Position numbers and translations under genes: made by a program
Notes under the pieces: model-generated
Told to the model about the DNA's origin: nothing
Database searches by the model: none
What the model saw: the letters and a program-made list of their open reading frames with translations, nothing else
Source of the DNA: Schaalia canis
Lineage (GTDB): Bacteria; Actinomycetota; Actinomycetes; Actinomycetales; Actinomycetaceae
Assembly: GCF_003858455.1 (NCBI RefSeq)
Contig: NZ_RQZF01000004.1
Location: 62,001-126,000, forward strand
Reading direction: 5' to 3'
DNA: 64,000 nucleotides
Shown: in pieces, positions 1 to 64,000 of the stretch
How positions within the stretch are numbered: position 1 is the first letter of the stretch
How the letters are laid out: the number at the start of each line of letters is the position of its first letter

Positions 1-807
1 AATCCTGTAGCAGGAGAATCCTGCCTTATTGTGCCGTGCAAGTTCGATGGCCTGGCCATCCACGCGGGGCGTTGGTACCTCACTGGGATCTCGGCGTTGT
101 CCTTCTTTGACGGTGAAGGGGGTTCCACGTACAACGTAGTTCTCGGCAATGACCTCGTCACCCTTTTTCACCGTGAAAGTTACTTCGGGCGTAATGGTTT
201 GACCAATGTGGGCCTGTGTGATTCGTAGGAATGCGAGGTTGTTCCCGCGGCAGTGCGCGCTTTGACCGGGCTTGAGGCTACCCCACCGGCAGAATCCACG
301 GCCTCCTGAGATTGCGGTGTTCTCGATAGTGGCACGGACGGGATGGAAGCTGAGAGTGTCGCTTGTTGTTTTATTCGTGTAGGTAATATCCCATTCCACG
401 ATATCGCCAACGTAGACGCTATCGTCGTCTTTATTTGCATCAAAACGTTCCATGGTGATGCTTGCAAAGGCGTGGAGCGGATCGTCGTTTTGTACTGGGA
501 TAGGTGGCGTGTCGTCGACAGCGTTTTCTGCCGCAGCGGGTTCTGTGAGTTTTTCAGGCTTCTCAATCACCCCCTGCGGATTTCCTGACGCTAATTCGAC
601 ATCATTTTCTTCAGCCTTTACGGTGACGTCAGTGGATGCGTTTTCCGACGGTGTTCCCGGCTGGCTTGTCGATGTGTTGGATAACGGCTCATCTGCTTCT
701 ATATGAACGGGAAGAGCATGCGCATGTCCGCTCATTCCCAGTAGCAGTGCCAGTGTCAGTGTCGCGCTTGGAAGGATTTTCCGCGCGCGGCGTTGAGGGG
801 TATTCAT
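1..807 (-). CDS. nanH: Secreted exo-alpha-sialidase, N-terminal part (cut by window edge)
   Basis: The reading frame opens at an ATG (807-805) behind a GGAGA ribosome site and stays open for 269 codons to base 1, so the 3' part lies outside the window. It starts with a signal peptide: arginines, a hydrophobic stretch and an AHA cleavage site near residue 30. An acidic Ser/Thr/Pro-rich linker follows, then a beta-rich domain at about 125-230 with paired cysteines (GFCRWGSLKPGQ, AHCRG) like the domain preceding the catalytic part of Actinomyces sialidases. The last residues, GFSCYRI, look like the start of the sialidase YRIP/FRIP motif, so the catalytic beta-propeller would begin at the edge. 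Sialidase is inferred from that motif and architecture; another cell-surface glycosidase remains possible. Confidence 0.65.
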   Translation of the reverse strand, partial: MNTPQRRARKILPSATLTLALLLGMSGHAHALPVHIEADEPLSNTSTSQPGTPSENASTDVTVKAEENDVELASGNPQGVIEKPEKLTEPAAAENAVDDTPPIPVQNDDPLHAFASITMERFDANKDDDSVYVGDIVEWDITYTNKTTSDTLSFHPVRATIENTAISGGRGFCRWGSLKPGQSAHCRGNNLAFLRITQAHIGQTITPEVTFTVKKGDEVIAENYVVRGTPFTVKEGQRRDPSEVPTPRVDGQAIELARHNKAGFSCYRI

Positions 808-864
808 TGTGTCTCCAGATGGCAACGTTGACATCATGCGCGTTTGCGCACTACCCCACTCTAC

Positions 865-906
865 TTGTCAGACAACCTTATTATCTGATAATTTCGAGAT
901 ATTATA
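865..906 (-). promoter_or_regulatory. Sialidase promoter with two operator-like palindromes
   Basis: On the minus strand a perfect TATAAT -10 hexamer lies at 906-901. Downstream of it are two perfect 11-bp palindromes, TTATCTGATAA (881-891) and TTGTCAGACAA (865-875), with centres 16 bp apart. They share the pattern TTRTCNGAYAA, which resembles operators of FadR-type GntR regulators. They sit just after the predicted transcription start, where a bound repressor would block transcription. No good -35 hexamer is visible. The regulator is not in the window. Confidence 0.5.
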
Positions 907-942
907 CTGGGAATTAACTGGATTTATAGAAATGTACCAGCT

Positions 943-1560
943 CTATTCAGCTCTTGATTTATTTTCTTTTTCGCTCCATAGCATTGTTTTCATTCCAAGA
1001 TATTGCGCACCCCGCAGATGTTTTTCACGGTCGTCGATAAAGAGAATTTCCTCGGGTTCTCTTTCGGCCGCCTGCGCAGCTAAACGGTAGATCGTCGATT
1101 GAGGCTTTCGTTGACCACATTCTCCTGAGATGATGAAGTGGGTAAAGCGCTCTTTGGCCCACGGAGCATTCCGTAAAGCCTGTGCCACACAGGCGGGAGC
1201 ATTAGCGAGCACCCCAACCGTACATCCGGCCCCAAGCGCTTGATCAACCCAGTTCAGTGCCCGCTCATTGGGGCTGAGCATACGACGCACATCGGCTTCG
1301 ACAAGGGCATCAATCTGTGCACTGCTAAGTTCTGCGTTACCACAGTCTCCTGCAACCGCATTCCAGAACGTAGAGTCACTGCCCCCAGCATCATGTTCAT
1401 CTCGGTGTGCCCAGATGGCATGATCCACAAGCGAGACGATGACAGGATCGGTGCAATCGAGGGAGAGAAGGCGACAAATCTCTTCAGGATCGGGTCTTTC
1501 AGTCACAAGCACTCCGGTGATGTCGAAGTAGACCGTATGGATACCAGTAAAAGTCGTCAT
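943..1560 (-). CDS. HAD-superfamily hydrolase
   Basis: This 205-residue protein has the order of haloacid dehalogenase motifs: motif I YFDITGVLV (nucleophile Asp13), motif II around VLANAP near residue 117, motif III lysine in GQRKPQS, and motif IV LFIDDREKH. The family hydrolyses small phosphate esters in the cytoplasm or, less often, other substrates. Residue 15, usually the general acid/base Asp of DxD, is Thr here, which is atypical for phosphatases. The ATG follows a clear AAGGGAGA ribosome site. It is transcribed toward the sialidase gene, but 135 bp and a separate promoter lie between them. The substrate cannot be predicted. Confidence 0.75.
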   Translation of the reverse strand: MTTFTGIHTVYFDITGVLVTERPDPEEICRLLSLDCTDPVIVSLVDHAIWAHRDEHDAGGSDSTFWNAVAGDCGNAELSSAQIDALVEADVRRMLSPNERALNWVDQALGAGCTVGVLANAPACVAQALRNAPWAKERFTHFIISGECGQRKPQSTIYRLAAQAAEREPEEILFIDDREKHLRGAQYLGMKTMLWSEKENKSRAE

Positions 1561-2251
1561 GGGGATCTCCCTTTCTGAAGGCTCTTGTCACCACCGAAGA
1601 ACACCGCCTTGGGTGTGCTGTGGCGACAATAGTGCCTGCGCATCTTCCATTTTGCCGTTTTCTTGTGGCTGAGGAGGTGCTGTGGACAGAAGGGAGATAC
1701 TTGTCACCGTTCCTCAAGGCTCTTTTTCGGCACGGACAGACTTTCTTATCCTCTACCTGAGTCCAAAGGCCTGAGTTTCGATGCTTTTTTGTCAGTTGTC
1801 TGACGATTGGGCAGTTCGCTCCGATAATGTTTCACGTGAAACGACGTCGGTCCACCTCTTGATGGCGACACGCCGCGTCTCTGGCGCCCGACATTTCACA
1901 CGCATCGGTAGAGGATACGCATTGCGCGTAGTCATAAGAACTCTTGGTGCGCGAGCGTGGCGCCGTCTTGAGCAATGCGCCGCTAAAGGCCAGACAAATG
2001 TTCGCCTCGCACATTATCGAAGACTCATCGACAAGGACTTCGACATCGGTGTCTTACACGATTTCATCAAGCGGTCGGTAAAGGAGGTGTTCCCAGCACC
2101 CATGATGTAGGCGGGCCTGTATCAACAAAGTAATTGGGATGGAAGTACCCAACGCTTAGAGCACGGCATTACACCTGCAGTCAGATTGTGGCGAGAGATA
2201 GTTAAATCTACCGCCACGTCCCATGATTACTGAGCGAGAACCTCAGAGTGA
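1561..2251. other. Non-coding stretch between HAD gene and parB
   Basis: No convincing gene is seen in these 691 bp. The longest frame (1781-2110, plus) has no ribosome site and no recognisable domain. The stretch holds a parS site (1828-1843) and a GTCAGTTGTCTGAC inverted repeat (1793-1806) that includes a half-match to the sialidase operator motif. Confidence 0.5.
1828..1843. promoter_or_regulatory. parS: parS centromere site (15/16 match)
   Basis: TGTTTCACGTGAAACG differs from the canonical parS palindrome TGTTTCACGTGAAACA only at the last base. ParB loads here as a CTP-dependent clamp. It lies about 400 bp downstream of the parB stop codon. Confidence 0.85.
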
Positions 2252-3721
2252 CTATTCCTTCATGAGCAGTGCCGCGATGCGTTCGAGGTCCTCTGTACCT
2301 GCGAACTCAATGACAATTTTTCCTTTGCGCCGACCTTCGGAGATTGTCACGCGTGTGTCGTAAGCATCTGAAAGTGTTGACACAAGCCTCTCCCCTAGTG
2401 GGGAGATTGTCTTTGTGCGCGGTTGTGTTGGTGTTACGGGACGTCGCGGTAAGCCGAGACGCACGAGTTCCTCAGTCGTGCGAACAGAGAGTCCTTCGGC
2501 CACGATACGCTCGGCTAGCCGCTCCATGTCGGCTGCTTCCTGTAGGCCAAGTAGTGCACGCGCATGTCCGGCACTGATTGAGCCTCCTGCGAGCTTGCGC
2601 TGCACCGCCGGTGGCAGCTTCAACAAACGAAGGGTGTTAGCAATCTGCGGACGAGAGCGTGCAATACGCTTCGACAGTTCCTCCTGTGTGGCACCGAAAT
2701 CAGCCATGAGCTGCTGATAAGCTGACGCCTCTTCCAGGGCATTTAGCTGTACTCGGTGAAGGTTCTCCAAGAGGGCATCTCGCAGGAGATCATCATCTTC
2801 TGTATCGCGAATAATCGCCGGCACAGTGCTATTGCCGGCTAGTTCGGATGCACGAAGCCGACGCTCACCCATGATCAGCTCATAACGAGCTTCTGGCTTT
2901 GCCTCTAATAGCGCGCGCAACGCTTCGGTGGGTTCATCCGTCGGCTTAATTGGCCGGACGACGATAGGTTGAAGTACACCGACTTCGGTGATCGATGCGG
3001 CAAGTTCTGCCAGCTCGTCCTCATCAAAGACTTCACGCGGCTGACGGGAGTTCGGGATGATCTCCTCTACCCGAAGCACGGCGAAGCTCGCTCCGGGTAC
3101 GGCCATAAGCTCCGGCTCATCGTCAGATGTTTCACGTGAAACACCAGGACCTGTTCCCATAATGGCGTCGAGCACATTGCTTGTCACACGTCCTTGTTGG
3201 GCAGCACCGCCTGAACTCTGCTCCGCACCATTGGCCTCTATTGAAGCTACAGAGGCCGTCCCTGCCTTCACAGAAGCATTTTCCCCGCCCGACAATGTTT
3301 CACGTGAAACACTGCCATCACGCACGGATGCCTTTACTTTGGAATCACTAGGCTGTGCTGCAATCACACCAGAGTTCGCCGACTCGGAGACCATTTCCCT
3401 CTGACGATCTTCCTCCACTAGAGGGCTCGCCGCAGCCTTTCCTCGACGGCGCGACGCCTTTGTATCAGCAGATGTTTCACGTGAAACACTCTTCCCAGAC
3501 TTAGCTGAACGTCGCGGCTGTAAAAGCTCACGAGCTGAACCACCGCGCGCACGAGATGACTGTGCCGATGCGGACTCAGGGAAAAGAACATCAAGAGGCC
3601 GCGCACCTTCAGCGGGAGAGGCTGGTGCAGCATCGGGAATCAAAGAGCCCAGACCATTACCCAGCCCACGTCGAGGGCGGGAAGAAGATGTGCCCTGAGG
3701 CGTCGAGCGACCATCGGCCAT
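2252..3721 (-). CDS. parB: Chromosome partitioning protein ParB
   Basis: ParB binds parS and spreads on DNA to build the partition complex pulled by ParA. I start it at the ATG at 3721 (MADGRS) because AAAGGA lies six bases upstream; an upstream GTG would add 12 residues. The result is 489 residues, long for the family. The first 210 are a low-complexity Ser/Ala/Gly/Glu linker after a conserved basic start (RRGLGNGLGSLIPD). Then come the ParB/Srx CTP-binding domain (IIPNSRQPR, GERRLRAS), the helix-turn-helix region and the C-terminal dimer domain (RKGKIVIEF). The linker contains VSRET three times, at residues 79, 138 and 194; each is the translation of a complete parS site. parA lies 478 bp upstream. 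Confidence 0.97.
   Translation of the reverse strand: MADGRSTPQGTSSSRPRRGLGNGLGSLIPDAAPASPAEGARPLDVLFPESASAQSSRARGGSARELLQPRRSAKSGKSVSRETSADTKASRRRGKAAASPLVEEDRQREMVSESANSGVIAAQPSDSKVKASVRDGSVSRETLSGGENASVKAGTASVASIEANGAEQSSGGAAQQGRVTSNVLDAIMGTGPGVSRETSDDEPELMAVPGASFAVLRVEEIIPNSRQPREVFDEDELAELAASITEVGVLQPIVVRPIKPTDEPTEALRALLEAKPEARYELIMGERRLRASELAGNSTVPAIIRDTEDDDLLRDALLENLHRVQLNALEEASAYQQLMADFGATQEELSKRIARSRPQIANTLRLLKLPPAVQRKLAGGSISAGHARALLGLQEAADMERLAERIVAEGLSVRTTEELVRLGLPRRPVTPTQPRTKTISPLGERLVSTLSDAYDTRVTISEGRRKGKIVIEFAGTEDLERIAALLMKE
3128..3143. promoter_or_regulatory. parS: parS site inside parB
   Basis: This is a perfect TGTTTCACGTGAAACA palindrome inside the parB reading frame, read as VSRET at residues 194-198. 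Confidence 0.93.
3296..3311. promoter_or_regulatory. parS: parS site inside parB
   Basis: This is a perfect TGTTTCACGTGAAACA palindrome, read in parB as VSRET at residues 138-142. It lies 168 bp from the neighbouring site at 3128. Confidence 0.93.
3473..3488. promoter_or_regulatory. parS: parS site inside parB
   Basis: This is a perfect TGTTTCACGTGAAACA palindrome, read in parB as VSRET at residues 79-83. It lies 177 bp from the site at 3296. Confidence 0.93.
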
Positions 3722-4199
3722 GTCATGTCCTTTTCTCGAATGCGGTGCAATCGCCAACTATCCGTTGCCAGGAGAACTCAGGCCATCCGTTGCGAACAGC
3801 TAGCGCGACCAACTCATCGTAGGTACTTAGTCTAACGCGCAATCGAAGAGCGTGGGCATTCAACTGACAGGAAGAGGCTGGAAACAACGGCAAAGATGCT
3901 CCGAACAAGATGTCCGTACACCACTACAGATGGCGAAGCCCATGCGTTGATGCGGGCGTTGCAGATAATTTTTCGAAGGGTGCACGCCACAAAGTGAGGC
4001 CACAGCGAAGGCAGAAACAATACAACCTATGCCAGTCAAATCGAAGGCTGAAGAATCCGAAGGCGACAAACGTAGCGGAAGCAGAAAACCACACAAGGAT
4101 CACCCCAGATGATCCAAGCCATCTAGTGCACTAGAACACGCGTCGTACCGCACGGAACAAGGGGCGGCACGTCTCTCCCCTGCTCGTCCTCAAGGCAGT
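3722..4199. other. parA-parB spacer, no supported gene
   Basis: parA and parB are normally adjacent or overlapping, yet 478 bp separate them here. A perfect 14-bp palindrome TCTAGTGCACTAGA lies at 4122-4135, shortly after the parA stop. A minus-strand frame starting at a GTG near 4105 could encode about 59 hydrophobic and Cys-containing residues, but it lacks a ribosome site and any recognised family. The stretch may be a gene remnant or hold a separate parB promoter. Confidence 0.4.
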
Positions 4200-5081
4200 C
4201 TATTGCGCGGCAAGCCGTTGACTGAGCTCCAAGGCTGCTTTGCGATAGGCCAAGGCTCCTGCTGAACGAGGATCATAGGAAACAACGCTTTGGCCGTAGG
4301 ATGGCGCTTCAGAAACACGCACAGAGCGCGGAATCACCGTTTCTAAAGTCTGTGTGGGGAAATGCTCACGAACCTCGGCCTCGACCTCTTCGGATAGCTT
4401 CGTGCGACGGTCAACCATGGTCAACAGCATCGTCGACACGAAAAGGCGTGGATTCAGTGCAGCCTTAATACGTTCGATTGTCTTCCATAGCTGTGTCAGA
4501 CCTTCAAGGGCGTAGTACTCAGTCTGAATGGGAATCATCACCTGATCGCTGGCAACCAGAGCATTGAGGGTGACCAGACCCAGAGATGGGGGGCAGTCAA
4601 TGAGGACAATATCGACCTCTTGATGATCAGCAACAAAAGAGGAAACGGCATCTGCAAGAAGGTACTCGCGTCGTTCAAGATCGACGATCTCAATCTCAGC
4701 GCCCGAGAGGTCAATCGTCGCTGGGCAAACCAAGAGTCGTTCGCTATCGGGGCAGCGCTGCAAGGTGTCGACAAGGGGCGTGTTGCCGATAATGACATCG
4801 TAGGTAGATAGAGTCCCTGCAGAGTGAACGATGCCAAGTGCAGAGGAGGCATTGCCCTGCGCGTCGGCGTCAATGACAACAACATTAAGGCCGCCATTGG
4901 CCAGGGCGACTGCCACATTAACGACGGTAGTTGTTTTACCAACGCCGCCTTTTTGATTGGCAATCGTCATAACCACAGGTGATGCTGGTCGTAGGAACTG
5001 AGCCTGATCTAACATGCGCTGATCAGCCAAATTACGCTCAAGCTGAGCGGAAAGAGGCGTGCCTCCTGTTGACGTGCCCAT
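4200..5081 (-). CDS. parA: Chromosome partitioning ATPase ParA (Soj)
   Basis: ParA is a nucleoid-bound ATPase that forms a dimer gradient and segregates ParB-parS complexes. The 293-residue protein has the deviant Walker A box KGGVGKTT at residues 44-51, a Walker A' region VVIDADAQGNAS near 70-80 and Walker B VLIDCPPSLG near 160, all typical of chromosomal Soj/ParA. About 37 residues precede the fold, as in other actinobacterial ParA proteins. The ATG follows AGGTAGG. It follows rsmG with about 100 bp between them and probably shares transcription with it. Confidence 0.97.
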   Translation of the reverse strand: MGTSTGGTPLSAQLERNLADQRMLDQAQFLRPASPVVMTIANQKGGVGKTTTVVNVAVALANGGLNVVVIDADAQGNASSALGIVHSAGTLSTYDVIIGNTPLVDTLQRCPDSERLLVCPATIDLSGAEIEIVDLERREYLLADAVSSFVADHQEVDIVLIDCPPSLGLVTLNALVASDQVMIPIQTEYYALEGLTQLWKTIERIKAALNPRLFVSTMLLTMVDRRTKLSEEVEAEVREHFPTQTLETVIPRSVRVSEAPSYGQSVVSYDPRSAGALAYRKAALELSQRLAAQ

Positions 5082-5182
5082 TGCTACCTACCTTAGAAAA
5101 CCGTATCTACCCACCACTTTAGAGCAGAAGCGAGGTCATCCTCTAGGTGACGACCTCGCCCTGCGTCGTGTGAAGCGCACAC

Positions 5183-5923
5183 TCACTTGATGCGTCGACA
5201 GACGACAACGAATGTTGATTCTTCTTCCATTATTGAGGGGACTTCGTGAACCTCAGCCTTCAGATGATGACGCTTCAATTCGCCAGCAGCCTCCGTAACC
5301 TCGGCCTCAGCCCGACGCCCCTTCAAAGCCACCAAAGAGCCTCCCGGCGCAATCAGCTTCGATGTCATACGCACAAGTTTGCTCATATTTGCCACTGCCC
5401 GTGAGGTGACGACATCTGCCTTCCCCTTGCCACGTAGCTCTTCGGCCCTGGCCTGGTGAATAGTGACATTATCCAAGCCCAGCTCGTCGACAACATCAGC
5501 TAGCCACTCGCAGCGGCGCTGCATAGGTTCAGCCAAGTGGACATCCAACTCGGGACGCGCAATCGCGATCACGATACCTGGGAAGCCCGCACCCGAACCA
5601 ATATCAAGCACCTGCGCCTGCCGGGGCAGGAAATCAAGTACCGCAGCGGAGTTCACCAGATGGCGCGACCACAAGCGCGGCAGCTCACGTGGACCAATGA
5701 GTCCGCGTAGTTCGCCTTCTTCTTCAAGCATGTGGGCGAAAGCTTCCATCTGCCCAAAGGACAAACCGAAGAACTCACGCACCGCATCAGTGGGCTGCTC
5801 GAAAGTCAGAACTTCTGGGAGTTCAGGAGCGCCGTCAGGGTAAGCCGTGGGATTGGCACAGTGACCCTGACATCCTGAACCCTCAGTGCCTGTGGAGTCA
5901 TGAGCGTGGTGGTGCATGCTCAC
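5183..5923 (-). CDS. rsmG: 16S rRNA (guanine-527-N7)-methyltransferase RsmG (GidB)
   Basis: RsmG uses S-adenosylmethionine to methylate G527 of 16S rRNA. The SAM site is visible as VLDIGSGAGFPG near residue 105, followed by AEPMQRRCEWL and VVTSRAVANMSKL. The start is a GTG overlapping the khpB stop codon (GTGA); an ATG two codons further in is the alternative. The first 30 residues are unusual, with a HHHAH cluster and two cysteines (GCQGHC) that could bind metal. The family begins at about residue 40. The position between khpB and parA is the conserved actinobacterial one. Confidence 0.95.
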   Translation of the reverse strand: MSMHHHAHDSTGTEGSGCQGHCANPTAYPDGAPELPEVLTFEQPTDAVREFFGLSFGQMEAFAHMLEEEGELRGLIGPRELPRLWSRHLVNSAAVLDFLPRQAQVLDIGSGAGFPGIVIAIARPELDVHLAEPMQRRCEWLADVVDELGLDNVTIHQARAEELRGKGKADVVTSRAVANMSKLVRMTSKLIAPGGSLVALKGRRAEAEVTEAAGELKRHHLKAEVHEVPSIMEEESTFVVVCRRIK

Positions 5924-6453
5924 TCTTCTGCGTCGCTTCCATCCTCGTTATCGTCTCCAGCGGTGTCCGCAGGAAGAATAACGACAAAACGATGGGGTTC
6001 GACGCCCTCAGATTCGGACACGAGGCCGGCTGCCGCAACAACGTCATGGCATACCTTGCGTTCAAAGGGGTTCATTGCCTCCAAACGCTGCGGTTCTCCG
6101 GTAGCACGCAGGCGCGAGATTGCCTCTTCGGTAATAGCCTGGAGTTCTGCCTTGCGACCGGCCCGGAATCCGGCAATGTCAAGCATCAGGCGGGAACGTT
6201 CGCCCGTTTCTGACTGAACGGCCAGACGGGTGAGCTCCTGAAGGGCATCAAGCACCTCGCCCTCGTCACCGACGAGACGGGCCAGCCCCTCTGGATCATC
6301 GGCCACAATTTCGACGCTGGCGCGACCATTTTCAACATCGATTTCGATATCGCCGTCAAAGTCGGCAATGTCGAGGAGTTCTTCAAGGTAGTCCGCTGCA
6401 ATCTCCCCTTCTTCTTCAAGGTGAGCCAGGCGTTCCTTTTCGCTCTCTGTCAT
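5920..6453 (-). CDS. khpB: KhpB/Jag RNA-binding protein (KH + R3H)
   Basis: This 177-residue RNA-binding protein has an acidic N-terminus, a KH-like domain (about 45-110, around VGDEGEVLDALQELTRLAV) and a C-terminal R3H domain (about 115-165, FERKVCHDVVAAAG ... EPHRFVVILP). The longer Jag-N domain of Firmicutes is absent, as usual in Actinobacteria. KhpB acts in post-transcriptional control of cell-envelope growth. The ATG follows GAGGAA. It lies 41 bp after yidC and overlaps rsmG by four bases, so all three are probably one transcript. Confidence 0.93.
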   Translation of the reverse strand: MTESEKERLAHLEEEGEIAADYLEELLDIADFDGDIEIDVENGRASVEIVADDPEGLARLVGDEGEVLDALQELTRLAVQSETGERSRLMLDIAGFRAGRKAELQAITEEAISRLRATGEPQRLEAMNPFERKVCHDVVAAAGLVSESEGVEPHRFVVILPADTAGDDNEDGSDAEE

Positions 6454-6494
6454 CGGTATTCCTCATCACTTGTGGGTTGTCGGTTCTGGGGGGC

Positions 6495-7814
6495 TCAGCG
6501 GCCCTTTTTCTTATCGCGTTGGGCCTTGCGTCGTGCTTGACGGCGGCGTTCAAGTTCTTCTGGCGAAAGGCCTGCAGGGTTTGTCGCGTCGCCACTGTCG
6601 CTGTGATGTTCGGCTGCTGCCTTGCGTTGGGCCTTACTCTGACGACGAGGCTGCTCGCGGCGTGAGCCCTGTTGCGCACGTCGCTCAAGGTTACGTTCTG
6701 TCTGTCGCTTTACCCCGCGCATCCACAGTTCATCGGGCAGGGTCGTCCATTCCTGGTGAGCGAGGTTGCGGTAGATGGTGATGACTTCACCATCGGAGAG
6801 CTCTGCAGGGAAATCTGAGGCGATCTTTGCAGACTTGCCGCGAGCAACCAAGGTCTGACGGGTACGTGCGTTGAGTTCTTCCACGGCGGAAGTATCCCCG
6901 GACACAGCGGTGCGCTCGGCATCGTAGGTGGTGAAGAACTCCTTAGCCCACGACTGGTAGCGGCTTTGACGCTTGGCAACAAGATCCAGGTAGGCGGGAG
7001 AGCCGGGGGTGGGCATGTAGTGCAAGGTCCACAGTTGCTGGGCGAGGGCCCACACGGTGCCCGTCACCATGTACACGAGCAGACCCATCTGGAACACGAA
7101 GCCCGTTGCAATGAACATGGCGGGCATCATGTACATCATGAGCTTTTGGGAGCGCACCATGGGGTTGTTGGGATCATCAACCGGGGGCATATTACGCACG
7201 AGCATCATGCGCATGGAAAGGAACTGCAATGTCACCATCGTGGCGATAAGGACGATGAAGGTGGCAATACCAAGGACATCCGAGGTGGATCCGATGGTGT
7301 TGGACAGTTGGACACCCATCACAGTTGAGCCGTCGATTTCCTTGGCGAGGGTCTGGTCGATGGGGCCAAGACTTTCAGCGGCTTCGCCTCGGTAGGTGTA
7401 GACACCGTCGGCGATGAGTTTAACGGCGATGAAGGCCTGGTACATGCCAAAGAGGATGGGCATTTGGACCAAAACCGGAAGGCAGGAGGCGAAGGGGCTG
7501 GTCCCGTGCTTCTTGTAGAGGCTCTGAGTTTCTTCGGCCATCTTCTGGCGGGAAAGAGGGTCTGTCTTACCGCGATACTTTTCCTGAATCTTCTTCATTT
7601 CAGGTTGGATGGCCTGCATGCCTCGCGAGCTCTTAATTTGCTTGAGGAAGAGCGGAATGATGAGGATACGAACAACAATGGTCACCAGGATGATGGAGAT
7701 TACCCAGGCAACACCGGAACCACCGGAAAAGCCGATAGCAACCAGGCCGCGGTGAATCATGACCCACACCCAGGTGATGGCCACCGCGAAGGGGTGAAGG
7801 ATCAAATCAAACAT
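6495..7814 (-). CDS. yidC: Membrane protein insertase YidC
   Basis: YidC/Oxa1 inserts and folds inner-membrane proteins, alone or with SecYEG. The 439-residue protein has the five-helix Oxa1 core: an N-terminal membrane segment, a basic cytoplasmic hairpin (IKSSRGMQAIQPEMKKIQEK), then hydrophobic segments around residues 105-130, 185-210, 225-250 and 250-270. The C-terminal 170 residues are a charged Arg/Lys/Gln-rich cytoplasmic tail, likely ribosome-binding. The ATG follows GAGGAG. The gene lies between yidD and khpB in the usual origin order. Confidence 0.96.
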   Translation of the reverse strand: MFDLILHPFAVAITWVWVMIHRGLVAIGFSGGSGVAWVISIILVTIVVRILIIPLFLKQIKSSRGMQAIQPEMKKIQEKYRGKTDPLSRQKMAEETQSLYKKHGTSPFASCLPVLVQMPILFGMYQAFIAVKLIADGVYTYRGEAAESLGPIDQTLAKEIDGSTVMGVQLSNTIGSTSDVLGIATFIVLIATMVTLQFLSMRMMLVRNMPPVDDPNNPMVRSQKLMMYMMPAMFIATGFVFQMGLLVYMVTGTVWALAQQLWTLHYMPTPGSPAYLDLVAKRQSRYQSWAKEFFTTYDAERTAVSGDTSAVEELNARTRQTLVARGKSAKIASDFPAELSDGEVITIYRNLAHQEWTTLPDELWMRGVKRQTERNLERRAQQGSRREQPRRQSKAQRKAAAEHHSDSGDATNPAGLSPEELERRRQARRKAQRDKKKGR

Positions 7815-7854
7815 TCGTGACTCCTCAGTTTGGTCGGAGAGGTCTTCTCCGTGG

Positions 7855-8250
7855 TCATTCCGGCGTGCGCCGTAAGTGTGTTGGTGTGAGGTCGGTGTCG
7901 TCGACCTGTGTGGGATCGGCCTCCAATCCCATGGGGATGTATGACTCCCCGCTGTGGTGTCCTACCCAATCCTCTGGCGGAATCCACGGCTCTGGTTTCC
8001 ATCGTCCTGGCTGGGGAACGTGATCCACTCCCCCGTGGGACCACGGGTTGCAGCGCAACAGACGCCATAGGGACAAGATAGTCCCTTTGATGATGCCGTG
8101 GACGCTCAGTGCTTCGATTGCATAGTTCGAGCAGGTCGGCGCGTAGCGGCAACTCGGAGGCATCATCGGAGAGATGAAGCGTTGGTACAGGCGCACGGGA
8201 AGGATGACTGCCCCCCGCAATGAACGTCGCACTATCTGAGTAAAGGTCAT
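7855..8250 (-). CDS. yidD: Membrane protein insertion efficiency factor YidD
   Basis: The family signature is clear: [27 protein letters not shown] followed by the [11 protein letters not shown] motif. YidD is a small peripheral membrane protein thought to aid YidC-dependent insertion. At 131 residues it is longer than the typical 70-110 because of a polar C-terminal tail. Its start overlaps the rnpA stop by four bases and yidC follows 40 bp later. Confidence 0.95.
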
Positions 8251-8645
8251 TGCCGTGCCCCATTGTCAGCCTGTTGTGGCAGCGATGTCGACCGGCGGGT
8301 GCGACATTTACGAAGGGCGCGTCCAAGCGCATTGTCGAGTTGATTCCCAAGTTCCTCGTAGGAGGATTCAAGGGCTGCTGCGTTGGCGCGGATGACGATG
8401 TGGGTTCCGCTGGGGATGTGAGCGAGACGTTCGCGCATGAGGTGTCGAAGTTGGCGTTTGACGCGGTTGCGTCCGGTGGCACGCTTGATTTCGCGCTTGG
8501 GTACGACGAAACCGACGAGGCATCCGTGGGGATCCTCGTCGGTTCGACAATGCACGACCACCAACGGCGTTCCGGCGCGCGCTCCCTGGCGGGAGGTTGT
8601 CCGGAAGTCAGCCGGGTCAACCATGCGGTGCGCGCGGGGCAACAC
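8247..8645 (-). CDS. rnpA: Ribonuclease P protein component
   Basis: This is the protein subunit of RNase P, which helps the catalytic RNA remove 5' leaders from pre-tRNA. The conserved arginine-rich RNR motif is present as [14 protein letters not shown] near residues 60-73, and the N-terminus [14 protein letters not shown] fits the family. It is 132 residues and starts with GTG only 15 bp after rpmH, the nearly universal rpmH-rnpA arrangement. Confidence 0.96.
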
Positions 8646-8660
8646 CTCGCGGCGCCAGTC

Positions 8661-8798
8661 TCAGGCGGACAGGCGTGCGCGACCCTTGCGACGACGGCTC
8701 GCAATGATGGCGCGGCCGGCGCGGGTGCTCATGCGCAGACGGAAGCCGTGCGTCTTGGAACGACGACGGTTGTTGGGCTGGAAAGTCCGCTTGGTCAC
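8661..8798 (-). CDS. rpmH: 50S ribosomal protein L34
   Basis: This 45-residue basic protein reads [19 protein letters not shown] and ends GRARLSA; nearly every position matches L34. The GTG start at 8798 has AGGAG seven bases upstream. It is the first gene of the minus-strand operon leaving the origin. Confidence 0.97.
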
Positions 8799-9258
8799 GA
8801 CAGTACTCCTCGGGGGGAACGAGGGAACTTCCCTCGTTCATCGGTCAGATGTGTCGACGCCTTTTCAGAGGTTCTGACAAGTGCCGACATGTGTCCTCTG
8901 GGGAACACAGACAAACCAAAAGACTAGGAGGCATTTGCGTTTCGGTCAATGAAAGACGTCGGCGTGTGAACACAAGGAGTTATCCACATGTGTGGATGAG
9001 GGTGTGGATAGTGCAGTCCACAATCTGTCCGTAACGCTTTATCCTTGCAAAAGTGCCAATGCCCATCTTTTGGCGCGCTCACTGTCATCACCTGTGTAAC
9101 TACATCGTTGTGATTTGCTGATGCCGTATACACACCTTTGTCCCCAGCCTGTGGAAAACTTGTGGACACGATAGTATGCATATGCGTGAACACAGCCCCT
9201 ACGGGCATCAATTCGTGGCCAAATTCACTACGTTTCAACACCAGCAGGAGAGCTCATC
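8799..9258. other. oriC-proximal spacer rpmH-dnaA with DnaA boxes
   Basis: These 460 bp hold divergent promoters for rpmH and dnaA and several DnaA-box-like nonamers: a perfect TTATCCACA (8980-8988), TGTGGATGA (8991-8999, inverted, two bases away), TGTGGATAG (9003-9011), TGTGGAAAA (9150-9158) and TGTGGACAC (9161-9169). The arrangement fits DnaA autoregulation and part of the origin. No gene is seen. Confidence 0.75.
8817..8839 (-). promoter_or_regulatory. Hairpin in the rpmH leader
   Basis: GAACGAGGG (8817-8825) and CCCTCGTTC (8831-8839) form a perfect 9-bp stem with a 5-nt loop. In rpmH mRNA it lies about ten bases upstream of the AGGAG ribosome site and could affect translation or transcript stability. 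Without a T-run it is not a typical terminator. Confidence 0.45.
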
Positions 9259-10881
9259 GTGGTTTCAGACAATCTCTCAGCGGCATGGGCCCACTCCCTG
9301 GAGATTCTTGCCGAAACAATCGGACCTGCCACCATTAGCCTCATGCGCCGCGCGCGGCCCCTGGCCAATATTGAAGGCACCATTCTTGTTGCAGTCCCCG
9401 ACACCTTCGTTCAAAACCGTATTGAAACCCACGCACTGGCCACACTCATTCCCACCTTGAGTGAACTAATGGGGCGCGAAATTCGCATCCACTTCACGGT
9501 TGATCCCCTGTCCATTCCCGACACCCCTGTCGAAACGCCAGACGATCCCCCCCACACAAGCCACGCGTATGCGGCAGATAGTTCATCAGAGGGTCCCGCC
9601 TCGCACGGTGATACCAGTCATGCTCTGCCCCACCCTTCGCTTCCGAATACCTCGAGTGTCGGCACTCACCACGGTGGGGCCTCTTACGAGGCCGGCCACG
9701 GGGCGGGGGCCTCGTCGCCGGAAACGGACGAGGTCCCCGTTGTGACCGTTCCTCCTGCCCTTCAAGATTCCTCCGCAGCGGTTCTACCTGGTTCTGACAG
9801 TGGCGAGCACGTCACCAGCTTGACGATTGATCGCAATACAACCAATCTCAACCCCAAGTACACCTTTGACACCTTCGTCATGGGTCCCTCGAATCGTTTC
9901 GCGCACGCCACCGCCTTCCAGGTCGCTGAAAGCCCGGGCCAGGGCTACTACAACCCTCTGTTTATGTACGGCGATTCAGGTCTGGGCAAAACCCACTTGC
10001 TCCACGCCATTGGGCACTATGCGCTGACGCTCTACCCACATTTGAAGGTTCGTTATGTGAACTCTGAAGAGTTCACCAACGACTTCATTAACTCCATTCG
10101 TGAAGGCCACATCGAAGAGTTCCAACGCCGTTACCGCCAGGTTGACCTGCTGCTCATTGACGATATCCAATTCATTGGCGGCAAAGAGCAGACGATGGAA
10201 GAGTTCTTCCACACCTTCAATTCCCTCTACAACCTCAATAAGCAGATCGTCATGACCTCCGATCTGCCCCCCGCCAAACTTTCAGGCATAGAGGATCGCT
10301 TGCGGTCGCGCTTCGCCATGGGTCTGATGGCCGATATTCAAGCTCCTGACTTGGAAACGCGTATCGCGATTTTGCAAAAGAAAGCTCAGGCCGAAGACCT
10401 TGTGGTCAACCCCGATGTGCTGGACTACATTGCCTCGCGCATCTCGGCCAACGTGCGCGAACTTGAGGGCGCACTCTTGCGTGTGACAGCCTACGCGCAG
10501 ATTAGTCAGCAAGAGATCACCACTGATCTAGCGGCCGTTGTTCTCAAGCATGTCATCTCTGACCCCAATGATTCAGAGATCACCGCCAATCTCATCATGG
10601 CCCAAACCGCAAACTACTTCGGTTTCACCGTTGAACAACTGTGTTCCAGCGAACGTGCACGCGCACTCGTTGAGGCCCGCCAGATCGCTATGTACCTGTG
10701 CCGTGACCTTACTGATCTTTCGTTGCCCAAGATTGGCGAAGCGTTCGGTGGGCGTGACCACACAACGGTCATCCATGCGCATAAAAAGATTCAGCAGCAG
10801 ATGCCCAATAAGAAAGAAACCTACACGCACGTGACCGAGCTGACCAACCGTATCAAGCAGGCTGCGCGCAACTCGGGCTGA
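9259..10881 (+). CDS. dnaA: Chromosomal replication initiator DnaA
   Basis: DnaA binds DnaA boxes, melts the origin and helps recruit DnaB. The 540-residue protein has domain I (1-90), a long variable acidic/His-rich linker (about 90-195), the AAA+ domain III with Walker [10 protein letters not shown] and Walker [11 protein letters not shown], and the domain IV helix-turn-helix with the signature [16 protein letters not shown] near the C-terminus. The GTG start follows CAGGAGAG. The spacers on both sides carry DnaA boxes, so it is probably autoregulated. Confidence 0.98.
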
Positions 10882-11325
10882 TCTGTAAAAAGCTGGCGCG
10901 CTTTGTCTATTCACAGGCGCTGTGACTAGCGGGTGGATGAGTGAGCGCAAGCTGTGGATGACAAGGATCAGAGTGTGGATACTCGAACTTGTGATTTTTT
11001 GTCATTCACAGGATCGCTACGCTGATGCAGAAGTTACCCACAGCAGCATCCACGGCGCTAAGCCCTGATTTTTCGGTGAAAACTGTTGTTTTCCACAGAA
11101 TCCACAGACCCTATGATGATGACGAACTACAAGAAATTCTTGTCATTCGGTAGGGAATCAGAACAGATGCTGCGCGGCCCCTCCCTCAGTGACACACCAT
11201 TGGAGGACATTCTTGGCGTTAAAAGTGGCCGTCAATTTTTGCTGCGAACGCATGACTACACGAATCGACATGCATGCGGGTACAGTTAGGAAGATACTGC
11301 CGCAATTCACAGTGGAGGAACATCC
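10882..11325. other. oriC: Probable oriC core (dnaA-dnaN spacer)
   Basis: Actinobacterial origins are usually in this spacer. DnaA-box-like nonamers occur at 10953-10961 (TGTGGATGA), 10974-10982 (TGTGGATAC), 11034-11042 (TTACCCACA), 11089-11097 (TTTTCCACA) and 11098-11106 (GAATCCACA). T-rich tracts such as GTGATTTTTTGTCATT near 10991 could form the unwinding element. A GGAGG ribosome site for dnaN lies at the end. No gene is supported. Confidence 0.75.
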
Positions 11326-12462
11326 ATGAAGTTCACCGTCGCACGCGACGTACTTTCTGAGGCTGTTTCATGGACGGCACGGGCCGTTCCCAACCGCCCT
11401 GCAAGTCCGATTCTGGCCGGTGTGCGTATGAGTGCAGCCGATGATGTCCTCACCTTGTCATCCTTCGATTACGAGGTATCCGCGAACTCTGAAGTGGCGG
11501 CAACTGTCGAAGAACCCGGAGAAGTTCTTGTATCCGGCCGCCTTTTGGCCGATATCTCCAAGTCTTTCCCTAATCGTCCTGTGCGCGTCGAACTTGATGG
11601 CCAAAAAGTCAGCCTGACCTGCGGATCGTCTCACTTCACTTTGGCAGTGATGTCTTTGGATGAATACCCTCTGCTGCCCGCACAGCCTGAAGCGCGCGGC
11701 CGGGTAGACGCAGCCGTTCTTGCTCAAGCCGTTCACCAAGTGTCTGTTGCGGCCTCCCGTGATGACACTTTGCCGCTCCTCACTGCAGTGCGCATGGAGA
11801 TCGAGGGATCGAAAATGACCCTCCTGGCAACCGACCGCTATCGTTTGGCGGTGCGTGAATTGAGCTGGGAACCCAGTGACGAGGCGTACTCGGAAGCAGC
11901 TCTTGTCAAGGCACGCATCCTTCAAGATGTCGCTAAGTCCATGACATCGGGTGGTGCCGTCGAATTGGGCGTCAGCCACGAAGCAAAGATGGGCACCTCC
12001 TCCCTCATTGGTTTCGCTGCTGGAGGCCGACGCACGACCTCGACCCTGATGGATGGCGACTACCCTGCTGTTCGTCGTCTCCTGCCTGAATCAACACCAA
12101 TCGTTGCCGTGTGTCACCGTCAAAGCCTGCTGGAGTCGGTCAAGCGCGTGTCTTTGGTGGCAGAACGTAAAACCTCAGTTCGTTTGGCCTTTTCCGAAGG
12201 GCAAGTCACTCTTGAGGCTGGTCAGGGCGAGAATGCTTCGGCCTCTGAAGTGATTGAAGCCCAGCTCAGCGGTGAAGACATTGCCACAGCCTTCAATCCT
12301 CAATTCCTCATCGAAGGACTGTCTGTCATCGACGCTGATTACGTGCGTTTTGGCTTCGTCCACTCCACTAAGCCTGCCGTACTCACAGGCCAGGAGAAGG
12401 AAGACAGCGACGAAATCACGAACTTCCAATACCTGCTCATGCCTATTCGCTTCGGCGTCTAA
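11326..12462 (+). CDS. dnaN: DNA polymerase III beta subunit (sliding clamp)
   Basis: DnaN forms the ring that tethers polymerase III to DNA and serves as a docking platform for repair and ligation factors. At 378 residues it is the usual length, with three repeated clamp folds. It starts MKFTVARDVLSEAVSWTARAV and ends with the conserved YLLMPIR segment. The ATG has GGAGG seven bases upstream. No gnd gene lies between it and recF, unlike Mycobacterium. Confidence 0.97.
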   Translation: MKFTVARDVLSEAVSWTARAVPNRPASPILAGVRMSAADDVLTLSSFDYEVSANSEVAATVEEPGEVLVSGRLLADISKSFPNRPVRVELDGQKVSLTCGSSHFTLAVMSLDEYPLLPAQPEARGRVDAAVLAQAVHQVSVAASRDDTLPLLTAVRMEIEGSKMTLLATDRYRLAVRELSWEPSDEAYSEAALVKARILQDVAKSMTSGGAVELGVSHEAKMGTSSLIGFAAGGRRTTSTLMDGDYPAVRRLLPESTPIVAVCHRQSLLESVKRVSLVAERKTSVRLAFSEGQVTLEAGQGENASASEVIEAQLSGEDIATAFNPQFLIEGLSVIDADYVRFGFVHSTKPAVLTGQEKEDSDEITNFQYLLMPIRFGV

Positions 12463-12509
12463 GCCATGTGCAGGCTTAGGCTTCAAAGAAGTTCAGGCAC
12501 GTAGTTCCG

Positions 12510-13718
12510 GTGCGCGTCTCACACCTCGCCGTTGACGACTTTCGTTCCTACAAGCACGCCGTCGTTGAGTTTGATCCGGGTGTGACGGTCCTGGTGGGCC
12601 CGAATGGGCAGGGGAAAACCAACCTCGTTGAAGCTCTCGCTTACCTCTCGACTTTTTCCAGTCATCGAGTGTCAGCCGAGGCCGCCCTCGTCCGCATCCC
12701 GTCACCCGGAGAAGATCCCGTCGGCGGGGCAGTTGTTCGCACGCGGCTTATTCACGGTGAACGAGAGCATGTTATTGAGCTCGAAATCGTGCGAGGTAAA
12801 GCGAATCGTGCGCGCCTCAATCGCACCCAGACTCGCCCCCGCGACATTGTTGGCATGGTGAAAACGGTTGTTTTTGCTCCTGAAGACCTGTCGTTGATTC
12901 GAGGCGAACCAGGGGTGCGACGCACCTTCCTTGATGAGCTGACCATCCAAAGAAAACCGCTGATGGTGCAGATCAAAGCGGACTTTGACAAGGTTGCCAA
13001 GCAACGCGCTGCTCTCATGAAGCAGGCGCAGGCGCGCTTACGTCGAGGCCACTCCCCCGACCTTTCCACCATCGACATCTGGGATGAAAACTTTGCGCGC
13101 CTGTCGGCACGCATCACCGCTGAAAGAGCCGCTCTTGTGCGGGAAATGGCTGATCCTGCCCATCGGGCCTACGACAAGGTTGCCGACTCTCCCAAACAGC
13201 TCAGCGTCCGTCTTGATGCGGCCATCGATAGCGTGCTTCTGCCTCACAACGCTGAGGGGAGCGGGGTAGAAGAACACCCCGATCTTGAAGATGTTGAGGC
13301 TAATACCGACCGCCTCTTAGCAGCCTTGGTTCACCTGCGTGAACGAGAGATGGAACGCGGCGTGAACCTCGTGGGAGCCCACCGTGACGACCTGCATCTT
13401 GAACTGGGTGGCATGCCCGTGCGCGGCTATGCCAGCCACGGAGAATCCTGGTCGGTAGCGCTTGCACTGCGCCTGGCTGCCTTTGAGATTCTCAGCGAAC
13501 AGGGCGAGCAACCTATCCTCATCCTCGATGACGTTTTTGCTGAACTTGACGCTCGCCGCCGCACTCGACTAGCTGGGCTTGTTGCTGACGTTGATCAGGT
13601 ACTTGTCACTGCTGCCGTCGTAGAGGATGTTCCAGAAGGTCTTGTGGGCGCCATGATTCATGTGCGTGTAGATGAACAGCTAGGAACGGTGGTCACTCGG
13701 GAGAATGTCGATGAGTGA
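12510..13718 (+). CDS. recF: DNA replication and repair protein RecF
   Basis: RecF is an SMC-like ATPase that helps RecR/RecO load RecA at gaps. It has a Walker A GPNGQGKTN near residues 30-38, the family motif GVRRTFLDE near 133, and Walker B with LILDDVFAELD near 335. The length of 402 residues is normal. The start is a GTG with a weak ribosome site. Its last codons overlap the dciA start, indicating translational coupling. Confidence 0.96.
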   Translation: MRVSHLAVDDFRSYKHAVVEFDPGVTVLVGPNGQGKTNLVEALAYLSTFSSHRVSAEAALVRIPSPGEDPVGGAVVRTRLIHGEREHVIELEIVRGKANRARLNRTQTRPRDIVGMVKTVVFAPEDLSLIRGEPGVRRTFLDELTIQRKPLMVQIKADFDKVAKQRAALMKQAQARLRRGHSPDLSTIDIWDENFARLSARITAERAALVREMADPAHRAYDKVADSPKQLSVRLDAAIDSVLLPHNAEGSGVEEHPDLEDVEANTDRLLAALVHLREREMERGVNLVGAHRDDLHLELGGMPVRGYASHGESWSVALALRLAAFEILSEQGEQPILILDDVFAELDARRRTRLAGLVADVDQVLVTAAVVEDVPEGLVGAMIHVRVDEQLGTVVTRENVDE

Positions 13719-14463
13719 ACACCACCCCACCCCCGAGGAAGAAAACATTGATCCGGCGAGCCTCTCCACACGCGGTGAACGCTCCCAGGTTGCTCTCAAC
13801 GCTTTAGAGCGTTTTCAGGAGCAGGCCGCTGAGGCGGGTTTGCGTCGGCGTTCTTGGCGGCGCCGTCAACGCTCACACATTGCAGGAGCCAGTGAAGAAT
13901 TTGCCCTGCCCGCCGACGCTGACGACAGCGAAGAGGATGATCCCACAGGCGAGGACGCCGCAGCAGCCGAAGCAGGCGGTGATCGTGCCCAGGTCGGCCG
14001 CGACGGTGAACCCACCCCTGAAGACCTCGTGTTCCTGGAAGGAGATCGCCGTCGCTCCCCTGCTGCCTGGATTGCGCACCCGGGTTTGGCGTCCTCACGG
14101 CGAAACTATCGGCGCTCATTTTCCCTTGGTGCGGTTTTGGGGACAATGGTGCGTGCTGAAGGGTGGGATCAGCCGACGAAACTGGGTTCGGTGATGGCGA
14201 AATGGCCGGTAATTGTCGGGCCAAGTGTCGCCCAGCATTGTGTTGTTGAGACCTTCGAGGATGATCGTCTGATTGTCCGCTGTGATTCAACAGCGTGGGC
14301 AAATCAGCTCACCTTGTTGTTGCCCCATATTGAGCGTCGAATTGCTGAGGAAGTTGGGCATGGTGTGGTCACTCAGCTGATTATTCGTGGCCCTCATCGC
14401 CCTTCATGGAAAAAGGGCTTGTATTCGGTACCGGGCAGAGGCCCGCGCGATACCTACGGGTAG
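13711..14463 (+). CDS. dciA: DciA-type helicase loader (DUF721)
   Basis: The C-terminal 110 residues are a DUF721 domain (GTMVRAEGWDQPTKLGSVMAKWPVIVG ... CDSTAWANQLTLL). Its position between recF and gyrB is that of mycobacterial Rv0004/DciA, which loads or assists the replicative helicase DnaB. The first 130 residues are a low-complexity acidic and Arg-rich region. I chose the ATG at 13711, with GGGAG seven bases upstream, over the in-frame ATG at 13705. It overlaps recF. Confidence 0.9.
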   Translation: MSEHHPTPEEENIDPASLSTRGERSQVALNALERFQEQAAEAGLRRRSWRRRQRSHIAGASEEFALPADADDSEEDDPTGEDAAAAEAGGDRAQVGRDGEPTPEDLVFLEGDRRRSPAAWIAHPGLASSRRNYRRSFSLGAVLGTMVRAEGWDQPTKLGSVMAKWPVIVGPSVAQHCVVETFEDDRLIVRCDSTAWANQLTLLLPHIERRIAEEVGHGVVTQLIIRGPHRPSWKKGLYSVPGRGPRDTYG

Positions 14464-14659
14464 AGCTAAGGTGGGACAGCTCACCCTCCCTGTTTTCACA
14501 GATCATCAGCGATTTACCTGCCATTCTTCCAACTGTCAGAATAATCGGATGCACGAGCGTTTTTGATAGAATGAAACCCTTGGAAATAAGGCAGAACCGC
14601 CAATCCTGGTGGTCTGTTAACGGGCCGGAGCATATTCGGCCGACGAGGGGAGCCATTGA

Positions 14660-16702
<2,043 letters not shown>

Positions 16703-16732
16703 TCCCGCCCGTAGAACACAGGAGAACACCCC

Positions 16733-19519
16733 GTGAGTGACAACACCACAGACCTGACCCCGGGCGCCAACACCCCCAACGACGACGACATGGCGCACGA
16801 CCTCGCCACCGGCACCGACCTCGTCGAACCCCAGGGCACTGATTCCGGTGGCGATGGACCCGACGGCCACGACCCGCACGGACGTATCGATCCCGTTGAC
16901 CTGCGTTCGGAAATGCAGCGCTCCTACCTTGACTACGCCATGAGCGTCATCGTGGGCCGCGCCCTGCCGGATGTGCGCGACGGCCTCAAACCCGTCCACC
17001 GTCGCATCCTCTACACCATGTTTGACGGCGGCTACCGCCCCAACGCTGGCTTCTACAAGTGCATGCGCGTCGTTGGTGACGTGCTCGGCCACTACCACCC
17101 CCACGGTGACGCCTCGGTGTACGACGCCCTGGCCCGTATGGTCCAGCCATGGTCACTGCGCTACCCCCTCGTCGCAGGTCAGGGTAACTTCGGCTCCCCC
17201 GGTAACCTGGGACCCGCAGCACCTCGATACACCGAATGTAAGATGGCCCCCCTGGCCATGGAAATGGTGCGCGACATCGACGAAAATACCGTCGATTTCC
17301 AGGACAACTACGATGGGCGCAACCAAGAACCCACCGTCTTGCCCTCGCGCTACCCCAACCTGCTCGTTAACGGCTCTGAGGGTATCGCCGTTGGTATGGC
17401 AACACGCATCCCTCCGCATAACCTGCGTGAAGTGGCCTCCGGCGTGCAGTGGGCCCTGGATAATCCTGAGGCTTCCCGCGAGGAACTCCTTGAGGCCCTC
17501 ATGGCCCGCATTAAGGGCCCCGACTTCCCCACCGGCGCTACTATTTTGGGCCGATCGGGCATTGAGGACGCCTACCGGACGGGACGAGGCTCCATCGTCC
17601 AGCGCGCCATTGTGGACGTAGAAGAAATCCACGGCCGCCAATGCCTGGTGGTCAAGGAACTCCCCTACCAGGTCAACCCCGATAACCTCGTGGCCAAGAT
17701 TGCCGAACTGGTGAAGAATGGCCAGATTCAAGGCATTGCCGACATTCGTGACGAAACGTCGGGCCGTCACGGTCAGCGCCTCATTATCGTGCTTAAGCGC
17801 GATGCGGTGGCCAAGGTAGTCCTCAATAACCTCTACAAGCGCACTGCCCTGCAGGACTCCTTCCCGGCCAATATGCTCGCCCTCGTAGACGGCGTGCCGC
17901 GCACCCTGAGCCTGGATGGTTTCATCCGCCACTGGATCACCCACCAGATGCAGGTCATTGAACGTCGCACCGCTTTCCGCCTGGCAAAGGCCCGCGAACG
18001 CCTGCACATCCTGGAAGGCTACCTCAAGGCTCTTGATGCCCTTGATGAGGTGATCGCCCTGATCCGCCGCTCCCCCACCGCTGACGCCGCCCGCGAAGGC
18101 CTGATGGAGCTGCTGAGCATCGACGCCGTTCAGGCCGATGCGATCCTCGCCCTGCAGCTACGCCGACTGGCTGCCTTGGAACGTCAAAAGATTCTTGACG
18201 AGCACGCCGCTTTGCGCGCCCGCGTGGAAGACCTTGAAGACATCCTGAGCTCGCCTGCGCGCCAGCGCCAGATTATCGGCACCGAGCTGGCTGAAATCGT
18301 CGACAAGTACGGCGATGAGCGTATGACAACGATCCTGCCTTTCGGCGGTGAAATGTCGATGGAAGACCTCATCCCCCAAGAGGACGTGGTCGTCACCATC
18401 ACCCGCGACGGCTTCGCGAAGCGTACCCGCACCGACAACTACCGCTCTCAAAAGCGCGGCGGTAAGGGCGTTCGCGGCACGCAGCTGCGCGGCGATGACG
18501 TGGTGGAGCATTTCTTCGTCACCACCACCCACCATTGGCTGCTGTTCTTCACGAACCTGGGCCGCGTTTACCGCGCCAAGGCTTACGAGATTCCCGAAGG
18601 CGGTCGCGACGCCAAGGGCCAGCACGTGGCGAATCTTCTGGCCTTCCAGCCAGAGGAGACCATCGCCCAAGTGCTCGCTATTGAGAACTACGAGCAGGCC
18701 GAATACCTCGTGCTTGCCACGAAGTCGGGCCTGGTGAAGAAGACGAAGCTCGCCGACTACAACTCCCCGCGCACGGGCGGCATTATTGCCATTAACCTGC
18801 GCGAGGACGAGGCCGGGCGCCCCGATGAGCTGGTTTCGGCACACGTGGTGAACGCTGACGATCACCTGCTGCTGGTGTCTCGTGACGGCCAGGCCTCGCG
18901 CTTTGCTGCCACCGATGAGCAACTGCGACCCATGGGCCGTTCAACCTCGGGCGTGAAGGGGATGCGCTTCCGCGATGACGATGAGCTGCTCACCATGGAG
19001 GTTGTGCGTGAAGGCGCTGACCTGCTCATTGTCACCGAGGGCGGCTACGCTAAGCGCACCCCCGTTGAGGAATACCCGGTCAAGGGCCGCGGCATCCTGG
19101 GTGTGCGCGTCGGCAAGCTCTCTGAGGAGCGCGGTGGCCTCGTGGGTGCCCTCATGGTGGATGCTGAAGAGGATGTCATGGTCATTACCTCTTCGGGCAA
19201 GCTCGTCCAGGTCAATGCCTCCGACGTGCGTCCCACCAGCCGAAACACCATGGGTGTGATCTTTGCTCGCCCCGATGGTGATGATCGCATTATCGCCATT
19301 ACCCGTAACCCTGAGCGCGAGTTGCCTGAAGAAAATGGCGACAGTGGAGACAACAGTGCAGACAACGGGGATGCTGGCAAGGATGGGGCATCTGAGAAGG
19401 CGTCCGATCCTGAACATTCGGCACCAACCTCGGACAAAAATGCTCCGAATGCTGACGAAACCCCCGCTGAGGATGTAGCGTCAGAGGGAGAATCCACAGT
19501 TGAGGAGGATGACCAGTGA
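16733..19519 (+). CDS. gyrA: DNA gyrase subunit A
   Basis: GyrA carries the catalytic tyrosine that cuts DNA, seen in APRYTECKM near residue 166. The quinolone-determining region reads [12 protein letters not shown] with Ala where E. coli has Ser83, as in Mycobacterium. The wrapping domain has the GyrA box [10 protein letters not shown] near residue 567. The 928 residues end in an acidic Asp/Glu/Ser-rich tail of about 65 residues. The GTG follows AGGAG, and the stop overlaps the next gene (GTGA). Confidence 0.98.
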
Positions 19520-19914
19520 GCGAACAGAGCACATCTGCGGCCATCATTGAAGACGGCCCCCGCCAGGTCAATCTTGCGATCGCACGTATTGACCCCTGGA
19601 CCGTCATGAAGGTGTCATTCCTGCTGAGTGTCGCGTTGGGGATCGTCTCGGTCATTGCCACCGCGATTCTGTGGACGATGCTTGATGCCATGCACGTCTT
19701 TGCCTCCATTGATGAGTTCCTCACCAAACTGGGTGCAGAGCGTTTCACTGTCCTGCTGGACTACGTGCGTTTCTCACGCCTGCTGTCCTACACGACGATC
19801 GCAGCCGTCGCTAATGTCGTTCTGATGACGGCGATCGCTACCGTGGCAGCCATGCTGTACAACGTGATCGCCTCGCTTGTGGGTGGCGTGCGCGTGTCTT
19901 TGATGGATGAGTGA
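19516..19914 (+). CDS. DUF3566 membrane protein
   Basis: This 132-residue protein of the actinobacterial DUF3566 family always sits next to gyrA. It has two membrane segments at about 35-60 and 95-120 separated by a conserved amphipathic stretch ([41 protein letters not shown]). Its GTG start overlaps the gyrA stop codon, so it is translationally coupled. The function is unknown. Confidence 0.93.
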
Positions 19915-19946
19915 GGCCTGAATTCGTGGATTAGACAGGGCTTGAT

Positions 19947-20014
19947 GGCCCCGCTGGGTGGGCGTGTTCTCTGGTTCTTATCGGAGAGTGTTCCACTTCA
20001 CGCGGGGCCGTTTT
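19947..20014 (+). terminator. Possible terminator after the gyrase operon
   Basis: GGCCCCGC (19947-19954) pairs with GCGGGGCC (20002-20009) across a long loop of about 47 nt, followed by GTTTTGC. The large loop makes it less certain than the other terminators. Confidence 0.4.
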
Positions 20015-20073
20015 GCTCTTTGGGTCATGTTTTGTCTACCATTGTGGAGCACCCGTTAAGGGAGCAAAAAGTT

Positions 20074-20147
20074 GGGCCTATAGCTCAGTAGGTTAGAGCG
20101 CAGTCCTGATAAGACTGAGGTCGGTGGTTCGAGCCCACCTAGGCCCA
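20074..20147 (+). tRNA. tRNA-Ile (GAT)
   Basis: The 74-nt cloverleaf has acceptor GGGCCTA/TAGGCCC, a D-arm AGCTCAGTAGGTTAGAGC, anticodon loop CTGATAA (anticodon GAT) and T-loop GGTTCGAGCC. CCA is not encoded after the discriminator A. Confidence 0.97.
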
Positions 20148-20182
20148 CTCCCGCAATCTCGGCATTAGCCGCAGGAGGCATC

Positions 20183-20320
20183 GTGAACAAGTGGATCACC
20201 GCAATTGTGGTCGTCGGAGCTGCAGTAGCAGTCGGACTCGTGGTGAGACAAGTTGCTCAGGACCTGTCTGATAATGCAGAATTGTGGAGGTCAGTCACTG
20301 ACGATCCGGTTCTTGCCTGA
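20183..20320 (+). CDS. DLW-39 family small membrane protein
   Basis: The 45-residue protein has one N-terminal hydrophobic segment (ITAIVVVGAAVAVGLVV) followed by RQVAQDLSDNAELWRSVTD, matching the actinobacterial DLW-39 family conserved between these two tRNA genes. The GTG has a strong AGGAGG. The function is unknown. Confidence 0.85.
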   Translation: MNKWITAIVVVGAAVAVGLVVRQVAQDLSDNAELWRSVTDDPVLA

Positions 20321-20340
20321 TCCGAGGAGACAACCCAAAT

Positions 20341-20413
20341 GGGGCTATGGCGCAATTGGTAGCGCACCTGCTTTGCAAGCAGGGGGTTAGGGGTTCGAGT
20401 CCCCTTAGCTCCA
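20341..20413 (+). tRNA. tRNA-Ala (TGC)
   Basis: The 73-nt cloverleaf has acceptor GGGGCTA/TAGCTCC, anticodon loop TTTGCAA (anticodon TGC) and T-arm AGGGGTTCGAGTCCCCT, with discriminator A. CCA is not encoded (CCACA follows by chance of the discriminator context). Confidence 0.96.
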
Positions 20414-20420
20414 CAACCAA

Positions 20421-20452
20421 CCGGGCCTGGACAATCGTCCAGGCCCGGTTTT
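20421..20452 (+). terminator. Intrinsic terminator after tRNA-Ala
   Basis: A perfect 12-bp stem CCGGGCCTGGAC / GTCCAGGCCCGG with loop AATC is followed by TTTTGT. Confidence 0.9.
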
Positions 20453-20540
20453 GTGTCGGCTGATTTCTCGGAGCCTTGATGCGGCGTCCATGGCGGCATC
20501 CGTGGAGTTTAGGTGGGCTGGCGGAAGCGCAGGAAACACC

Positions 20541-20741
20541 TCAGCGCTTGCGTGCCACCAGATAGATCACGGTGCAGACTGCGCCGATAGTGGCCAGTGG
20601 GCCTGCGGCAAGCATGGCCAGGCCACCGCCGATATTCGCTCCGCTTCCCTCAGGCATCATGGCTGAGCTCACGAAAGAAAAGACGACGGCTGCAGCGGCG
20701 AGCACGAGGCACGCGATGGCTGCCCACAACAGGTATTTCAT
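20541..20741 (-). CDS. Small two-helix membrane protein
   Basis: The 66-residue protein has two hydrophobic segments (about 4-28 and 39-62) separated by a Gly/Ser-rich turn, and ends ARKR, suggesting a cytoplasmic C-terminus. The ATG follows GGGAGGGAG, so translation is likely. It is monocistronic and I recognise no family. Confidence 0.65.
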   Translation of the reverse strand: MKYLLWAAIACLVLAAAAVVFSFVSSAMMPEGSGANIGGGLAMLAAGPLATIGAVCTVIYLVARKR

Positions 20742-20939
20742 GGTGTCTCCCTCCCTTCACTGCGAAAAAGACCCTGTTCTGTCATTATCCCTGAAAAAGA
20801 CGGGATCAGCAGCGCAAATAGCCGTGCTGACCTGAGGGCGAATAAGAATCGCTTCCCCGATAAAGAAGGCAGTGAGGGAATAGGGTAGTGGTTATAGGAG
20901 GCCTACCACAGGACCCAAAGAGGCGAGGAATATCCGACC

Positions 20940-21668
20940 ATGACGACCACCGGAACCGACAGTATCCGCACTAGCCTTATGGAACTTGCTGAGGAAAAGC
21001 ACGCAGACTTTACCGCCAAGCTTGCCCCCACTGTGCCTCGCGAACAAATTCTTGGCGTTCGCGTCCCCGCACTACGAAAACTTGCAAAGTTCCTACGTAA
21101 AAAAGAGGTGTCGCTCGCAGAGGATTTCCTGGCCTCCCTTCCACACGAGACTCTGGAAGAAAACCTCCTGCACGGTCTGATACTCAATGAAGAAAAGGAC
21201 GCTCAACACTTCATTGCACAGGTGGAGGCCTTCTTCCCTTTCATCGACAACTGGATGGTCTCCGACATTATTTCTCCACGCCTGACCGCCACCCACCACG
21301 AGGAGCTCGAAGGATCAATCAGTCAATGGCTTACTAGCAACCAGGTCTACCCCGTCAGGGTCGCTGTGCAGCTCCTCATGTCGTACTACCTCGACGACTA
21401 TTTCCGAAAGGAACACCTCAACTGGGTGGCGGCAGTGAGCAATCCCGACTACTACGCCCGCATGGCCTGCGCCTGGTACTTCGCTACCGCCCTCGCCAAA
21501 CAACCTCACACCGCTCGGCCTTACTTTTTTGCCGAGGATGGAGGTGAGATCATTGACCCCCAGACGCGACGAATGGCTATCACGAAGGCCTGCGAAAGCC
21601 GCCGCATACCCGACGCCACAAAGGAAGCGTTACGGCGGGAGCGCCAACGCCTCACACTCTCGACGTGA
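20940..21668 (+). CDS. AlkD-like DNA alkylation repair protein
   Basis: This 242-residue all-helical HEAT-repeat protein matches the AlkD/DNA alkylation repair family. AlkD glycosylases excise cationic alkylated bases (N3-methyladenine, N7-methylguanine) without flipping the base. The catalytic-site Trp and Asp lie in DNWMVSD (Trp105, Asp109), and the family arginine region in ARMACAWYFA near residue 175. The ATG at 20940 has only a modest GAGGAA upstream at long spacing. It is monocistronic on the plus strand. Confidence 0.85.
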   Translation: MTTTGTDSIRTSLMELAEEKHADFTAKLAPTVPREQILGVRVPALRKLAKFLRKKEVSLAEDFLASLPHETLEENLLHGLILNEEKDAQHFIAQVEAFFPFIDNWMVSDIISPRLTATHHEELEGSISQWLTSNQVYPVRVAVQLLMSYYLDDYFRKEHLNWVAAVSNPDYYARMACAWYFATALAKQPHTARPYFFAEDGGEIIDPQTRRMAITKACESRRIPDATKEALRRERQRLTLST

Positions 21669-21859
21669 CGAAATACTTAAGGTCGAGCGACGGAGGGCTT
21701 TGGTGACATAAAGTGCGGGTTTGGCCACGATTTGCAAAAAGTGACCCGCATATCTGGCGCCCACAGCCCTGCGCACCCTAGGGTGGAGAAGCAGCAGTGT
21801 TTCTGACGGATGACTCCGTAAAACACCGCAGTCCCTGTTGCCGACGAAAAGAGCACTCA

Positions 21860-24325
21860 ATGGCACGCAACCCGCAGGACCTGCCCATGGACCCTTCACA
21901 CCTGCCCTCCCGCGCCGAGGCAGCCCGCCAACGCGCAGCAGCAGCCGAAGCCCAAGCAGACACTCGGGCCCGCAGTGCACGAACCCCCGAGCCGACCCCC
22001 CAGCCTCGCCCAACACCCGCGGCCACAACCGTGCACGGGCAAGTAGGGGCGGGGGCCCCGTCCAGTGCGGCACCGCAACGCCGCTCCGTGCTCCAACGCA
22101 GCCATGAGCCCAGGCCAGAATACGACTGGCCCCAAGCCTCAACGACGAAAAGCCGACCCAAACGCAATGCAGCCGCCCCCGCCGACACCACAAAGAACGT
22201 CTCCAAAGGACGCCGCTGGGCACGCCGCATCGGTAAAGGCATCGCCTTCTCCGTGCTCTTCCTCGTCCTGGCCGGCCTGGGCGTATTCGGCTACCTCTAC
22301 AACCGCCTGACCATTCCCGCAGCCGACGAAGTTGCCCTCGCCCAAACCACCACTGTCTACTACAACGACGGCACCACACGCATGGGCACCTTCTCCGAGG
22401 TCAATCGCACCATCATTGATGCCTCGACCCTGCCTGACTACGTCCCCCACGCTATCGTCGCCTCCGAAGATCGGACCTTCTACACCAACTCCGGCATCGA
22501 CATCCGCGGCATCCTGCGCGCCCTCTACACCAATATCACCACCGGTAGCCGTCAGGGCGGCTCAACCCTGACCCAGCAGTACGTTGAGCGCTACTACATG
22601 GGGGACACCACCAGCTACGTCGGCAAGGCAAAAGAAGCCATCCTGGCGCTGAAAATCAATAATCAGCAGACCAAGGATGAAATCATCGGCAACTACATGA
22701 ACACGATCTACTTTGGTCGTGGCGCCTACGGCATTGAGGCGGCAGCAAAGGCCTACTACGGCAAATCCGCTAAGGACCTGACGCTGTCAGAGTCGGCAAT
22801 GCTTGCCGGTATCATCCCAGCCCCATCCCTGTGGGACCCTGCATTGGATGAGGAACAGGCCCAAACCCGTTGGAAGCGTGTTCTCAACCTCATGGTTGAA
22901 GACGGGTGGATCAATAAGGCCGAGGCTGATGCCGCCACCTTCCCGCAAACTGTTGATCCAAATGCGGAACGCACCGACGACTGGGCCGGCCCGCAAGGAT
23001 ACCTTCTTGAACAGGTCCGAGCAGAGCTCAAGGCCACCGGTGCCTTTACCGACGAGCAGATCGAAAATGGTGGTCTGACGATTATCTCCACCATTGACAA
23101 GGCCAAGAATGATGCGGCGATTGCAGCAGCCAACACCATGAACGAGGTCGAAGGCTGGAACCCGCAGACCATGCATCTGGCGCTGTCATCCGTTGACCCC
23201 AACACCGGAGAGATCGTGGCCGAATACGCGGGACACGACTACCTGGAGCGTCAACAAAACGCCGTCACTCAGGACATTTCCGCTGCGGCATCCACCTTTA
23301 AAACCTTCACCCTGTTGGCTAATCAGATCAACGGCGGGTCCATTGAGGACATCTACGATGGTCGCTCACCGCGTCGCTTTGACGGGCTGGCAGAAACCGT
23401 TGAAAACGACGGTGGGTACTCCTGGGGGCGTGTGAGCCTGACAAAGGCCATGCAATACTCGATCAATACCGCCTTCGTGGAACTCAACGAAAAAGTCGGC
23501 TCCGATAAGACCCTCAAAGTCGCCATCGATGCGGGCATCCCGGAAGACACCCTTGGTCTGGACGGAACTCTGTTGAACGTCCTGGGGTTTGCTGCGCCGC
23601 ACAATATCGACATCACCGCCGCATACTCCACCATCGCATCGGGTGGATACCGCATTACCCCCCACATTGTTCGTGAGGTCAAGAATGGTGATGGGCAGGT
23701 TGTCTACAAGACCATCATCGACCCCAAGCAGGTCTTTGAAGCCACCGAACTATCGGGCATCCTGCCAGCTCTTGAGGCCGTCATGGAACGCGGCGGCACA
23801 GGTGAAACTGTGGCCACGCTTGGGCGGAAGGTCGCTGGAAAGACAGGAACCTCCGAGGAACAAAAGTCAGCCCAATTCGTTGGCATGATCCCCCAGCTCG
23901 TCACCACGGTGAGCATGTATCAGTCCGATGAGAATGGCAACCCCGTGCCGCTGACAAACATCGGTGGACTCGATCAGTTCCACGGCGGCGACTGGCCAGC
24001 AGATGTGTGGCTGTCCTACATGGAAAAGGCCACTGAAGGCATGGACAATATCGACTACCCCTGGCGTGTCGCCGTCCGCCAGCCCACGCGCTACATTGAA
24101 GAACCTCAATCTGCGCCTGAGCCTGAGCCCGAAGCACCTCAAAGCGAGGAAACGCCTGTGGAGGTTCAACCAGACGAGCAGAGCTCAGGTGCATCAGAGA
24201 ACCCTGACGAGGGCACCAACCCCGACGACGACACCTACATTCCCACACCGATAGGCCCCGGAGACCCTGCTCCACCAAGTAATGGCCGTATCGATGAGAA
24301 CGGGATTTGGCGGCCGACTGAATAA
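21860..24325 (+). CDS. Bifunctional penicillin-binding protein (class A)
   Basis: Class A PBPs polymerise glycan strands and cross-link peptidoglycan outside the membrane. I start at the ATG MARNPQ behind AAAAGAG; an upstream GTG would add 21 residues. The 821-residue protein has a disordered Ala/Pro/Arg-rich cytoplasmic region (1-110), one membrane helix (about 118-140), the GT51 domain with EDRTFY, GGSTLTQQYVE and YFGRGAYGIEAA, and the transpeptidase domain with SxxK (STFK), SxN (SIN) and KTG (GKTGTSEE). A Pro/Glu-rich tail follows. It resembles PonA/PonA2 without clear PASTA domains. Confidence 0.95.
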   Translation: MARNPQDLPMDPSHLPSRAEAARQRAAAAEAQADTRARSARTPEPTPQPRPTPAATTVHGQVGAGAPSSAAPQRRSVLQRSHEPRPEYDWPQASTTKSRPKRNAAAPADTTKNVSKGRRWARRIGKGIAFSVLFLVLAGLGVFGYLYNRLTIPAADEVALAQTTTVYYNDGTTRMGTFSEVNRTIIDASTLPDYVPHAIVASEDRTFYTNSGIDIRGILRALYTNITTGSRQGGSTLTQQYVERYYMGDTTSYVGKAKEAILALKINNQQTKDEIIGNYMNTIYFGRGAYGIEAAAKAYYGKSAKDLTLSESAMLAGIIPAPSLWDPALDEEQAQTRWKRVLNLMVEDGWINKAEADAATFPQTVDPNAERTDDWAGPQGYLLEQVRAELKATGAFTDEQIENGGLTIISTIDKAKNDAAIAAANTMNEVEGWNPQTMHLALSSVDPNTGEIVAEYAGHDYLERQQNAVTQDISAAASTFKTFTLLANQINGGSIEDIYDGRSPRRFDGLAETVENDGGYSWGRVSLTKAMQYSINTAFVELNEKVGSDKTLKVAIDAGIPEDTLGLDGTLLNVLGFAAPHNIDITAAYSTIASGGYRITPHIVREVKNGDGQVVYKTIIDPKQVFEATELSGILPALEAVMERGGTGETVATLGRKVAGKTGTSEEQKSAQFVGMIPQLVTTVSMYQSDENGNPVPLTNIGGLDQFHGGDWPADVWLSYMEKATEGMDNIDYPWRVAVRQPTRYIEEPQSAPEPEPEAPQSEETPVEVQPDEQSSGASENPDEGTNPDDDTYIPTPIGPGDPAPPSNGRIDENGIWRPTE

Positions 24326-24352
24326 ACCGGAAACGCCCGGGCTGTAGCGAGA

Positions 24353-24399
24353 AAACACTGTGGGCCTGGCTCCCTAAGGGAGCCAGGCCCACAGTGTTT
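24353..24399. terminator. Bidirectional terminator, PBP / rplI
   Basis: A perfect 22-bp stem starts AAACACTGTGGGCCTG and closes on loop TAA; A-rich and T-rich flanks let it work for both convergent genes. Its outer part AAACACTGTGG recurs in the terminator at 57284-57345. Confidence 0.9.
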
Positions 24400-24443
24400 A
24401 AGCAGTGATCCGCTCAGCGAATCAGCTACCCATCAGTGAAGAT

Positions 24444-24902
24444 TCACTTGGCAGCGACGACGCGAACCTTGAGGTTAGCGGTCACCTCATTGTGGAGGTT
24501 AATAACCACGGTGTAGTCGCCGGTGGTCTTGATCGGAGAAGCGATCACCACGCGACGACGGTCGATGGTCTGGCCGAGTTCAGCCTTGACAGCCTCAGCA
24601 ATGTCAGAGGTGGACACGGCGCCGAAGAGACGTCCGTTGCCGCCGACCTTGGCTGAGATGGTCACAGGAGCAGCAGCCTGGAGGACGTCGCGCACGGCGC
24701 GAGCGTCATCGATGGAAGCGATCTCGCGCTTGCGGCGAGCAGCAGCCATCTGGTCAATCTGCTTCTGAGCGCCCTTAGACCAGGCGGTAGCCAGGCCACG
24801 GGGAACCAGGTAGTTACGGGCGTAACCGTCCTTGACCTCGACAACATCGCCGGCAGCGCCGAGATGCTCGACATCGTGGGTGAGGATGAGCTTAGTAGCC
24901 AT
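24444..24902 (-). CDS. rplI: 50S ribosomal protein L9
   Basis: L9 binds 23S rRNA at the base of the L1 stalk. The 152-residue protein shows the N-terminal signature LILTHDVEHLGAAGDVVEVKDGYARNYLVPRGLA, a connecting helix and the C-terminal domain. It is the last gene of the rpsF-ssb-rpsR-rplI operon and is followed by a strong bidirectional terminator. Confidence 0.97.
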   Translation of the reverse strand: MATKLILTHDVEHLGAAGDVVEVKDGYARNYLVPRGLATAWSKGAQKQIDQMAAARRKREIASIDDARAVRDVLQAAAPVTISAKVGGNGRLFGAVSTSDIAEAVKAELGQTIDRRRVVIASPIKTTGDYTVVINLHNEVTANLKVRVVAAK

Positions 24903-24925
24903 GAGTAGTAATCCCTTCCCCTCGA

Positions 24926-25168
24926 TCAGCGGCCGGAGGACGAGTACGGCAGCAGAGCCATCTCGCGGGCGTTCTTAACGGCCTTGGCAATGCGACGCTG
25001 TTCCTGCACGGACACGCCAGTCACGCGGCGAGCGCGGATCTTGCCGCGGTCCGAGATGAACTTACGAAGCAGAGCGGTGTCCTTGTAGTCGATCTTTTCG
25101 ATCTTGGCCGACTTCAAGGGGTTGGCCTTCTTCTTGATGGGCTTATTGCGAAGTTGAGGCTTCGCCAT
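24926..25168 (-). CDS. rpsR: 30S ribosomal protein S18
   Basis: S18 pairs with S6 on the 30S platform. The 80-residue protein [20 protein letters not shown] continues to [25 protein letters not shown], the S18 core. I start at the ATG at 25168, preceded by AAGGAGACC; the open frame extends 13 codons upstream without support. It lies between ssb and rplI. Confidence 0.97.
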
Positions 25169-25249
25169 GATGGTCTCCTTGTGATCTGGGCGGCCGGGCC
25201 GCCCCAAGCATTGTGTGAGCGTTGCTGAGAGAATCCCTCAGCGTGAGAC

Positions 25250-25834
25250 TCAGAACGGCGGTTCGTCGCCGAACGAGGCCGCACCACCATCGGTACGCCA
25301 CGGGTCACCTGTACTGCCCCCAGCGGGAGCCGAGTAGGTAGCCTGGCCACCATATCCACCCTGGTTATAGCCGCCCTGGTTGTAACCATCCTGAGGCTGG
25401 CCATATCCACCCTGACCCTGAGGCTGACCGTAGCCGCCTCCCTGGCTGTAGCCACCCTGGCCGGACGGTGCCTGCACGCGGGTCACTTGAGCCTTCGCGC
25501 GACGCAGCGAAGGGCCGACCTCGTCAACTTGAAGTTCGACGACGGTACGACGCTCGCCCTCGCGGGTCTCGTAAGAGCGCTGGGTCAGACGACCCTGCAC
25601 AATCACGCGCATACCTTTACGCAGCGACTCAGCCACATTCTCAGCGGCTTCACGCCACACGCTGCAGCGCATGAACAGGGTCTCGCCGTCTTTCCATTCA
25701 TTGGACTGACGGTCAAAGCTACGGGGGGTCGATGCCACCGTGAAGTCAGCAACTGCAGCGCCCGAGGGCGTGAAGCGCAGCTCCGGGTCAGCGGTGAGAT
25801 TACCGATGATCGTAATGACGGTTTCTCCGGCCAT
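25250..25834 (-). CDS. ssb: Single-stranded DNA-binding protein
   Basis: The OB fold occupies residues 1-110 ([25 protein letters not shown]). After it comes a Gly/Gln/Tyr-rich flexible linker with GGYxQ-type repeats and the acidic tip DEPPF, which recruits repair and replication partners. At 194 residues it is the replicative SSB. The location between rpsF and rpsR is conserved. Confidence 0.97.
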
Positions 25835-25897
25835 TTCTGCTCCTCAGTGGAATCGATTGAGTGGACTCAAAGGTGAAAGAGTGATGCGGATACGACG

Positions 25898-26188
25898 TCA
25901 GTGAGCGTCGGGGCGCAGGAGCTTGGTGCGCAGAATAGCCTCAGAAAGGCCCATCTGGCGGGTGATTTCCAGCGCGACGGCAGGGGTCGTGGTCATGTTG
26001 ATGACAACGTAGATGCCTTCAGAACGCTTGTTGATGTCGTAGGCAAGGCGACGCTTGCCCCAAATGTCGATGTTCTCAACGGAGCCGCCATCAGCCGTCA
26101 CCAGCTGCATGTACTTTTCCATTGAGGGTGCGACGGTGCGCTCGTCGATCGAGGGATCGAGGATCACCATGAGTTCATATGCACGCAC
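25898..26188 (-). CDS. rpsF: 30S ribosomal protein S6
   Basis: S6 starts with the conserved (V)RAYELMVILDPSID and has ENIDIWGKRRLAYDINKRSEGIYVV. I use the GTG at 26188, about eleven bases after AGGAGG, giving the normal 96 residues; a GTG at 26200 lies inside the ribosome site. It heads the rpsF-ssb-rpsR-rplI operon. A hairpin lies in its leader. Confidence 0.95.
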   Translation of the reverse strand: MRAYELMVILDPSIDERTVAPSMEKYMQLVTADGGSVENIDIWGKRRLAYDINKRSEGIYVVINMTTTPAVALEITRQMGLSEAILRTKLLRPDAH

Positions 26189-26217
26189 GTGAATACCCAC
26201 CTCCTATGGTCTTCGCG

Positions 26218-26236
26218 GTCACGGTCTTTCCGTGAC
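26218..26236 (-). promoter_or_regulatory. Hairpin in the rpsF leader
   Basis: GTCACGG and CCGTGAC form a 7-bp stem with a 5-nt loop about 12 bases upstream of the rpsF ribosome site. S6:S18 are known to repress rpsF mRNA by binding a leader structure in many bacteria; whether this is that element cannot be decided here. Confidence 0.35.
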
Positions 26237-26400
26237 AGGAGGGTCATGCGTCAGACGAGGCCGAAGCCCCGCCTTCAGGACCGCTTCTCACCCGGGACGG
26301 GCGCAGAATAGTCCGACTTCCTATCCTAGTGGGGGTAGAGGCCACATGTCATGTGTGCGCTCAACATTGAACGCGTGCAATAGAGCACCCCCGAAGGGAA

Positions 26401-26901
26401 TTAGAGGCTCAAACCCGCCATCAAAGTCTCCAGTGCCGACTGCATCATCCTGCCTGAAATGAAGGTAGCAATACCGGGAAGAACCAACACTGTCACCAGG
26501 GCAATGATGCTCATGGTCTTGGGGCGTTCCTTGACGATAGCGACGATGGCCACAATAAGGGCTACCAGGTTAATGAGGCCGGCGATCCCCAGTGTGCCGA
26601 AGCGAATGGCATCAGCGTTCTCGGCAGCTTCCACCAGTTCAGTCATGCCCATCTGACTGACAGCTTCAGGGGTCATGCCACGCAGGGCAAGCCAACTGCT
26701 GCCAAGGATCATCAGGGATGCGAGGATCGTCAATCCTAGTGCCGTCATTGACAAGACTTTCTTTGTCGGTTGAAGCGGCATGGGGGTGGGGGTGGGCATC
26801 ATGCCAGCTTGGGGCATCTGACCAGGATTGGGCGTCTGGCCCGAGGGCGGCATGGGGTCGGGTCCGGGCATCTGGCCGGGAGGTGGGGGCGTGGTGGACA
26901 T
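26401..26901 (-). CDS. Pro/Met-rich DUF4190-like membrane protein of unknown function
   Basis: The 166-residue protein starts with about 45 residues rich in Pro, Met, Gly and Gln, then has three hydrophobic segments at about 52-72, 99-122 and 128-150. This proline-rich head plus small membrane tail is common in Actinobacteria, but I do not recognise a specific family with confidence. The ATG follows AAAGGAG. It is separated from the rpsF operon by 200 bp and is downstream of the MATE gene on the same strand. Confidence 0.7.
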   Translation of the reverse strand: MSTTPPPPGQMPGPDPMPPSGQTPNPGQMPQAGMMPTPTPMPLQPTKKVLSMTALGLTILASLMILGSSWLALRGMTPEAVSQMGMTELVEAAENADAIRFGTLGIAGLINLVALIVAIVAIVKERPKTMSIIALVTVLVLPGIATFISGRMMQSALETLMAGLSL

Positions 26902-26978
26902 GGAAGGCTCCTTTCCGGGAGGGAAATGTGCCCTTACGATAGCCCAGAAAGGCGCAGAAAAACAGAGTTTTTTGAGAA

Positions 26979-28312
26979 TTATCTGGGCGTTTGGGAATCG
27001 TGGCGGAACTCATCGCGTAATCCCCACATCAAGCACGCTAGGCGCGCCCCCATGAACAGCAGGGCCCACTCCGCCCAGAGGCCAGCAAGTGACCAGTTTG
27101 CAGGCCATTGGCTCATCCGTGGACTCATCATCCATAGCAGCGGCACATGTCCGGCTAGGAGGCCCGCATGCACCCCAGCCAAGAAGCGCGCCCGATCCGC
27201 CCCCATCATCACCCCGTCAAAAAGGAAGACCGCACTGGCAATCGGCATCCCCACCGCGGCAACGAGCAGGCCGGCGGTGGTGGCGGCGCGCACGACCTCG
27301 TCAGTGGAGAAGAACATGGGCAGTAGGGGAGAGGCGAGCGCAAAAACGCCACCGAGGACAAGGCCAGCGCCCACACCCCACATGCTCAGGCGACGCAGGA
27401 GCAGTTGTGAAGCCGCATGATCGCCCCTGCCGGCAGCCGTGGCGAAAAGGGTTTGACCGGCCACCGCTAAAGCATCAAAGGCGTAGGACGCAAAAGACCA
27501 CAATGACCAGACAATCTGGTGAGCCGCAAGAGCAGTGACCCCCATGCCGGTGGCCGCCGTGAGCAGAGCCAGCAGAGACAGGCGCAAGGCCAGGGTGCGC
27601 ACAAAGTAGGGCACGCCATCGCGGGCGCTGCCAAAAATCCCCGCAAAACGAGGCCGCAGCGTCAGGGCATGGCCGCGCGATCGGCGTAGGAAAGCGCGAA
27701 GGAGGGCGGCGGCCATGAGGAGCTGGGTGAGGGAAGTGCCCACAGCAGAACCGGCCACACCCCAGCTCAGGCCGTAGATGAACACAGCGTTGGCGCCCGT
27801 ATTGAACAGGGCCCCCAGGGAGGCAACCTTCAGGGCGGTGGTCGTATCGTGCAGGCCTCGTAGAACTCCCGTCAGTGCCATGACGATGAACATGCCGACC
27901 ACGCCAGGAGCTGAGTATCGCAGGTAGTCCACGGCGTGAGGGATGACGGTTGGATCGGGGCCAAAGAAGCCAATGAGGGCGTGTGCGCCGAGGGTGAGGA
28001 TAAGCGCGGAGGTGAGGCCCAGGAGAAGAGCGAGCCACACCGCGTTAATTCCTGCGCTCAGAGCGTGGGAGAGTTTTCCTTCACCGAGGGCGCGTGCAGC
28101 CTGGGTGGTTGTGGAAAACAGGAGAAAGACGAAGAGGCCAACAAGGGTTTGGACGATGGTGGAGGCAAGGCCTAAGCCTGCAAGCTCGGCGGTACCCAGG
28201 TGCCCAACCATGGCAGAGTCAATGAGGATAAAGAGGGCTCAGCAATAAGAGCACCCAGTGCGGGCAGTGCGAGGTTGAGGATTTGACGGGTGAGTGAAGG
28301 TGCCGAGGTCAT
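26979..28312 (-). pseudogene. MATE (DinF-type) efflux transporter with a frameshift
   Basis: The main frame (from 28211, MVGHLGTAELAGLGLAS) is a 410-residue MATE/DinF transporter with about eleven helices, but it lacks the first helix. That segment is intact in another frame from an ATG at 28312: LTRQILNLALPALGALIAEP. Adding one C to the run at 28235-28237 (GGG on plus) joins the two as EPLFILIDSAMVGHLG, the canonical family sequence. So a single-base deletion splits the gene. It could be a real mutation, a phase-variable tract or a sequencing error. MATE proteins export drugs or metabolites in exchange for Na+ or H+. Confidence 0.85.
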
Positions 28313-28732
28313 AGGGCGTTTCTTGGAGATATTCGGGAGAATTTCAGGGTTTTTCAGGTGTGTGAGGGAAGTGTAACGCCTTCGGGGATGAGCGGCATCT
28401 CCATCTTAAATGTGATGACGATTACACATGTGGATGTGTATCCACAACCTGTGAATAGAGCTGTGGATGAGAGGGAAAGGATATGGCCCGAGATTCTGCC
28501 AAGTGACATTCGTGTAATTCTCCGAGGGCCCGTGAGGAATTTCCACAGGTCTACCCACAGGATGTGGAAAACTTCCCCTCTTGTCCACAGGCAATTCACA
28601 CCCCCATCCACATTCTGGGTTCGCTCAGCCGACCACCATAGCGCTAAGGTGCCTAATGCTTATAGGCATAACCCACTCCCCACAGCACTTTCCCAGCTAT
28701 GGGGACGCAGGATGAAGGGATAGCCCCACACC
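28313..28732. other. MATE-dnaB intergenic region
   Basis: This is a 420-bp divergent spacer without a gene. Its main content is the DnaA-box array at 28429-28612. Confidence 0.7.
28429..28612. promoter_or_regulatory. DnaA-box cluster upstream of dnaB
   Basis: Ten DnaA-box-like nonamers lie in 184 bp: 28429 (TGTGGATGT), 28438 (GTATCCACA), 28450 (TGTGAATAG), 28462 (TGTGGATGA), 28539 (ATTTCCACA), 28551 (CTACCCACA), 28563 (TGTGGAAAA), 28581 (TTGTCCACA, perfect), 28592 (CAATTCACA) and 28604 (CCATCCACA). This density equals or exceeds that of the oriC spacers. The dnaB promoter must lie in or beside it. Confidence 0.8.
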
Positions 28733-30079
28733 ATGTCATCGGAGCAGGATTTCGACCGCACTCCACCCCAAGACATCGACGCAGAAATGTCGGTGCTGGG
28801 CTCCATGATGCTCTCCCCAGAAGCTATCCACGACGTCACCGAAATCATCCGCGGCAGCGACTACTACCTGCCTGCCCACGAAACAATCCACGACATCATC
28901 CTCGACCTTTCAGGGCGCGACGAACCCGTCGACGCCATCACCGTGGCCGCCGAACTCCAACGCCGCGGCGACCTCACCCGCGTGGGCGGAGCCGCCTACC
29001 TTCACAGCCTCATCGCCTCCGTCCCCACCGCCGCCAACGCCGGCTACTACGCTCACATTGTCCGCGAACGCTCCGTCCTACGACGCCTCGTCACCGCAGG
29101 AACGCGCGTCGTCCAACTGGGATACGCCGACGCCGGGGGAGACGTCGACCAAATCGTTGACCAAGCCCAAGCAGAGATCTATGCCGTCTCTGAACGTCGT
29201 GCCGCCACCGACTACGTCGTCATGAGCGAACTCACCGACTCCATCCTCGACGAACTTGAAGAGATCGAGGCAAATAAAGGCAAGCTCACAGGCGTCCCCA
29301 CCGGCTTTACCGACCTCGATAAACTCACCCAAGGCCTCCACCCCGGGCAGATGATTATCATCGCCGCCCGCCCCGCCATGGGAAAGTCCACCCTGGCCCT
29401 GGACTTTTGCCGATCGGCCTCGATCCACAACAATCGCGCCTCGGTGATCTTCTCCCTTGAAATGTCGCGCAGCGAAATCGCCATGCGTATGCTGTCGGCC
29501 GAATCAGGCGTGTGGCTGTCGAAAATGCGTGACGGCTCGATGGAAGGCCGCGACTGGGAACGCGTGTCAACGACCATGTCCAAGATTTCCGACGCGCCGC
29601 TCTTTATTGACGACTCACCCAATATGGCCATCACCGAAATCCGCGCCAAATGCCGACGCCTTAAACAACAGCACGACCTTGCCCTGGTTGTCATCGACTA
29701 CCTGCAGCTCATGAGTTCAGGCAAACGCGTCGAATCACGTCAGCAGGAAGTCTCGGAGTTCTCCCGCCAGTTGAAATTGCTGGCCAAAGAGATTGAGGTG
29801 CCCGTCATTGCTGTTGCCCAGCTCAACCGTGGCCCAGAAGGACGAACCGACCGTAAACCGATGATGGCGGACCTGCGTGAATCAGGTTCACTGGAGCAGG
29901 ACGCGGACATCATTATGCTCCTGCACCGTCCCGCCTACTACAACGAAGATGACCGGCCGGGCGAGGCTGACATCATCGTCGCCAAGCACCGAAACGGCCA
30001 GACCAAAACCATTCCGGCACTCTTCCAAGGACACCTGGCGCGCTTTGCCAACTTCACCGGCCGGGAAGAACCGGCCTAA
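28733..30079 (+). CDS. dnaB: Replicative DNA helicase DnaB
   Basis: DnaB is the hexameric 5'-3' fork helicase and recruits primase. The 448-residue protein has the N-terminal domain (PPQDIDAEMSVLGSMMLSPEAI), a linker, and the RecA-like domain with Walker A ARPAMGKSTLALD near residue 215, Walker B VVIDYLQLM near 320, and the conserved QLNRGPEGR and ADIIMLLHRP. No intein interrupts it, unlike many actinobacterial homologues. It is about 19 kb from oriC and is preceded by the DnaA-box cluster. Confidence 0.98.
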   Translation: MSSEQDFDRTPPQDIDAEMSVLGSMMLSPEAIHDVTEIIRGSDYYLPAHETIHDIILDLSGRDEPVDAITVAAELQRRGDLTRVGGAAYLHSLIASVPTAANAGYYAHIVRERSVLRRLVTAGTRVVQLGYADAGGDVDQIVDQAQAEIYAVSERRAATDYVVMSELTDSILDELEEIEANKGKLTGVPTGFTDLDKLTQGLHPGQMIIIAARPAMGKSTLALDFCRSASIHNNRASVIFSLEMSRSEIAMRMLSAESGVWLSKMRDGSMEGRDWERVSTTMSKISDAPLFIDDSPNMAITEIRAKCRRLKQQHDLALVVIDYLQLMSSGKRVESRQQEVSEFSRQLKLLAKEIEVPVIAVAQLNRGPEGRTDRKPMMADLRESGSLEQDADIIMLLHRPAYYNEDDRPGEADIIVAKHRNGQTKTIPALFQGHLARFANFTGREEPA

Positions 30080-30408
30080 AGAACCTGCTGAAAGGCCCGG
30101 GCGTGCGCAGAATCTGCTTAACGGAGCAGTCAACGGCTGCGGGGGAGCCGATTGTAGATATGACCGGGCGGCCGTGCGGGTTGCGTGACAGTTGTTGCAC
30201 GGGTTGTCAGTTGTTGTGCTGTGTGACAGGCGGGGCTGTCACCTAAAGTCGCACATGCTCCCCAAGACAACAAGTGTCACACAAACGAGCCGGTGCCAGT
30301 GGCGATGGAGGTGACAGCCATTCAATGACAACGCTTGAGCGCCGCCGTGAGACCCACATGTGATGCCTCGCCAAGAGTGCAGCCAAACCAGTCAAGCACC
30401 CTCCGGCA
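30080..30408. other. Spacer after dnaB with concentric palindromes
   Basis: No gene is seen. At 30181-30284 an interrupted palindrome has outer arms GTGACAGTTGTTG (30185-30197) and CAACAAGTGTCAC (30268-30280) and inner arms GTGACAG (30223-30229) and CTGTCAC (30236-30242), all sharing one axis. GTGACAG recurs at 30311. It may be an operator array or a structured transcript end. Confidence 0.5.
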
Positions 30409-31125
30409 CTAATAGCGTGCTTCAAGGCGAGCCGAATCAGGCTCTTCGCCCTGACGGTGATCGGTGAGAATAATCGGCCCACTCAAACCCGCCACAATCA
30501 ACGCATCAACCACATCACGCGCAATATCGACCGCCTCCTCACTGTCGAGAATAGGGGAGAGGTGGCGAATCTCCACAGCATCAAGACCGGGATGCACACC
30601 AGGGGGCAGGGACTGTCCCCCCAGGCGAGGACCGGAGTGAACAGGAAGAATACGCACACCCGTTACGCCCTCGTCAATGGCAACGCAGGCCTTCACCAAA
30701 TCCTGCGCCGCACCATAGAGCCACGTTGTCGCCATATCGTCAAAGAGATAGGTGTGAGTAAGGAGCACGCCATTGCCAACCTTGGGGATATGTGACCCCA
30801 CGCGGCGAAACACCAAAGCCGGATCACCGTCCTCACCCAGCGTCTCAACGCACTCATAAGCGTAGGCCGCCACCCCAGCATCGACCTCGTCATTGAGGGC
30901 ATCAGCCAAATCCCCCAACACCGCATCGTCAAACTCTGACCCATCAAAAAACAACACGCCACCACGCACCGGCTTTTCTGGCCCCACCAGTGAGGCCGCC
31001 CAACCCAGGCGAGTCAACAGATCGCACACGGCCGAGGCATGCTCTTGAGGATGGGGATGGAGCATCGCCGCATTCGGAGCAATGCGTTCAATAAAAACCG
31101 AAGTGCGCGGGGCAGTGGAGGTCAT
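30409..31125 (-). CDS. Hypothetical protein
   Basis: The 238-residue soluble protein has no signal peptide or membrane segment. It is acidic, with an alpha/beta look (VFIERIAPNAAMLHP; GVLFFDGSEFDDAVLGDLADAL; ATTWLYGAAQDLVKACVAIDEG). I do not recognise a family. It starts 53 bp after the nitroreductase stop on the same strand, so the two are probably co-transcribed and may share a redox or stress role. Confidence 0.6.
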   Translation of the reverse strand: MTSTAPRTSVFIERIAPNAAMLHPHPQEHASAVCDLLTRLGWAASLVGPEKPVRGGVLFFDGSEFDDAVLGDLADALNDEVDAGVAAYAYECVETLGEDGDPALVFRRVGSHIPKVGNGVLLTHTYLFDDMATTWLYGAAQDLVKACVAIDEGVTGVRILPVHSGPRLGGQSLPPGVHPGLDAVEIRHLSPILDSEEAVDIARDVVDALIVAGLSGPIILTDHRQGEEPDSARLEARY

Positions 31126-31178
31126 ACCCCCATGCTAAACCCCGCGCACCTCCACCAGTACCACTCGAGTGAAGTGGC

Positions 31179-31958
31179 CTAATACAGCCCAATCTTCTGC
31201 TCGGTGAAAACCTCCCGCATGGGCGAGCACTCCGCAGCACCCAAACCCTGGCGGGTCTGAATAAGGTGAGTGAAGGAGTCCTCACGCGTATTCGACGCGC
31301 GCGTACCGTAGTATTCCTGCACCTCAGCATCGTATTCAGCCAAGGACTCCACGAAAGCCACAGGGTCATCAATAACGGGATAGCGATCCACAGCCACCGT
31401 CACCGACAAGGGCAAACGAGGCTTACGCTCCGGCTCCGACGCCGGATGTCCCACCAGCAGCCCAAACGCCGGGTAAGTGTAGACCGGCAGGCCAAGCAGC
31501 TCAATCATGCGGCGCGGATCAGCATTAATCGACCCCAAATACACCGTACCCAACCCCAAGGACTCAGCGGCAATCACCATATTCTGTGCGCCAATCGCCG
31601 CATCATTATGGCCTGCCATATAGGCATTCATCCGCGAAGCATGCACCAAATCAGCATCAGCCGCCTGGCGAATACACGCATTGCGATACAGGTCAATGAC
31701 AAAGATAAACAGTTCACCCTTCGTGCCCGCCACATGAGCCTGCCCCGTCACCGCAGCAATCTCCTGACGGAGCTGCTCGTCCTGAATATGAATGATCGTG
31801 AACTGCTGGTTATACGAGGTTGTCGCCCCACGGCGGGCAACCTCAAAAAGAGTGGCCAGGGTGGCCTCGTCAACGGGGTCATCGGTGAAAGCACGATGCG
31901 TACGATGGCGAAGGAGTAGATCAATAGTGGGGTTAGAAATCAGGGCAGTCACGGTCAT
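31179..31958 (-). CDS. NADPH-dependent nitroreductase (NfsA/FRP type)
   Basis: This FMN-dependent oxidoreductase of the nitroreductase fold reduces nitro compounds, quinones or flavins. The N-terminus LLLRHRTHRAFTDDPVD carries the FMN phosphate-binding arginines, and RRGATTSYNQQ, DAAIGAQNMVIAAESLGLGTVYLGSI and LPVYTYPAFGLLVGHP are typical of the NfsA/FRP subgroup. The protein has 259 residues from this ATG; a GTG two codons later has a better-spaced GAGG. It diverges from the ABC exporter genes and precedes a hypothetical gene. Confidence 0.88.
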   Translation of the reverse strand: MTVTALISNPTIDLLLRHRTHRAFTDDPVDEATLATLFEVARRGATTSYNQQFTIIHIQDEQLRQEIAAVTGQAHVAGTKGELFIFVIDLYRNACIRQAADADLVHASRMNAYMAGHNDAAIGAQNMVIAAESLGLGTVYLGSINADPRRMIELLGLPVYTYPAFGLLVGHPASEPERKPRLPLSVTVAVDRYPVIDDPVAFVESLAEYDAEVQEYYGTRASNTREDSFTHLIQTRQGLGAAECSPMREVFTEQKIGLY

Positions 31959-32216
31959 CCTCACAAGCAATCACAGTCACAACACAGTACACAGAAACAC
32001 GCATCTCCATCAGCGCCACACCTCCATCAGCAGCGATAAGAAGGCAAAGCGCACAGCGGTAATGTCTCTGTCCACACCATTGTGCCCCTCATCCTCAGGG
32101 GAGAACACCCCTAAGCCCAGCGTGGCTCCGCATCGGGGGCAGTCAGGGGAAGGTGGGGGCTCAATCCGTGCCAACCCCCATAGCCCACAGCACCAAGTCG
32201 CCCGCAAGATGGATAC

Positions 32217-33104
32217 ATGACTGAAATCCTCTACTCCACTCCTGAACACACCTCACAGGCTGGCACCACCACCCAGGTGGGACACAGCGCACCCGCGCCC
32301 AACCTCAACGAAGGCCTGTGGGTCCGCAACCTCACCAAGCACTACCACCGCGAAGGCGTCACCGTCGCCGCACTCAACGACGTCACCGTCCACCTGCCGC
32401 GCGGCAGCCAAACCGCCATCATGGGCCCCTCCGGCTCAGGCAAAACCACGCTGCTGCACTGCATGGCCGGTATTCTCACCCCCACATCAGGATCAATCCT
32501 CATTGAAGGTGTCGAGATCGCCGGCATGAAAGAACGCCACCTGTCCGCACTGCGCCTGGAACGTTTCGGCTTCGTCTTCCAAGACGGCCAGCTCCTCCCC
32601 GAGCTGACCAATGAAGAAAATGTGGCACTGCCTCTCATGCTCGCTGGCGTGCCTCGCTCGGAGGCTATTGCCCGCGCCAACGCCCAGCTCGCCGCCCTCG
32701 GCCTAGAGGGACACGGACCCTACCGACCCGGCCAGCTCTCCGGCGGCCAGGCCCAGCGCGTCGCTATTGCCCGCGCCCTCGTCACCAACCCGCAGGTCGT
32801 CTTCGCTGACGAACCCACCGGCGCCCTCGACCAGGCCACCGGCCACGAAGTAATGAGCGTCCTCACCCAGGCATGCCGCGCTTCGGGCGCGACGCTGGTC
32901 CTCGTCACCCACGACGAGGGCGTTGCCCGCTGGTGCGCCGGGCAGCTACGCGTGCGCGACGGGCGAGTAATGAATGCAAGCGAGGCCACAGCGGTGGCTG
33001 GAGAGCCTGCCGCCGGACAGGTTGCCGGTGGGCAGCCTGCAAGTGGCCAGCCCGCTGTGTCCTCCACGCATCAGGCACCCACCGCCATGGGAGGCCAGCA
33101 ATGA
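32217..33104 (+). CDS. ABC transporter ATP-binding protein (MacB/LolD type)
   Basis: The 295-residue ATPase has Walker A GPSGSGKTT near residue 71, Q-loop FQDGQLLPE, signature LSGGQAQR, Walker B VVFADEPTGALD and switch His in VTHDEG. This is the subfamily paired with FtsX-like permeases that export lipoproteins, peptides or antibiotics. The C-terminal 40 residues are a Gly/Ala/Gln-rich tail with AGQ/SGQ-like repeats. The stop overlaps the permease ATG (ATGA). Confidence 0.94.
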   Translation: MTEILYSTPEHTSQAGTTTQVGHSAPAPNLNEGLWVRNLTKHYHREGVTVAALNDVTVHLPRGSQTAIMGPSGSGKTTLLHCMAGILTPTSGSILIEGVEIAGMKERHLSALRLERFGFVFQDGQLLPELTNEENVALPLMLAGVPRSEAIARANAQLAALGLEGHGPYRPGQLSGGQAQRVAIARALVTNPQVVFADEPTGALDQATGHEVMSVLTQACRASGATLVLVTHDEGVARWCAGQLRVRDGRVMNASEATAVAGEPAAGQVAGGQPASGQPAVSSTHQAPTAMGGQQ

Positions 33105-34447
33105 ACCAGCTCCTTGTCGCCTCCCGAGCACTGTTGCGCTCGCGGGACCGAGCCACCTCAATCCTGACAATCCTCGCCCTAGCCCTGCCTCACGCCGTGT
33201 TCCTCAGCGTGATTGGTGGCGTCTATGCCTTCATGGGACGCGAGGCTCACCCCATCAACTCGGTCATGGAAGATCAGCCCTACACGCCCCTGGCCATCTT
33301 CGCTGCCGTCCTCGTTGTCATTCCCGCCCTGTCTATGGGGGCAGCCGCTGCGCGTCTGGGAGTGAGCCGCAAGGCGCAGGCGCTGGCCGTGCAACGCCTG
33401 ATCGGCCTACCGCCCGCCCCCGCACAAGGTGCAGCCATGCTCGACACCTTGGTGCATGCGGCCGTCGGCATCGCTGTGGGCAGCGTCCTCTACGCGGCAT
33501 TCTTGCCCGTCTGGCAGCTCGTATCCTTCCACGGCGTCCCCCTGACGATCGGGGAGATGTGGATGGGCATTGTACCGCTCGTGGCATGCGGGGCCATTAT
33601 GTTGGGCCTAACCGCACTGAGTTCTGTGACCGCCATGCGTAAGGTGATGATCACGCCCCTGGGAGTTGTGCGCCGCACGGAGCGCGCGAAGGTATCGTGG
33701 GTGAATATTGCTGTGGCACTGGTGCTGCTGGCCCTCTGGTTTGGGCCCGGGCAGATTGTGATGCGTTTGGACCTGGGGCAAACCCTGGTGCTGACCATCT
33801 TTATGGGATTCTTCGCTGGTGCTATTGCCGTGGTCAACCTTGTGGGCCCCTGGACCCTGCAAATCCTTGGCCGAATCATTGCGCGTCTCGCACGCCGCCC
33901 TGAAACTCTCCTGGCTGGACGCCGCATCGTTGACAATCCCAAGGCCGTGTGGCGCTCTTTCGGAGCAATGAGCCTGGTGGGCTTCATTGTGGGCCTGACG
34001 GTTCCAGCTATCGAATTGGTGCGGGCTGTCTCACCGGTCGACAGCACCATGCCGGCAGATATGGCTGCGCAGATCGAAACCCTTTTCACCGATATTCAAA
34101 CCGGCCTGTTCCTCACCCTGGGCATGACAGTGGTGCTGGCAGCCATTGCCACCGCTATCCAGCAGTCCATCCGCGTGGTGGACACCGCTGCGCAAGCTGA
34201 ATCCCTTGATCGCATGGGCGCAACCGCAAGCTTCTTGCACCGCAGCCGCCGTCGTGAGGTGGCCATCCCCGCAGTGGTGACCATTGGTGGTGCCCTGCTG
34301 GCAGGTGTGCTGTTCATGGCTCCGGTCATGGCCGTCAGCAATCCGATTGTGCCGCTCACCGTCTTGGCTGTCACCCTTCTGGTTTCGGTTGTCCTGATTG
34401 TGGCAGCCGCTGAAAGTGGGCGCTTCTTCGAGAAGAAGAAAGCCTAA
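33101..34447 (+). CDS. FtsX-like ABC transporter permease
   Basis: The ATG at 33101 overlaps the ATPase stop, giving 448 residues; the open frame extends further upstream but there it is a shadow of the ATPase. About eight to ten membrane segments are visible, with the first at 20-42 (ILTILALALPHAVFLSVIGGVYAF). It probably forms the membrane half of the exporter with the preceding ATPase. The pair resembles actinobacterial bacteriocin-resistance or peptide exporters; the substrate is unknown. Confidence 0.88.
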   Translation: MNQLLVASRALLRSRDRATSILTILALALPHAVFLSVIGGVYAFMGREAHPINSVMEDQPYTPLAIFAAVLVVIPALSMGAAAARLGVSRKAQALAVQRLIGLPPAPAQGAAMLDTLVHAAVGIAVGSVLYAAFLPVWQLVSFHGVPLTIGEMWMGIVPLVACGAIMLGLTALSSVTAMRKVMITPLGVVRRTERAKVSWVNIAVALVLLALWFGPGQIVMRLDLGQTLVLTIFMGFFAGAIAVVNLVGPWTLQILGRIIARLARRPETLLAGRRIVDNPKAVWRSFGAMSLVGFIVGLTVPAIELVRAVSPVDSTMPADMAAQIETLFTDIQTGLFLTLGMTVVLAAIATAIQQSIRVVDTAAQAESLDRMGATASFLHRSRRREVAIPAVVTIGGALLAGVLFMAPVMAVSNPIVPLTVLAVTLLVSVVLIVAAAESGRFFEKKKA

Positions 34448-34532
34448 GGCTCTGACTGCTCGGGCACTGTAGCCTCACTTGAGGGAAGCCCAGCTCCCAA
34501 CTGAGGGGCATTGTGGCTCCCGGCTAGGGCAT

Positions 34533-34572
34533 AGGGCTGGACCGCCGTCATTCTTGGCGGCGGTCCAGCCCT
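34533..34572 (+). terminator. Probable terminator after ABC exporter operon
   Basis: A perfect 15-bp stem AGGGCTGGACCGCCG / CGGCGGTCCAGCCCT has a 10-nt loop. There is no clear T-run after it. Confidence 0.65.
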
Positions 34573-34671
34573 GTGAGTGGCACCATGAGCTCCGGTAATG
34601 AGTTGGTCCTGTGAGTTCCGGCAATGAGTGTGCCCTCTTGAAGGGCAGGTGGCACGTCCTGCCACCATCGG

Positions 34672-34743
34672 CGCCCAGGTGTGCATCCAGAGAAGAAGAT
34701 GGCGGTTTCGCTGCTGTTGTCCGCTTGGATGCACATGCGGGAG
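34672..34743 (+). repeat. 72-bp palindromic repeat, copy 1
   Basis: The ends are inverted repeats of consensus CTCCCGCATGTGCATCCAA. The inner 63 bp match copy 2 at 60 positions. It lies just downstream of the toxin gene. Confidence 0.8.
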
Positions 34744-34802
34744 ATGATAAGCGCAGAGGGTATCCACAAAAACTCCATCGATACCACGGGGGAGATCGGT
34801 AC

Positions 34803-35060
34803 TCATGGAAGAAGATCGAAATATTGAGGACGTGCCTTCATCGCATGAATGACTAATTCGTTTCCGCTGTCGAAAATCAGTACGACCAGCTCTGATAGTT
34901 GTCCTTGTGGGTCGAATCCGAGTCTTAACTCTCGTTGGGGATGCTCGTCATCGAGAGGTTCAATCCATTGCGCCCAGGCTGCTGCATAGAGGATATCTGC
35001 ATCGGTTATTCGGTGAGCATTCTGGTGTTTGCGAGCGGACTCGTGCGGAGAAATACTCAC
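34803..35060 (-). CDS. Toxin of a BrnT-like toxin-antitoxin pair
   Basis: The 85-residue protein begins SISPHESARKHQNAHRITDADI and ends LVVLIFDSGNELVIHAMKARPQYFDLLP. This pattern (HxxT/S-D-I near the start, an RELRLGFD strand, and a terminal VIHAMxxRPxY) is typical of small RNase-like toxins found beside RHH antitoxins in Actinobacteria, related in layout to BrnT. It overlaps the antitoxin gene by four bases and lies downstream of it. It is expected to be bound by the antitoxin. Target RNA cleavage is inferred, not shown. Confidence 0.75.
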   Translation of the reverse strand: MSISPHESARKHQNAHRITDADILYAAAWAQWIEPLDDEHPQRELRLGFDPQGQLSELVVLIFDSGNELVIHAMKARPQYFDLLP

Positions 35061-35305
35061 GCGAGGACGGCCTTGCGGATGAAGTCTGACCGGGAAATGT
35101 GACGTTCCTGAGCTCGTCTATCAACTTCGGCAAGTTCTTCGGGTGTGAAGCGAATGGTAACGACCTGACCGGGCGCTGCGCCGCGTCCGGGTCGACCGCG
35201 GCGGCGTGTGCGCAGAGCATCGACATCGTAGCCAGCCTCCGCTTCAGCCACCCACGTTGTGATCTGCTCTTCAGTGACAGGTGTGCCCTGGATTGTCTCC
35301 TTCAT
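35057..35305 (-). CDS. RHH (CopG-type) antitoxin
   Basis: The 82-residue protein has a C-terminal ribbon-helix-helix, VVTIRFTPEELAEVDRRAQE followed by RHISRSDFIRKAVLA, and an N-terminal 40 residues that likely bind the toxin. It precedes and overlaps the toxin gene. There is no ribosome site; a TACGAT -10-like element ends six bases before the ATG, so the mRNA may be leaderless. The palindrome at 35313 overlaps that promoter and is a natural self-repression operator. Confidence 0.82.
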   Translation of the reverse strand: MKETIQGTPVTEEQITTWVAEAEAGYDVDALRTRRRGRPGRGAAPGQVVTIRFTPEELAEVDRRAQERHISRSDFIRKAVLA

Positions 35306-35307
35306 GC

Positions 35308-35327
35308 AATTATCGTATTACGAAATT
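35308..35327 (-). promoter_or_regulatory. Antitoxin operator/promoter
   Basis: TCGTATTACGA (35313-35323) is a 4-3-4 inverted repeat with AATT flanks on both sides. It overlaps the presumed -10 of the antitoxin gene, where RHH antitoxins usually bind. Confidence 0.5.
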
Positions 35328-35397
35328 ATGGGATGGGCAATGGGAAAGGAATGGAGGCAGATCAATACGCCCTGAAAGAGGATCTTCATAACGCCGG

Positions 35398-35469
35398 ATC
35401 CCACATGTGCATCCAGAGAAGAAGATGGCGGTTTCGCTGCCATTATCCGCTTGGATGCACATGCGGGAG
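35398..35469 (+). repeat. 72-bp palindromic repeat, copy 2
   Basis: It is in the same orientation as copy 1, with only three differences in the inner 63 bp. The arms are ATGTGCATCCA and TGGATGCACAT. With copy 1 it brackets the toxin-antitoxin genes. Confidence 0.8.
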
Positions 35470-35587
35470 CCGAAGGTGGCGAAGCTGATGTGCGCTAGAC
35501 AGTGAGTGCTGACCACAGGGCGCTTCACCAAGGTTTCATAGATGGGGATGCGCTGCATTTCACCAGGTGTGCCAGTATCGGTGGTTC

Positions 35588-36046
35588 TTAGTTGTCGGCT
35601 GGGCGGACCGTAATGCCCATGCCGCCAAGGGTGGCTGCCAACACGCCTTCACCTGCGATCCGTTGCCCGCTGTGCGTGCCGTCGTAAATCTGCGTGCAGC
35701 CACACGATGGGCTTCTATCCTGCAAGATCGCCTCACGCGCGCCGACCTTCCGGGCAAGGCGTGCCACCTCCTGAGCGCCGGAAACAAACTCCGCGGTGAC
35801 ATCGTCACCAGAAGCGGTGAGAACCCGGGCCGTGCCGTCCAGGACGTCGCGCCCGCTCCCGCCTGTGATCTCAGCAGGAGGGCGAGGCGTAGGCAGCCCG
35901 CCGAGCGCCTCAGCGCACACGGGGATGGCCTCACCCTTCTCAACAAGGGCAATGATCGCGGCATCGGGTTTTGCCCGCCCGTCATAACGGCAGGGGAGCC
36001 CAGCCAGGCAGGCGCTTACCAGCAGGGGAGGGGTCTCCTCAGACAT
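35588..36046 (-). CDS. DUF523 family protein
   Basis: The motifs LVSACLAGLPCRYDGR, PVCAEALGGLPTPRPPAEI and LQDRSPSCG with conserved cysteines identify DUF523, a cytoplasmic family of unknown function probably binding metal or Fe-S. The ATG at 36046 follows GGAGGTGAGGAG, giving 152 residues; the frame is open 15 codons further. It is a single gene between two structured spacers. Confidence 0.88.
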   Translation of the reverse strand: MSEETPPLLVSACLAGLPCRYDGRAKPDAAIIALVEKGEAIPVCAEALGGLPTPRPPAEITGGSGRDVLDGTARVLTASGDDVTAEFVSGAQEVARLARKVGAREAILQDRSPSCGCTQIYDGTHSGQRIAGEGVLAATLGGMGITVRPADN

Positions 36047-36110
36047 GCTCCTCACCTCCGTCATGTGCCGACCGCTACAGTGCTCAAACAACGTACTTAC
36101 GGAAAGTCTA

Positions 36111-36147
36111 GGCCCGCCGCACCTGTAGGAACAGGAGGCGGCGGGCC
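36111..36147. terminator. Terminator between DUF523 and amino acid ABC operon
   Basis: GGCCCGCCGC pairs with GCGGCGGGCC, and CCTGT/ACAGG extends the stem inward. It probably ends the minus-strand ABC transporter transcript. Confidence 0.7.
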
Positions 36148-36182
36148 TTAAGATCAGTCAGCAAAGACCGTGCGTCATTCGC

Positions 36183-36929
36183 TTAGTGCAAGAAACGAGC
36201 AAGGAACTCTCGGGTGGCAGGCTCAATCGGATCATCAATGACCTGCTCGGGCGGACCCTGCTCAACAATGCGCCCATGCTGTAAAAACACCACACGATCA
36301 GCAGCCGAACGCGCAAAACTGATCTCATGGGTGGCCATGAGAATCGTGCTGCCCTGCTCCTTGACCTCACGCACCACGTCAAGCACTTCGCCCACCAAAA
36401 TCGGGTCGAGGGCGGCCGTAATCTCATCAAGCAGCAGCAGCTCAGGGTTGGTCGCCAGCGCACGGGCAATAGCCACACGCTGCTGCTGACCGCCCGACAG
36501 GCGATCAGGGAACTCCTGAGCCTTCGCATCCAGGCCGATGCGCGTCAGCAGCTCCATGCCGCGCACCTCAGCCTCGTCACGGGTCTGCTTATGAACCATG
36601 CGCGACGCCAGGGTGACATTGTCAAGCACCGACATGTGTGGGAAAAGGTTGTAGTGCTGGAAGACCACGCCAATGCGAGCACGCACAGCGTCAGCATTCA
36701 CACGCGGGTCAGTAATGTCTTCACCTGAGAGGAAAATCTGGCCGTCATCGACGCGCTCTAGCAGGTTCGCACAGCGCAGCAGCGTGGACTTGCCCGATCC
36801 CGAAGCGCCCAGAAGCACAACAACCTCGTGAGAATGAACAGTCAAATCCAGGCCACGCAGAACCATATTGGACCCGAAACTCTTGACGACGCGCTGAACG
36901 TCGAGGACGGGCGTGGTGGGTGCGTTCAT
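36183..36929 (-). CDS. Polar amino acid ABC transporter, ATP-binding protein
   Basis: The 248-residue GlnQ/HisP-type ATPase has Walker A GASGSGKST near residue 37, Q-loop FQHYNLFPHM, signature LSGGQQQR, and Walker B LLLLDEITAALD followed by switch His in MATHE. The usual Walker B-adjacent DEPTSALD is DEITAALD. It powers uptake of a polar amino acid with the two genes upstream. The start overlaps the permease stop. Confidence 0.95.
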   Translation of the reverse strand: MNAPTTPVLDVQRVVKSFGSNMVLRGLDLTVHSHEVVVLLGASGSGKSTLLRCANLLERVDDGQIFLSGEDITDPRVNADAVRARIGVVFQHYNLFPHMSVLDNVTLASRMVHKQTRDEAEVRGMELLTRIGLDAKAQEFPDRLSGGQQQRVAIARALATNPELLLLDEITAALDPILVGEVLDVVREVKEQGSTILMATHEISFARSAADRVVFLQHGRIVEQGPPEQVIDDPIEPATREFLARFLH

Positions 36930-37813
36930 CAGACGGCACCTCCCATCTGTTCGCGGCGGCGCAGGCGGGCCGTGTACCAGTCGGTGAAGCGGATCAGCGG
37001 CCAGCTCAGCACGATGAAGAGCAGGCCAGCCACAATGTAGCTCGTGTAGTTGAAGGTTGAGGCCGTGTAGAGCTGGGCGGCACGAATTGCATCGGTCGCA
37101 CCCAACACAGAGATCAAGCCAACGTCCTTTTGCATGGCAATAAAGTCATTCATCAACGCTGGCGTCACCTTACGCACTGCCTGAGGAACCACAATGTGAC
37201 GCAGGGTCTGACCGTGACTCAGGCCCAGCGACCGAGCCGCCGCACGCTGGGAGGGGTGGACGGACTCTAGGCCCGCGCGCAATACCTCGGACACGTAGGA
37301 CGAGTAGGTGAGGATAATGGCGATCGTACCCAGCACCTCAACGGGAATACGTTGGGAGGGGTTGAGCCCGGGCACACCAAAACCAATAACAAACAGCACC
37401 AGGAGCAGGGGAACGCCTCGGAAAATATCCGTGTAGGCGGCCGCTACGAAACGGATGGGGAAGAAAATCGGGCCGCCCAAAGTGCGGGCCACGGCCAGCA
37501 GGGTGGACAGGATCGCCACGCCAATCGCTGCCACAATGAGCATCCGCAGGTTCAGCCACAGGCCGTCAAGAACCTTCGGGAAAGAGCGGGCGAAATGTTC
37601 GGGAGAGAAGAAGGTCTGCTGAACCAGAGCCCAGCCCGGCGAGTTCGCCAACACCCACCAGATGGCGCCAGCGAAAACGAGGAAGGAAACAATCGACAGA
37701 GCGAAAGAACGCTGAGCCTTTGAACGCCGATAGGCGCGGCGACCGAGCTCGATGTCAGAAATCTCGAGCTCGGTCGCCGTCGCTTCAGGATCAGGCTGCA
37801 CAGTGGAGCGCAC
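36929..37813 (-). CDS. Polar amino acid ABC transporter, permease
   Basis: The 294-residue HisM/GlnP-type permease has the family signature at LGLSHGQTLRHIVVPQAVRKVTPALMNDFIAMQKDVGL (EAA loop) and about five membrane segments after a 35-residue cytoplasmic start. It forms the channel for the ATPase encoded immediately downstream (overlap of one base). Confidence 0.94.
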   Translation of the reverse strand: MRSTVQPDPEATATELEISDIELGRRAYRRSKAQRSFALSIVSFLVFAGAIWWVLANSPGWALVQQTFFSPEHFARSFPKVLDGLWLNLRMLIVAAIGVAILSTLLAVARTLGGPIFFPIRFVAAAYTDIFRGVPLLLVLFVIGFGVPGLNPSQRIPVEVLGTIAIILTYSSYVSEVLRAGLESVHPSQRAAARSLGLSHGQTLRHIVVPQAVRKVTPALMNDFIAMQKDVGLISVLGATDAIRAAQLYTASTFNYTSYIVAGLLFIVLSWPLIRFTDWYTARLRRREQMGGAV

Positions 37814-37848
37814 GCAAGTGTCCTTTGGGAGTATCTAGAGTGTCAGCG

Positions 37849-38721
37849 TCACTTGAGGACGGGAACGTCCACAGCGAGGGACAGCCACTGTTCCTCGAGT
37901 GCGGCCAGGGTGCCGTCCTCGCGGAGTTCGTCGACCGCCTTGGTGACAGCGTCAGTCAGCGCTGAGCCCTTCGGCAGGACGAGGCCATAGTTGTCGCCAT
38001 CCTTCGTGCCTTCAAACTGGCCGACAATCACGCCCTTATCGTCCAACTGGGTGGCGGAGATAAAGAAAGCAGTGGGCAGGTCAACAACGATCGCATCAAC
38101 CTGACCGCTCTTGAGAGCCTGAACGACATCAGCGTTGCTGTTGTAGATCTGCGGATCCTTGTCGGTGGTGACATGCTCGGTGAGGAACTGCTGGCTGGTG
38201 GAGCCAGCCTGCGCACCAAAAAGAACATTCTTCAGGTCAGCCACGGAGGTTGCCTTTTCGGCATTCGAGCCCTTCACAGTGAGTACAGCCTGCGAGGTGG
38301 TGTAGTAGGGGCTGGAGAAGTCTACGGCGTTGCGACGCTCATCGGTGATGGAGAACTGCTGGAGGTTGAAGTCCCAGTCCTTCGCGCCAGGGGTGATAGC
38401 CGAATCAAAAGTGGTGCGAGTCCACACGACGTCGTCCTTGGCGAAGCCCAGCTTTTCAGCGACAGCGTAGGCAACGGCAGCTTCGAAGCCTTCGCCGGAG
38501 GCAGGGTCGTCGTTTTGAACCCAGGGGACGTAGGCGGGTTCACCGGTGGCAATGGTGAGCTTGCCTTCGGTGACGGTGGTCAGGCCGGTGGAGCTGCTGG
38601 TGGCAGCATCCTCGGCGGCGGAGGGGGCGGTGTCAGCAGAGCCGCCGCTGCAGGCGCCAAGCGCAAAGGTGGCGACTGCTCCAAAAGCAACGAGCGAGCG
38701 GAACGTGCGGGACACGGACAT
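37849..38721 (-). CDS. Amino acid ABC transporter, substrate-binding lipoprotein
   Basis: A lipoprotein signal ends at LGAC (Cys24), then comes a Ser/Ala/Thr linker and a type II periplasmic-binding domain (LTIATGEPAYVPWVQND; WDFNLQQFSITDERRNAVDFSSPYY; ALKSGQVDAIVVDLPTAFF). It captures a polar amino acid on the cell surface and delivers it to the permease 35 bp downstream. The ATG follows GGAGG. The ligand cannot be fixed from sequence. Confidence 0.94.
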   Translation of the reverse strand: MSVSRTFRSLVAFGAVATFALGACSGGSADTAPSAAEDAATSSSTGLTTVTEGKLTIATGEPAYVPWVQNDDPASGEGFEAAVAYAVAEKLGFAKDDVVWTRTTFDSAITPGAKDWDFNLQQFSITDERRNAVDFSSPYYTTSQAVLTVKGSNAEKATSVADLKNVLFGAQAGSTSQQFLTEHVTTDKDPQIYNSNADVVQALKSGQVDAIVVDLPTAFFISATQLDDKGVIVGQFEGTKDGDNYGLVLPKGSALTDAVTKAVDELREDGTLAALEEQWLSLAVDVPVLK

Positions 38722-39374
38722 GAGGGGCCTCCATGAAGTGGGTCGGCGGAGATGTCAGCCCTGGCGGAGGTGCTCCCGATCTTTTATGGCTGGTGGGCCG
38801 AGGTGACCGGGGTGGTTCGGAATGACCGGGTTGGTCGGGCCGCGAGGGTACCTTAAACGCTAGTATCTGCGCGGTTTTCCTGTCAGCAGCGTCCGGAGGA
38901 TGGAACTTTGGAAATTTGAGGACTGGAGGACGAGGGTGGTGGAAGCGCTGTTGGATTTTCGGGCAGATAAGTCTGCGGAGTTACAGAATGAGCGCTCAAA
39001 GCCTGTTCTTGTCGCATCATTCTGAGTCACGCTTACAGGGGTAGTGAACTGCGTAGCGGTCGTAGCAGGGGCAGTTCGTGCGCGGTGAATAAGATGGGCG
39101 AACGTTCGTGATTCGAGCCATCCAATTAGTGAGAAACCTCAATACGAGGAGCGCCAGAAAATCGATATAAGCAGGAATCAGACCCTCAAAATCACTACGA
39201 CTTGCATGAGTCAGGTTTGAATCCTGTCCCCCACTGTAATAACAGAGAAGTATTGTGCGTCAGCCTGTGGATAACCCTCGTTGTTCAGAAATTGCAACTA
39301 AGCTCAGAAGTAGCGGCGCCTTCGTGGACTGCCGCGAGAGACCACAGTGAATCCACTACGAAGGAGCCTGAGCG
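38722..39374. other. 653-bp spacer, no supported gene
   Basis: It contains the divergent promoters of the amino acid transporter and the giant membrane protein. A 41-codon plus-strand frame (38900-39025) has GGAGG fused to its ATG and no family. A perfect DnaA box TGTGGATAA lies at 39266-39274. A tRNA T-arm-like sequence (39211-39226) has no matching acceptor. Confidence 0.5.
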
Positions 39375-42300
39375 ATGAGCGGTATGCACGAGCCTCGGCC
39401 ACAGAGCTTTCCACGCTCAGCGCAAGACCTGCGCAGCACCAACCTGTGCCCCTACTGCTTCACGCTCATCCCCACAGGCCACCGACGCTGCCAAGACTGC
39501 GGTTTGAACCTAGCCGAACCAGCTTTACGCGCGGTTCACGCCCACTCCCTCCAGATTGCCGACCTGCTCGATCAGCGCTCCTCGCTGTTGACGTCCGCAA
39601 TGGCCTCCTCACGCGCCCCCGAACGCTCCGCCCCAGCGCACGAGGACGAGGCACCCGCCGCCCCCACAGTCGCAGCAACGTCGGCACTTGCCCCCTCTCT
39701 CCCGATACCGTCAGCATTTGGCGCCGCAGCAATACCTCCAGCCCAACCGGCATTATCAGCCAATACGGCAGCCTCACTTCCCGTGACGCCAGAGGCGGCT
39801 ACACCTGCAGGCCACACCGCCTCCCCCCTGGGATCACCTCAGTCGGGCGCACTCCCTTTCCCCACGCCCCCACTCAACGCAGCACCTCCCCACACGCCCG
39901 CAGCGCCCCGGCCTCGTCAAACACTGACCGCCCCCATGCTGATCCTCGCCGTGGGCATTACTTTCCTAGCCATTGCAGCGGCCGTGTTCCTCACCGTCGC
40001 CTTCGTCACCTTCAGCCTGACCACCAAGGCCATCATTACCGCTGCCATCACCCTGTCCACCATGGGGATTGCCAGCGTGCTCCGATGGCGAAAACTCACG
40101 GCTACGGCTGAAGGTGTGGCCGTCCTTGGGGGCATCCTTCTCACCTTGGATGCCTGGGCCATTCAAGCACTCAACTTCTTCGGCCTCGCCTCCACCCCCA
40201 ACAGCCTGTACTGGGGAAGCGCCCTGACCCTCATTAGCATCCTGTGCCTGGGCTGGGGATGGATCTCCCACCTGCAAGCACCACGCATTATGGCCGCCAT
40301 TGCGTGCATTCCCGCCGCAAGCGGCCTGGTTCTTGGACTGTTCGGACACAGCGCCCAACTGCCAGCACTTATCCCCCTGGGGATTGCTGGAGTTGTCGCA
40401 GCAACCGCACTCATTCCGCCACTCACTCGGTATGCGACACTCGCCCGCAGCGCTGACACACCACAACCCCATGGCGCCAACACCCAAGGGGTGCTAGAAG
40501 CAGGCATCGTCATTGCGGCCAGCCACATCACCAGCCTCAGCGTCGTGAGCACGCCATGGTTGATGACGTCATGGTTCAAGGTACCCGAACCCTGGGCGTG
40601 GACAGTGGCCGGTCATGTCGCCATCGTCGCGGCACTGATCGCTCAAATGGCGGCATTTGGCCGCTCGCAGCAGTGGAACAGCCTCAATCCTTTGCGTTAC
40701 TCGGCCGCGATCCTCGCAGCAGCGGCATGGATGTCAGCGGCCACCTACACTGCGCACCGCCTTGAACCCAGCCTCGCCTGGGCTCCGGCGGCCCTCGCAG
40801 CGCTGGCAGGACTGGGCCTGGTCATCGCCGATGCAGCTATCCGCCCGCGGGCACGCAGGGTGGGCCTCGTCGCAACTATCACCCTGGGGATTCTCTGGTT
40901 GCCACTGCTTGTGGGTACCACCACACCGCATGGCCTTGAGGTTCTGATTCGACGCGCCTTCTCCACCAACCCCGACATCTTCACCATCGAATCCCCCACG
41001 CTTCTTGCCTTTGGCGGGGCAACGCTGGTCGCCGTCCTCTGTGCGGCGGGCCTGTACCGCCTGTTGGGACGAGGCCAGGCCGGAGCAGCCCTGTGGATGA
41101 AACGGGCCAATCTCCTGATCGGAATTGGGATCTTTGCTGCGGTCGTAAGTGCGTGGGCTCTGTCGAGTCTTTTCGCAAGTATTCTGCTGTGCGTCTTCGT
41201 AGCCGTTGGAGCTGTGGCCGGGGGAATCTGGCGCAAACCAGCCGCAGGCATCAATGTGCCCATGCAGATGGACCTGCTCATGAGTCTCAGCGCCATCGGA
41301 GCCTTCTGCGTCAATGAATGGGGAAGCACTCAGGCGGCACTTATCAGCGGAATCGTCCTGATCGCAGGCCTCCTTCGCGCCCTCCTGATCAATGCTGGCG
41401 CCCACGCACCATGCGACACCACGCCTGCGGCTGATCCTGCCCTGCTACACCCCGGTTTGGCAGACCCTGCCCTGTCACAGTCTGCTTCGCCGCAAGCCGG
41501 CCTCGCGCAGCCTGCCTTGCCGCAAGCCAGCCTGCCACATCCTGCCTTGCCGCACCCTGGCCTACCTTCGGAGGGCCCGTCCTTACTCGCTCGCGTGGAC
41601 GCTCTACGCGCCACCCTGGGCACGATCCTCGCCACTCTTGGAGCGTTCAGTACACACCTCCACCTTGTCATCGCACCTGCGGGAATGGCTGACACTACCC
41701 CCCTGTGGGGGCTCCTCATCGCTGGCGCTCTTGCCCTCACACCCCTGGTGTGGACGACACGCCTTCGAGCCCCCGACACTTGGATCCTTGCCGGTGGGGC
41801 AACAGCGCTGAGTGCCCTCAATACCGTGCTGCTCCTACTGCCCGCCGAGGGCGGCCTGTGGATGAGCACCAGCAGCATCGCGGCAAGTAGCATCGCGGCC
41901 GCCCTCATTGCCGGCGCAGGATTTACTCTTCTTCCCGCCGCCGCTCGCCACACTCAACCACGCACCCGCGCCCTCGCCGCCCCCCTGCCCCTCTTTATTA
42001 CGGCAGCGCTGGCGGCCCTTGGACACGCCATGACCCAAGTGCACTCCACGCAAGGAAGCACCAGCAACCAGTGGCTATCCATCGCTGAAGCCCCCACCGT
42101 CATGGGCGTATCGGCTGCACTCTCAGCCTTGATCCTCCTGATCCTTGCCGCCATCTCGCAACGGAAAGCCGCACGCGCTACGGGTCACGACGCCGACCGC
42201 CCATCAAGCGTGGCTGCACCCACTTCTTCTAGTACGGGTGAAAGCCCGGTGGGGACACCCGCCCACCTGCTATCAGGCGCGATCACGATCCTCGCCATTG

Positions 42301-45164
42301 TCGGCCTCCACCTTCTGAGCCTGACGTTCATGCTGAGCACCGCTACCGCCAGCATCTACGACGGCGTGGGACTGTGCGCGGCGGTCGTCGCCCTCGTCAT
42401 CCTGGGCGGGGTAGTAGGCCGCAAGGTGCAAGCTGGCTCGCCCATCGCCTGGATCGGAGCCGGGGTTGCTGGACTCTACGGGCCAGTGCTTCTTCAGGCA
42501 ACTCTGAATAACCCGCTGCCGCTACTCGTCATGGCACCCCTGACGCTTACCCTTGCCGCCAGCGCCCTGGGCTTTGCCACCCGCCCTGCCTCCTACAGTC
42601 GGGTAGGCCAGTGGCTACTTGCCTCCCTCGCCACTGGCAGTATCGCCACCTTCATCGCAAGCGCCCTCGTCACAGCCTCCACCCATTCGCGCCCGTGGCT
42701 CACGATCCTTGCTCTTATCACGTCGGCGGCGATCAGCGTGAGCGCTCACCTGCTGCGTGTGCCCGAACGCCTCCACCCGGCCATGTGGGCCAGTAGCCTC
42801 ACGGCAGGAATATGTGCCGCAGCATCCCTGGGACAACTCATGGGAAGCTACCGGCTGCCTGACGGCGTCGTCTTCCCTCTGACGATCGTCGCAGTGACGT
42901 TGATCGTTGGCCTCCCTGCACGACGAGCCGCCATCACCGTCAACGCCCTGTCAAAAACGCGCCTAACCCCTGTCGCTGATGTGTGTATTGCCGCAGCCTT
43001 CGCCTTCTTCATTCCGACATCGGCATCCGCCACGGACTTTATTGGCCTGCTGATTCTTAGTGTCGGCGCGGGCACGGCTTTGGGAACATTGATGCGGACC
43101 CTCCTCCACGCGAGCACCCCAGAGGGCACGAAGAAAGCCCATATCAGCGTGTGGGCAACGCCGATTGTCGCCACAATCGCAACGACCATTATCGGAAGCC
43201 TGACAGTTCTTAACGCCACTCGCATCCTGGGTGAGGCACATCAGGACAAACCCGATGCCTTCATGAGGCTACTGACGCAGATTCAGATGAACCACATGCT
43301 CATTGCCCTGGTGATCCTGTGTGCCAGTGGGGCAGTGTTCATCCTCAGCAGCCAAAAGGCCCGCCAACTACAGCCTGTTGATGAAGCAGATGCAGCGCCC
43401 ACGAAGCGCTCTACGCACGGCGCATGGGCGGCTCTGTCACGCCTGAGCGTAGCAACACTACCCGCCGCACTGTGGGCAACACTGGCTCATATTCCTGTTC
43501 CCTTCGCGTGGGAGCGGTGGCCGCTGGCCGTCGCATCCTGCTGCGCGTTCCTCACCGCAGTAGGTGCCCTCGTACTACGCTCACGCCCCAATCGCATGCA
43601 CGGGCTGTATGCAGCGCTGGCCGCCCTGCCACTGCCCGGAATCGCACTCTTTATCATCGGGACAACATCCTCAGACATAGGCGTCGCGTTACTGTTTATC
43701 GCTCTAGCCGGAACAGTGATCCTCTACGCCGAGCCGCCACGGTGGTCGACAACGCCTATCCGCCTCATGCGTGTTGCTGCCATTGTGATGGCCTATGCAA
43801 GCAGCCTGCTCATCTCCCCCAAACTTCCCGAGGCTTGGCAGCCAGTCCTGGTACTTATCCCGGCAGCACTGTCTGCGGCGAACATGTGGGCAGTGCGTTA
43901 TTTCAACACGCTCACCGCAGGTGAAGGGGATGATGCTGACGTCAGCCGAGCGCGTGAACTCTACGGCCTGTCGGCTCAACGCCTCTACGCTTCACTCACG
44001 CCTCTTATGATCGGCGGTGGCCTTATTCTCGCCCCGCTATTCGGGGTTGGTTCTGTGCTCTACGTCGTCAGTTCACCGTTGTGGAGCAGTGGCTACGCGG
44101 CGGCACTGAGCGCACTCGGCCTGGTATTGAGCCTGTGGGTTGCAGTAAGCGCATGGAAGCGTGGTGCCGGCGTCACTGTCGGCTCAGTGCGACTATTCGC
44201 CGTGGTCAGCAGTCATGTAGCAGCGTTGATCGCCCTCATCACCTTCACACTCAGTCGAACGCTCCTCACCATGCCACAGCAGGCCAGGGCTCTATTTGGT
44301 CTACAGGCTGGCGCAGTCGACTACGCCATCGGCATCGTCGTCATAGTGGCGGCCCTGATCTCCCTCACGATCACTTCCTGGGCTATACAGGGCAAGGAGC
44401 ACTGGCTCTCGCACCTGATGCCACTGCTCATCAGCAGTATCGTCAGCGGAGGAGTCGCACTCGTTGCCGCCATCATCAGCAATGAAGGGTTCTTCCGTAG
44501 CCTCGAAACCGGACAGCACATCGCCTATGGTGCGCTCAGCGTTCTCAACGCTCTCCCGGTGATTGCCATCCTCGTTGCCCTGCGGGGTCCTGCAACCTCG
44601 CACACGCTCACAGACGAGGCCACCCGCGCGGCAACAGTTCGTCATATTGTCATCCGCGCTTTCATTGCCGGAGGCCTTGCTGCGCTCGCGGCCGCCTACT
44701 CCTTCGTGGGAAACCTCGTGACAGGGATGCGGGGCGAGATTGAACTGTTCACCGTCCCCCTGGGCGTGGCGCTCCTCATCGTGGGCCTTGTCGCTGTGCG
44801 CGGTGAGACACGTTGGCGTTCCTGGGTCACGATCACTCCTGCGCTGTTTGCCCTCCTTGTCGTGCCCGTGTTGGCTGAGATTGTGACGCCAAGTGCCTGG
44901 CGTATCGGCCTTGTCACCGTCCTTGTGGTGGTTGTCATTGTCATTGGCGCTCACGGGAGGCTGCAGGCACCGCTGCTTGCGGGCAGTATCGCCGCCCTCA
45001 TCCACGCTGTCATTGCCGTCCGTACCGCGCTGCCTGAGCTCGTGATCCCCTGGTGGGTGTGGCTGAGCGTTGCGGGCCTCATCCTCGTGGTCGTGGCTTC
45101 CACCTACGAGGCGCGCCTGCGTGACGCCCGCCGATTGGGCGAGGCTGTGCGGGCACTGCGCTAA
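39375..45164 (+). CDS. Giant polytopic membrane protein, SCO7613 C-terminal domain type
   Basis: At 1929 residues this is the largest gene in the window. The N-terminus has a zinc ribbon (CPYC at 25-28, CQDC at 39-42), then an Ala/Pro/Ser linker to about 185, then hydrophobic helices almost to the end, perhaps 45-50. It fits the actinobacterial SCO7613 family, whose function is unknown. A segment at residues 687-731 consists of nine five-residue repeats of (H/Q/D)PALP type that interrupts the helices. The ATG has AAGGAG eight bases upstream. It is monocistronic. Confidence 0.85.
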   Translation: MSGMHEPRPQSFPRSAQDLRSTNLCPYCFTLIPTGHRRCQDCGLNLAEPALRAVHAHSLQIADLLDQRSSLLTSAMASSRAPERSAPAHEDEAPAAPTVAATSALAPSLPIPSAFGAAAIPPAQPALSANTAASLPVTPEAATPAGHTASPLGSPQSGALPFPTPPLNAAPPHTPAAPRPRQTLTAPMLILAVGITFLAIAAAVFLTVAFVTFSLTTKAIITAAITLSTMGIASVLRWRKLTATAEGVAVLGGILLTLDAWAIQALNFFGLASTPNSLYWGSALTLISILCLGWGWISHLQAPRIMAAIACIPAASGLVLGLFGHSAQLPALIPLGIAGVVAATALIPPLTRYATLARSADTPQPHGANTQGVLEAGIVIAASHITSLSVVSTPWLMTSWFKVPEPWAWTVAGHVAIVAALIAQMAAFGRSQQWNSLNPLRYSAAILAAAAWMSAATYTAHRLEPSLAWAPAALAALAGLGLVIADAAIRPRARRVGLVATITLGILWLPLLVGTTTPHGLEVLIRRAFSTNPDIFTIESPTLLAFGGATLVAVLCAAGLYRLLGRGQAGAALWMKRANLLIGIGIFAAVVSAWALSSLFASILLCVFVAVGAVAGGIWRKPAAGINVPMQMDLLMSLSAIGAFCVNEWGSTQAALISGIVLIAGLLRALLINAGAHAPCDTTPAADPALLHPGLADPALSQSASPQAGLAQPALPQASLPHPALPHPGLPSEGPSLLARVDALRATLGTILATLGAFSTHLHLVIAPAGMADTTPLWGLLIAGALALTPLVWTTRLRAPDTWILAGGATALSALNTVLLLLPAEGGLWMSTSSIAASSIAAALIAGAGFTLLPAAARHTQPRTRALAAPLPLFITAALAALGHAMTQVHSTQGSTSNQWLSIAEAPTVMGVSAALSALILLILAAISQRKAARATGHDADRPSSVAAPTSSSTGESPVGTPAHLLSGAITILAIVGLHLLSLTFMLSTATASIYDGVGLCAAVVALVILGGVVGRKVQAGSPIAWIGAGVAGLYGPVLLQATLNNPLPLLVMAPLTLTLAASALGFATRPASYSRVGQWLLASLATGSIATFIASALVTASTHSRPWLTILALITSAAISVSAHLLRVPERLHPAMWASSLTAGICAAASLGQLMGSYRLPDGVVFPLTIVAVTLIVGLPARRAAITVNALSKTRLTPVADVCIAAAFAFFIPTSASATDFIGLLILSVGAGTALGTLMRTLLHASTPEGTKKAHISVWATPIVATIATTIIGSLTVLNATRILGEAHQDKPDAFMRLLTQIQMNHMLIALVILCASGAVFILSSQKARQLQPVDEADAAPTKRSTHGAWAALSRLSVATLPAALWATLAHIPVPFAWERWPLAVASCCAFLTAVGALVLRSRPNRMHGLYAALAALPLPGIALFIIGTTSSDIGVALLFIALAGTVILYAEPPRWSTTPIRLMRVAAIVMAYASSLLISPKLPEAWQPVLVLIPAALSAANMWAVRYFNTLTAGEGDDADVSRARELYGLSAQRLYASLTPLMIGGGLILAPLFGVGSVLYVVSSPLWSSGYAAALSALGLVLSLWVAVSAWKRGAGVTVGSVRLFAVVSSHVAALIALITFTLSRTLLTMPQQARALFGLQAGAVDYAIGIVVIVAALISLTITSWAIQGKEHWLSHLMPLLISSIVSGGVALVAAIISNEGFFRSLETGQHIAYGALSVLNALPVIAILVALRGPATSHTLTDEATRAATVRHIVIRAFIAGGLAALAAAYSFVGNLVTGMRGEIELFTVPLGVALLIVGLVAVRGETRWRSWVTITPALFALLVVPVLAEIVTPSAWRIGLVTVLVVVVIVIGAHGRLQAPLLAGSIAALIHAVIAVRTALPELVIPWWVWLSVAGLILVVVASTYEARLRDARRLGEAVRALR
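41433..41567 (+). repeat. 15-bp coding minisatellite inside the giant membrane protein
   Basis: Nine imperfect 15-bp units encode variants of HPALP, QASLP, HPGLP and DPALS. They form a hydrophilic loop between membrane helices. Repeat number may vary between strains. Confidence 0.75.
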
Positions 45165-45243
45165 GGCGTTGAGGGAACGTCAGCGTGGGGCGTGAGGTGC
45201 TGGCGGAGGCTGCAATCTACATGCTGCCGTAGTGGTTTGGGTC

Positions 45244-46401
45244 TTAATCACTGATTGCTTTGAGCCATGAGGAGAGGATTCCTCGGCTGCTAGCTAAGGA
45301 TAATCCCCAGGGTACGGCCGCTACCCACCAGCGGCCATCCGCGCTCTGAAGCAGACAATCGTCAGCTTCGTAGGAAGTACTCGCACACACCTCATTGCCG
45401 TAGCCGGTGTAGTGAGGGAACTCGGCATCACCATAGGACTTACCTCCTTGATGAATGATGCGTTCCCACGGGTCGTCAATCTGCGTGAAGGAAAGCGAGC
45501 CGCCGTCTGTCTCATACATGAAGCGCACTATCGGGGACTCGCCAACACTGGAGTAGGACGAGAAAGGATAGCCGTGAACTGGCGGCGGCGGATTTTTGAG
45601 GAGGTCTTCAGTGGTTGCGGAGACCTTCGGCATTTCCTCGGCAATCATGGGAGGGAACATCGTGGAGTGGAGAGGGTTGTTGAGATCGGGGATCAGAGGA
45701 TCGAGTCCGGCGGTCAGTGGAGGGCCATACTCCACATCACGGGTCAATAAATAGTCTTTGATACTGGCGACGAGCTGGCGGATCTCCATAGTCTTGTCTC
45801 GAAGTGCCTGCCCACCTACATTGCTGGAGAGAGTCGTTTCATTCTCGAGTTGGCTCCTCATCTTCGTAACGGTGTTGAGGAAGGCATTGTCCTCCTCAGT
45901 GATTCCAACAAGACCTCTTTGAAGATGAAGAAGGCGTGACAGTGCGAAATCAAATTGAAGGACTGCGTAGGAAAACTCCCAGTAGGCCATGGCGTCGTCC
46001 CGACTAGCTTTCATGGCCTCTACGTGGTCCGAAATCTTCTTATGGCTTTCACGTGCAGCAGTCAAGTCGTCATCCGTGAGCCAATGGTCGAGTGTCCGAA
46101 TGTCCTCGGCGCACGCCTTATCGAGAGCGGTCTTGTGATCCGCGACTTGGCTTGGTACAGGTGTGGAGGCGTTGTAGTACCAGGCGCGTGACAAGATGGT
46201 CTGGATTTCGTCAGCACTAGGTGCTTCTTCGCACAGGGATGTCATCGACATGTTGAGATCCAGGTATTCAGCTGACCGTGGATTCCATGCCACCGGAACA
46301 AGAGCGCACCCGCTCAGGCTTACTGCGGCGCAAGTGGACAGTACAAGAAATGCAGACATTCGCCCGGAGTTTCTTGTGGTGAGGGAGTGATGCAGGTTCA
46401 C
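45244..46401 (-). CDS. Lipoprotein of unknown function
   Basis: I start at the GTG at 46401, seven bases after AAGGAG; a longer frame to 46440 lacks a ribosome site. The signal peptide ends with the lipobox LSGC (Cys32). The mature part (about 350 residues) is helical in its first half (ILSRAWYYNAS; HKTALDKACAEDIRTLDHWL; KKISDHVEAMKASRDDAMAYW) and aromatic-rich in the second. I recognise no family. It converges on the giant membrane protein gene. Confidence 0.75.
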   Translation of the reverse strand: MNLHHSLTTRNSGRMSAFLVLSTCAAVSLSGCALVPVAWNPRSAEYLDLNMSMTSLCEEAPSADEIQTILSRAWYYNASTPVPSQVADHKTALDKACAEDIRTLDHWLTDDDLTAARESHKKISDHVEAMKASRDDAMAYWEFSYAVLQFDFALSRLLHLQRGLVGITEEDNAFLNTVTKMRSQLENETTLSSNVGGQALRDKTMEIRQLVASIKDYLLTRDVEYGPPLTAGLDPLIPDLNNPLHSTMFPPMIAEEMPKVSATTEDLLKNPPPPVHGYPFSSYSSVGESPIVRFMYETDGGSLSFTQIDDPWERIIHQGGKSYGDAEFPHYTGYGNEVCASTSYEADDCLLQSADGRWWVAAVPWGLSLASSRGILSSWLKAISD

Positions 46402-46603
46402 GTTGGTCTCCTTAATAATGCGCAATTTATTGTCCTCCACGCATCCGACTCATGTCAGTAACTTTTTAGGTAAGTCTCATACAGTGGTCGTTGATGGACG
46501 GCTACCTGCTAGCTTGAGCCCTGAAACCAGCCGAGCCCCGCAAGTGAAGGAGGTAACCATCCCTCATCGGGCCGAGGTGAGCCGCAGGCAATAGGCTGAA
46601 CGG

Positions 46604-49552
46604 ATGCAGACACCAGCAGGATCCGCCCTCAATCTTGGCGGAGATACCTTTGAACGCCTTGCGAACGAGGCTCACACCCGCAGCGGAGCTGAACTGGCAA
46701 CAGCACTCAGCACCGACACCGCAACCGGCCTTGCCAGCACCGAAGCCGCCGCACGCCTGAAGGCGCACGGCCCCAACGAACTACCCTCTAGCCCACCCAC
46801 TCCAGCGTGGCTGCGCTTCCTCCACCAGTTCAAAGACCCCCTGGTTTTCCTGCTGATCGGTGCGATTGTCATCTCCGTCATCGCCTGGATCATTGAAGGC
46901 GCCCACGGCGTACCCGTTGACGGCATCGTCATCTTCCTGGTGATCTTCCTCAACGCCGTCCTTGGCTTCATCCAAGAAAACAAGGCCGCCGACGCAGTTG
47001 CCGCACTTTCAGCCATGACGGCAGCAACCTCCACGGTCCTGCGCGATGGCGTCCGCCAGGTCATCCCCTCCAGCGAACTCGTTGTCGGAGACATCCTCGT
47101 CCTCGCTGAAGGCGACCAGGTGGGCGCGGATGCTCGCCTGCTCAAAGCCGCTGCTCTGCGCGCCATCGAATCCTCCCTCACGGGTGAGGCTGACGCCGTC
47201 GCGAAGCACACCGGCGCCCTCGCCCCCGACACTGACCTGGCAGACCGCACGGGCATGGTCTACCGCGGCACCTCCATCGCACAAGGCAGCGCCGAAGCCA
47301 TTGTTGTCGCCACCGGCGCGCACACGCAGATGGGTGCCATTGCCCTCATGCTCGACGAGGTCGAGGAAGAACCCACCCCGCTCCAGCGCGAAATCCACCA
47401 AATCTCCACGGTTCTGGGTGGCATCGTTGTCCTCATTGCCGTTGGCGTTGTGGCGACACTGCTGCTGCTGAGCCCCGAACGTAACGCCAACACCATCATT
47501 GACTCCCTCCTGCTGGGCGTTTCCTTGGCAGTGGCCGCCGTGCCCGAGGGCCTGCCCGCGATCTTGTCGGTGGTACTGGCCCTGGGCGTACAACGCATGG
47601 CTCTACACAAGGCCGTCGTCAAGAAACTCACCAGCGTGGAAACCCTGGGCTCGGCCTCGGTGATCGCCTCAGATAAGACCGGCACGCTCACCCGCTCAGA
47701 GATGACCATTCAAGAGGTCGCCACCGCCTCGGGCGTGACCTTAGTTTCTGGAACGGGCTACACCCCTGAAGGCACCCTCGCCCCCGACGCTGACCGCGAC
47801 GGACAGCCCGACGCCGATCCCCTCAGCGCCGCACTCGCCGACGAGGTCCGCTACGTCCTCTCCGGCGGGGCCATGGCCTCCGACGCCCAACTTGACCAGG
47901 ACGAGGGCGTGTGGAGCGTTATCGGTGACCCCACCGAGGGCGCCTTCCTCGTTGCTGAACGCAAACTGGCCGCCCAGCCCCTGCCCCATCAGGGTGCGCG
48001 CCGCGTGTGGGACTTCCCCTTCACCTCCGAACGCAAACTCATGAGCGTCATCTACGAAGCAGACGACCGCTCCATGGTGCTCGTGTCCAAGGGAGCGCCC
48101 GACGTGCTCATTGAACGCTGCGTGAGCGTGCGCCACGACGGTGTCGAAGAGGCGCTGACCGAGCAGCGGCGCAGTGCCTTCCTTGAGCACGTCACCGACA
48201 TGTCGGGCCGCGCATTGCGCACCCTCGCCGTCGCCTACCGCCCCTTGGACGAGGCCGAGACCGGTCGCGTCCGTACCGCCATGCGCGCCCAAGACGGGTG
48301 GAATGGAAACGGAGGTGCGGAAGACACTGATCTTTCCCTTGAATCTGAGATTCCTGACCTGAGCGACTGTGAAAGCGGCCTGACCATGGCGGGCGTGGTT
48401 GGCATTATTGACCCGCCGCGCCCTGAAGCCGCTGCCGCCGTGGCGGAGGCTCGCCGGGCAGGTGTGCGCGTCCTCATGATTACCGGCGACCACCCGGCAA
48501 CCGCAGGACGCATCGCCGCTGACTTGGGCATCCACGAGGCTGGCGGTCAAGTCGTGACGGGCCGAGAGCTCAGCGTCATGGATGATGAGACTCTGGCGGC
48601 GACGGTCGCCTCGTCCAATGTGTACGCGCGCGTCGCCCCCGAACATAAGATGCGCATCGTGGGTGCCCTGAAGGCTCAGGGGCAAACGGTGTCGATGACG
48701 GGTGATGGCGTGAATGACGCGCCGGCCCTGCGCGCCGCCGACATTGGCGTAGCCATGGGTATCACCGGCACGCAGGTGACGAAGGAAGCGGCAACGATGG
48801 TGCTGGTGGACGACAATTTCGCCACCATTGTTGCTGCCGTGCGTGAAGGGCGACGCATCTTTGACAACATCAAGAAAGTGTTGCGCTACCTACTGTCGTC
48901 CAATATGGGCGAGGTCCTCACCGTCTTTGGCGGAGTGGTCTTGGCCAGCGTCATTGGCTTGAGTGAACAGTCCACCACCGGTGTTGTCCTGCCACTGGTA
49001 GCCACGCAGATCCTGTGGATTAACCTCGTGACCGACTCTGGGCCAGCCCTGGCCATGGGTGTGGATCCCAGCGTTGAGGATGTCATGGCTCGGCCACCAC
49101 GACGCTCCACTGATCGCGTGGTTGATGGCAGCATGTGGGCGGGCGTGGTCCTGGTCGGCGCTGTCATGGCGGTGGCAACACTCCTGACCCTTGATTTCTT
49201 CTTGCCTGGCGGCCTCATTGAGAACGCCTACTCCACCGATGACCTGGACACGGCGCGCACCGCAGCCTTCACCACCTTGGTGTTTGCCCAGCTCTTTAAC
49301 ACGTTCAATTCGCGCTCTGAGACCGTCTCTGCGTTCTCTCACCTGTTCGTGAACCGTTGGTTGTGGGCTTCCATTGCCCTGGGCGCCTTGTTGCAGGTGG
49401 TTGTCGTCCATGTGCCGCTCTTCCAGGCAGCCTTCTCGACCGCTCCGCTGGACTTGGTGCACTGGGGTGTTGCCATTGCTCTGGGATCTCTGGTGCTGTG
49501 GGTTGATGAGCTGCGCAAAGTGGTGCGGCGGGCACTGAGGCTGGGGAAGTAG
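46604..49552 (+). CDS. Cation-translocating P-type ATPase (P2A, Ca2+-type)
   Basis: The 982-residue protein has all P-type elements: actuator-domain TGEADAV, phosphorylation motif DKTGTLT, PEGLP in membrane helix 4, KGAPDVL in the nucleotide domain and TGDGVNDAPAL at the hinge. About ten membrane helices and a Cation_ATPase_N start (LATALSTDTATGLASTEAAARLKAHGPNEL) place it in the SERCA/PMR1-like P2A group, probably exporting Ca2+ or Mn2+. The ATG has only a weak ribosome site. Confidence 0.93.
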   Translation: MQTPAGSALNLGGDTFERLANEAHTRSGAELATALSTDTATGLASTEAAARLKAHGPNELPSSPPTPAWLRFLHQFKDPLVFLLIGAIVISVIAWIIEGAHGVPVDGIVIFLVIFLNAVLGFIQENKAADAVAALSAMTAATSTVLRDGVRQVIPSSELVVGDILVLAEGDQVGADARLLKAAALRAIESSLTGEADAVAKHTGALAPDTDLADRTGMVYRGTSIAQGSAEAIVVATGAHTQMGAIALMLDEVEEEPTPLQREIHQISTVLGGIVVLIAVGVVATLLLLSPERNANTIIDSLLLGVSLAVAAVPEGLPAILSVVLALGVQRMALHKAVVKKLTSVETLGSASVIASDKTGTLTRSEMTIQEVATASGVTLVSGTGYTPEGTLAPDADRDGQPDADPLSAALADEVRYVLSGGAMASDAQLDQDEGVWSVIGDPTEGAFLVAERKLAAQPLPHQGARRVWDFPFTSERKLMSVIYEADDRSMVLVSKGAPDVLIERCVSVRHDGVEEALTEQRRSAFLEHVTDMSGRALRTLAVAYRPLDEAETGRVRTAMRAQDGWNGNGGAEDTDLSLESEIPDLSDCESGLTMAGVVGIIDPPRPEAAAAVAEARRAGVRVLMITGDHPATAGRIAADLGIHEAGGQVVTGRELSVMDDETLAATVASSNVYARVAPEHKMRIVGALKAQGQTVSMTGDGVNDAPALRAADIGVAMGITGTQVTKEAATMVLVDDNFATIVAAVREGRRIFDNIKKVLRYLLSSNMGEVLTVFGGVVLASVIGLSEQSTTGVVLPLVATQILWINLVTDSGPALAMGVDPSVEDVMARPPRRSTDRVVDGSMWAGVVLVGAVMAVATLLTLDFFLPGGLIENAYSTDDLDTARTAAFTTLVFAQLFNTFNSRSETVSAFSHLFVNRWLWASIALGALLQVVVVHVPLFQAAFSTAPLDLVHWGVAIALGSLVLWVDELRKVVRRALRLGK

Positions 49553-49621
49553 CCCCCTGTCTGTCTGAGGCGAAGGCCGACCAAGCGCCGGATAATACTG
49601 GTCGCGGGTTGCGCTGCATGT

Positions 49622-49693
49622 CTCCCGCGTGTGAGTCCACGGGGTTTTGTCGCCTTCTGGAGGTGATTTTTGCGTTGGGCGCACATCTGGGAG
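49622..49693 (+). repeat. 72-bp palindromic repeat, copy 4 (diverged)
   Basis: It starts CTCCCGCGTGTGAGTCCA and ends GGGCGCACATCTGGGAG; the ends are inverted repeats of the same consensus and spacing as copies 1-3. The centre differs. It lies between convergent genes. Confidence 0.65.
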
Positions 49694-49792
49694 CCAAGGC
49701 AGCTAGTTGACGTTAGCCGAGGATGATCCTTCTTGTGAGTTCAACTCGCTGTGGCAATGAACTACTGGACGCTCAAAGCCTGCGAAGTGGGA

Positions 49793-50314
49793 CTAGTTGC
49801 CCGACTGGGCAAGCTGCCAATCCTCGAAACTGAACTCGGGCGAGACAATGCAGGTTGCCAGGGCTACCCCGCCGCGCGCAAAAGTGCGCTGCCAGGTGCC
49901 TGCAGGGACAAGGAACTGGACGAGGGGTATTGCCTCACCGGAGGTAGAGGCGGGCGTGCCAGACGAGTCAGCACCGCCCGCCCAATTCCCCTGCACAACA
50001 GTCGGTGAGGGATCCTCCACGGGCGCATCTGCGTCCCCACCCAGGTGAATCTCCAAAGCACCCGGCCCATGCCACAGCCACAACTCATCAGAGATCACCT
50101 TGTGCCAGGCGGCCTCCTGGCCGTCATCAAGCAGAAAGAGAATCCCCGAAGCCGTAGCGCGTTCCCCATTGGCAGTCATCACCCGTGCCGGCGCCGTCCA
50201 CGTGCGGCGAAACCAGCCACCCTCGGGGTGGGGCGCCAAATCGAGGGAGGCAACCAGGGCGGCGGCCTCGTCAGAGGGAATCCACGGACGGCTGGGGGAG
50301 GCGGGAGTGCTCAC
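49793..50314 (-). CDS. DUF985 (Cupin_5) family protein
   Basis: The 173-residue cupin has the DUF985 signature LAPHPEGGWFRRTW near residue 27, then ILFLLDDGQEAAWHKVISDELWLWHGPGALEIHL with the possible metal ligands, and FARGGVALATCIVSPEFSFEDW at the end. The family's function is unknown; some members may bind sugar or metal. The GTG start overlaps the stop of the amidohydrolase gene (GTGA), so it is the last gene of a coupled three-gene operon. Confidence 0.88.
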   Translation of the reverse strand: MSTPASPSRPWIPSDEAAALVASLDLAPHPEGGWFRRTWTAPARVMTANGERATASGILFLLDDGQEAAWHKVISDELWLWHGPGALEIHLGGDADAPVEDPSPTVVQGNWAGGADSSGTPASTSGEAIPLVQFLVPAGTWQRTFARGGVALATCIVSPEFSFEDWQLAQSGN

Positions 50315-51702
50315 AGCGCAGCCTCCTTGCCCTGGCCCACCAGTTCAGCAAAATCTGGGCGCGCCCACCGCACCTGGCCTGAGATCAACGTCGCCACCTG
50401 GCGGCCCGCACCGTGGCAGGCCACGGCCTCAATAGTGCCGACAATATCGCTGACCGGCACATCAATGAACACCATGTCCGCCACTGCACCCGCCTGCAAC
50501 TGGCCCACGCGCTCATGGCCAGTCGCCAAACCCAAGGCGTGAGCCCCACCCAAGGTGGCAGCATGAAGCAAACGACGCGCTAAATCCTCATGGCGATAGC
50601 CCTGCTCGCGCGCGATCTCATGCAGCAGTGCCACATCCTCCAACACGTCCAAGGACGGCGAAGAGGACAGCGAATCCGTGCCGACAGCGATCATATTGCC
50701 CTCCTCCAAGTAGGCGGCAACAGGCGGCGCATCCAAGCCGATCACTCGATTCGACCGCGGACACAAGGCCACTGCCGTTGAGCGCGCCCGCAGGCGACGC
50801 CGGTCATCAGCGGTCATATACACGCCGTGTGCAATATGGCAATCCGGGCCGAGCACCCCGAGCTGGTCAACGAACTGCGTGGAGGAAAACCCGCCACCGC
50901 CCTGACGCATCTGCGTGTAGGAGCCTGCCGCGCTCGACTTCCACAGTTCGGCCAGCTCACCGCGCTGGCCGCCATTCCACTCAGCCTCCTCATGCGATTC
51001 GCCCAGGTGAATGTGCAGGCGCATACCGCGCCGCCTAGCCACGTCAGGCAGCTCCAGCAGGGGAGCAGACTCTAAAGAATAGGGGGCATGCGGGCTTAAA
51101 CCCACGCCCGGCGAGGTCGGCATCACATCCAACTGCGCGTTCACCGTGTTCAAGCCGCGCTCACGCCAGGCCGTATTCTCCCACCCCATGACCTCCCAGT
51201 AGGCCACGCCATGCAGACCCGCATCATGGAGGGCCGAGGCCGCCTCGGCGTCCGTCACCACGTCGGCCGCGCAGGTTGTGCCGTAACGCAGGGACATGCG
51301 CGCACCCTCGGCGGCATGAGCACGCCAATCTTGCGGGCCGGCGTCGTAGACAACGTCGAAGGCCGCCATCCATTCAGGGAAATTCGCGTACTGGCGGGCA
51401 CCAACTTCGGCCATGCCGGTGTATTGCAGGTGCGTGTGGGCGTTGACCAGGCCAGGCATGAGCACGCCATCCACATGGGTCTCCGTGAAAGGCACGCCGT
51501 TGTCGGCCAGCATGCCCACCAGCCATTCACGATCCCCCACATGCTGGATACGCCCGTCACGCACTGCTACGGCACCGCCCAGCATGGATGGGGCGGTAAT
51601 GGGGATCACGCAGGAAGCCGACCATACCTGCATGGGCGCATTCGACGGGGTCGGCAGGGGCAGGGGGGCCGCGGGCGCGGCCGGTGCGGGAGGTGTCGTC
51701 AT
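50311..51702 (-). CDS. Amidohydrolase, probable S-adenosylhomocysteine/5'-deoxyadenosine-type deaminase
   Basis: The 463-residue TIM-barrel hydrolase of the MtaD/SsnA/TrzN group has the metal motif NAHTHL near residue 86, HIHLGESHEEAEW near 230, a HGVY segment and GTDSLSSSPSLD. Such enzymes deaminate adenosyl compounds or related amino-heterocycles with Zn2+ or Fe2+. Overlap (ATGA) with the upstream SAHH-like gene suggests a substrate such as S-adenosylhomocysteine or 5'-deoxyadenosine. Aminodeoxyfutalosine or guanine deaminase are alternatives, but no menaquinone genes are nearby. Confidence 0.82.
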   Translation of the reverse strand: MTTPPAPAAPAAPLPLPTPSNAPMQVWSASCVIPITAPSMLGGAVAVRDGRIQHVGDREWLVGMLADNGVPFTETHVDGVLMPGLVNAHTHLQYTGMAEVGARQYANFPEWMAAFDVVYDAGPQDWRAHAAEGARMSLRYGTTCAADVVTDAEAASALHDAGLHGVAYWEVMGWENTAWRERGLNTVNAQLDVMPTSPGVGLSPHAPYSLESAPLLELPDVARRRGMRLHIHLGESHEEAEWNGGQRGELAELWKSSAAGSYTQMRQGGGGFSSTQFVDQLGVLGPDCHIAHGVYMTADDRRRLRARSTAVALCPRSNRVIGLDAPPVAAYLEEGNMIAVGTDSLSSSPSLDVLEDVALLHEIAREQGYRHEDLARRLLHAATLGGAHALGLATGHERVGQLQAGAVADMVFIDVPVSDIVGTIEAVACHGAGRQVATLISGQVRWARPDFAELVGQGKEAAL

Positions 51703-53519
51703 GGGCGAGACTCCAAGGATGAGGGGTAGAGCGAGGTGGATGGAGAGGGCAGCGAGATGGTAGGAGATGAAGAGGCGGCAGGGCGGGCGGGGGTGCGCAG
51801 CCAGCCGTCGACCGCTGCGGCAGCCACTGCATCATCGGCAGAGGCGGGCAAGGCGTGCAGGCCAGGAGCAAGCAATGCACCCCGGCCAGCTAAGCGGCGT
51901 TCGGCCTCGTCAATCAGAGTTTCCAGGGCTGCGCACTGGACGGCAAAAGACAGGTCCATAATCTCAATGGGGTTGCCCTCGCCGGCCGTGCAATTAATGC
52001 AACCACCCCGGTCGGTGACGAGCAGCTCCCGACCGCTTGGCAGGCGCAAGCGCTCTACCGCACGCATCCCAGGGGCAGGGAGCCACTGCGCGCCTGCACG
52101 CAGGGCAGCCTCAAGGGCAACCTCCTGATCAACACCACCGGCGACACTGACAACAGCGCCATCGGGCAAGGCAGCAAGAACCTCAAGGCTGATAGTGTCA
52201 GCAACGCCTGTAGCCGACACGCACAGGTCAGCGTCGCTCACTAGGTCGACCAAGGCGCCGGTGGAGTACCCATCCATGCGGGCTTGGAGGGCGCGAACCG
52301 GGTCAATCTCGGCCACACTCACCTGCGCCCCCAAAGCAGCAGCCAGGCGAGCAAAACCCCTACCGACATCGCCATAACCGGCCACCACTGCACGCCTACC
52401 TTGCAGAGGATAGCCCTCAGAGGCCGGGTCGAGAAGGTCCAAAATGGTGAGCAGGCACGACTGGCCAGTGCCGTAGGCATTGTCAAACAGCGTCTTTGAA
52501 CGAGCGTCATTGGAAGCGATGACAGGAATACGCAAGGTGCCTTCGGTCTCCATAGCACGCAAGGGTCGCAGGCCAGAGGTGGTTTCCTCTGCCGCACCAA
52601 CAAGTGAATCCAAGGCTCCCGGTGCACGCGCAGGATCGTGGGCCATGCGGATCAGGTGCGAGCCATCATCCAGGAGAAACTCTAGTTTTTGGTCGAGGAA
52701 CTCGCGGGCAAGAGCCTCTTCCTGCTGCGCGGTGGCAGCAGAGTCGGCAAAGACAGCGATGCCTTGAGTGCGCAGCTCGGCGGCAACATCGTCTCGGGTT
52801 TCATCCGCGTGACCAAAAACCGACACCTGCGCTCCGGCCTGCGCCAGCTCCAGGGCAAGGACAGCGGTCTTGGGTTCAAGGACAAGAGCCAGACCAATCC
52901 GACGGCCTTCGAGTCGGCCAGCTTCTGCCAGGCGAGCAACGGCTGCGCGGGTAATGGGCATATGAGCCCGCGCCCACGCAATGCGTTCGCGGCCATAGTC
53001 AGCCCCATCGTCATAGGACACGATGCTGGCAGTATCGAGGGGGGCCGGCCGCTCGTAGGGGGAGCGTAAAAGTGTGCCATCGCCAGTGGTGACGGTCATC
53101 GGCCCCGACAGTGGCGCGTACACGATGACGGGTGAGGTGTGTCGCCCAGGGTCAGTTGGATGATTTTCTGGCGTATCGGACACATAGATCAATGCTTGGG
53201 CCGTTGGAAAATTGTGCGCGGTCGCATCAGGCTGGAGCTCCGATGGCTGGGTAATAAGGGTGGGGTGGGCACCAAAGGCACTGAGCGTGCCCACGAGTTC
53301 AACAACCTGGGGTGTGCGTGCCAACGACTCGGGCGCAGCGATGACAAAAGGCTGGCCGCATACCAATAAATTGGTGGCAGCCGCGAAAGAGCGGATCACG
53401 CGCTGAGCCCACACAGAGGGGGCGTCGACAGGAGACCCTGTGTCATACAGGTCAGGCAGGATCACACGATCAGCGGCTGCTGGTAAGTCATTGGTGTCAG
53501 GGCGGGCAAAAAGATCCAC
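51699..53519 (-). CDS. Divergent S-adenosylhomocysteine hydrolase-like protein
   Basis: The last 430 residues have the SAHH fold: LDDGSHLI, EETTSGLRPLRAME, NDARSKTLFDNAYGTGQS and the NAD-binding VVAGYGDVGRGFARLAAALG. But the canonical GHFDVEID reads AGGVDQEVA, GHPSFVM/GHPSEVM reads GNPIEIM, and the HMTVETAVL histidine region reads VLEPKTAVL, so three conserved histidines are replaced. An extra 170 residues precede the family start, and the 606-residue total exceeds the usual 430-490. The start is a GTG without a ribosome site. It may hydrolyse a modified substrate such as S-inosylhomocysteine. Confidence 0.82.
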   Translation of the reverse strand: MDLFARPDTNDLPAAADRVILPDLYDTGSPVDAPSVWAQRVIRSFAAATNLLVCGQPFVIAAPESLARTPQVVELVGTLSAFGAHPTLITQPSELQPDATAHNFPTAQALIYVSDTPENHPTDPGRHTSPVIVYAPLSGPMTVTTGDGTLLRSPYERPAPLDTASIVSYDDGADYGRERIAWARAHMPITRAAVARLAEAGRLEGRRIGLALVLEPKTAVLALELAQAGAQVSVFGHADETRDDVAAELRTQGIAVFADSAATAQQEEALAREFLDQKLEFLLDDGSHLIRMAHDPARAPGALDSLVGAAEETTSGLRPLRAMETEGTLRIPVIASNDARSKTLFDNAYGTGQSCLLTILDLLDPASEGYPLQGRRAVVAGYGDVGRGFARLAAALGAQVSVAEIDPVRALQARMDGYSTGALVDLVSDADLCVSATGVADTISLEVLAALPDGAVVSVAGGVDQEVALEAALRAGAQWLPAPGMRAVERLRLPSGRELLVTDRGGCINCTAGEGNPIEIMDLSFAVQCAALETLIDEAERRLAGRGALLAPGLHALPASADDAVAAAAVDGWLRTPARPAASSSPTISLPSPSTSLYPSSLESRP

Positions 53520-53615
53520 AGATTGACGCTATCAAGACCTGTGCGGCAAGGGGGGAAAAGCGCCGTTCATGGACACGCTCCCATGCTGTGCTCTCCATTC
53601 TTTTGGAGGGCCGTG

Positions 53616-53687
53616 CTCCCATATGTGCATCCAAGAGCGAAAGGCAGCCACGAAAGGGTGTAAAACGCTTGGACGCACATCCGGGAG
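53616..53687 (+). repeat. 72-bp palindromic repeat, copy 3
   Basis: CTCCCATATGTGCATCCAA begins the copy and TTGGACGCACATCCGGGAG ends it, giving near-perfect 19-bp inverted arms. It lies in the divergent spacer between the SAHH-like and HAD genes. Confidence 0.8.
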
Positions 53688-53729
53688 ACGAAAGTGCAAT
53701 GCTGGGAGTACTTGAGGCACAATCAAGGG

Positions 53730-54626
53730 GTGAGTGAACAGACAAAGCCCGCCGCACAGCCCGCTCCCACACCCTTCGATGAACTCACCATCAGCGACAT
53801 TCAGCTCATTACCATTGACCTGGATGGCACCCTGCTTGATGAGAATAGGAAACTGCCCGAAGAAACATGGCCGGTTATTGAGCAGCTCCTCGCCCGCGGA
53901 ATCACTGTTGTTCCCTGTTCGGGCCGCCAATACTGGACCCTGAGTGATCTCTTTGACCGCGTGAGCGATGGGCTGACAATCATTGCAGAAAACGGCTCTA
54001 TCGCGATGCGAGACGGGGAAGAACTCTTCTCCAACGGCCTGGACTACCCGACCGCGCAGGCTGTTGTCCTCAACGTGCGATCCCAGCAAGAAGCAGGCGT
54101 GAACACAGGCCTGGTTGTCTGCGGTAAACGCAGCGCCTACGTCGAACGTGACGACGATGCTTTCCTGACTATCGCGCGCGAGTTCTACCACCGCACCACT
54201 GTCGTTGACGACCTACACGAAACGCTTGCGCAGATGGAACAAGGTGAGCATGAGGATTCCTTGCTCAAACTCGCCCAATTCGACTTCACGAATATCACCC
54301 CCACGGGCGCAGTCTCCATGGGTGCCTTTGCTGCGACGCACCAATATGTCGTCTCAGGTCAGCACTGGTGTGATCTGATGAACCCCACCGTTGATAAGGG
54401 CCACGCTGTTGCCGCCCTCCAAGAACGTCTGGGTATTACGCCTGCCCAAACCATGGCTTTTGGAGACTTCCACAATGACCTGGGTATGCTCGCCCGGGCT
54501 GAACACTCCTTCGCCATGGCCAACGCTCACCCGGACATTCATGCGGTCAGCCGCTATATCGCTCCCTCGAATGCCGAGCACGGGGTACTGCAAGTCCTGC
54601 GAGCAGTCTTCGACCTGGACGCCTGA
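53730..54626 (+). CDS. Cof-type HAD-IIB phosphatase
   Basis: This haloacid dehalogenase phosphatase has motif I ITIDLDGTLLDE (Asp30, Asp32), motif II VPCSGRQ, motif III lysine in VDKGHAV and motif IV FGDFHNDLGML. The cap is type IIB. Such enzymes act on sugar phosphates, flavin or pyridoxal phosphates. I place the start at GTG 53730, which is six bases after a CACAAT -10-like sequence and may be leaderless; a frame to an ATG at 53694 exists. The length is 298 residues. Confidence 0.88.
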   Translation: MSEQTKPAAQPAPTPFDELTISDIQLITIDLDGTLLDENRKLPEETWPVIEQLLARGITVVPCSGRQYWTLSDLFDRVSDGLTIIAENGSIAMRDGEELFSNGLDYPTAQAVVLNVRSQQEAGVNTGLVVCGKRSAYVERDDDAFLTIAREFYHRTTVVDDLHETLAQMEQGEHEDSLLKLAQFDFTNITPTGAVSMGAFAATHQYVVSGQHWCDLMNPTVDKGHAVAALQERLGITPAQTMAFGDFHNDLGMLARAEHSFAMANAHPDIHAVSRYIAPSNAEHGVLQVLRAVFDLDA

Positions 54627-54659
54627 ACGACGAGGGCGTCACGAGCTGGAACATAAAAA

Positions 54660-54688
54660 GGGGGTGCTGGCCACAGGCCAGCACCCCC
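54660..54688 (-). terminator. Intrinsic terminator of the LEA-like gene
   Basis: A perfect 13-bp stem GGGGGTGCTGGCC / GGCCAGCACCCCC with a 3-nt loop is followed by TTTTT on the minus strand. It may also stop the convergent HAD transcript. Confidence 0.92.
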
Positions 54689-54724
54689 GAACGCTACGAA
54701 GCAGAGCTGAGAGCTCCGCAGCCG

Positions 54725-55561
54725 TCACTTACCGTCGACAGCGTCCTTGACGTCTTCAGCAACCTCTGCCGCCTTATCTGCAACAGCTTGGGCGGCATCC
54801 TTCGCCTTGTCCTTGACCTCAGCGGCCTTATCGGCAGCAGCGTCAGCAAGATCCTTGGCCTTATCCTTCGCCTGCGCAGCCTTGTCAGCCACCGCGTCCT
54901 TCACTTCAGCAGCCTTCTCAGCTGCAGCATCCTTGACCTCGGCAGTCTTCTCCGAAACCGTGTCAACAGCATCAGAGACAGACTCGGGCAGCATCTCCTG
55001 GATATCGACCTCGGACTCCAGATCTGCCCAGTATTCCTCAGCCCAGGGATCTTCGATGGGCTGGCTGCGCTTCCACAGAACATAGCCTGCGCCAGCGACA
55101 CCGGCGCCCAGGGCGGTCCAGCCCAGGGCGCGCAGCAGACGACGGGGACGGCGAGCCTTCTTCGTGGGGGTTGTCAGAGCAACAGCCGTGGCTTCACGGG
55201 CATTGCGAACACGGTCCAGCAGGGCGCCATCGGAGGAAACAGCCACAGTGGCGTCGTGCGCAGCACGGTTAATGCGTGGCAGGTAATCGTCAATGACGCG
55301 CTCGCGGGCGTCTTCGATAACGGGCTTTGCGCGGTCAGCGGCAGCCTGGGCGCGATCAGCAGCACCGCTGAGCAGCGGGGTGGCGCGGTCGATAGCATTC
55401 TCCAGAGCCTGCTGTGCGCGAGGAGCGGCCCAATCCAGGCCAGCGCTGGCCAAATCAGTGGCCTTGACGGCTGCACGTCCAGCGTGGACGGCAACAGCCT
55501 CGCGAAGCTGAGCGGCTTCAGCCTTGATCTTGTCCGCATCGAAATTGGGGGTCTTCGCCAT
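54725..55561 (-). CDS. LEA-like repeat protein with one membrane segment
   Basis: The 278-residue Ala/Lys/Glu/Asp-rich protein has helices with repeated DRA/ADR segments in the N-terminal 120 residues, a hydrophobic segment near 145-165 (LGWTALGAGVAGAGYVLW), an acidic stretch, and a C-terminal 80 residues of KAAEVKDA/ADKAAQAKDKAKD-type 11-residue repeats like group 3 late-embryogenesis-abundant proteins. Such repeats form amphipathic helices that can protect membranes or proteins in stress. The role is inferred from repeats; no enzyme domain is seen. Confidence 0.75.
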   Translation of the reverse strand: MAKTPNFDADKIKAEAAQLREAVAVHAGRAAVKATDLASAGLDWAAPRAQQALENAIDRATPLLSGAADRAQAAADRAKPVIEDARERVIDDYLPRINRAAHDATVAVSSDGALLDRVRNAREATAVALTTPTKKARRPRRLLRALGWTALGAGVAGAGYVLWKRSQPIEDPWAEEYWADLESEVDIQEMLPESVSDAVDTVSEKTAEVKDAAAEKAAEVKDAVADKAAQAKDKAKDLADAAADKAAEVKDKAKDAAQAVADKAAEVAEDVKDAVDGK

Positions 55562-55710
55562 GATGCCCTCCTGGTGTATGGCTTAATCTGCGTTCAACAC
55601 GCACTTTCCCTTCCTATTCTGCCTTGTTTAAGTGTGAAGTGCAGCCTATCGTTCGAGAATTCGCGCCTGTAAGAGGTGAACAATGCGTTCAACTCTGCGA
55701 CGATAAAGGC

Positions 55711-56232
55711 ATGGAAGCTATTCTTCATACCTCTGCAGGCGACATCCGCCTGGAACTGTTCCCCAACCACGCCCCCAACACGGTCAAGAACTTCGTTGAC
55801 CTGGCGCAAGGCAACCGCGAATGGGTTCATCCAGCCACCGGCGAAAAGAGCACCGCCCCCTTCTACGACGGCATCATCTTCCACCGTGTGATCCCCAACT
55901 TCATGATCCAGGGCGGCTGCCCGCTGGGTCAGGGTACCGGCGGCCCCGGCTACACCTTCAACGACGAGATCCACCCCGAGCTCAACTTCAACGATCCTTA
56001 CCTTCTGGCTATGGCCAATGCCGGTAAGCGCATGGGCAAGGGCACCAATGGTTCCCAGTTCTTCATCACCGTTGCCCCCACCCCGTGGCTGCTGGGCAAC
56101 CACACCATCTTCGGCCGCGTCATCGACGAGGACTCGAAGCGCGTTGTGGACGCCATCGTCAACGTTCCCACCGGCCGCAATGACAAGCCGCTGGAGGATG
56201 TCACCATTAACTCGGTGACCATTTCCGAGTGA
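55711..56232 (+). CDS. Cyclophilin-type peptidyl-prolyl isomerase
   Basis: The cyclophilin signature FHRVIPNFMIQGGCPLGQGTGGPGY and GTNGSQFFITVAPTPWLLGNHTIFGRV are complete, so this 173-residue cytoplasmic protein isomerises Xaa-Pro bonds in folding proteins. I use the ATG at 55711 (MEAILHTSAGDIRLEL), the family start. The in-frame ATG 29 codons upstream gives a tail without homology. It diverges from the LEA-like gene. Confidence 0.95.
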   Translation: MEAILHTSAGDIRLELFPNHAPNTVKNFVDLAQGNREWVHPATGEKSTAPFYDGIIFHRVIPNFMIQGGCPLGQGTGGPGYTFNDEIHPELNFNDPYLLAMANAGKRMGKGTNGSQFFITVAPTPWLLGNHTIFGRVIDEDSKRVVDAIVNVPTGRNDKPLEDVTINSVTISE

Positions 56233-56249
56233 CCATCTGATGAACGAGG

Positions 56250-56278
56250 GCGGGCGCGTGCCGGGAGTGCGCGCCCGC
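56250..56278 (+). terminator. Intrinsic terminator after PPIase
   Basis: A 9-bp stem GCGGGCGCG / CGCGCCCGC with an 11-nt loop is followed by TTTCCCTT. Confidence 0.75.
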
Positions 56279-56351
56279 TTTCCCTTACCCCCCATCCTGT
56301 TTGTCGAGTCGATGCGGGTGGGGGAGTTTAAAAAAGAAAGCCGGGTGTGTT

Positions 56352-57212
56352 GTGACTGAGATCCCGACCTTTGGGCAGCGCTCGAATCCTGCGGCGGCAC
56401 CGAATTGCCCGCGCCATCCCCATGAGCGGTCTGTTGACTACTGCAAGCGTTGTAATCGCCCGATGTGTGTGGCGTGCGCGATTCCGACTGAAGTACGTGC
56501 AATCTGTGTCGACTGTACGACCTCCACAGCAAAACGTATGCGCGCGCGTTCTTTTGGCATGCCAGTAACGACGGCACTCATCGGTCTATGTGCGGTGCTG
56601 TATGTGGCTGACTGGCTGTTGCCGGTGTACCAGTGGTTCGCGTTCTATCCGCCATCAGCGTATTACGAGCCCTGGCGCTTTTTGACGACGGCGTTCCTTC
56701 ATTCAGGTCTGATGCACCTGGCGTTTAACATGTTGGCGCTGTACTGGATGGGGCAATACCTTGAGCCGTTAATGGGCACTATGCGCTATATCGGCCTGTA
56801 TGCGCTGAGTGCGCTTGGAGGGACAACCTTTGTGCTTGCGTGGGTGCTGGTCTCTCCAGCGTCTTTCACCACGGTGACGGTGGGTGCTTCAGGTGCAGTT
56901 TTTGGTCTTTTCGGCGCAATCTTTGTCCTGCAGAAGGCTGTGGGTGCTGATACGCGATCAATCTTTGTGTTGTTAGCGATCAACTTGGCGTATGGCTTCA
57001 TCGTTCCGGGCATATCGTGGCAAGGCCATGTGGGTGGTCTTCTTGTGGGTGTCGCCGTTGCGTGGCTGCTGTTGAAAACGGATCGGCCACGTCCGGGGGT
57101 GACAGAAAGGACGCAGAATTTGCAGGCTGCTGGCGTGCTTGGAGTGACGGCTGTGATTCTTCTTGCTGCTCAATCGGGGATCTACTCCCTTTTGATTAAC
57201 TGGTACGGCTAG
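56352..57212 (+). CDS. Rhomboid intramembrane serine protease
   Basis: Rhomboids cut transmembrane segments of other membrane proteins. The protein has a cytoplasmic B-box-like zinc ribbon (CPRHPHERSVDYCKRCNRPMCVACA ... CVDC), then six helices, with RFLTTAFLHSGLMHLAFNM, catalytic Ser in GASGAVFGLFG and catalytic His in SWQGHVGGLLVG. I use the GTG at 56352 (VTEIPTFG), giving 286 residues; upstream codons are open but unsupported. It commonly neighbours cyclophilin and crgA in Actinobacteria. Confidence 0.93.
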   Translation: MTEIPTFGQRSNPAAAPNCPRHPHERSVDYCKRCNRPMCVACAIPTEVRAICVDCTTSTAKRMRARSFGMPVTTALIGLCAVLYVADWLLPVYQWFAFYPPSAYYEPWRFLTTAFLHSGLMHLAFNMLALYWMGQYLEPLMGTMRYIGLYALSALGGTTFVLAWVLVSPASFTTVTVGASGAVFGLFGAIFVLQKAVGADTRSIFVLLAINLAYGFIVPGISWQGHVGGLLVGVAVAWLLLKTDRPRPGVTERTQNLQAAGVLGVTAVILLAAQSGIYSLLINWYG

Positions 57213-57239
57213 AATCACACGCCTGTCGTTTTCCCCAAC

Positions 57240-57294
57240 TGTGGATAGTCCTGTGGATAAGTCCGGGGAAGGACTGTGGAATACCTGTGGAAAC
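57240..57294. promoter_or_regulatory. DnaA-box cluster between rhomboid gene and crgA
   Basis: Four same-oriented DnaA-box-like nonamers lie in 55 bp: TGTGGATAG (57240), TGTGGATAA (57252, perfect), TGTGGAATA (57275) and TGTGGAAAC (57286). The last is part of the terminator stem. Confidence 0.6.
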
Positions 57295-57345
57295 ACTGTG
57301 GGGCGCGATCCGCTTTCGGATCGCGCCCCACAGTGTTTCCACAGG
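57284..57345. terminator. Perfect 29-bp bidirectional terminator
   Basis: Arms 57284-57312 and 57317-57345 are perfectly complementary, with loop CTTT. They begin CCTGTGGAAACACTGTGG. This unusually long stem separates the convergent rhomboid and crgA genes. Confidence 0.9.
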
Positions 57346-57397
57346 AAGGGAGGCCCCTAAGGCTCTGCGTTAAGAATCACACAGGGTGTGGATATTC

Positions 57398-57661
57398 TTA
57401 TCGCCACTTTAGCGTCATGAGGAATCCAGCCATCATGATCGCCAGACCAATGAGCATATTCCACCAGGTGATACCGGGAATGGGGTAGAGGCCACCGGAG
57501 ATGTAGTAGACGACCAACCACACGAGGCCCAGGATAAGCAGAGTGGAGAATAGGGGAGCCCACCATGAAGGACTCAGTGGAATACCATCCGTCCAGGATT
57601 GGATTTCCAGGTCATCCGACACGACCTTGCCGTGCTTCTTGCGCTTCTTCGACTCAGCCAC
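57398..57661 (-). CDS. crgA: Cell division protein CrgA
   Basis: CrgA is an actinobacterial two-helix membrane protein that acts at the septum with FtsZ and PBPs. The 87-residue sequence has a basic start (MAESKKRKKHGK), PLSPSWWAPLFSTLLILGLVWLVVYYI and a second helix ending FLMTLKWR. It is in its usual place near the DUF881/sortase and pknAB genes. Confidence 0.95.
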   Translation of the reverse strand: MAESKKRKKHGKVVSDDLEIQSWTDGIPLSPSWWAPLFSTLLILGLVWLVVYYISGGLYPIPGITWWNMLIGLAIMMAGFLMTLKWR

Positions 57662-57802
57662 GTTGACTCCTCAATAACAAGTGTATTTCTTCCGGACACG
57701 CGCCCGGCTTCCGTCGCTTTCTAGCGACACCTACTGTCCTAGCGTAGTCTCGGATATGAAACTAGCGAAATGAAAGCCTACGAGTGTTGAGACAGGAGGG
57801 GC

Positions 57803-58651
57803 ATGACACAGCACGAGTCGCAGCATGACGCGCCCACGCAGACGTCCCATGCGCCCTCCTTACCGCCAAGTTTCGCTCCCCGCGCAGGAGGAACGCCTCC
57901 AGCATCACCACGCGGGCCGCGATTCTCTGGCTTCCTGCGAGGGGCGCTTGCCCCTCGCCGCTGGCAAAAGGGTGCGTCGGTTCTTGTCGTCACCATCGCC
58001 TCAGGGCTTCTCTTTGGACTCTCAGCCTCAAATGCCCGCGATAATGCCGAACATGATGGAGATCTGGTATCACTGGTACGTCAACGCCAAACGATCGTTG
58101 CCAGCTTGGAAGACCAGATGTCGGGTGCCCAAGCTCAGGTGGCACGCCATCTTGAACAAGAGGTCGGAGGACTGGAAGACACCCTTAACCAGCGCCGAGG
58201 TGTAACCTACCTTCCGGTGAGCGGTCCGGGCGTGACAGTGACCTTAAATGATGCCCCTCCAGGCCCACTGCCTGAGAACGCTAAGCCGGATGACCTTGTT
58301 ATTCACCAGCAAGACATTGAAGATGTAATGAACGCCCTATGGTCTGGAGGCGCCGAGGCGATGACTGTCCAGGATGTGCGCATTACGTCGCGCACGGTAG
58401 TGCGGTGTATTGGTAATGTCATTCTTATTGATGGAACATCTTTCTCTCCGCCGTATCGGATCTCTGCCATTGGGGATCCGCCGGCGTTGAGGGAGGCTGT
58501 GAATGTGAATCCGCAGATCATCAACTACAAGGCGTATGTTGCCCTGTATGGCTTGGGGTGGAAGTTTGAAACGAATGACCACCTTGACCTGCCTGCAGCC
58601 ACCCCGGATGCAGCAGTGAAATATGCACAAGTGATGGAGAAGCATGGCTGA
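57803..58651 (+). CDS. DUF881 family protein
   Basis: The 282-residue protein has a disordered Pro/Ala-rich cytoplasmic start, a membrane helix at about 55-75, an extracytoplasmic coiled coil (VSLVRQRQTIVASLEDQMSGAQAQVA) and the DUF881 domain (TYLPVSGPGVTVTLNDAP; NALWSGGAEAMTVQDVRI; PPYRISAIGDP). The family is conserved beside crgA and sortase and is implicated in envelope or division. The ATG follows AGGAGGGG. It overlaps the sortase gene by eight bases. Confidence 0.92.
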   Translation: MTQHESQHDAPTQTSHAPSLPPSFAPRAGGTPPASPRGPRFSGFLRGALAPRRWQKGASVLVVTIASGLLFGLSASNARDNAEHDGDLVSLVRQRQTIVASLEDQMSGAQAQVARHLEQEVGGLEDTLNQRRGVTYLPVSGPGVTVTLNDAPPGPLPENAKPDDLVIHQQDIEDVMNALWSGGAEAMTVQDVRITSRTVVRCIGNVILIDGTSFSPPYRISAIGDPPALREAVNVNPQIINYKAYVALYGLGWKFETNDHLDLPAATPDAAVKYAQVMEKHG

Positions 58652-59414
58652 ACATGTGCGTCGTCGCCCGCCATTGAGCCCGGCAGCCCGAGTGTTTTAC
58701 GGCACAATCGGCGTTATCGGTGAACTGCTCATTACGGCGGCAGTAGTCGTTGCCCTTTTCGCGTTTTGGCAGCTTTACTACACCAGCTACAAGGTCGAAG
58801 GCCCCCGCCAGGAGCGCATTGCCGAGTTTGCAACAAAGCATAAGCCTGCTGTCACTAACGAGGGCGAGCGCCGTACGGATGATCCACCGCCCGTAGCAAC
58901 TCCAGCACTTGGCGAAACATACGGCCTCATTCACTTCCCCACGTGGGACTGGATGCGCACGCCTCTGACCCAAGGCACTGCGCAACTTGACCTTGATAAT
59001 GGCAACGCTGGCCACTACGCAGATTCAGCCCAGCCGGGTGAAATTGGAAACTTCTCGGTGGCCGGTCACCGCCGTACCTCGGGTGAAAACTTCCGCTGGA
59101 TTGATCGTCTCAAGGATGGCGACAAGGTGATTGTTGAGGTGGCAGACACCTACTATGTCTACAGCATGAAGCGCGCCCAGATCGTTGGTGCAGAAGAGGA
59201 AGGCAATGAACGCGTCATTGCCCCCGTCATTGACGACCCCACCTTTAGCTTGGTCCCCAGTGAACGGTGGATGACAATGACGAGTTGCCACCCCGAGTGG
59301 AGCAACTACGAGCGCTATATCGCTCACCTGCAGTTCGAGTACTGGACGCCCAAGTCAACGGGTGTACCCGCCGAGCTCGTGGCAGCCCCCTACAACAAGC
59401 CCGCAGCCTCCTGA
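58644..59414 (+). CDS. Class E sortase
   Basis: Sortases attach LPxTG/LAxTG-type surface proteins to peptidoglycan. The 256-residue protein has an N-terminal membrane helix (28-48) and a sortase domain with His in VAGHRRT, the catalytic Cys in MTMTSCHPEW and Arg in SNYERYI. Class E is assigned from this motif set, the single helix and the DUF881 neighbour. It is translationally coupled to DUF881 and followed by a small membrane protein. Confidence 0.94.
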   Translation: MAEHVRRRPPLSPAARVFYGTIGVIGELLITAAVVVALFAFWQLYYTSYKVEGPRQERIAEFATKHKPAVTNEGERRTDDPPPVATPALGETYGLIHFPTWDWMRTPLTQGTAQLDLDNGNAGHYADSAQPGEIGNFSVAGHRRTSGENFRWIDRLKDGDKVIVEVADTYYVYSMKRAQIVGAEEEGNERVIAPVIDDPTFSLVPSERWMTMTSCHPEWSNYERYIAHLQFEYWTPKSTGVPAELVAAPYNKPAAS

Positions 59415-59450
59415 GCCGCGACAAGCGTTTAACCAACAAGGATTTCTCTC

Positions 59451-59603
59451 ATGTACGCATGGCTATTTCGTCACCTGCCCGGCCCCGTCTGGCTCAAAGT
59501 CATTGAGTCACTGATCATCGTGATGGCTGTGCTCTATCTGCTTTTTGAGCACGTCTACCCGTGGGCACAGAACTACCTCAACCTCGCTGACAATTCCGTC
59601 TGA
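59451..59603 (+). CDS. Small conserved membrane protein downstream of sortase
   Basis: The 50-residue protein (MYAWLFRHLPGPVWLKVIES followed by a hydrophobic helix LIIVMAVLYLLFEHVYPW) is the small membrane protein conserved next to class E sortase in Actinobacteria. AAGGA lies eight bases before the ATG. The function is unknown. A strong terminator follows, and pabA, usually next in this cluster, is absent. Confidence 0.88.
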   Translation: MYAWLFRHLPGPVWLKVIESLIIVMAVLYLLFEHVYPWAQNYLNLADNSV

Positions 59604-59630
59604 TCGGGTAGGCCCAACCTCAAACCTTCG

Positions 59631-59671
59631 AAGCTCGCGTTCTCCGGCTTAAAGCCGCAGAACGCGAGCTT
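59631..59671 (+). terminator. Intrinsic terminator of the sortase operon
   Basis: AAGCTCGCGTTCT pairs with AGAACGCGAGCTT (13 bp); an inner CGGCTTAAAGCCG hairpin closes it, and TTTCTTT follows. Confidence 0.92.
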
Positions 59672-59741
59672 TTCTTTGTGCCGGGCATGCCCTGGGAGTG
59701 AAGGTAGGCGTTGGGATGAGAGAGGCAGATTGTTAGCGCGG

Positions 59742-59812
59742 CGTCCAGGTGTGTGCTCAAAGGTGAAAACCCACCCAGGCGGGTGCATTTCTGCTGGAGT
59801 CACATGCGGGAG
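59742..59812 (+). repeat. Palindromic repeat, copy 5 (71 bp, diverged)
   Basis: It keeps the CCAGGTGTG left end and the TCACATGCGGGAG right end of the family; the centre is unrelated, and it is one base shorter. Confidence 0.6.
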
Positions 59813-59883
59813 CGCGATGCGTCCCAATGCGATGGAAGGGGTGGGTGTGTTACGGCTCGGCACATGAGCTGAAGCGCGGTGCG

Positions 59884-59985
59884 GGCGGATGGGCATGCGA
59901 CCACGCGCCCATCCGCCTGCCAGAGTCCTATCGCCTGCCAGGGCTCTATCTGCCTGTCGGAGTTCTATCCGCCTGCCAGGGCCGC
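59884..59985 (+). repeat. Hairpin and four 18-19 bp tandem repeats
   Basis: GGCGGATGGGC / GCCCATCCGCC (59884-59894, 59907-59917) forms an 11-bp stem. From 59911 four imperfect units follow, of form ATCCGCCTGCCAGAGTCCT (59911, 59930, 59948, 59967). Confidence 0.7.
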
Positions 59986-60060
59986 ATCCGTCTCCGCTGC
60001 CTCCGGGTGTGCCCCTTGGTCCAAGGGGACACTGTTAGGCGCGATAACGGCTAAAACAAT

Positions 60061-60108
60061 GGGGCGTGTGGTGGTGAACGACAACTGCCGTTCACCACCA
60101 CACGCCCC
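60061..60108 (-). terminator. Terminator of the pknA-pknB operon
   Basis: A perfect 20-bp stem GGGGCGTGTGGTGGTGAACG / CGTTCACCACCACACGCCCC has an 8-nt loop; on the minus strand ATTGTTTTAG follows. Confidence 0.9.
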
Positions 60109-60179
60109 AGGAGACTAAGCAGCTCAGGCTTTACCGAATCAGCTTCTGAGTGCCTATAGGTCTCATGAGTGCGATGAGA

Positions 60180-62198
60180 TCAGTTCCCATTACCCGGAGT
60201 GGATGGTGCAGGGGTGCCAGGAGTAGTCGGGTTGGAAGGCTGTGGCTGCTGCGGTCCGGTGGAGACAAACACCGTCACGCGGCTTGAAGGGCCGAAGGGA
60301 ACCTTCTGGCCGCCCTTGGGTGAAATCGCAAAGACAATATCCTTCGCGGCCTCATTAGGCTGGCGATTCACCTCAGCGGTCAAGCCAACCTCTGTCAGCG
60401 CGGCGACAACCTCAGCTTCAGTCTTACCCTCCAGGCCAGAGGGAATGACAATGTCACCAGAGGCAATCATCAGGCGCACGGCACTGTTCTTCTTCACCGA
60501 CTCACCGAATGCAGGCTCAGAGCTGACGATCAAGCCCTTGGTGTAGGGCCCATCAATGATGTCAACATTACCGACAATCAGACCTTTAGCCGTCAAGGCG
60601 TCACGGGCCTGATCCTGGTTCATATTCGACAGGTCTGGGACTTCCACTGAATCGGGGCCAGAGGAGAGCGTGAGCTTCACCGTAGAACTCCCCTTCACTT
60701 TCTGTCCGGGGGAGGGGTTGGTCTTGGCAACAAGATCCTTCGCAATCTCATCAGAGGCGACCGTTTCAGAATCCTTCTCAACAGTCAGCCCGAGATCCTC
60801 CAGAAGTTTCTTAGCTTCATCGTAGGAGCGTCCCAGAATGTCGCTAGGGATCGTGACAGAGTTCGGGCCCAGCGAGATCGTGGCAACGACGGTTTCGCCA
60901 GGCTTGACAGACTGGCCCCCCTCAGGGCTGGTACGAATAATGCGCCCCTTCTCGACAGTGTCGGAGTTTTCCTCGCCGCCAAGAGCGAACTTCAGCCCGA
61001 GGGGTTCGAGGGTGCGACGGGCCTCGTCCTGAGTCATACCAGCAAGCGTGCGGGGTACCTCAACGAGCATCTCATCTGATTGAGCGGTGTCGTTTCCAAA
61101 GAGCAAGAAAGCGCCACCGGCAATGGCCAACGCCAGCAGTGCAAGCAGGGACACTAGCAGTGCCACAGGCTTCTTACGTTCAGGAGCTTCAGGAGCGGTC
61201 ACCTGAGCAAAGGAGGGCGCCACCGTAGTCTCAGTGGTGGGGCGGGGGCGCATTGCCGTCACCGGGGGAGGCATCGGAATCGTTGCTGTCATTTCCGAGG
61301 GCGTGCCCCAGACCTCGGTGGCCGGAGCTTCAACATCCATACCATGCATGGCACGAGTAAGGTCGGTGCGCATGACCGCAGCGGACTCATAACGGTCAGC
61401 GGGGTCCTTTGCCATCGCCTTCATGACGACACGATCAAGTGACACGGGGACATCGGCAGCCAGCGTGGATGGTGCTGGAGGGAGGGAAGATACATGCTGG
61501 TAGGCCACCGACACTGCTGAGTCTCCGCGGAAGGGAGGCTGGCCGGTGAGGAGCTCAAAAAGCAGCACACCCACCGCATACAGGTCGGAGCGAGGATCAA
61601 CCTGATCGCCACGCGCCTGCTCGGGGGAGAGGTACTGCGCGGTGCCCACCACAGCGTTCGTCTGAGTCATGGTGGCTTGGGAGTCGGTAAGGGCGCGGGC
61701 GATACCGAAGTCCATCACCTTCACCTTGCCATCATTCGTGAGCATGATATTGCCCGGTTTGATGTCACGGTGAACGAGGTTTGCCGTGTGCGCGTACGCC
61801 AGAGCCGAGAGGACACCCGCGGCAATCTCAACAGCTTCGTCGATGGGAACCGCAGTGCCGTCAGAGAGGAGGTCCTTCACGGTGTGGCCCTCCACGTACT
61901 CCATGACGATGTAGGGCACGGACACGGTGGAACCGTCGGGGGTAATGATGTCTTCTTCCCCGGTGTCATAGACGGCGACAATATTGGGGTGGTTCAGGGA
62001 GGCCGCCGACTGTGCTTCGCGGCGGAATCGCGCCTGGAACACGGAATCGCGCGCGAGGTCCGTCCGCAGTCGCTTAATAGCGACAATGCGATTGAGGCGG
62101 GTGTCGAAGCCTAGGTTGACCTCGGCCATGCCGCCTCGGCCGATGAGCGAGCGTACCTCGTATCGGCCACCTAGGTGGTGGGCCATGGAGTCGACCAT
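60180..62198 (-). CDS. pknB: Serine/threonine protein kinase PknB with PASTA domains
   Basis: PknB senses peptidoglycan or lipid II fragments and phosphorylates growth and division proteins. The 672-residue protein has a kinase domain (1-275) with IGRGGMAEV, VAIKRL, HRDIKPGN and DFG, a Pro/Thr-rich juxtamembrane linker, a membrane helix near 340-362, four extracytoplasmic PASTA domains (about 370-640) and a Pro/Thr tail. The ATG at 62198 has AGGAGG eight bases upstream and overlaps the pknA end by 28 bases. A strong terminator follows. Confidence 0.97.
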   Translation of the reverse strand: MVDSMAHHLGGRYEVRSLIGRGGMAEVNLGFDTRLNRIVAIKRLRTDLARDSVFQARFRREAQSAASLNHPNIVAVYDTGEEDIITPDGSTVSVPYIVMEYVEGHTVKDLLSDGTAVPIDEAVEIAAGVLSALAYAHTANLVHRDIKPGNIMLTNDGKVKVMDFGIARALTDSQATMTQTNAVVGTAQYLSPEQARGDQVDPRSDLYAVGVLLFELLTGQPPFRGDSAVSVAYQHVSSLPPAPSTLAADVPVSLDRVVMKAMAKDPADRYESAAVMRTDLTRAMHGMDVEAPATEVWGTPSEMTATIPMPPPVTAMRPRPTTETTVAPSFAQVTAPEAPERKKPVALLVSLLALLALAIAGGAFLLFGNDTAQSDEMLVEVPRTLAGMTQDEARRTLEPLGLKFALGGEENSDTVEKGRIIRTSPEGGQSVKPGETVVATISLGPNSVTIPSDILGRSYDEAKKLLEDLGLTVEKDSETVASDEIAKDLVAKTNPSPGQKVKGSSTVKLTLSSGPDSVEVPDLSNMNQDQARDALTAKGLIVGNVDIIDGPYTKGLIVSSEPAFGESVKKNSAVRLMIASGDIVIPSGLEGKTEAEVVAALTEVGLTAEVNRQPNEAAKDIVFAISPKGGQKVPFGPSSRVTVFVSTGPQQPQPSNPTTPGTPAPSTPGNGN

Positions 62199-64000
62199 GT
62201 TGTGACCTCCTGGAGTGGATGGAACTCAGCGCCGAGCACAGCCGACGCGAACCCTAACTTTGAAAACAATACTGCCAAAGCGACGGCGACTAAGGCCAGG
62301 AAGATAATCCCGGCGATCAGCCACCGAAGAATGAGACGCCACAGTGGTGTGGGTGGCGCAGTGATGGAACGCGAGTAGCGCGTGCGCATGGGGCGTCGCG
62401 TGGGAGCTGCGGCGGCTTCAATGGAAGCCGGTGTCACGCTATGCCACAGGATAGGGGCGCGCCGCTGCGGAGCATGACGCTGCGGGCGGCGAGAGAAACG
62501 CTGGGGTGCCGTGGTCGAGTCGGCTCGCACGGGACGGAAGGACGGCACGTTTCCTGCGCGTTCAGTCTCCGCGTGGGACGAGGCCGCCACCCGTTGCGGG
62601 GGTGGTGCAAAGCTGGGAGGAGCAGGCCGCTGGGGGGCTGCTGGCGCTGCCTGCGCGGGGGTCGGCATTGCTGGAGTGGGAGCAGGAGGGGCCTGCGAGG
62701 GTGCCACTGCGGGTACTTCAGGTGTTGATGTCTGAGCAGGCGCATAGGTGGGAGGCAAGACAGGCTGAGGAAGAGCTGCTGGAGCTGAAGCCTGCGGGAG
62801 AGCGCCTGAGTGGGCCTCCCGAACCGGCGCAAAGTGCGGAACCACAACAGAATCAGCGGTTCCACGTTCACTGTGCTGAGAACCACGGTGGCGTAGCTTC
62901 AAAGCCAACTGAGCGCTCATACTCGTATCCGAATGGGGCTCATGCCCCACATCGGCTTGTCCAACGGTGATCCCAGCACTGCCCTCAGCGGTGGCGGCCA
63001 CATCAACGGCGGCAACCGCTGCGGGAGCCGCATGGTGAGGCTGAGGTGCGCGAGAAGACTCAGGGCCGACAACCGCATCCAGTGAGGCAGCCTCAAAGTC
63101 AACGGGTCGGAGCATTTCCTCAGGTAGGGTCCGCGCCGGCGTGTGCTCAATGGGAGAAACAACCGGCTGCGCGGGAGCCTGAGGTGTAACACCGCCAGGT
63201 TGAGGCAGTGGGCGAGGAGAAATAGGAATGTCCAAAGCCTGCGCCGCCCCGACCAGGTCACGAACGAGTGCGCGACCTGAAGCAGGACGTTGAGAAGGCT
63301 CCTTCTCCAACAGGTGCATAATGACCTGCGCTAAGGGGGCAGGCACGTCGGACGGCAGTGGCGGCACAGCCTCATTCACATGAGCAAAAGCAATCTCCAC
63401 CTGCGATGAGCCTGTGAACGGCCGCTTACCGGCTGCGGCCTCGTACGCGATAACGCCCAGGGCGTAGAGGTCACCCAAAGTGGTGGCAACCTCACCAAGA
63501 GCCTGTTCTGGCGGCAAATACTGAGCCGTGCCCATCACCATGCCAACGGCAGTCAGATCAACCTGATCGGCCGTCCGTGAAATACCAAAGTCAGTAATCT
63601 TCACCATGCCAGAGGGGCGGATAAGCACATTCGCGGGCTTAATGTCACGGTGAACAACGCCCGCCGCAGCCGCGGCACTCAACGCCATTGCCATCTGAAT
63701 GAGCACGGGAATGAGGTACTCAGCGCTCAGGCGCTGTCCACCCTTGAGGTAGTCCGTCAGGGGGCGACCGTCGATAAGCTCCATCACCAGCCACCCGCAG
63801 CCGCCGTCCTCGCCAGAATCCAGAACCGCAGCAATATTCGGATGCTCAATCCGCAAGGTATTCTTCGCCTCTAAACGGAGGCGTGACAGGGGCAGTTCCT
63901 CCCCCGAGAGTTCGGGGCGGAGGACCTTAGCGGCAACAAGACGGCCTGAGAGCTGGTCGCGTGCCTTCCAGACTTCACCCATGCCGCCCTTGGCAATAAG
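62171..64000 (-). CDS. pknA: Serine/threonine protein kinase PknA (5' end outside window)
   Basis: The frame is open to base 64000; the first visible residues are LIAKGGMGEVWKARD, the glycine-rich loop, so only about 15-20 N-terminal residues are missing. The kinase core has VAAKVLRPEL, HRDIKPAN, DFG and GTAQYLPPEQ, then a long Pro/Ala-rich linker (about 260-550) and a membrane helix near the C-terminus (LILRWLIAGIIFLALVAVALAVLF). PknA works with PknB in cell-shape control. The order pknA-pknB suggests that pbpA, rodA and pstP lie further right. Confidence 0.94.
   Translation of the reverse strand, partial: LIAKGGMGEVWKARDQLSGRLVAAKVLRPELSGEELPLSRLRLEAKNTLRIEHPNIAAVLDSGEDGGCGWLVMELIDGRPLTDYLKGGQRLSAEYLIPVLIQMAMALSAAAAAGVVHRDIKPANVLIRPSGMVKITDFGISRTADQVDLTAVGMVMGTAQYLPPEQALGEVATTLGDLYALGVIAYEAAAGKRPFTGSSQVEIAFAHVNEAVPPLPSDVPAPLAQVIMHLLEKEPSQRPASGRALVRDLVGAAQALDIPISPRPLPQPGGVTPQAPAQPVVSPIEHTPARTLPEEMLRPVDFEAASLDAVVGPESSRAPQPHHAAPAAVAAVDVAATAEGSAGITVGQADVGHEPHSDTSMSAQLALKLRHRGSQHSERGTADSVVVPHFAPVREAHSGALPQASAPAALPQPVLPPTYAPAQTSTPEVPAVAPSQAPPAPTPAMPTPAQAAPAAPQRPAPPSFAPPPQRVAASSHAETERAGNVPSFRPVRADSTTAPQRFSRRPQRHAPQRRAPILWHSVTPASIEAAAAPTRRPMRTRYSRSITAPPTPLWRLILRWLIAGIIFLALVAVALAVLFSKLGFASAVLGAEFHPLQEVTTWSTPWPTT

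Follow-up and report, generated by a model that had tools for sequence, protein, structure and literature searches.

A conserved actinobacterial operon links a histidine-depleted SAHH-like protein to a predicted deaminase, a DUF985 cupin and an amino-acid-type importer

Results

A family of SAHH-like proteins from at least 72 actinobacterial genome records has lost three active-site histidines and kept the counted residues of NAD-dependent ribose oxidation, and is generally encoded with an amidohydrolase, a DUF985 cupin and an ABC importer. We propose, at a probability of roughly 45%, that this module scavenges an amino acid linked to adenosine, either SAH or a near analogue, by import, deamination, 3′-oxidation and elimination. 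The member described here lies in a 64,000-nucleotide stretch of Schaalia canis DNA (the window; Table 1), and counts are given over 72 named relatives or their loci unless otherwise stated.

Table 1. Features of the module, in window positions.
Feature	Position	Strand	Length or extent	Basis
ABC importer ATPase (ABC_tran)	36183-36929	-		ORF, Pfam
ABC importer permease (BPD_transp_1)	36929-37813	-		ORF, Pfam
Substrate-binding protein (SBP) family 3, amino-acid type	37849-38721	-		ORF, Pfam SBP_bac_3; 63% identity to a relative's SBP, with which the own genome was searched
DUF985 cupin (Cupin_5)	49793-50314	-	173 aa	ORF call, Pfam
COG0402-type amidohydrolase (predicted deaminase)	50311-51702	-	463 aa	ORF call, Pfam, NCBIfam
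SAHH-like gene	51699-53519	-	606 aa	ORF call, Pfam
SAHH core	51810-53003	-	about residues 173-570	
N-terminal extension	53004-53519	-	about residues 1-172	motif ATNLLxxGxxF

The SAHH-like, amidohydrolase and cupin genes stand, as originally predicted, in one operon, the first two coupled by overlapping codons (a 4-nt overlap, ATGA); a second 4-nt overlap (GTGA) joins the amidohydrolase and cupin genes. Gene linkage, like the residues kept and lost and the type of importer considered below, is apparent at the level of sequence: an amidohydrolase gene accompanied the SAHH-like gene in 71/72 loci, a cupin gene was present in 63/72, and in Rarobacter a single ORF of 1086 aa encodes the SAHH-like protein fused with the amidohydrolase. 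The importer's binding-protein gene lay near the enzymes in 64/72 loci, with all three importer genes ordered and downstream of them in 57/72; in the window the importer cluster (36183–38721) is some 11 kb from the enzyme genes. The original prediction had included neither the importer, nor the N-terminal extension of approximately 170 aa, nor the conserved Glu/Lys base-reading pair.

An Rfam scan of window positions 49000–54500 gave no match, while scans of 28 of the 72 loci, together with L168 and L169, gave one SAM-IV match (in L107, on the opposite strand), one TPP match (in L111, at 937–1043) and three tRNAs; a riboswitch link was rejected as evidence. Promoter and terminator scans were at chance level, and a PHROGs search with the three operon proteins gave no match. 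No description of the module was found in searches of the open-licence PMC literature; an excerpt of PMC12746152 includes a cupin step in riboflavin catabolism and makes no tie to the present locus.

At the positions of the His-bearing motifs HMT, GHFD and GHP the window protein reads LVLEPKTA, AGGV and GEGNP, with V213 in place of His55, G462 of His301 and N516 of His353. Because these letters align directly under the motifs of solved SAHHs, the histidines have been replaced, not shifted, and a mere shift was also rejected by the alignment of the 72 operon loci with 40 other sequences from which residues were counted. Position 55 was V in 66 relatives and F in six (His in 0/72), position 301 was G in 71 and a gap in one (His in 0/71 readable), and position 353 was N in 69 and a gap in three (His in 0/69 readable). 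The claim that the His of HMT, GHFD and GHPS is missing is accordingly true of the window and of every readable relative. Kept in the window are E215, K217, D285, E312, K342, D346 and N347; Lys186, Asp190, Asn191, Asp131 and Glu156 were present in 72/72 relatives and the NAD-site and EETT motifs were found in a 30-row alignment, which bears out the predicted retention of the NAD site, the Lys/Asp pair and EETT.

In SAHH, His55 is the proposed base activating the attacking 5′ water, and His301 has a gate or stabilising role (PMC4647836, in excerpt). The presence in 72/72 of residues for 3′-oxidation and C4′ proton transfer, together with loss of the water-activating and gating His, counts in favour of a half-SAHH. 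Loss of three His could equally mean a non-catalytic protein, which counts against the preferred reading: the SAHH-like protein might be a nucleoside- or NAD-binding regulator, or a scaffold for the amidohydrolase, in the manner of IRBIT/AHCYL1, which is not known to have SAHH activity. The Rarobacter fusion and the decayed second SAHH domain described below would suit such a role, but a mere scaffold would not need the counted ribose-oxidation residues found in 72/72, and we regard this as improbable.

The fold itself is that of SAHH with its NAD-binding domain, as judged by Pfam (AdoHcyase and AdoHcyase_NAD), an AF2 model (mean pLDDT 86.5) and structural matching, in which T. maritima SAHH came top and P. 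furiosus SAHH was also among the best; VIA-align rows spanned SAHH-like residues 172–589. Fold and redox residues are shared with canonical AhcY (HxTxQ/E), and the NCBIfam model NF004005 (adenosylhomocysteinase) still accepts the protein (329.5 bits, cut-off 275), a label that speaks against the preferred reading. Unlike AhcY, the protein differs in its base-reading motif and His, and it scored only 287.2 bits against the cut-off of 497.6 for the curated equivalog TIGR00936. Values of dN/dS between 0.14 and 0.20 in seven SAHH-like gene pairs indicate purifying selection, and on these a pseudogene was rejected for the family.

HxExK with Glu57/Lys59 marks SAHHs that prefer S-inosylhomocysteine (PMC10978960, in excerpt), Glu57 and Lys59 being the residues by which archaeal SAHHs read hypoxanthine. 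This pair was present in 72/72 relatives, and the His of the motif, which M. maripaludis 7r3a has, in 0/72. The family resembles the SIHH/HxExK SAHHs (M. maripaludis 7r3a, P. furiosus 7r37, T. maritima 3x2e and, from the literature, M. jannaschii) in fold, NAD site, ribose residues, Glu/Lys pair and a deaminase in the pathway, but differs from them in carrying V/F, G and N for the three His, in the clustering of deaminase and importer, in an N-terminal part that probably derives from a second SAHH, and in the separate housekeeping SAH route of most operon genomes tested. The original prediction of a deaminate-first route, as in Methanocaldococcus, is supported in part, by the Glu/Lys pair, the deaminase-fold protein in 71/72 loci and the fusion. 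It lost ground where it implied a plain SIH hydrolase and in that the amidohydrolase fell below all listed cut-offs: the enzymes aligned, M. maripaludis SIHH and the SAHHs of P. furiosus and T. maritima, keep all three His, so His loss is no mark of an SIHH.

An ordinary S-inosylhomocysteine hydrolase on the methanogen pattern, releasing inosine and homocysteine while residues such as the invariant Arg291 substitute for the lost ones, would nonetheless draw on the same Glu/Lys pair and linked deaminase-fold protein, on T. maritima and P. furiosus SAHHs as best fold matches, and on the operon of a distant genome (G471) that also holds a His-bearing SIHH-type SAHH. Retention of the three His in the solved enzymes, and the proposed role of His55 as the water-activating base (PMC4647836, in excerpt), make it unlikely. 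Inheritance may also explain the Glu/Lys pair, given that it occurs too in a group of His-bearing SAHHs from the same phylum, and plain ancestry of this kind counts against the preferred reading as well.

The amidohydrolase (Pfam Amidohydro_1) has the fold and the metal and catalytic residues common to COG0402 deaminases (aminofutalosine, 5′-deoxyadenosine, MTA/SAH, guanine, 8-oxoguanine): H89/H91, H232/E235, H292 and D343, which we take to be those residues, were invariant in 14 sequences with a mean column identity of 71%. Unlike those deaminases, it belongs to a conserved group tied to the SAHH-like protein, and exceeded the cut-off of 0 of the 25 curated NCBIfam models listed. The best curated score was for aminofutalosine deaminase (NF006269, 119.2 bits, cut-off 320); 5′-deoxyadenosine deaminase (NF005557) gave 90.1 bits against 522 and MTA/SAH deaminase (NF012037) 48.2 against 779, an order that runs against the preferred reading, with none over cut-off. 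These shortfalls, and a best PDB match to DR_0824, a protein named hypothetical, would fit a substrate other than an adenine nucleoside and, for the SAHH-like protein, an unrelated compound of ribosyl or thioether type; the retained Glu/Lys pair and ribose-binding residues point instead to a purine nucleoside, and such a substrate is very unlikely. The cupin scored 107.1 bits against Cupin_5 (gathering score 25), a domain shared with the DUF985 cupins 1znp, 1yud, 3m3i and 3loi, entries named hypothetical or uncharacterized, from which it differs in its operon setting.

By its three domains and its ligand residues, the transporter is predicted to be a polar amino acid ABC importer of the GlnH/TcyA/ArgT type, although it differs from these in its genetic tie to nucleoside enzymes. 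The binding protein had Arg129 in 66/66 rows and Asp in 63/64 readable rows, positions that presumably correspond to the amino-acid-holding sites of GlnH-type proteins. In G471 the importer, an intact SIHH-type SAHH, a His-less SAHH and the amidohydrolase stand side by side, in favour of the preferred reading; against it, Ala replaces this Asp in the G471 binding protein. Nocardia has no cupin, and an ECF transporter in place of the amino-acid importer, so its substrate may be without an amino acid; an ECF transporter also adjoins a related His55-lacking paralogue in the f19 genomes.

These ECF transporters would be at home in a salvage of 5′-deoxyadenosine or methylthioadenosine, in which the 5′ pocket would be hydrophobic because the substrate lacks a polar group there, and a 3′-keto nucleoside would be formed, hypoxanthine being freed by base elimination. 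V or F at position 55 (72/72) and G at 301 (71/71 readable) would agree, as would the higher score for 5′-deoxyadenosine deaminase than for MTA/SAH deaminase (90 against 48 bits), though it is far under 522; indeed, the hydrophobic 5′ pocket end given by V or F suits a 5′-deoxy nucleoside equally, to the detriment of the preferred reading. Against such salvage, the usual importer is of amino-acid type, with its Arg kept, and the own genome has Pfs, which also handles MTA and 5′-deoxyadenosine; we consider it distinctly unlikely.

The N-terminal extension is probably a remnant of the cofactor-domain module of a second SAHH, and its ancestry from SAHH is supported by profile comparison: SAHH cores headed the hits (best 2.1e-6), the first decoy following at 0.054, and hhalign gave further evidence. 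Its counterpart in Nocardia is a separate 271-aa gene (its structure model, of low confidence at pLDDT 53, was set aside), and G471 has an intact SAHH, in tandem with the His-less one, where the extension stands elsewhere. Constraint on the extension was laxer than on the core in 3/4 pairs (dN/dS 0.31–0.41 versus 0.10–0.12), but not in the fourth, L094/L095 (0.12 versus 0.15).

The operon is not the housekeeping SAH route, since the S. canis genome encodes Pfs and LuxS, and 22/25 operon genomes tested (from among those of the 72 loci) have AhcY over cut-off or LuxS. Of the two routes raised in the original prediction, a second, canonical ahcY was not found, the own genome having no second SAHH, and pfs and luxS were both present, adjacent to one another. 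AhcY proper coexisted with the SAHH-like protein, over cut-off, in 11/25 genomes, and one more has AhcY in two pieces; among the remaining 13, LuxS was found in 11 and a nucleosidase over cut-off in eight. G211 had neither AhcY nor nucleosidase over cut-off, nor LuxS; G219 had none of the three, and carries a second SAHH homologue of 395 aa below cut-off.

Discussion

For the scavenging module that we favour, we infer as follows which substrate is used, how the steps are ordered, by what chemistry elimination proceeds and what the cupin does. The amino-acid-type ABC importer would take up an adenosyl amino acid, and the amidohydrolase would deaminate its adenine to hypoxanthine. The SAHH-like protein would then hold the inosyl form via Glu215/Lys217 and oxidise the 3′-OH with NAD, using Lys342, Asp346 and Glu312, whereupon Asp285 would take the 4′-H and the 5′-substituent (or the base) would be eliminated. 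Because His55 and His301 are lost, the half of the cycle in which SAHH adds water would be absent or altered, and the product would therefore be a dehydrated or keto nucleoside, not inosine. The cupin probably acts on this fragment, and the N-terminal extension, as a decayed second SAHH, may serve as a structural partner.

Taken as a whole, this would amount to an undescribed route in Actinomycetota, comprising uptake, deamination, an NAD-dependent ‘half SAHH’ lyase, a decayed SAHH partner and a cupin acting on the sugar fragment, a broader proposal that we put forward tentatively. The results suggest that the automatic label of adenosylhomocysteinase is wrong for the His-less clade. A His-less paralogue that keeps the redox and base-reading residues would separate the two halves of the SAHH mechanism, and carries with it the prediction of a lyase; the module could, furthermore, indicate what a DUF985 cupin does and which ligand a group of amino-acid-type importers binds.

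Gene order and the associated importer

On the minus strand of the window (C24:62001-126000, from a genome of 2.58 Mb with 99.88% completeness), ORFs and Pfam matches define three genes, encoding an SAHH-like protein (606 aa), an amidohydrolase (463 aa) and a DUF985 cupin (173 aa). The operon and the histidine replacements described in the original prediction were borne out, and had if anything been understated, by alignment to solved SAHHs and by 72 named loci of relatives, the closest of which belong to Schaalia and Actinomyces. In the closest relative (L034:2910-6094) the amidohydrolase is 94% identical to that of the window and the SAHH-like protein only 72%, with its reading frame broken near the C-terminus. 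The cupin was matched by four solved DUF985 sequences, labelled hypothetical or uncharacterized.

Gene overlaps and importer genes in the window
Feature	Position	Strand	Detail
Overlap SAHH-like/amidohydrolase	51699-51702	-	4 nt, ATGA
Overlap amidohydrolase/cupin	50311-50314	-	4 nt, GTGA
Three importer genes	36183-38721		Same strand as the enzyme genes, gene order as in relatives; ~11 kb beyond cupin

The amidohydrolase is present in 71/72 named loci (the sole absence, L126, is a contig end) and the cupin in 63/72; the loci lacking it are L065, L072, L083, L084, L091, L103, L106, L125 and L126, with L091 as well as L126 lying at a contig end. An importer binding protein occurs in 64/72: at 57 loci the amidohydrolase is followed by binding protein, permease and ATPase, in order and on the same strand, in six more part of the importer is present and runs off the end of the available sequence, and in L086 the importer is divergent. 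The binding protein of the window's own genome lies on the same contig as the operon and is 63% identical to a relative's copy. In most relatives enzyme and importer genes are close together, unlike in the window, where the intervening region (39375-49552) encodes a 1929-aa membrane protein, a P-type cation ATPase and a 398-aa protein for which no Pfam match was found. Across 66 binding-protein rows (the window, the 64 named loci and locus L168) an Arg is invariant (66/66), and an Asp is present in 63/64 readable rows, the exception being Ala in L168; in GlnH these positions bind amino-acid ligands. One SAM-IV riboswitch (L107:5284-5398, minus strand, 87.5 bits; Pseudoclavibacter sp. AY1H1), the sole SAM riboswitch among 28 named loci scanned, lies in the divergent gap beside the SAHH-like gene, on the opposite strand.

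Loss of the active-site histidines

Aligned with solved SAHHs, the window protein reads LVLEPKTA for (I/L)HLExKTA, AGGV for AGHF, and GEGNP for GDGHP or ADGHP. The 72 named loci, which do not include the window (read from separate alignments), agree: position 55 is V in 66 and F in 6, position 301 is G in 71 (one gap), and position 353 is N in 69 (the three gaps fall in L056, L069 and L126, the last a contig end), while Glu57, Lys59, Asp131, Glu156, Lys186, Asp190 and Asn191 are present in 72/72. Among 40 further SAHH homologues of the same phylum, chosen as best matches of homology searches and counted after removal of the window's own locus (L138), His55 occurs in 23, His301 in 23 and His353 in 39.

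In mouse SAHH, according to an excerpt of PMC4647836, Glu156/Asp190 bind the 2'-OH, Thr157/Lys186 the 3'-OH and His55/Asp131/His301 the 5'-OH; the attacking water is proposed to be activated by His55 acting as base, proton transfer at C4' falls to Asp131, and His301 stabilises and gates. Given these published roles, the aligned residues indicate that the family keeps the redox and C4' parts and has lost the 5' water part. Replacement of His353 by Asn is the mildest of the three, since the His353 contacts with the base listed in that excerpt are main-chain. HxExK in archaeal-type SAHHs marks a preference for S-inosylhomocysteine, its Glu contacting N1 and its Lys O6 in PfuSAHH (PMC10978960, excerpt). 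The family has this Glu and Lys and lacks the His; the pair could simply reflect ancestry, because a same-phylum, His-bearing HEK group also has it. Two scanned His-less proteins pass the NCBIfam adenosylhomocysteinase model NF004005 (329.5 bits for window 51699-53519, and 277.3, against 275 bits), and such proteins are therefore likely to be annotated as adenosylhomocysteinase.

Origin, variants and distribution

Phylogenetic analysis of 112 sequences placed all 72 operon proteins, together with a copy from G471, a distant genome of another class, on one side of a branch with SH-aLRT 99; according to a warning of the tree program, the branch leading to the G471 copy is long and its placement unsure. 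G471 encodes on one strand an importer, an intact SAHH (all three His and HxExK), a His-less SAHH, an amidohydrolase and a GNAT protein, and is the sole carrier of this SAHH-B among 66 genomes of its class (E up to 1e-84). Three Nocardia loci lack the cupin and have an SAHH-like ORF of 405-450 aa, a gene of its own upstream of this ORF, and an ECF transporter ahead of the amidohydrolase; the S component in L083, the one scanned, is of riboflavin type. In Rarobacter the SAHH-like protein and amidohydrolase form a single 1086-aa ORF.

We built a profile from the N-terminal extension together with the Nocardia upstream protein and ran it against 112 SAHH cores, 112 reversals of them and 5123 other ORFs, from which hits to the Nocardia SAHH or to the upstream protein had first been removed. 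SAHH cores ranked top save for a fragment of the family from L072 (best 2.1e-6, first decoy 0.054); the top four were of the His-bearing HxExK type, the best own-family core reaching 0.005. By hhalign the extension matched the Nocardia upstream protein with probability 98, and SAHH was matched with 82 by the upstream protein and, more weakly, 65 by the extension. These matches, with the intact SAHH beside the His-less copy in G471, suggest that the extension is the decayed first member of an ancestral SAHH tandem. AF2 gave a good model for the window protein (mean pLDDT 86.5, pTM 0.86) and a poor one for the Nocardia upstream protein alone.

dN/dS was 0.14-0.20 in seven SAHH-like pairs. Within a sample of 200 genomes from the window's family, the gene is present in 23/35 of the same genus (own included) and absent in 12, the sole clear copy outside the genus, in G104, being interrupted. 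L064, L065 and L078, labelled Xylanimonas, Sanguibacter and Trueperella, sit on short branches among Schaalia/Actinomyces sequences and are possibly mislabelled assemblies. Salinibacterium amurskyense has, besides its operon copy, a second SAHH homologue (G219:C2:270685-271839, 395 aa; 337.9 bits to TIGR00936, below cut-off). Another family of genomes, f19, has a second SAHH paralogue group (L169-L179), possibly a related route: its 16 paralogues have Pro/Ala at 55, Gly/Ala at 301 and His353, and of the 11 loci retrieved, at least 8 have ECF-type genes adjoining them (QueT-type S component in L176, the one checked).

A proposed route

The linkage and residues are best read as a module in which the importer would take up an adenosyl amino acid, the amidohydrolase would deaminate it to an inosyl form, and the SAHH-like protein would act on this by NAD-dependent oxidation and elimination without the normal hydration. 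The cupin is absent in some lineages, and a step for it in the route is putative. The main doubts are that the amidohydrolase falls below the cut-off of all 25 curated models listed, and that the substrate might instead be a 5'-deoxy nucleoside, which would suit both a hydrophobic residue at position 55 and the ECF transporters. The original prediction had proposed deamination first, after the Methanocaldococcus route through S-inosylhomocysteine; its direction is supported by the deaminase and an inosine-reading SAHH fold, whereas a copy of the methanogen enzyme is disfavoured, as that enzyme's solved relative has the histidines that the family lacks. Our searches of the open-licence PMC library turned up no account of this module.

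On the question of a second ahcY or a pfs/luxS route, the window's own genome carries a single SAHH homologue and adjacent genes for MTA/SAH nucleosidase and LuxS. AhcY scored above cut-off in 11/25 operon genomes tested, and one more has AhcY in two pieces; the remaining 13 include 11 with LuxS and 8 with a nucleosidase above cut-off. Since its own genome and most operon genomes tested thus have other SAH routes, the SAHH-like module is accessory.
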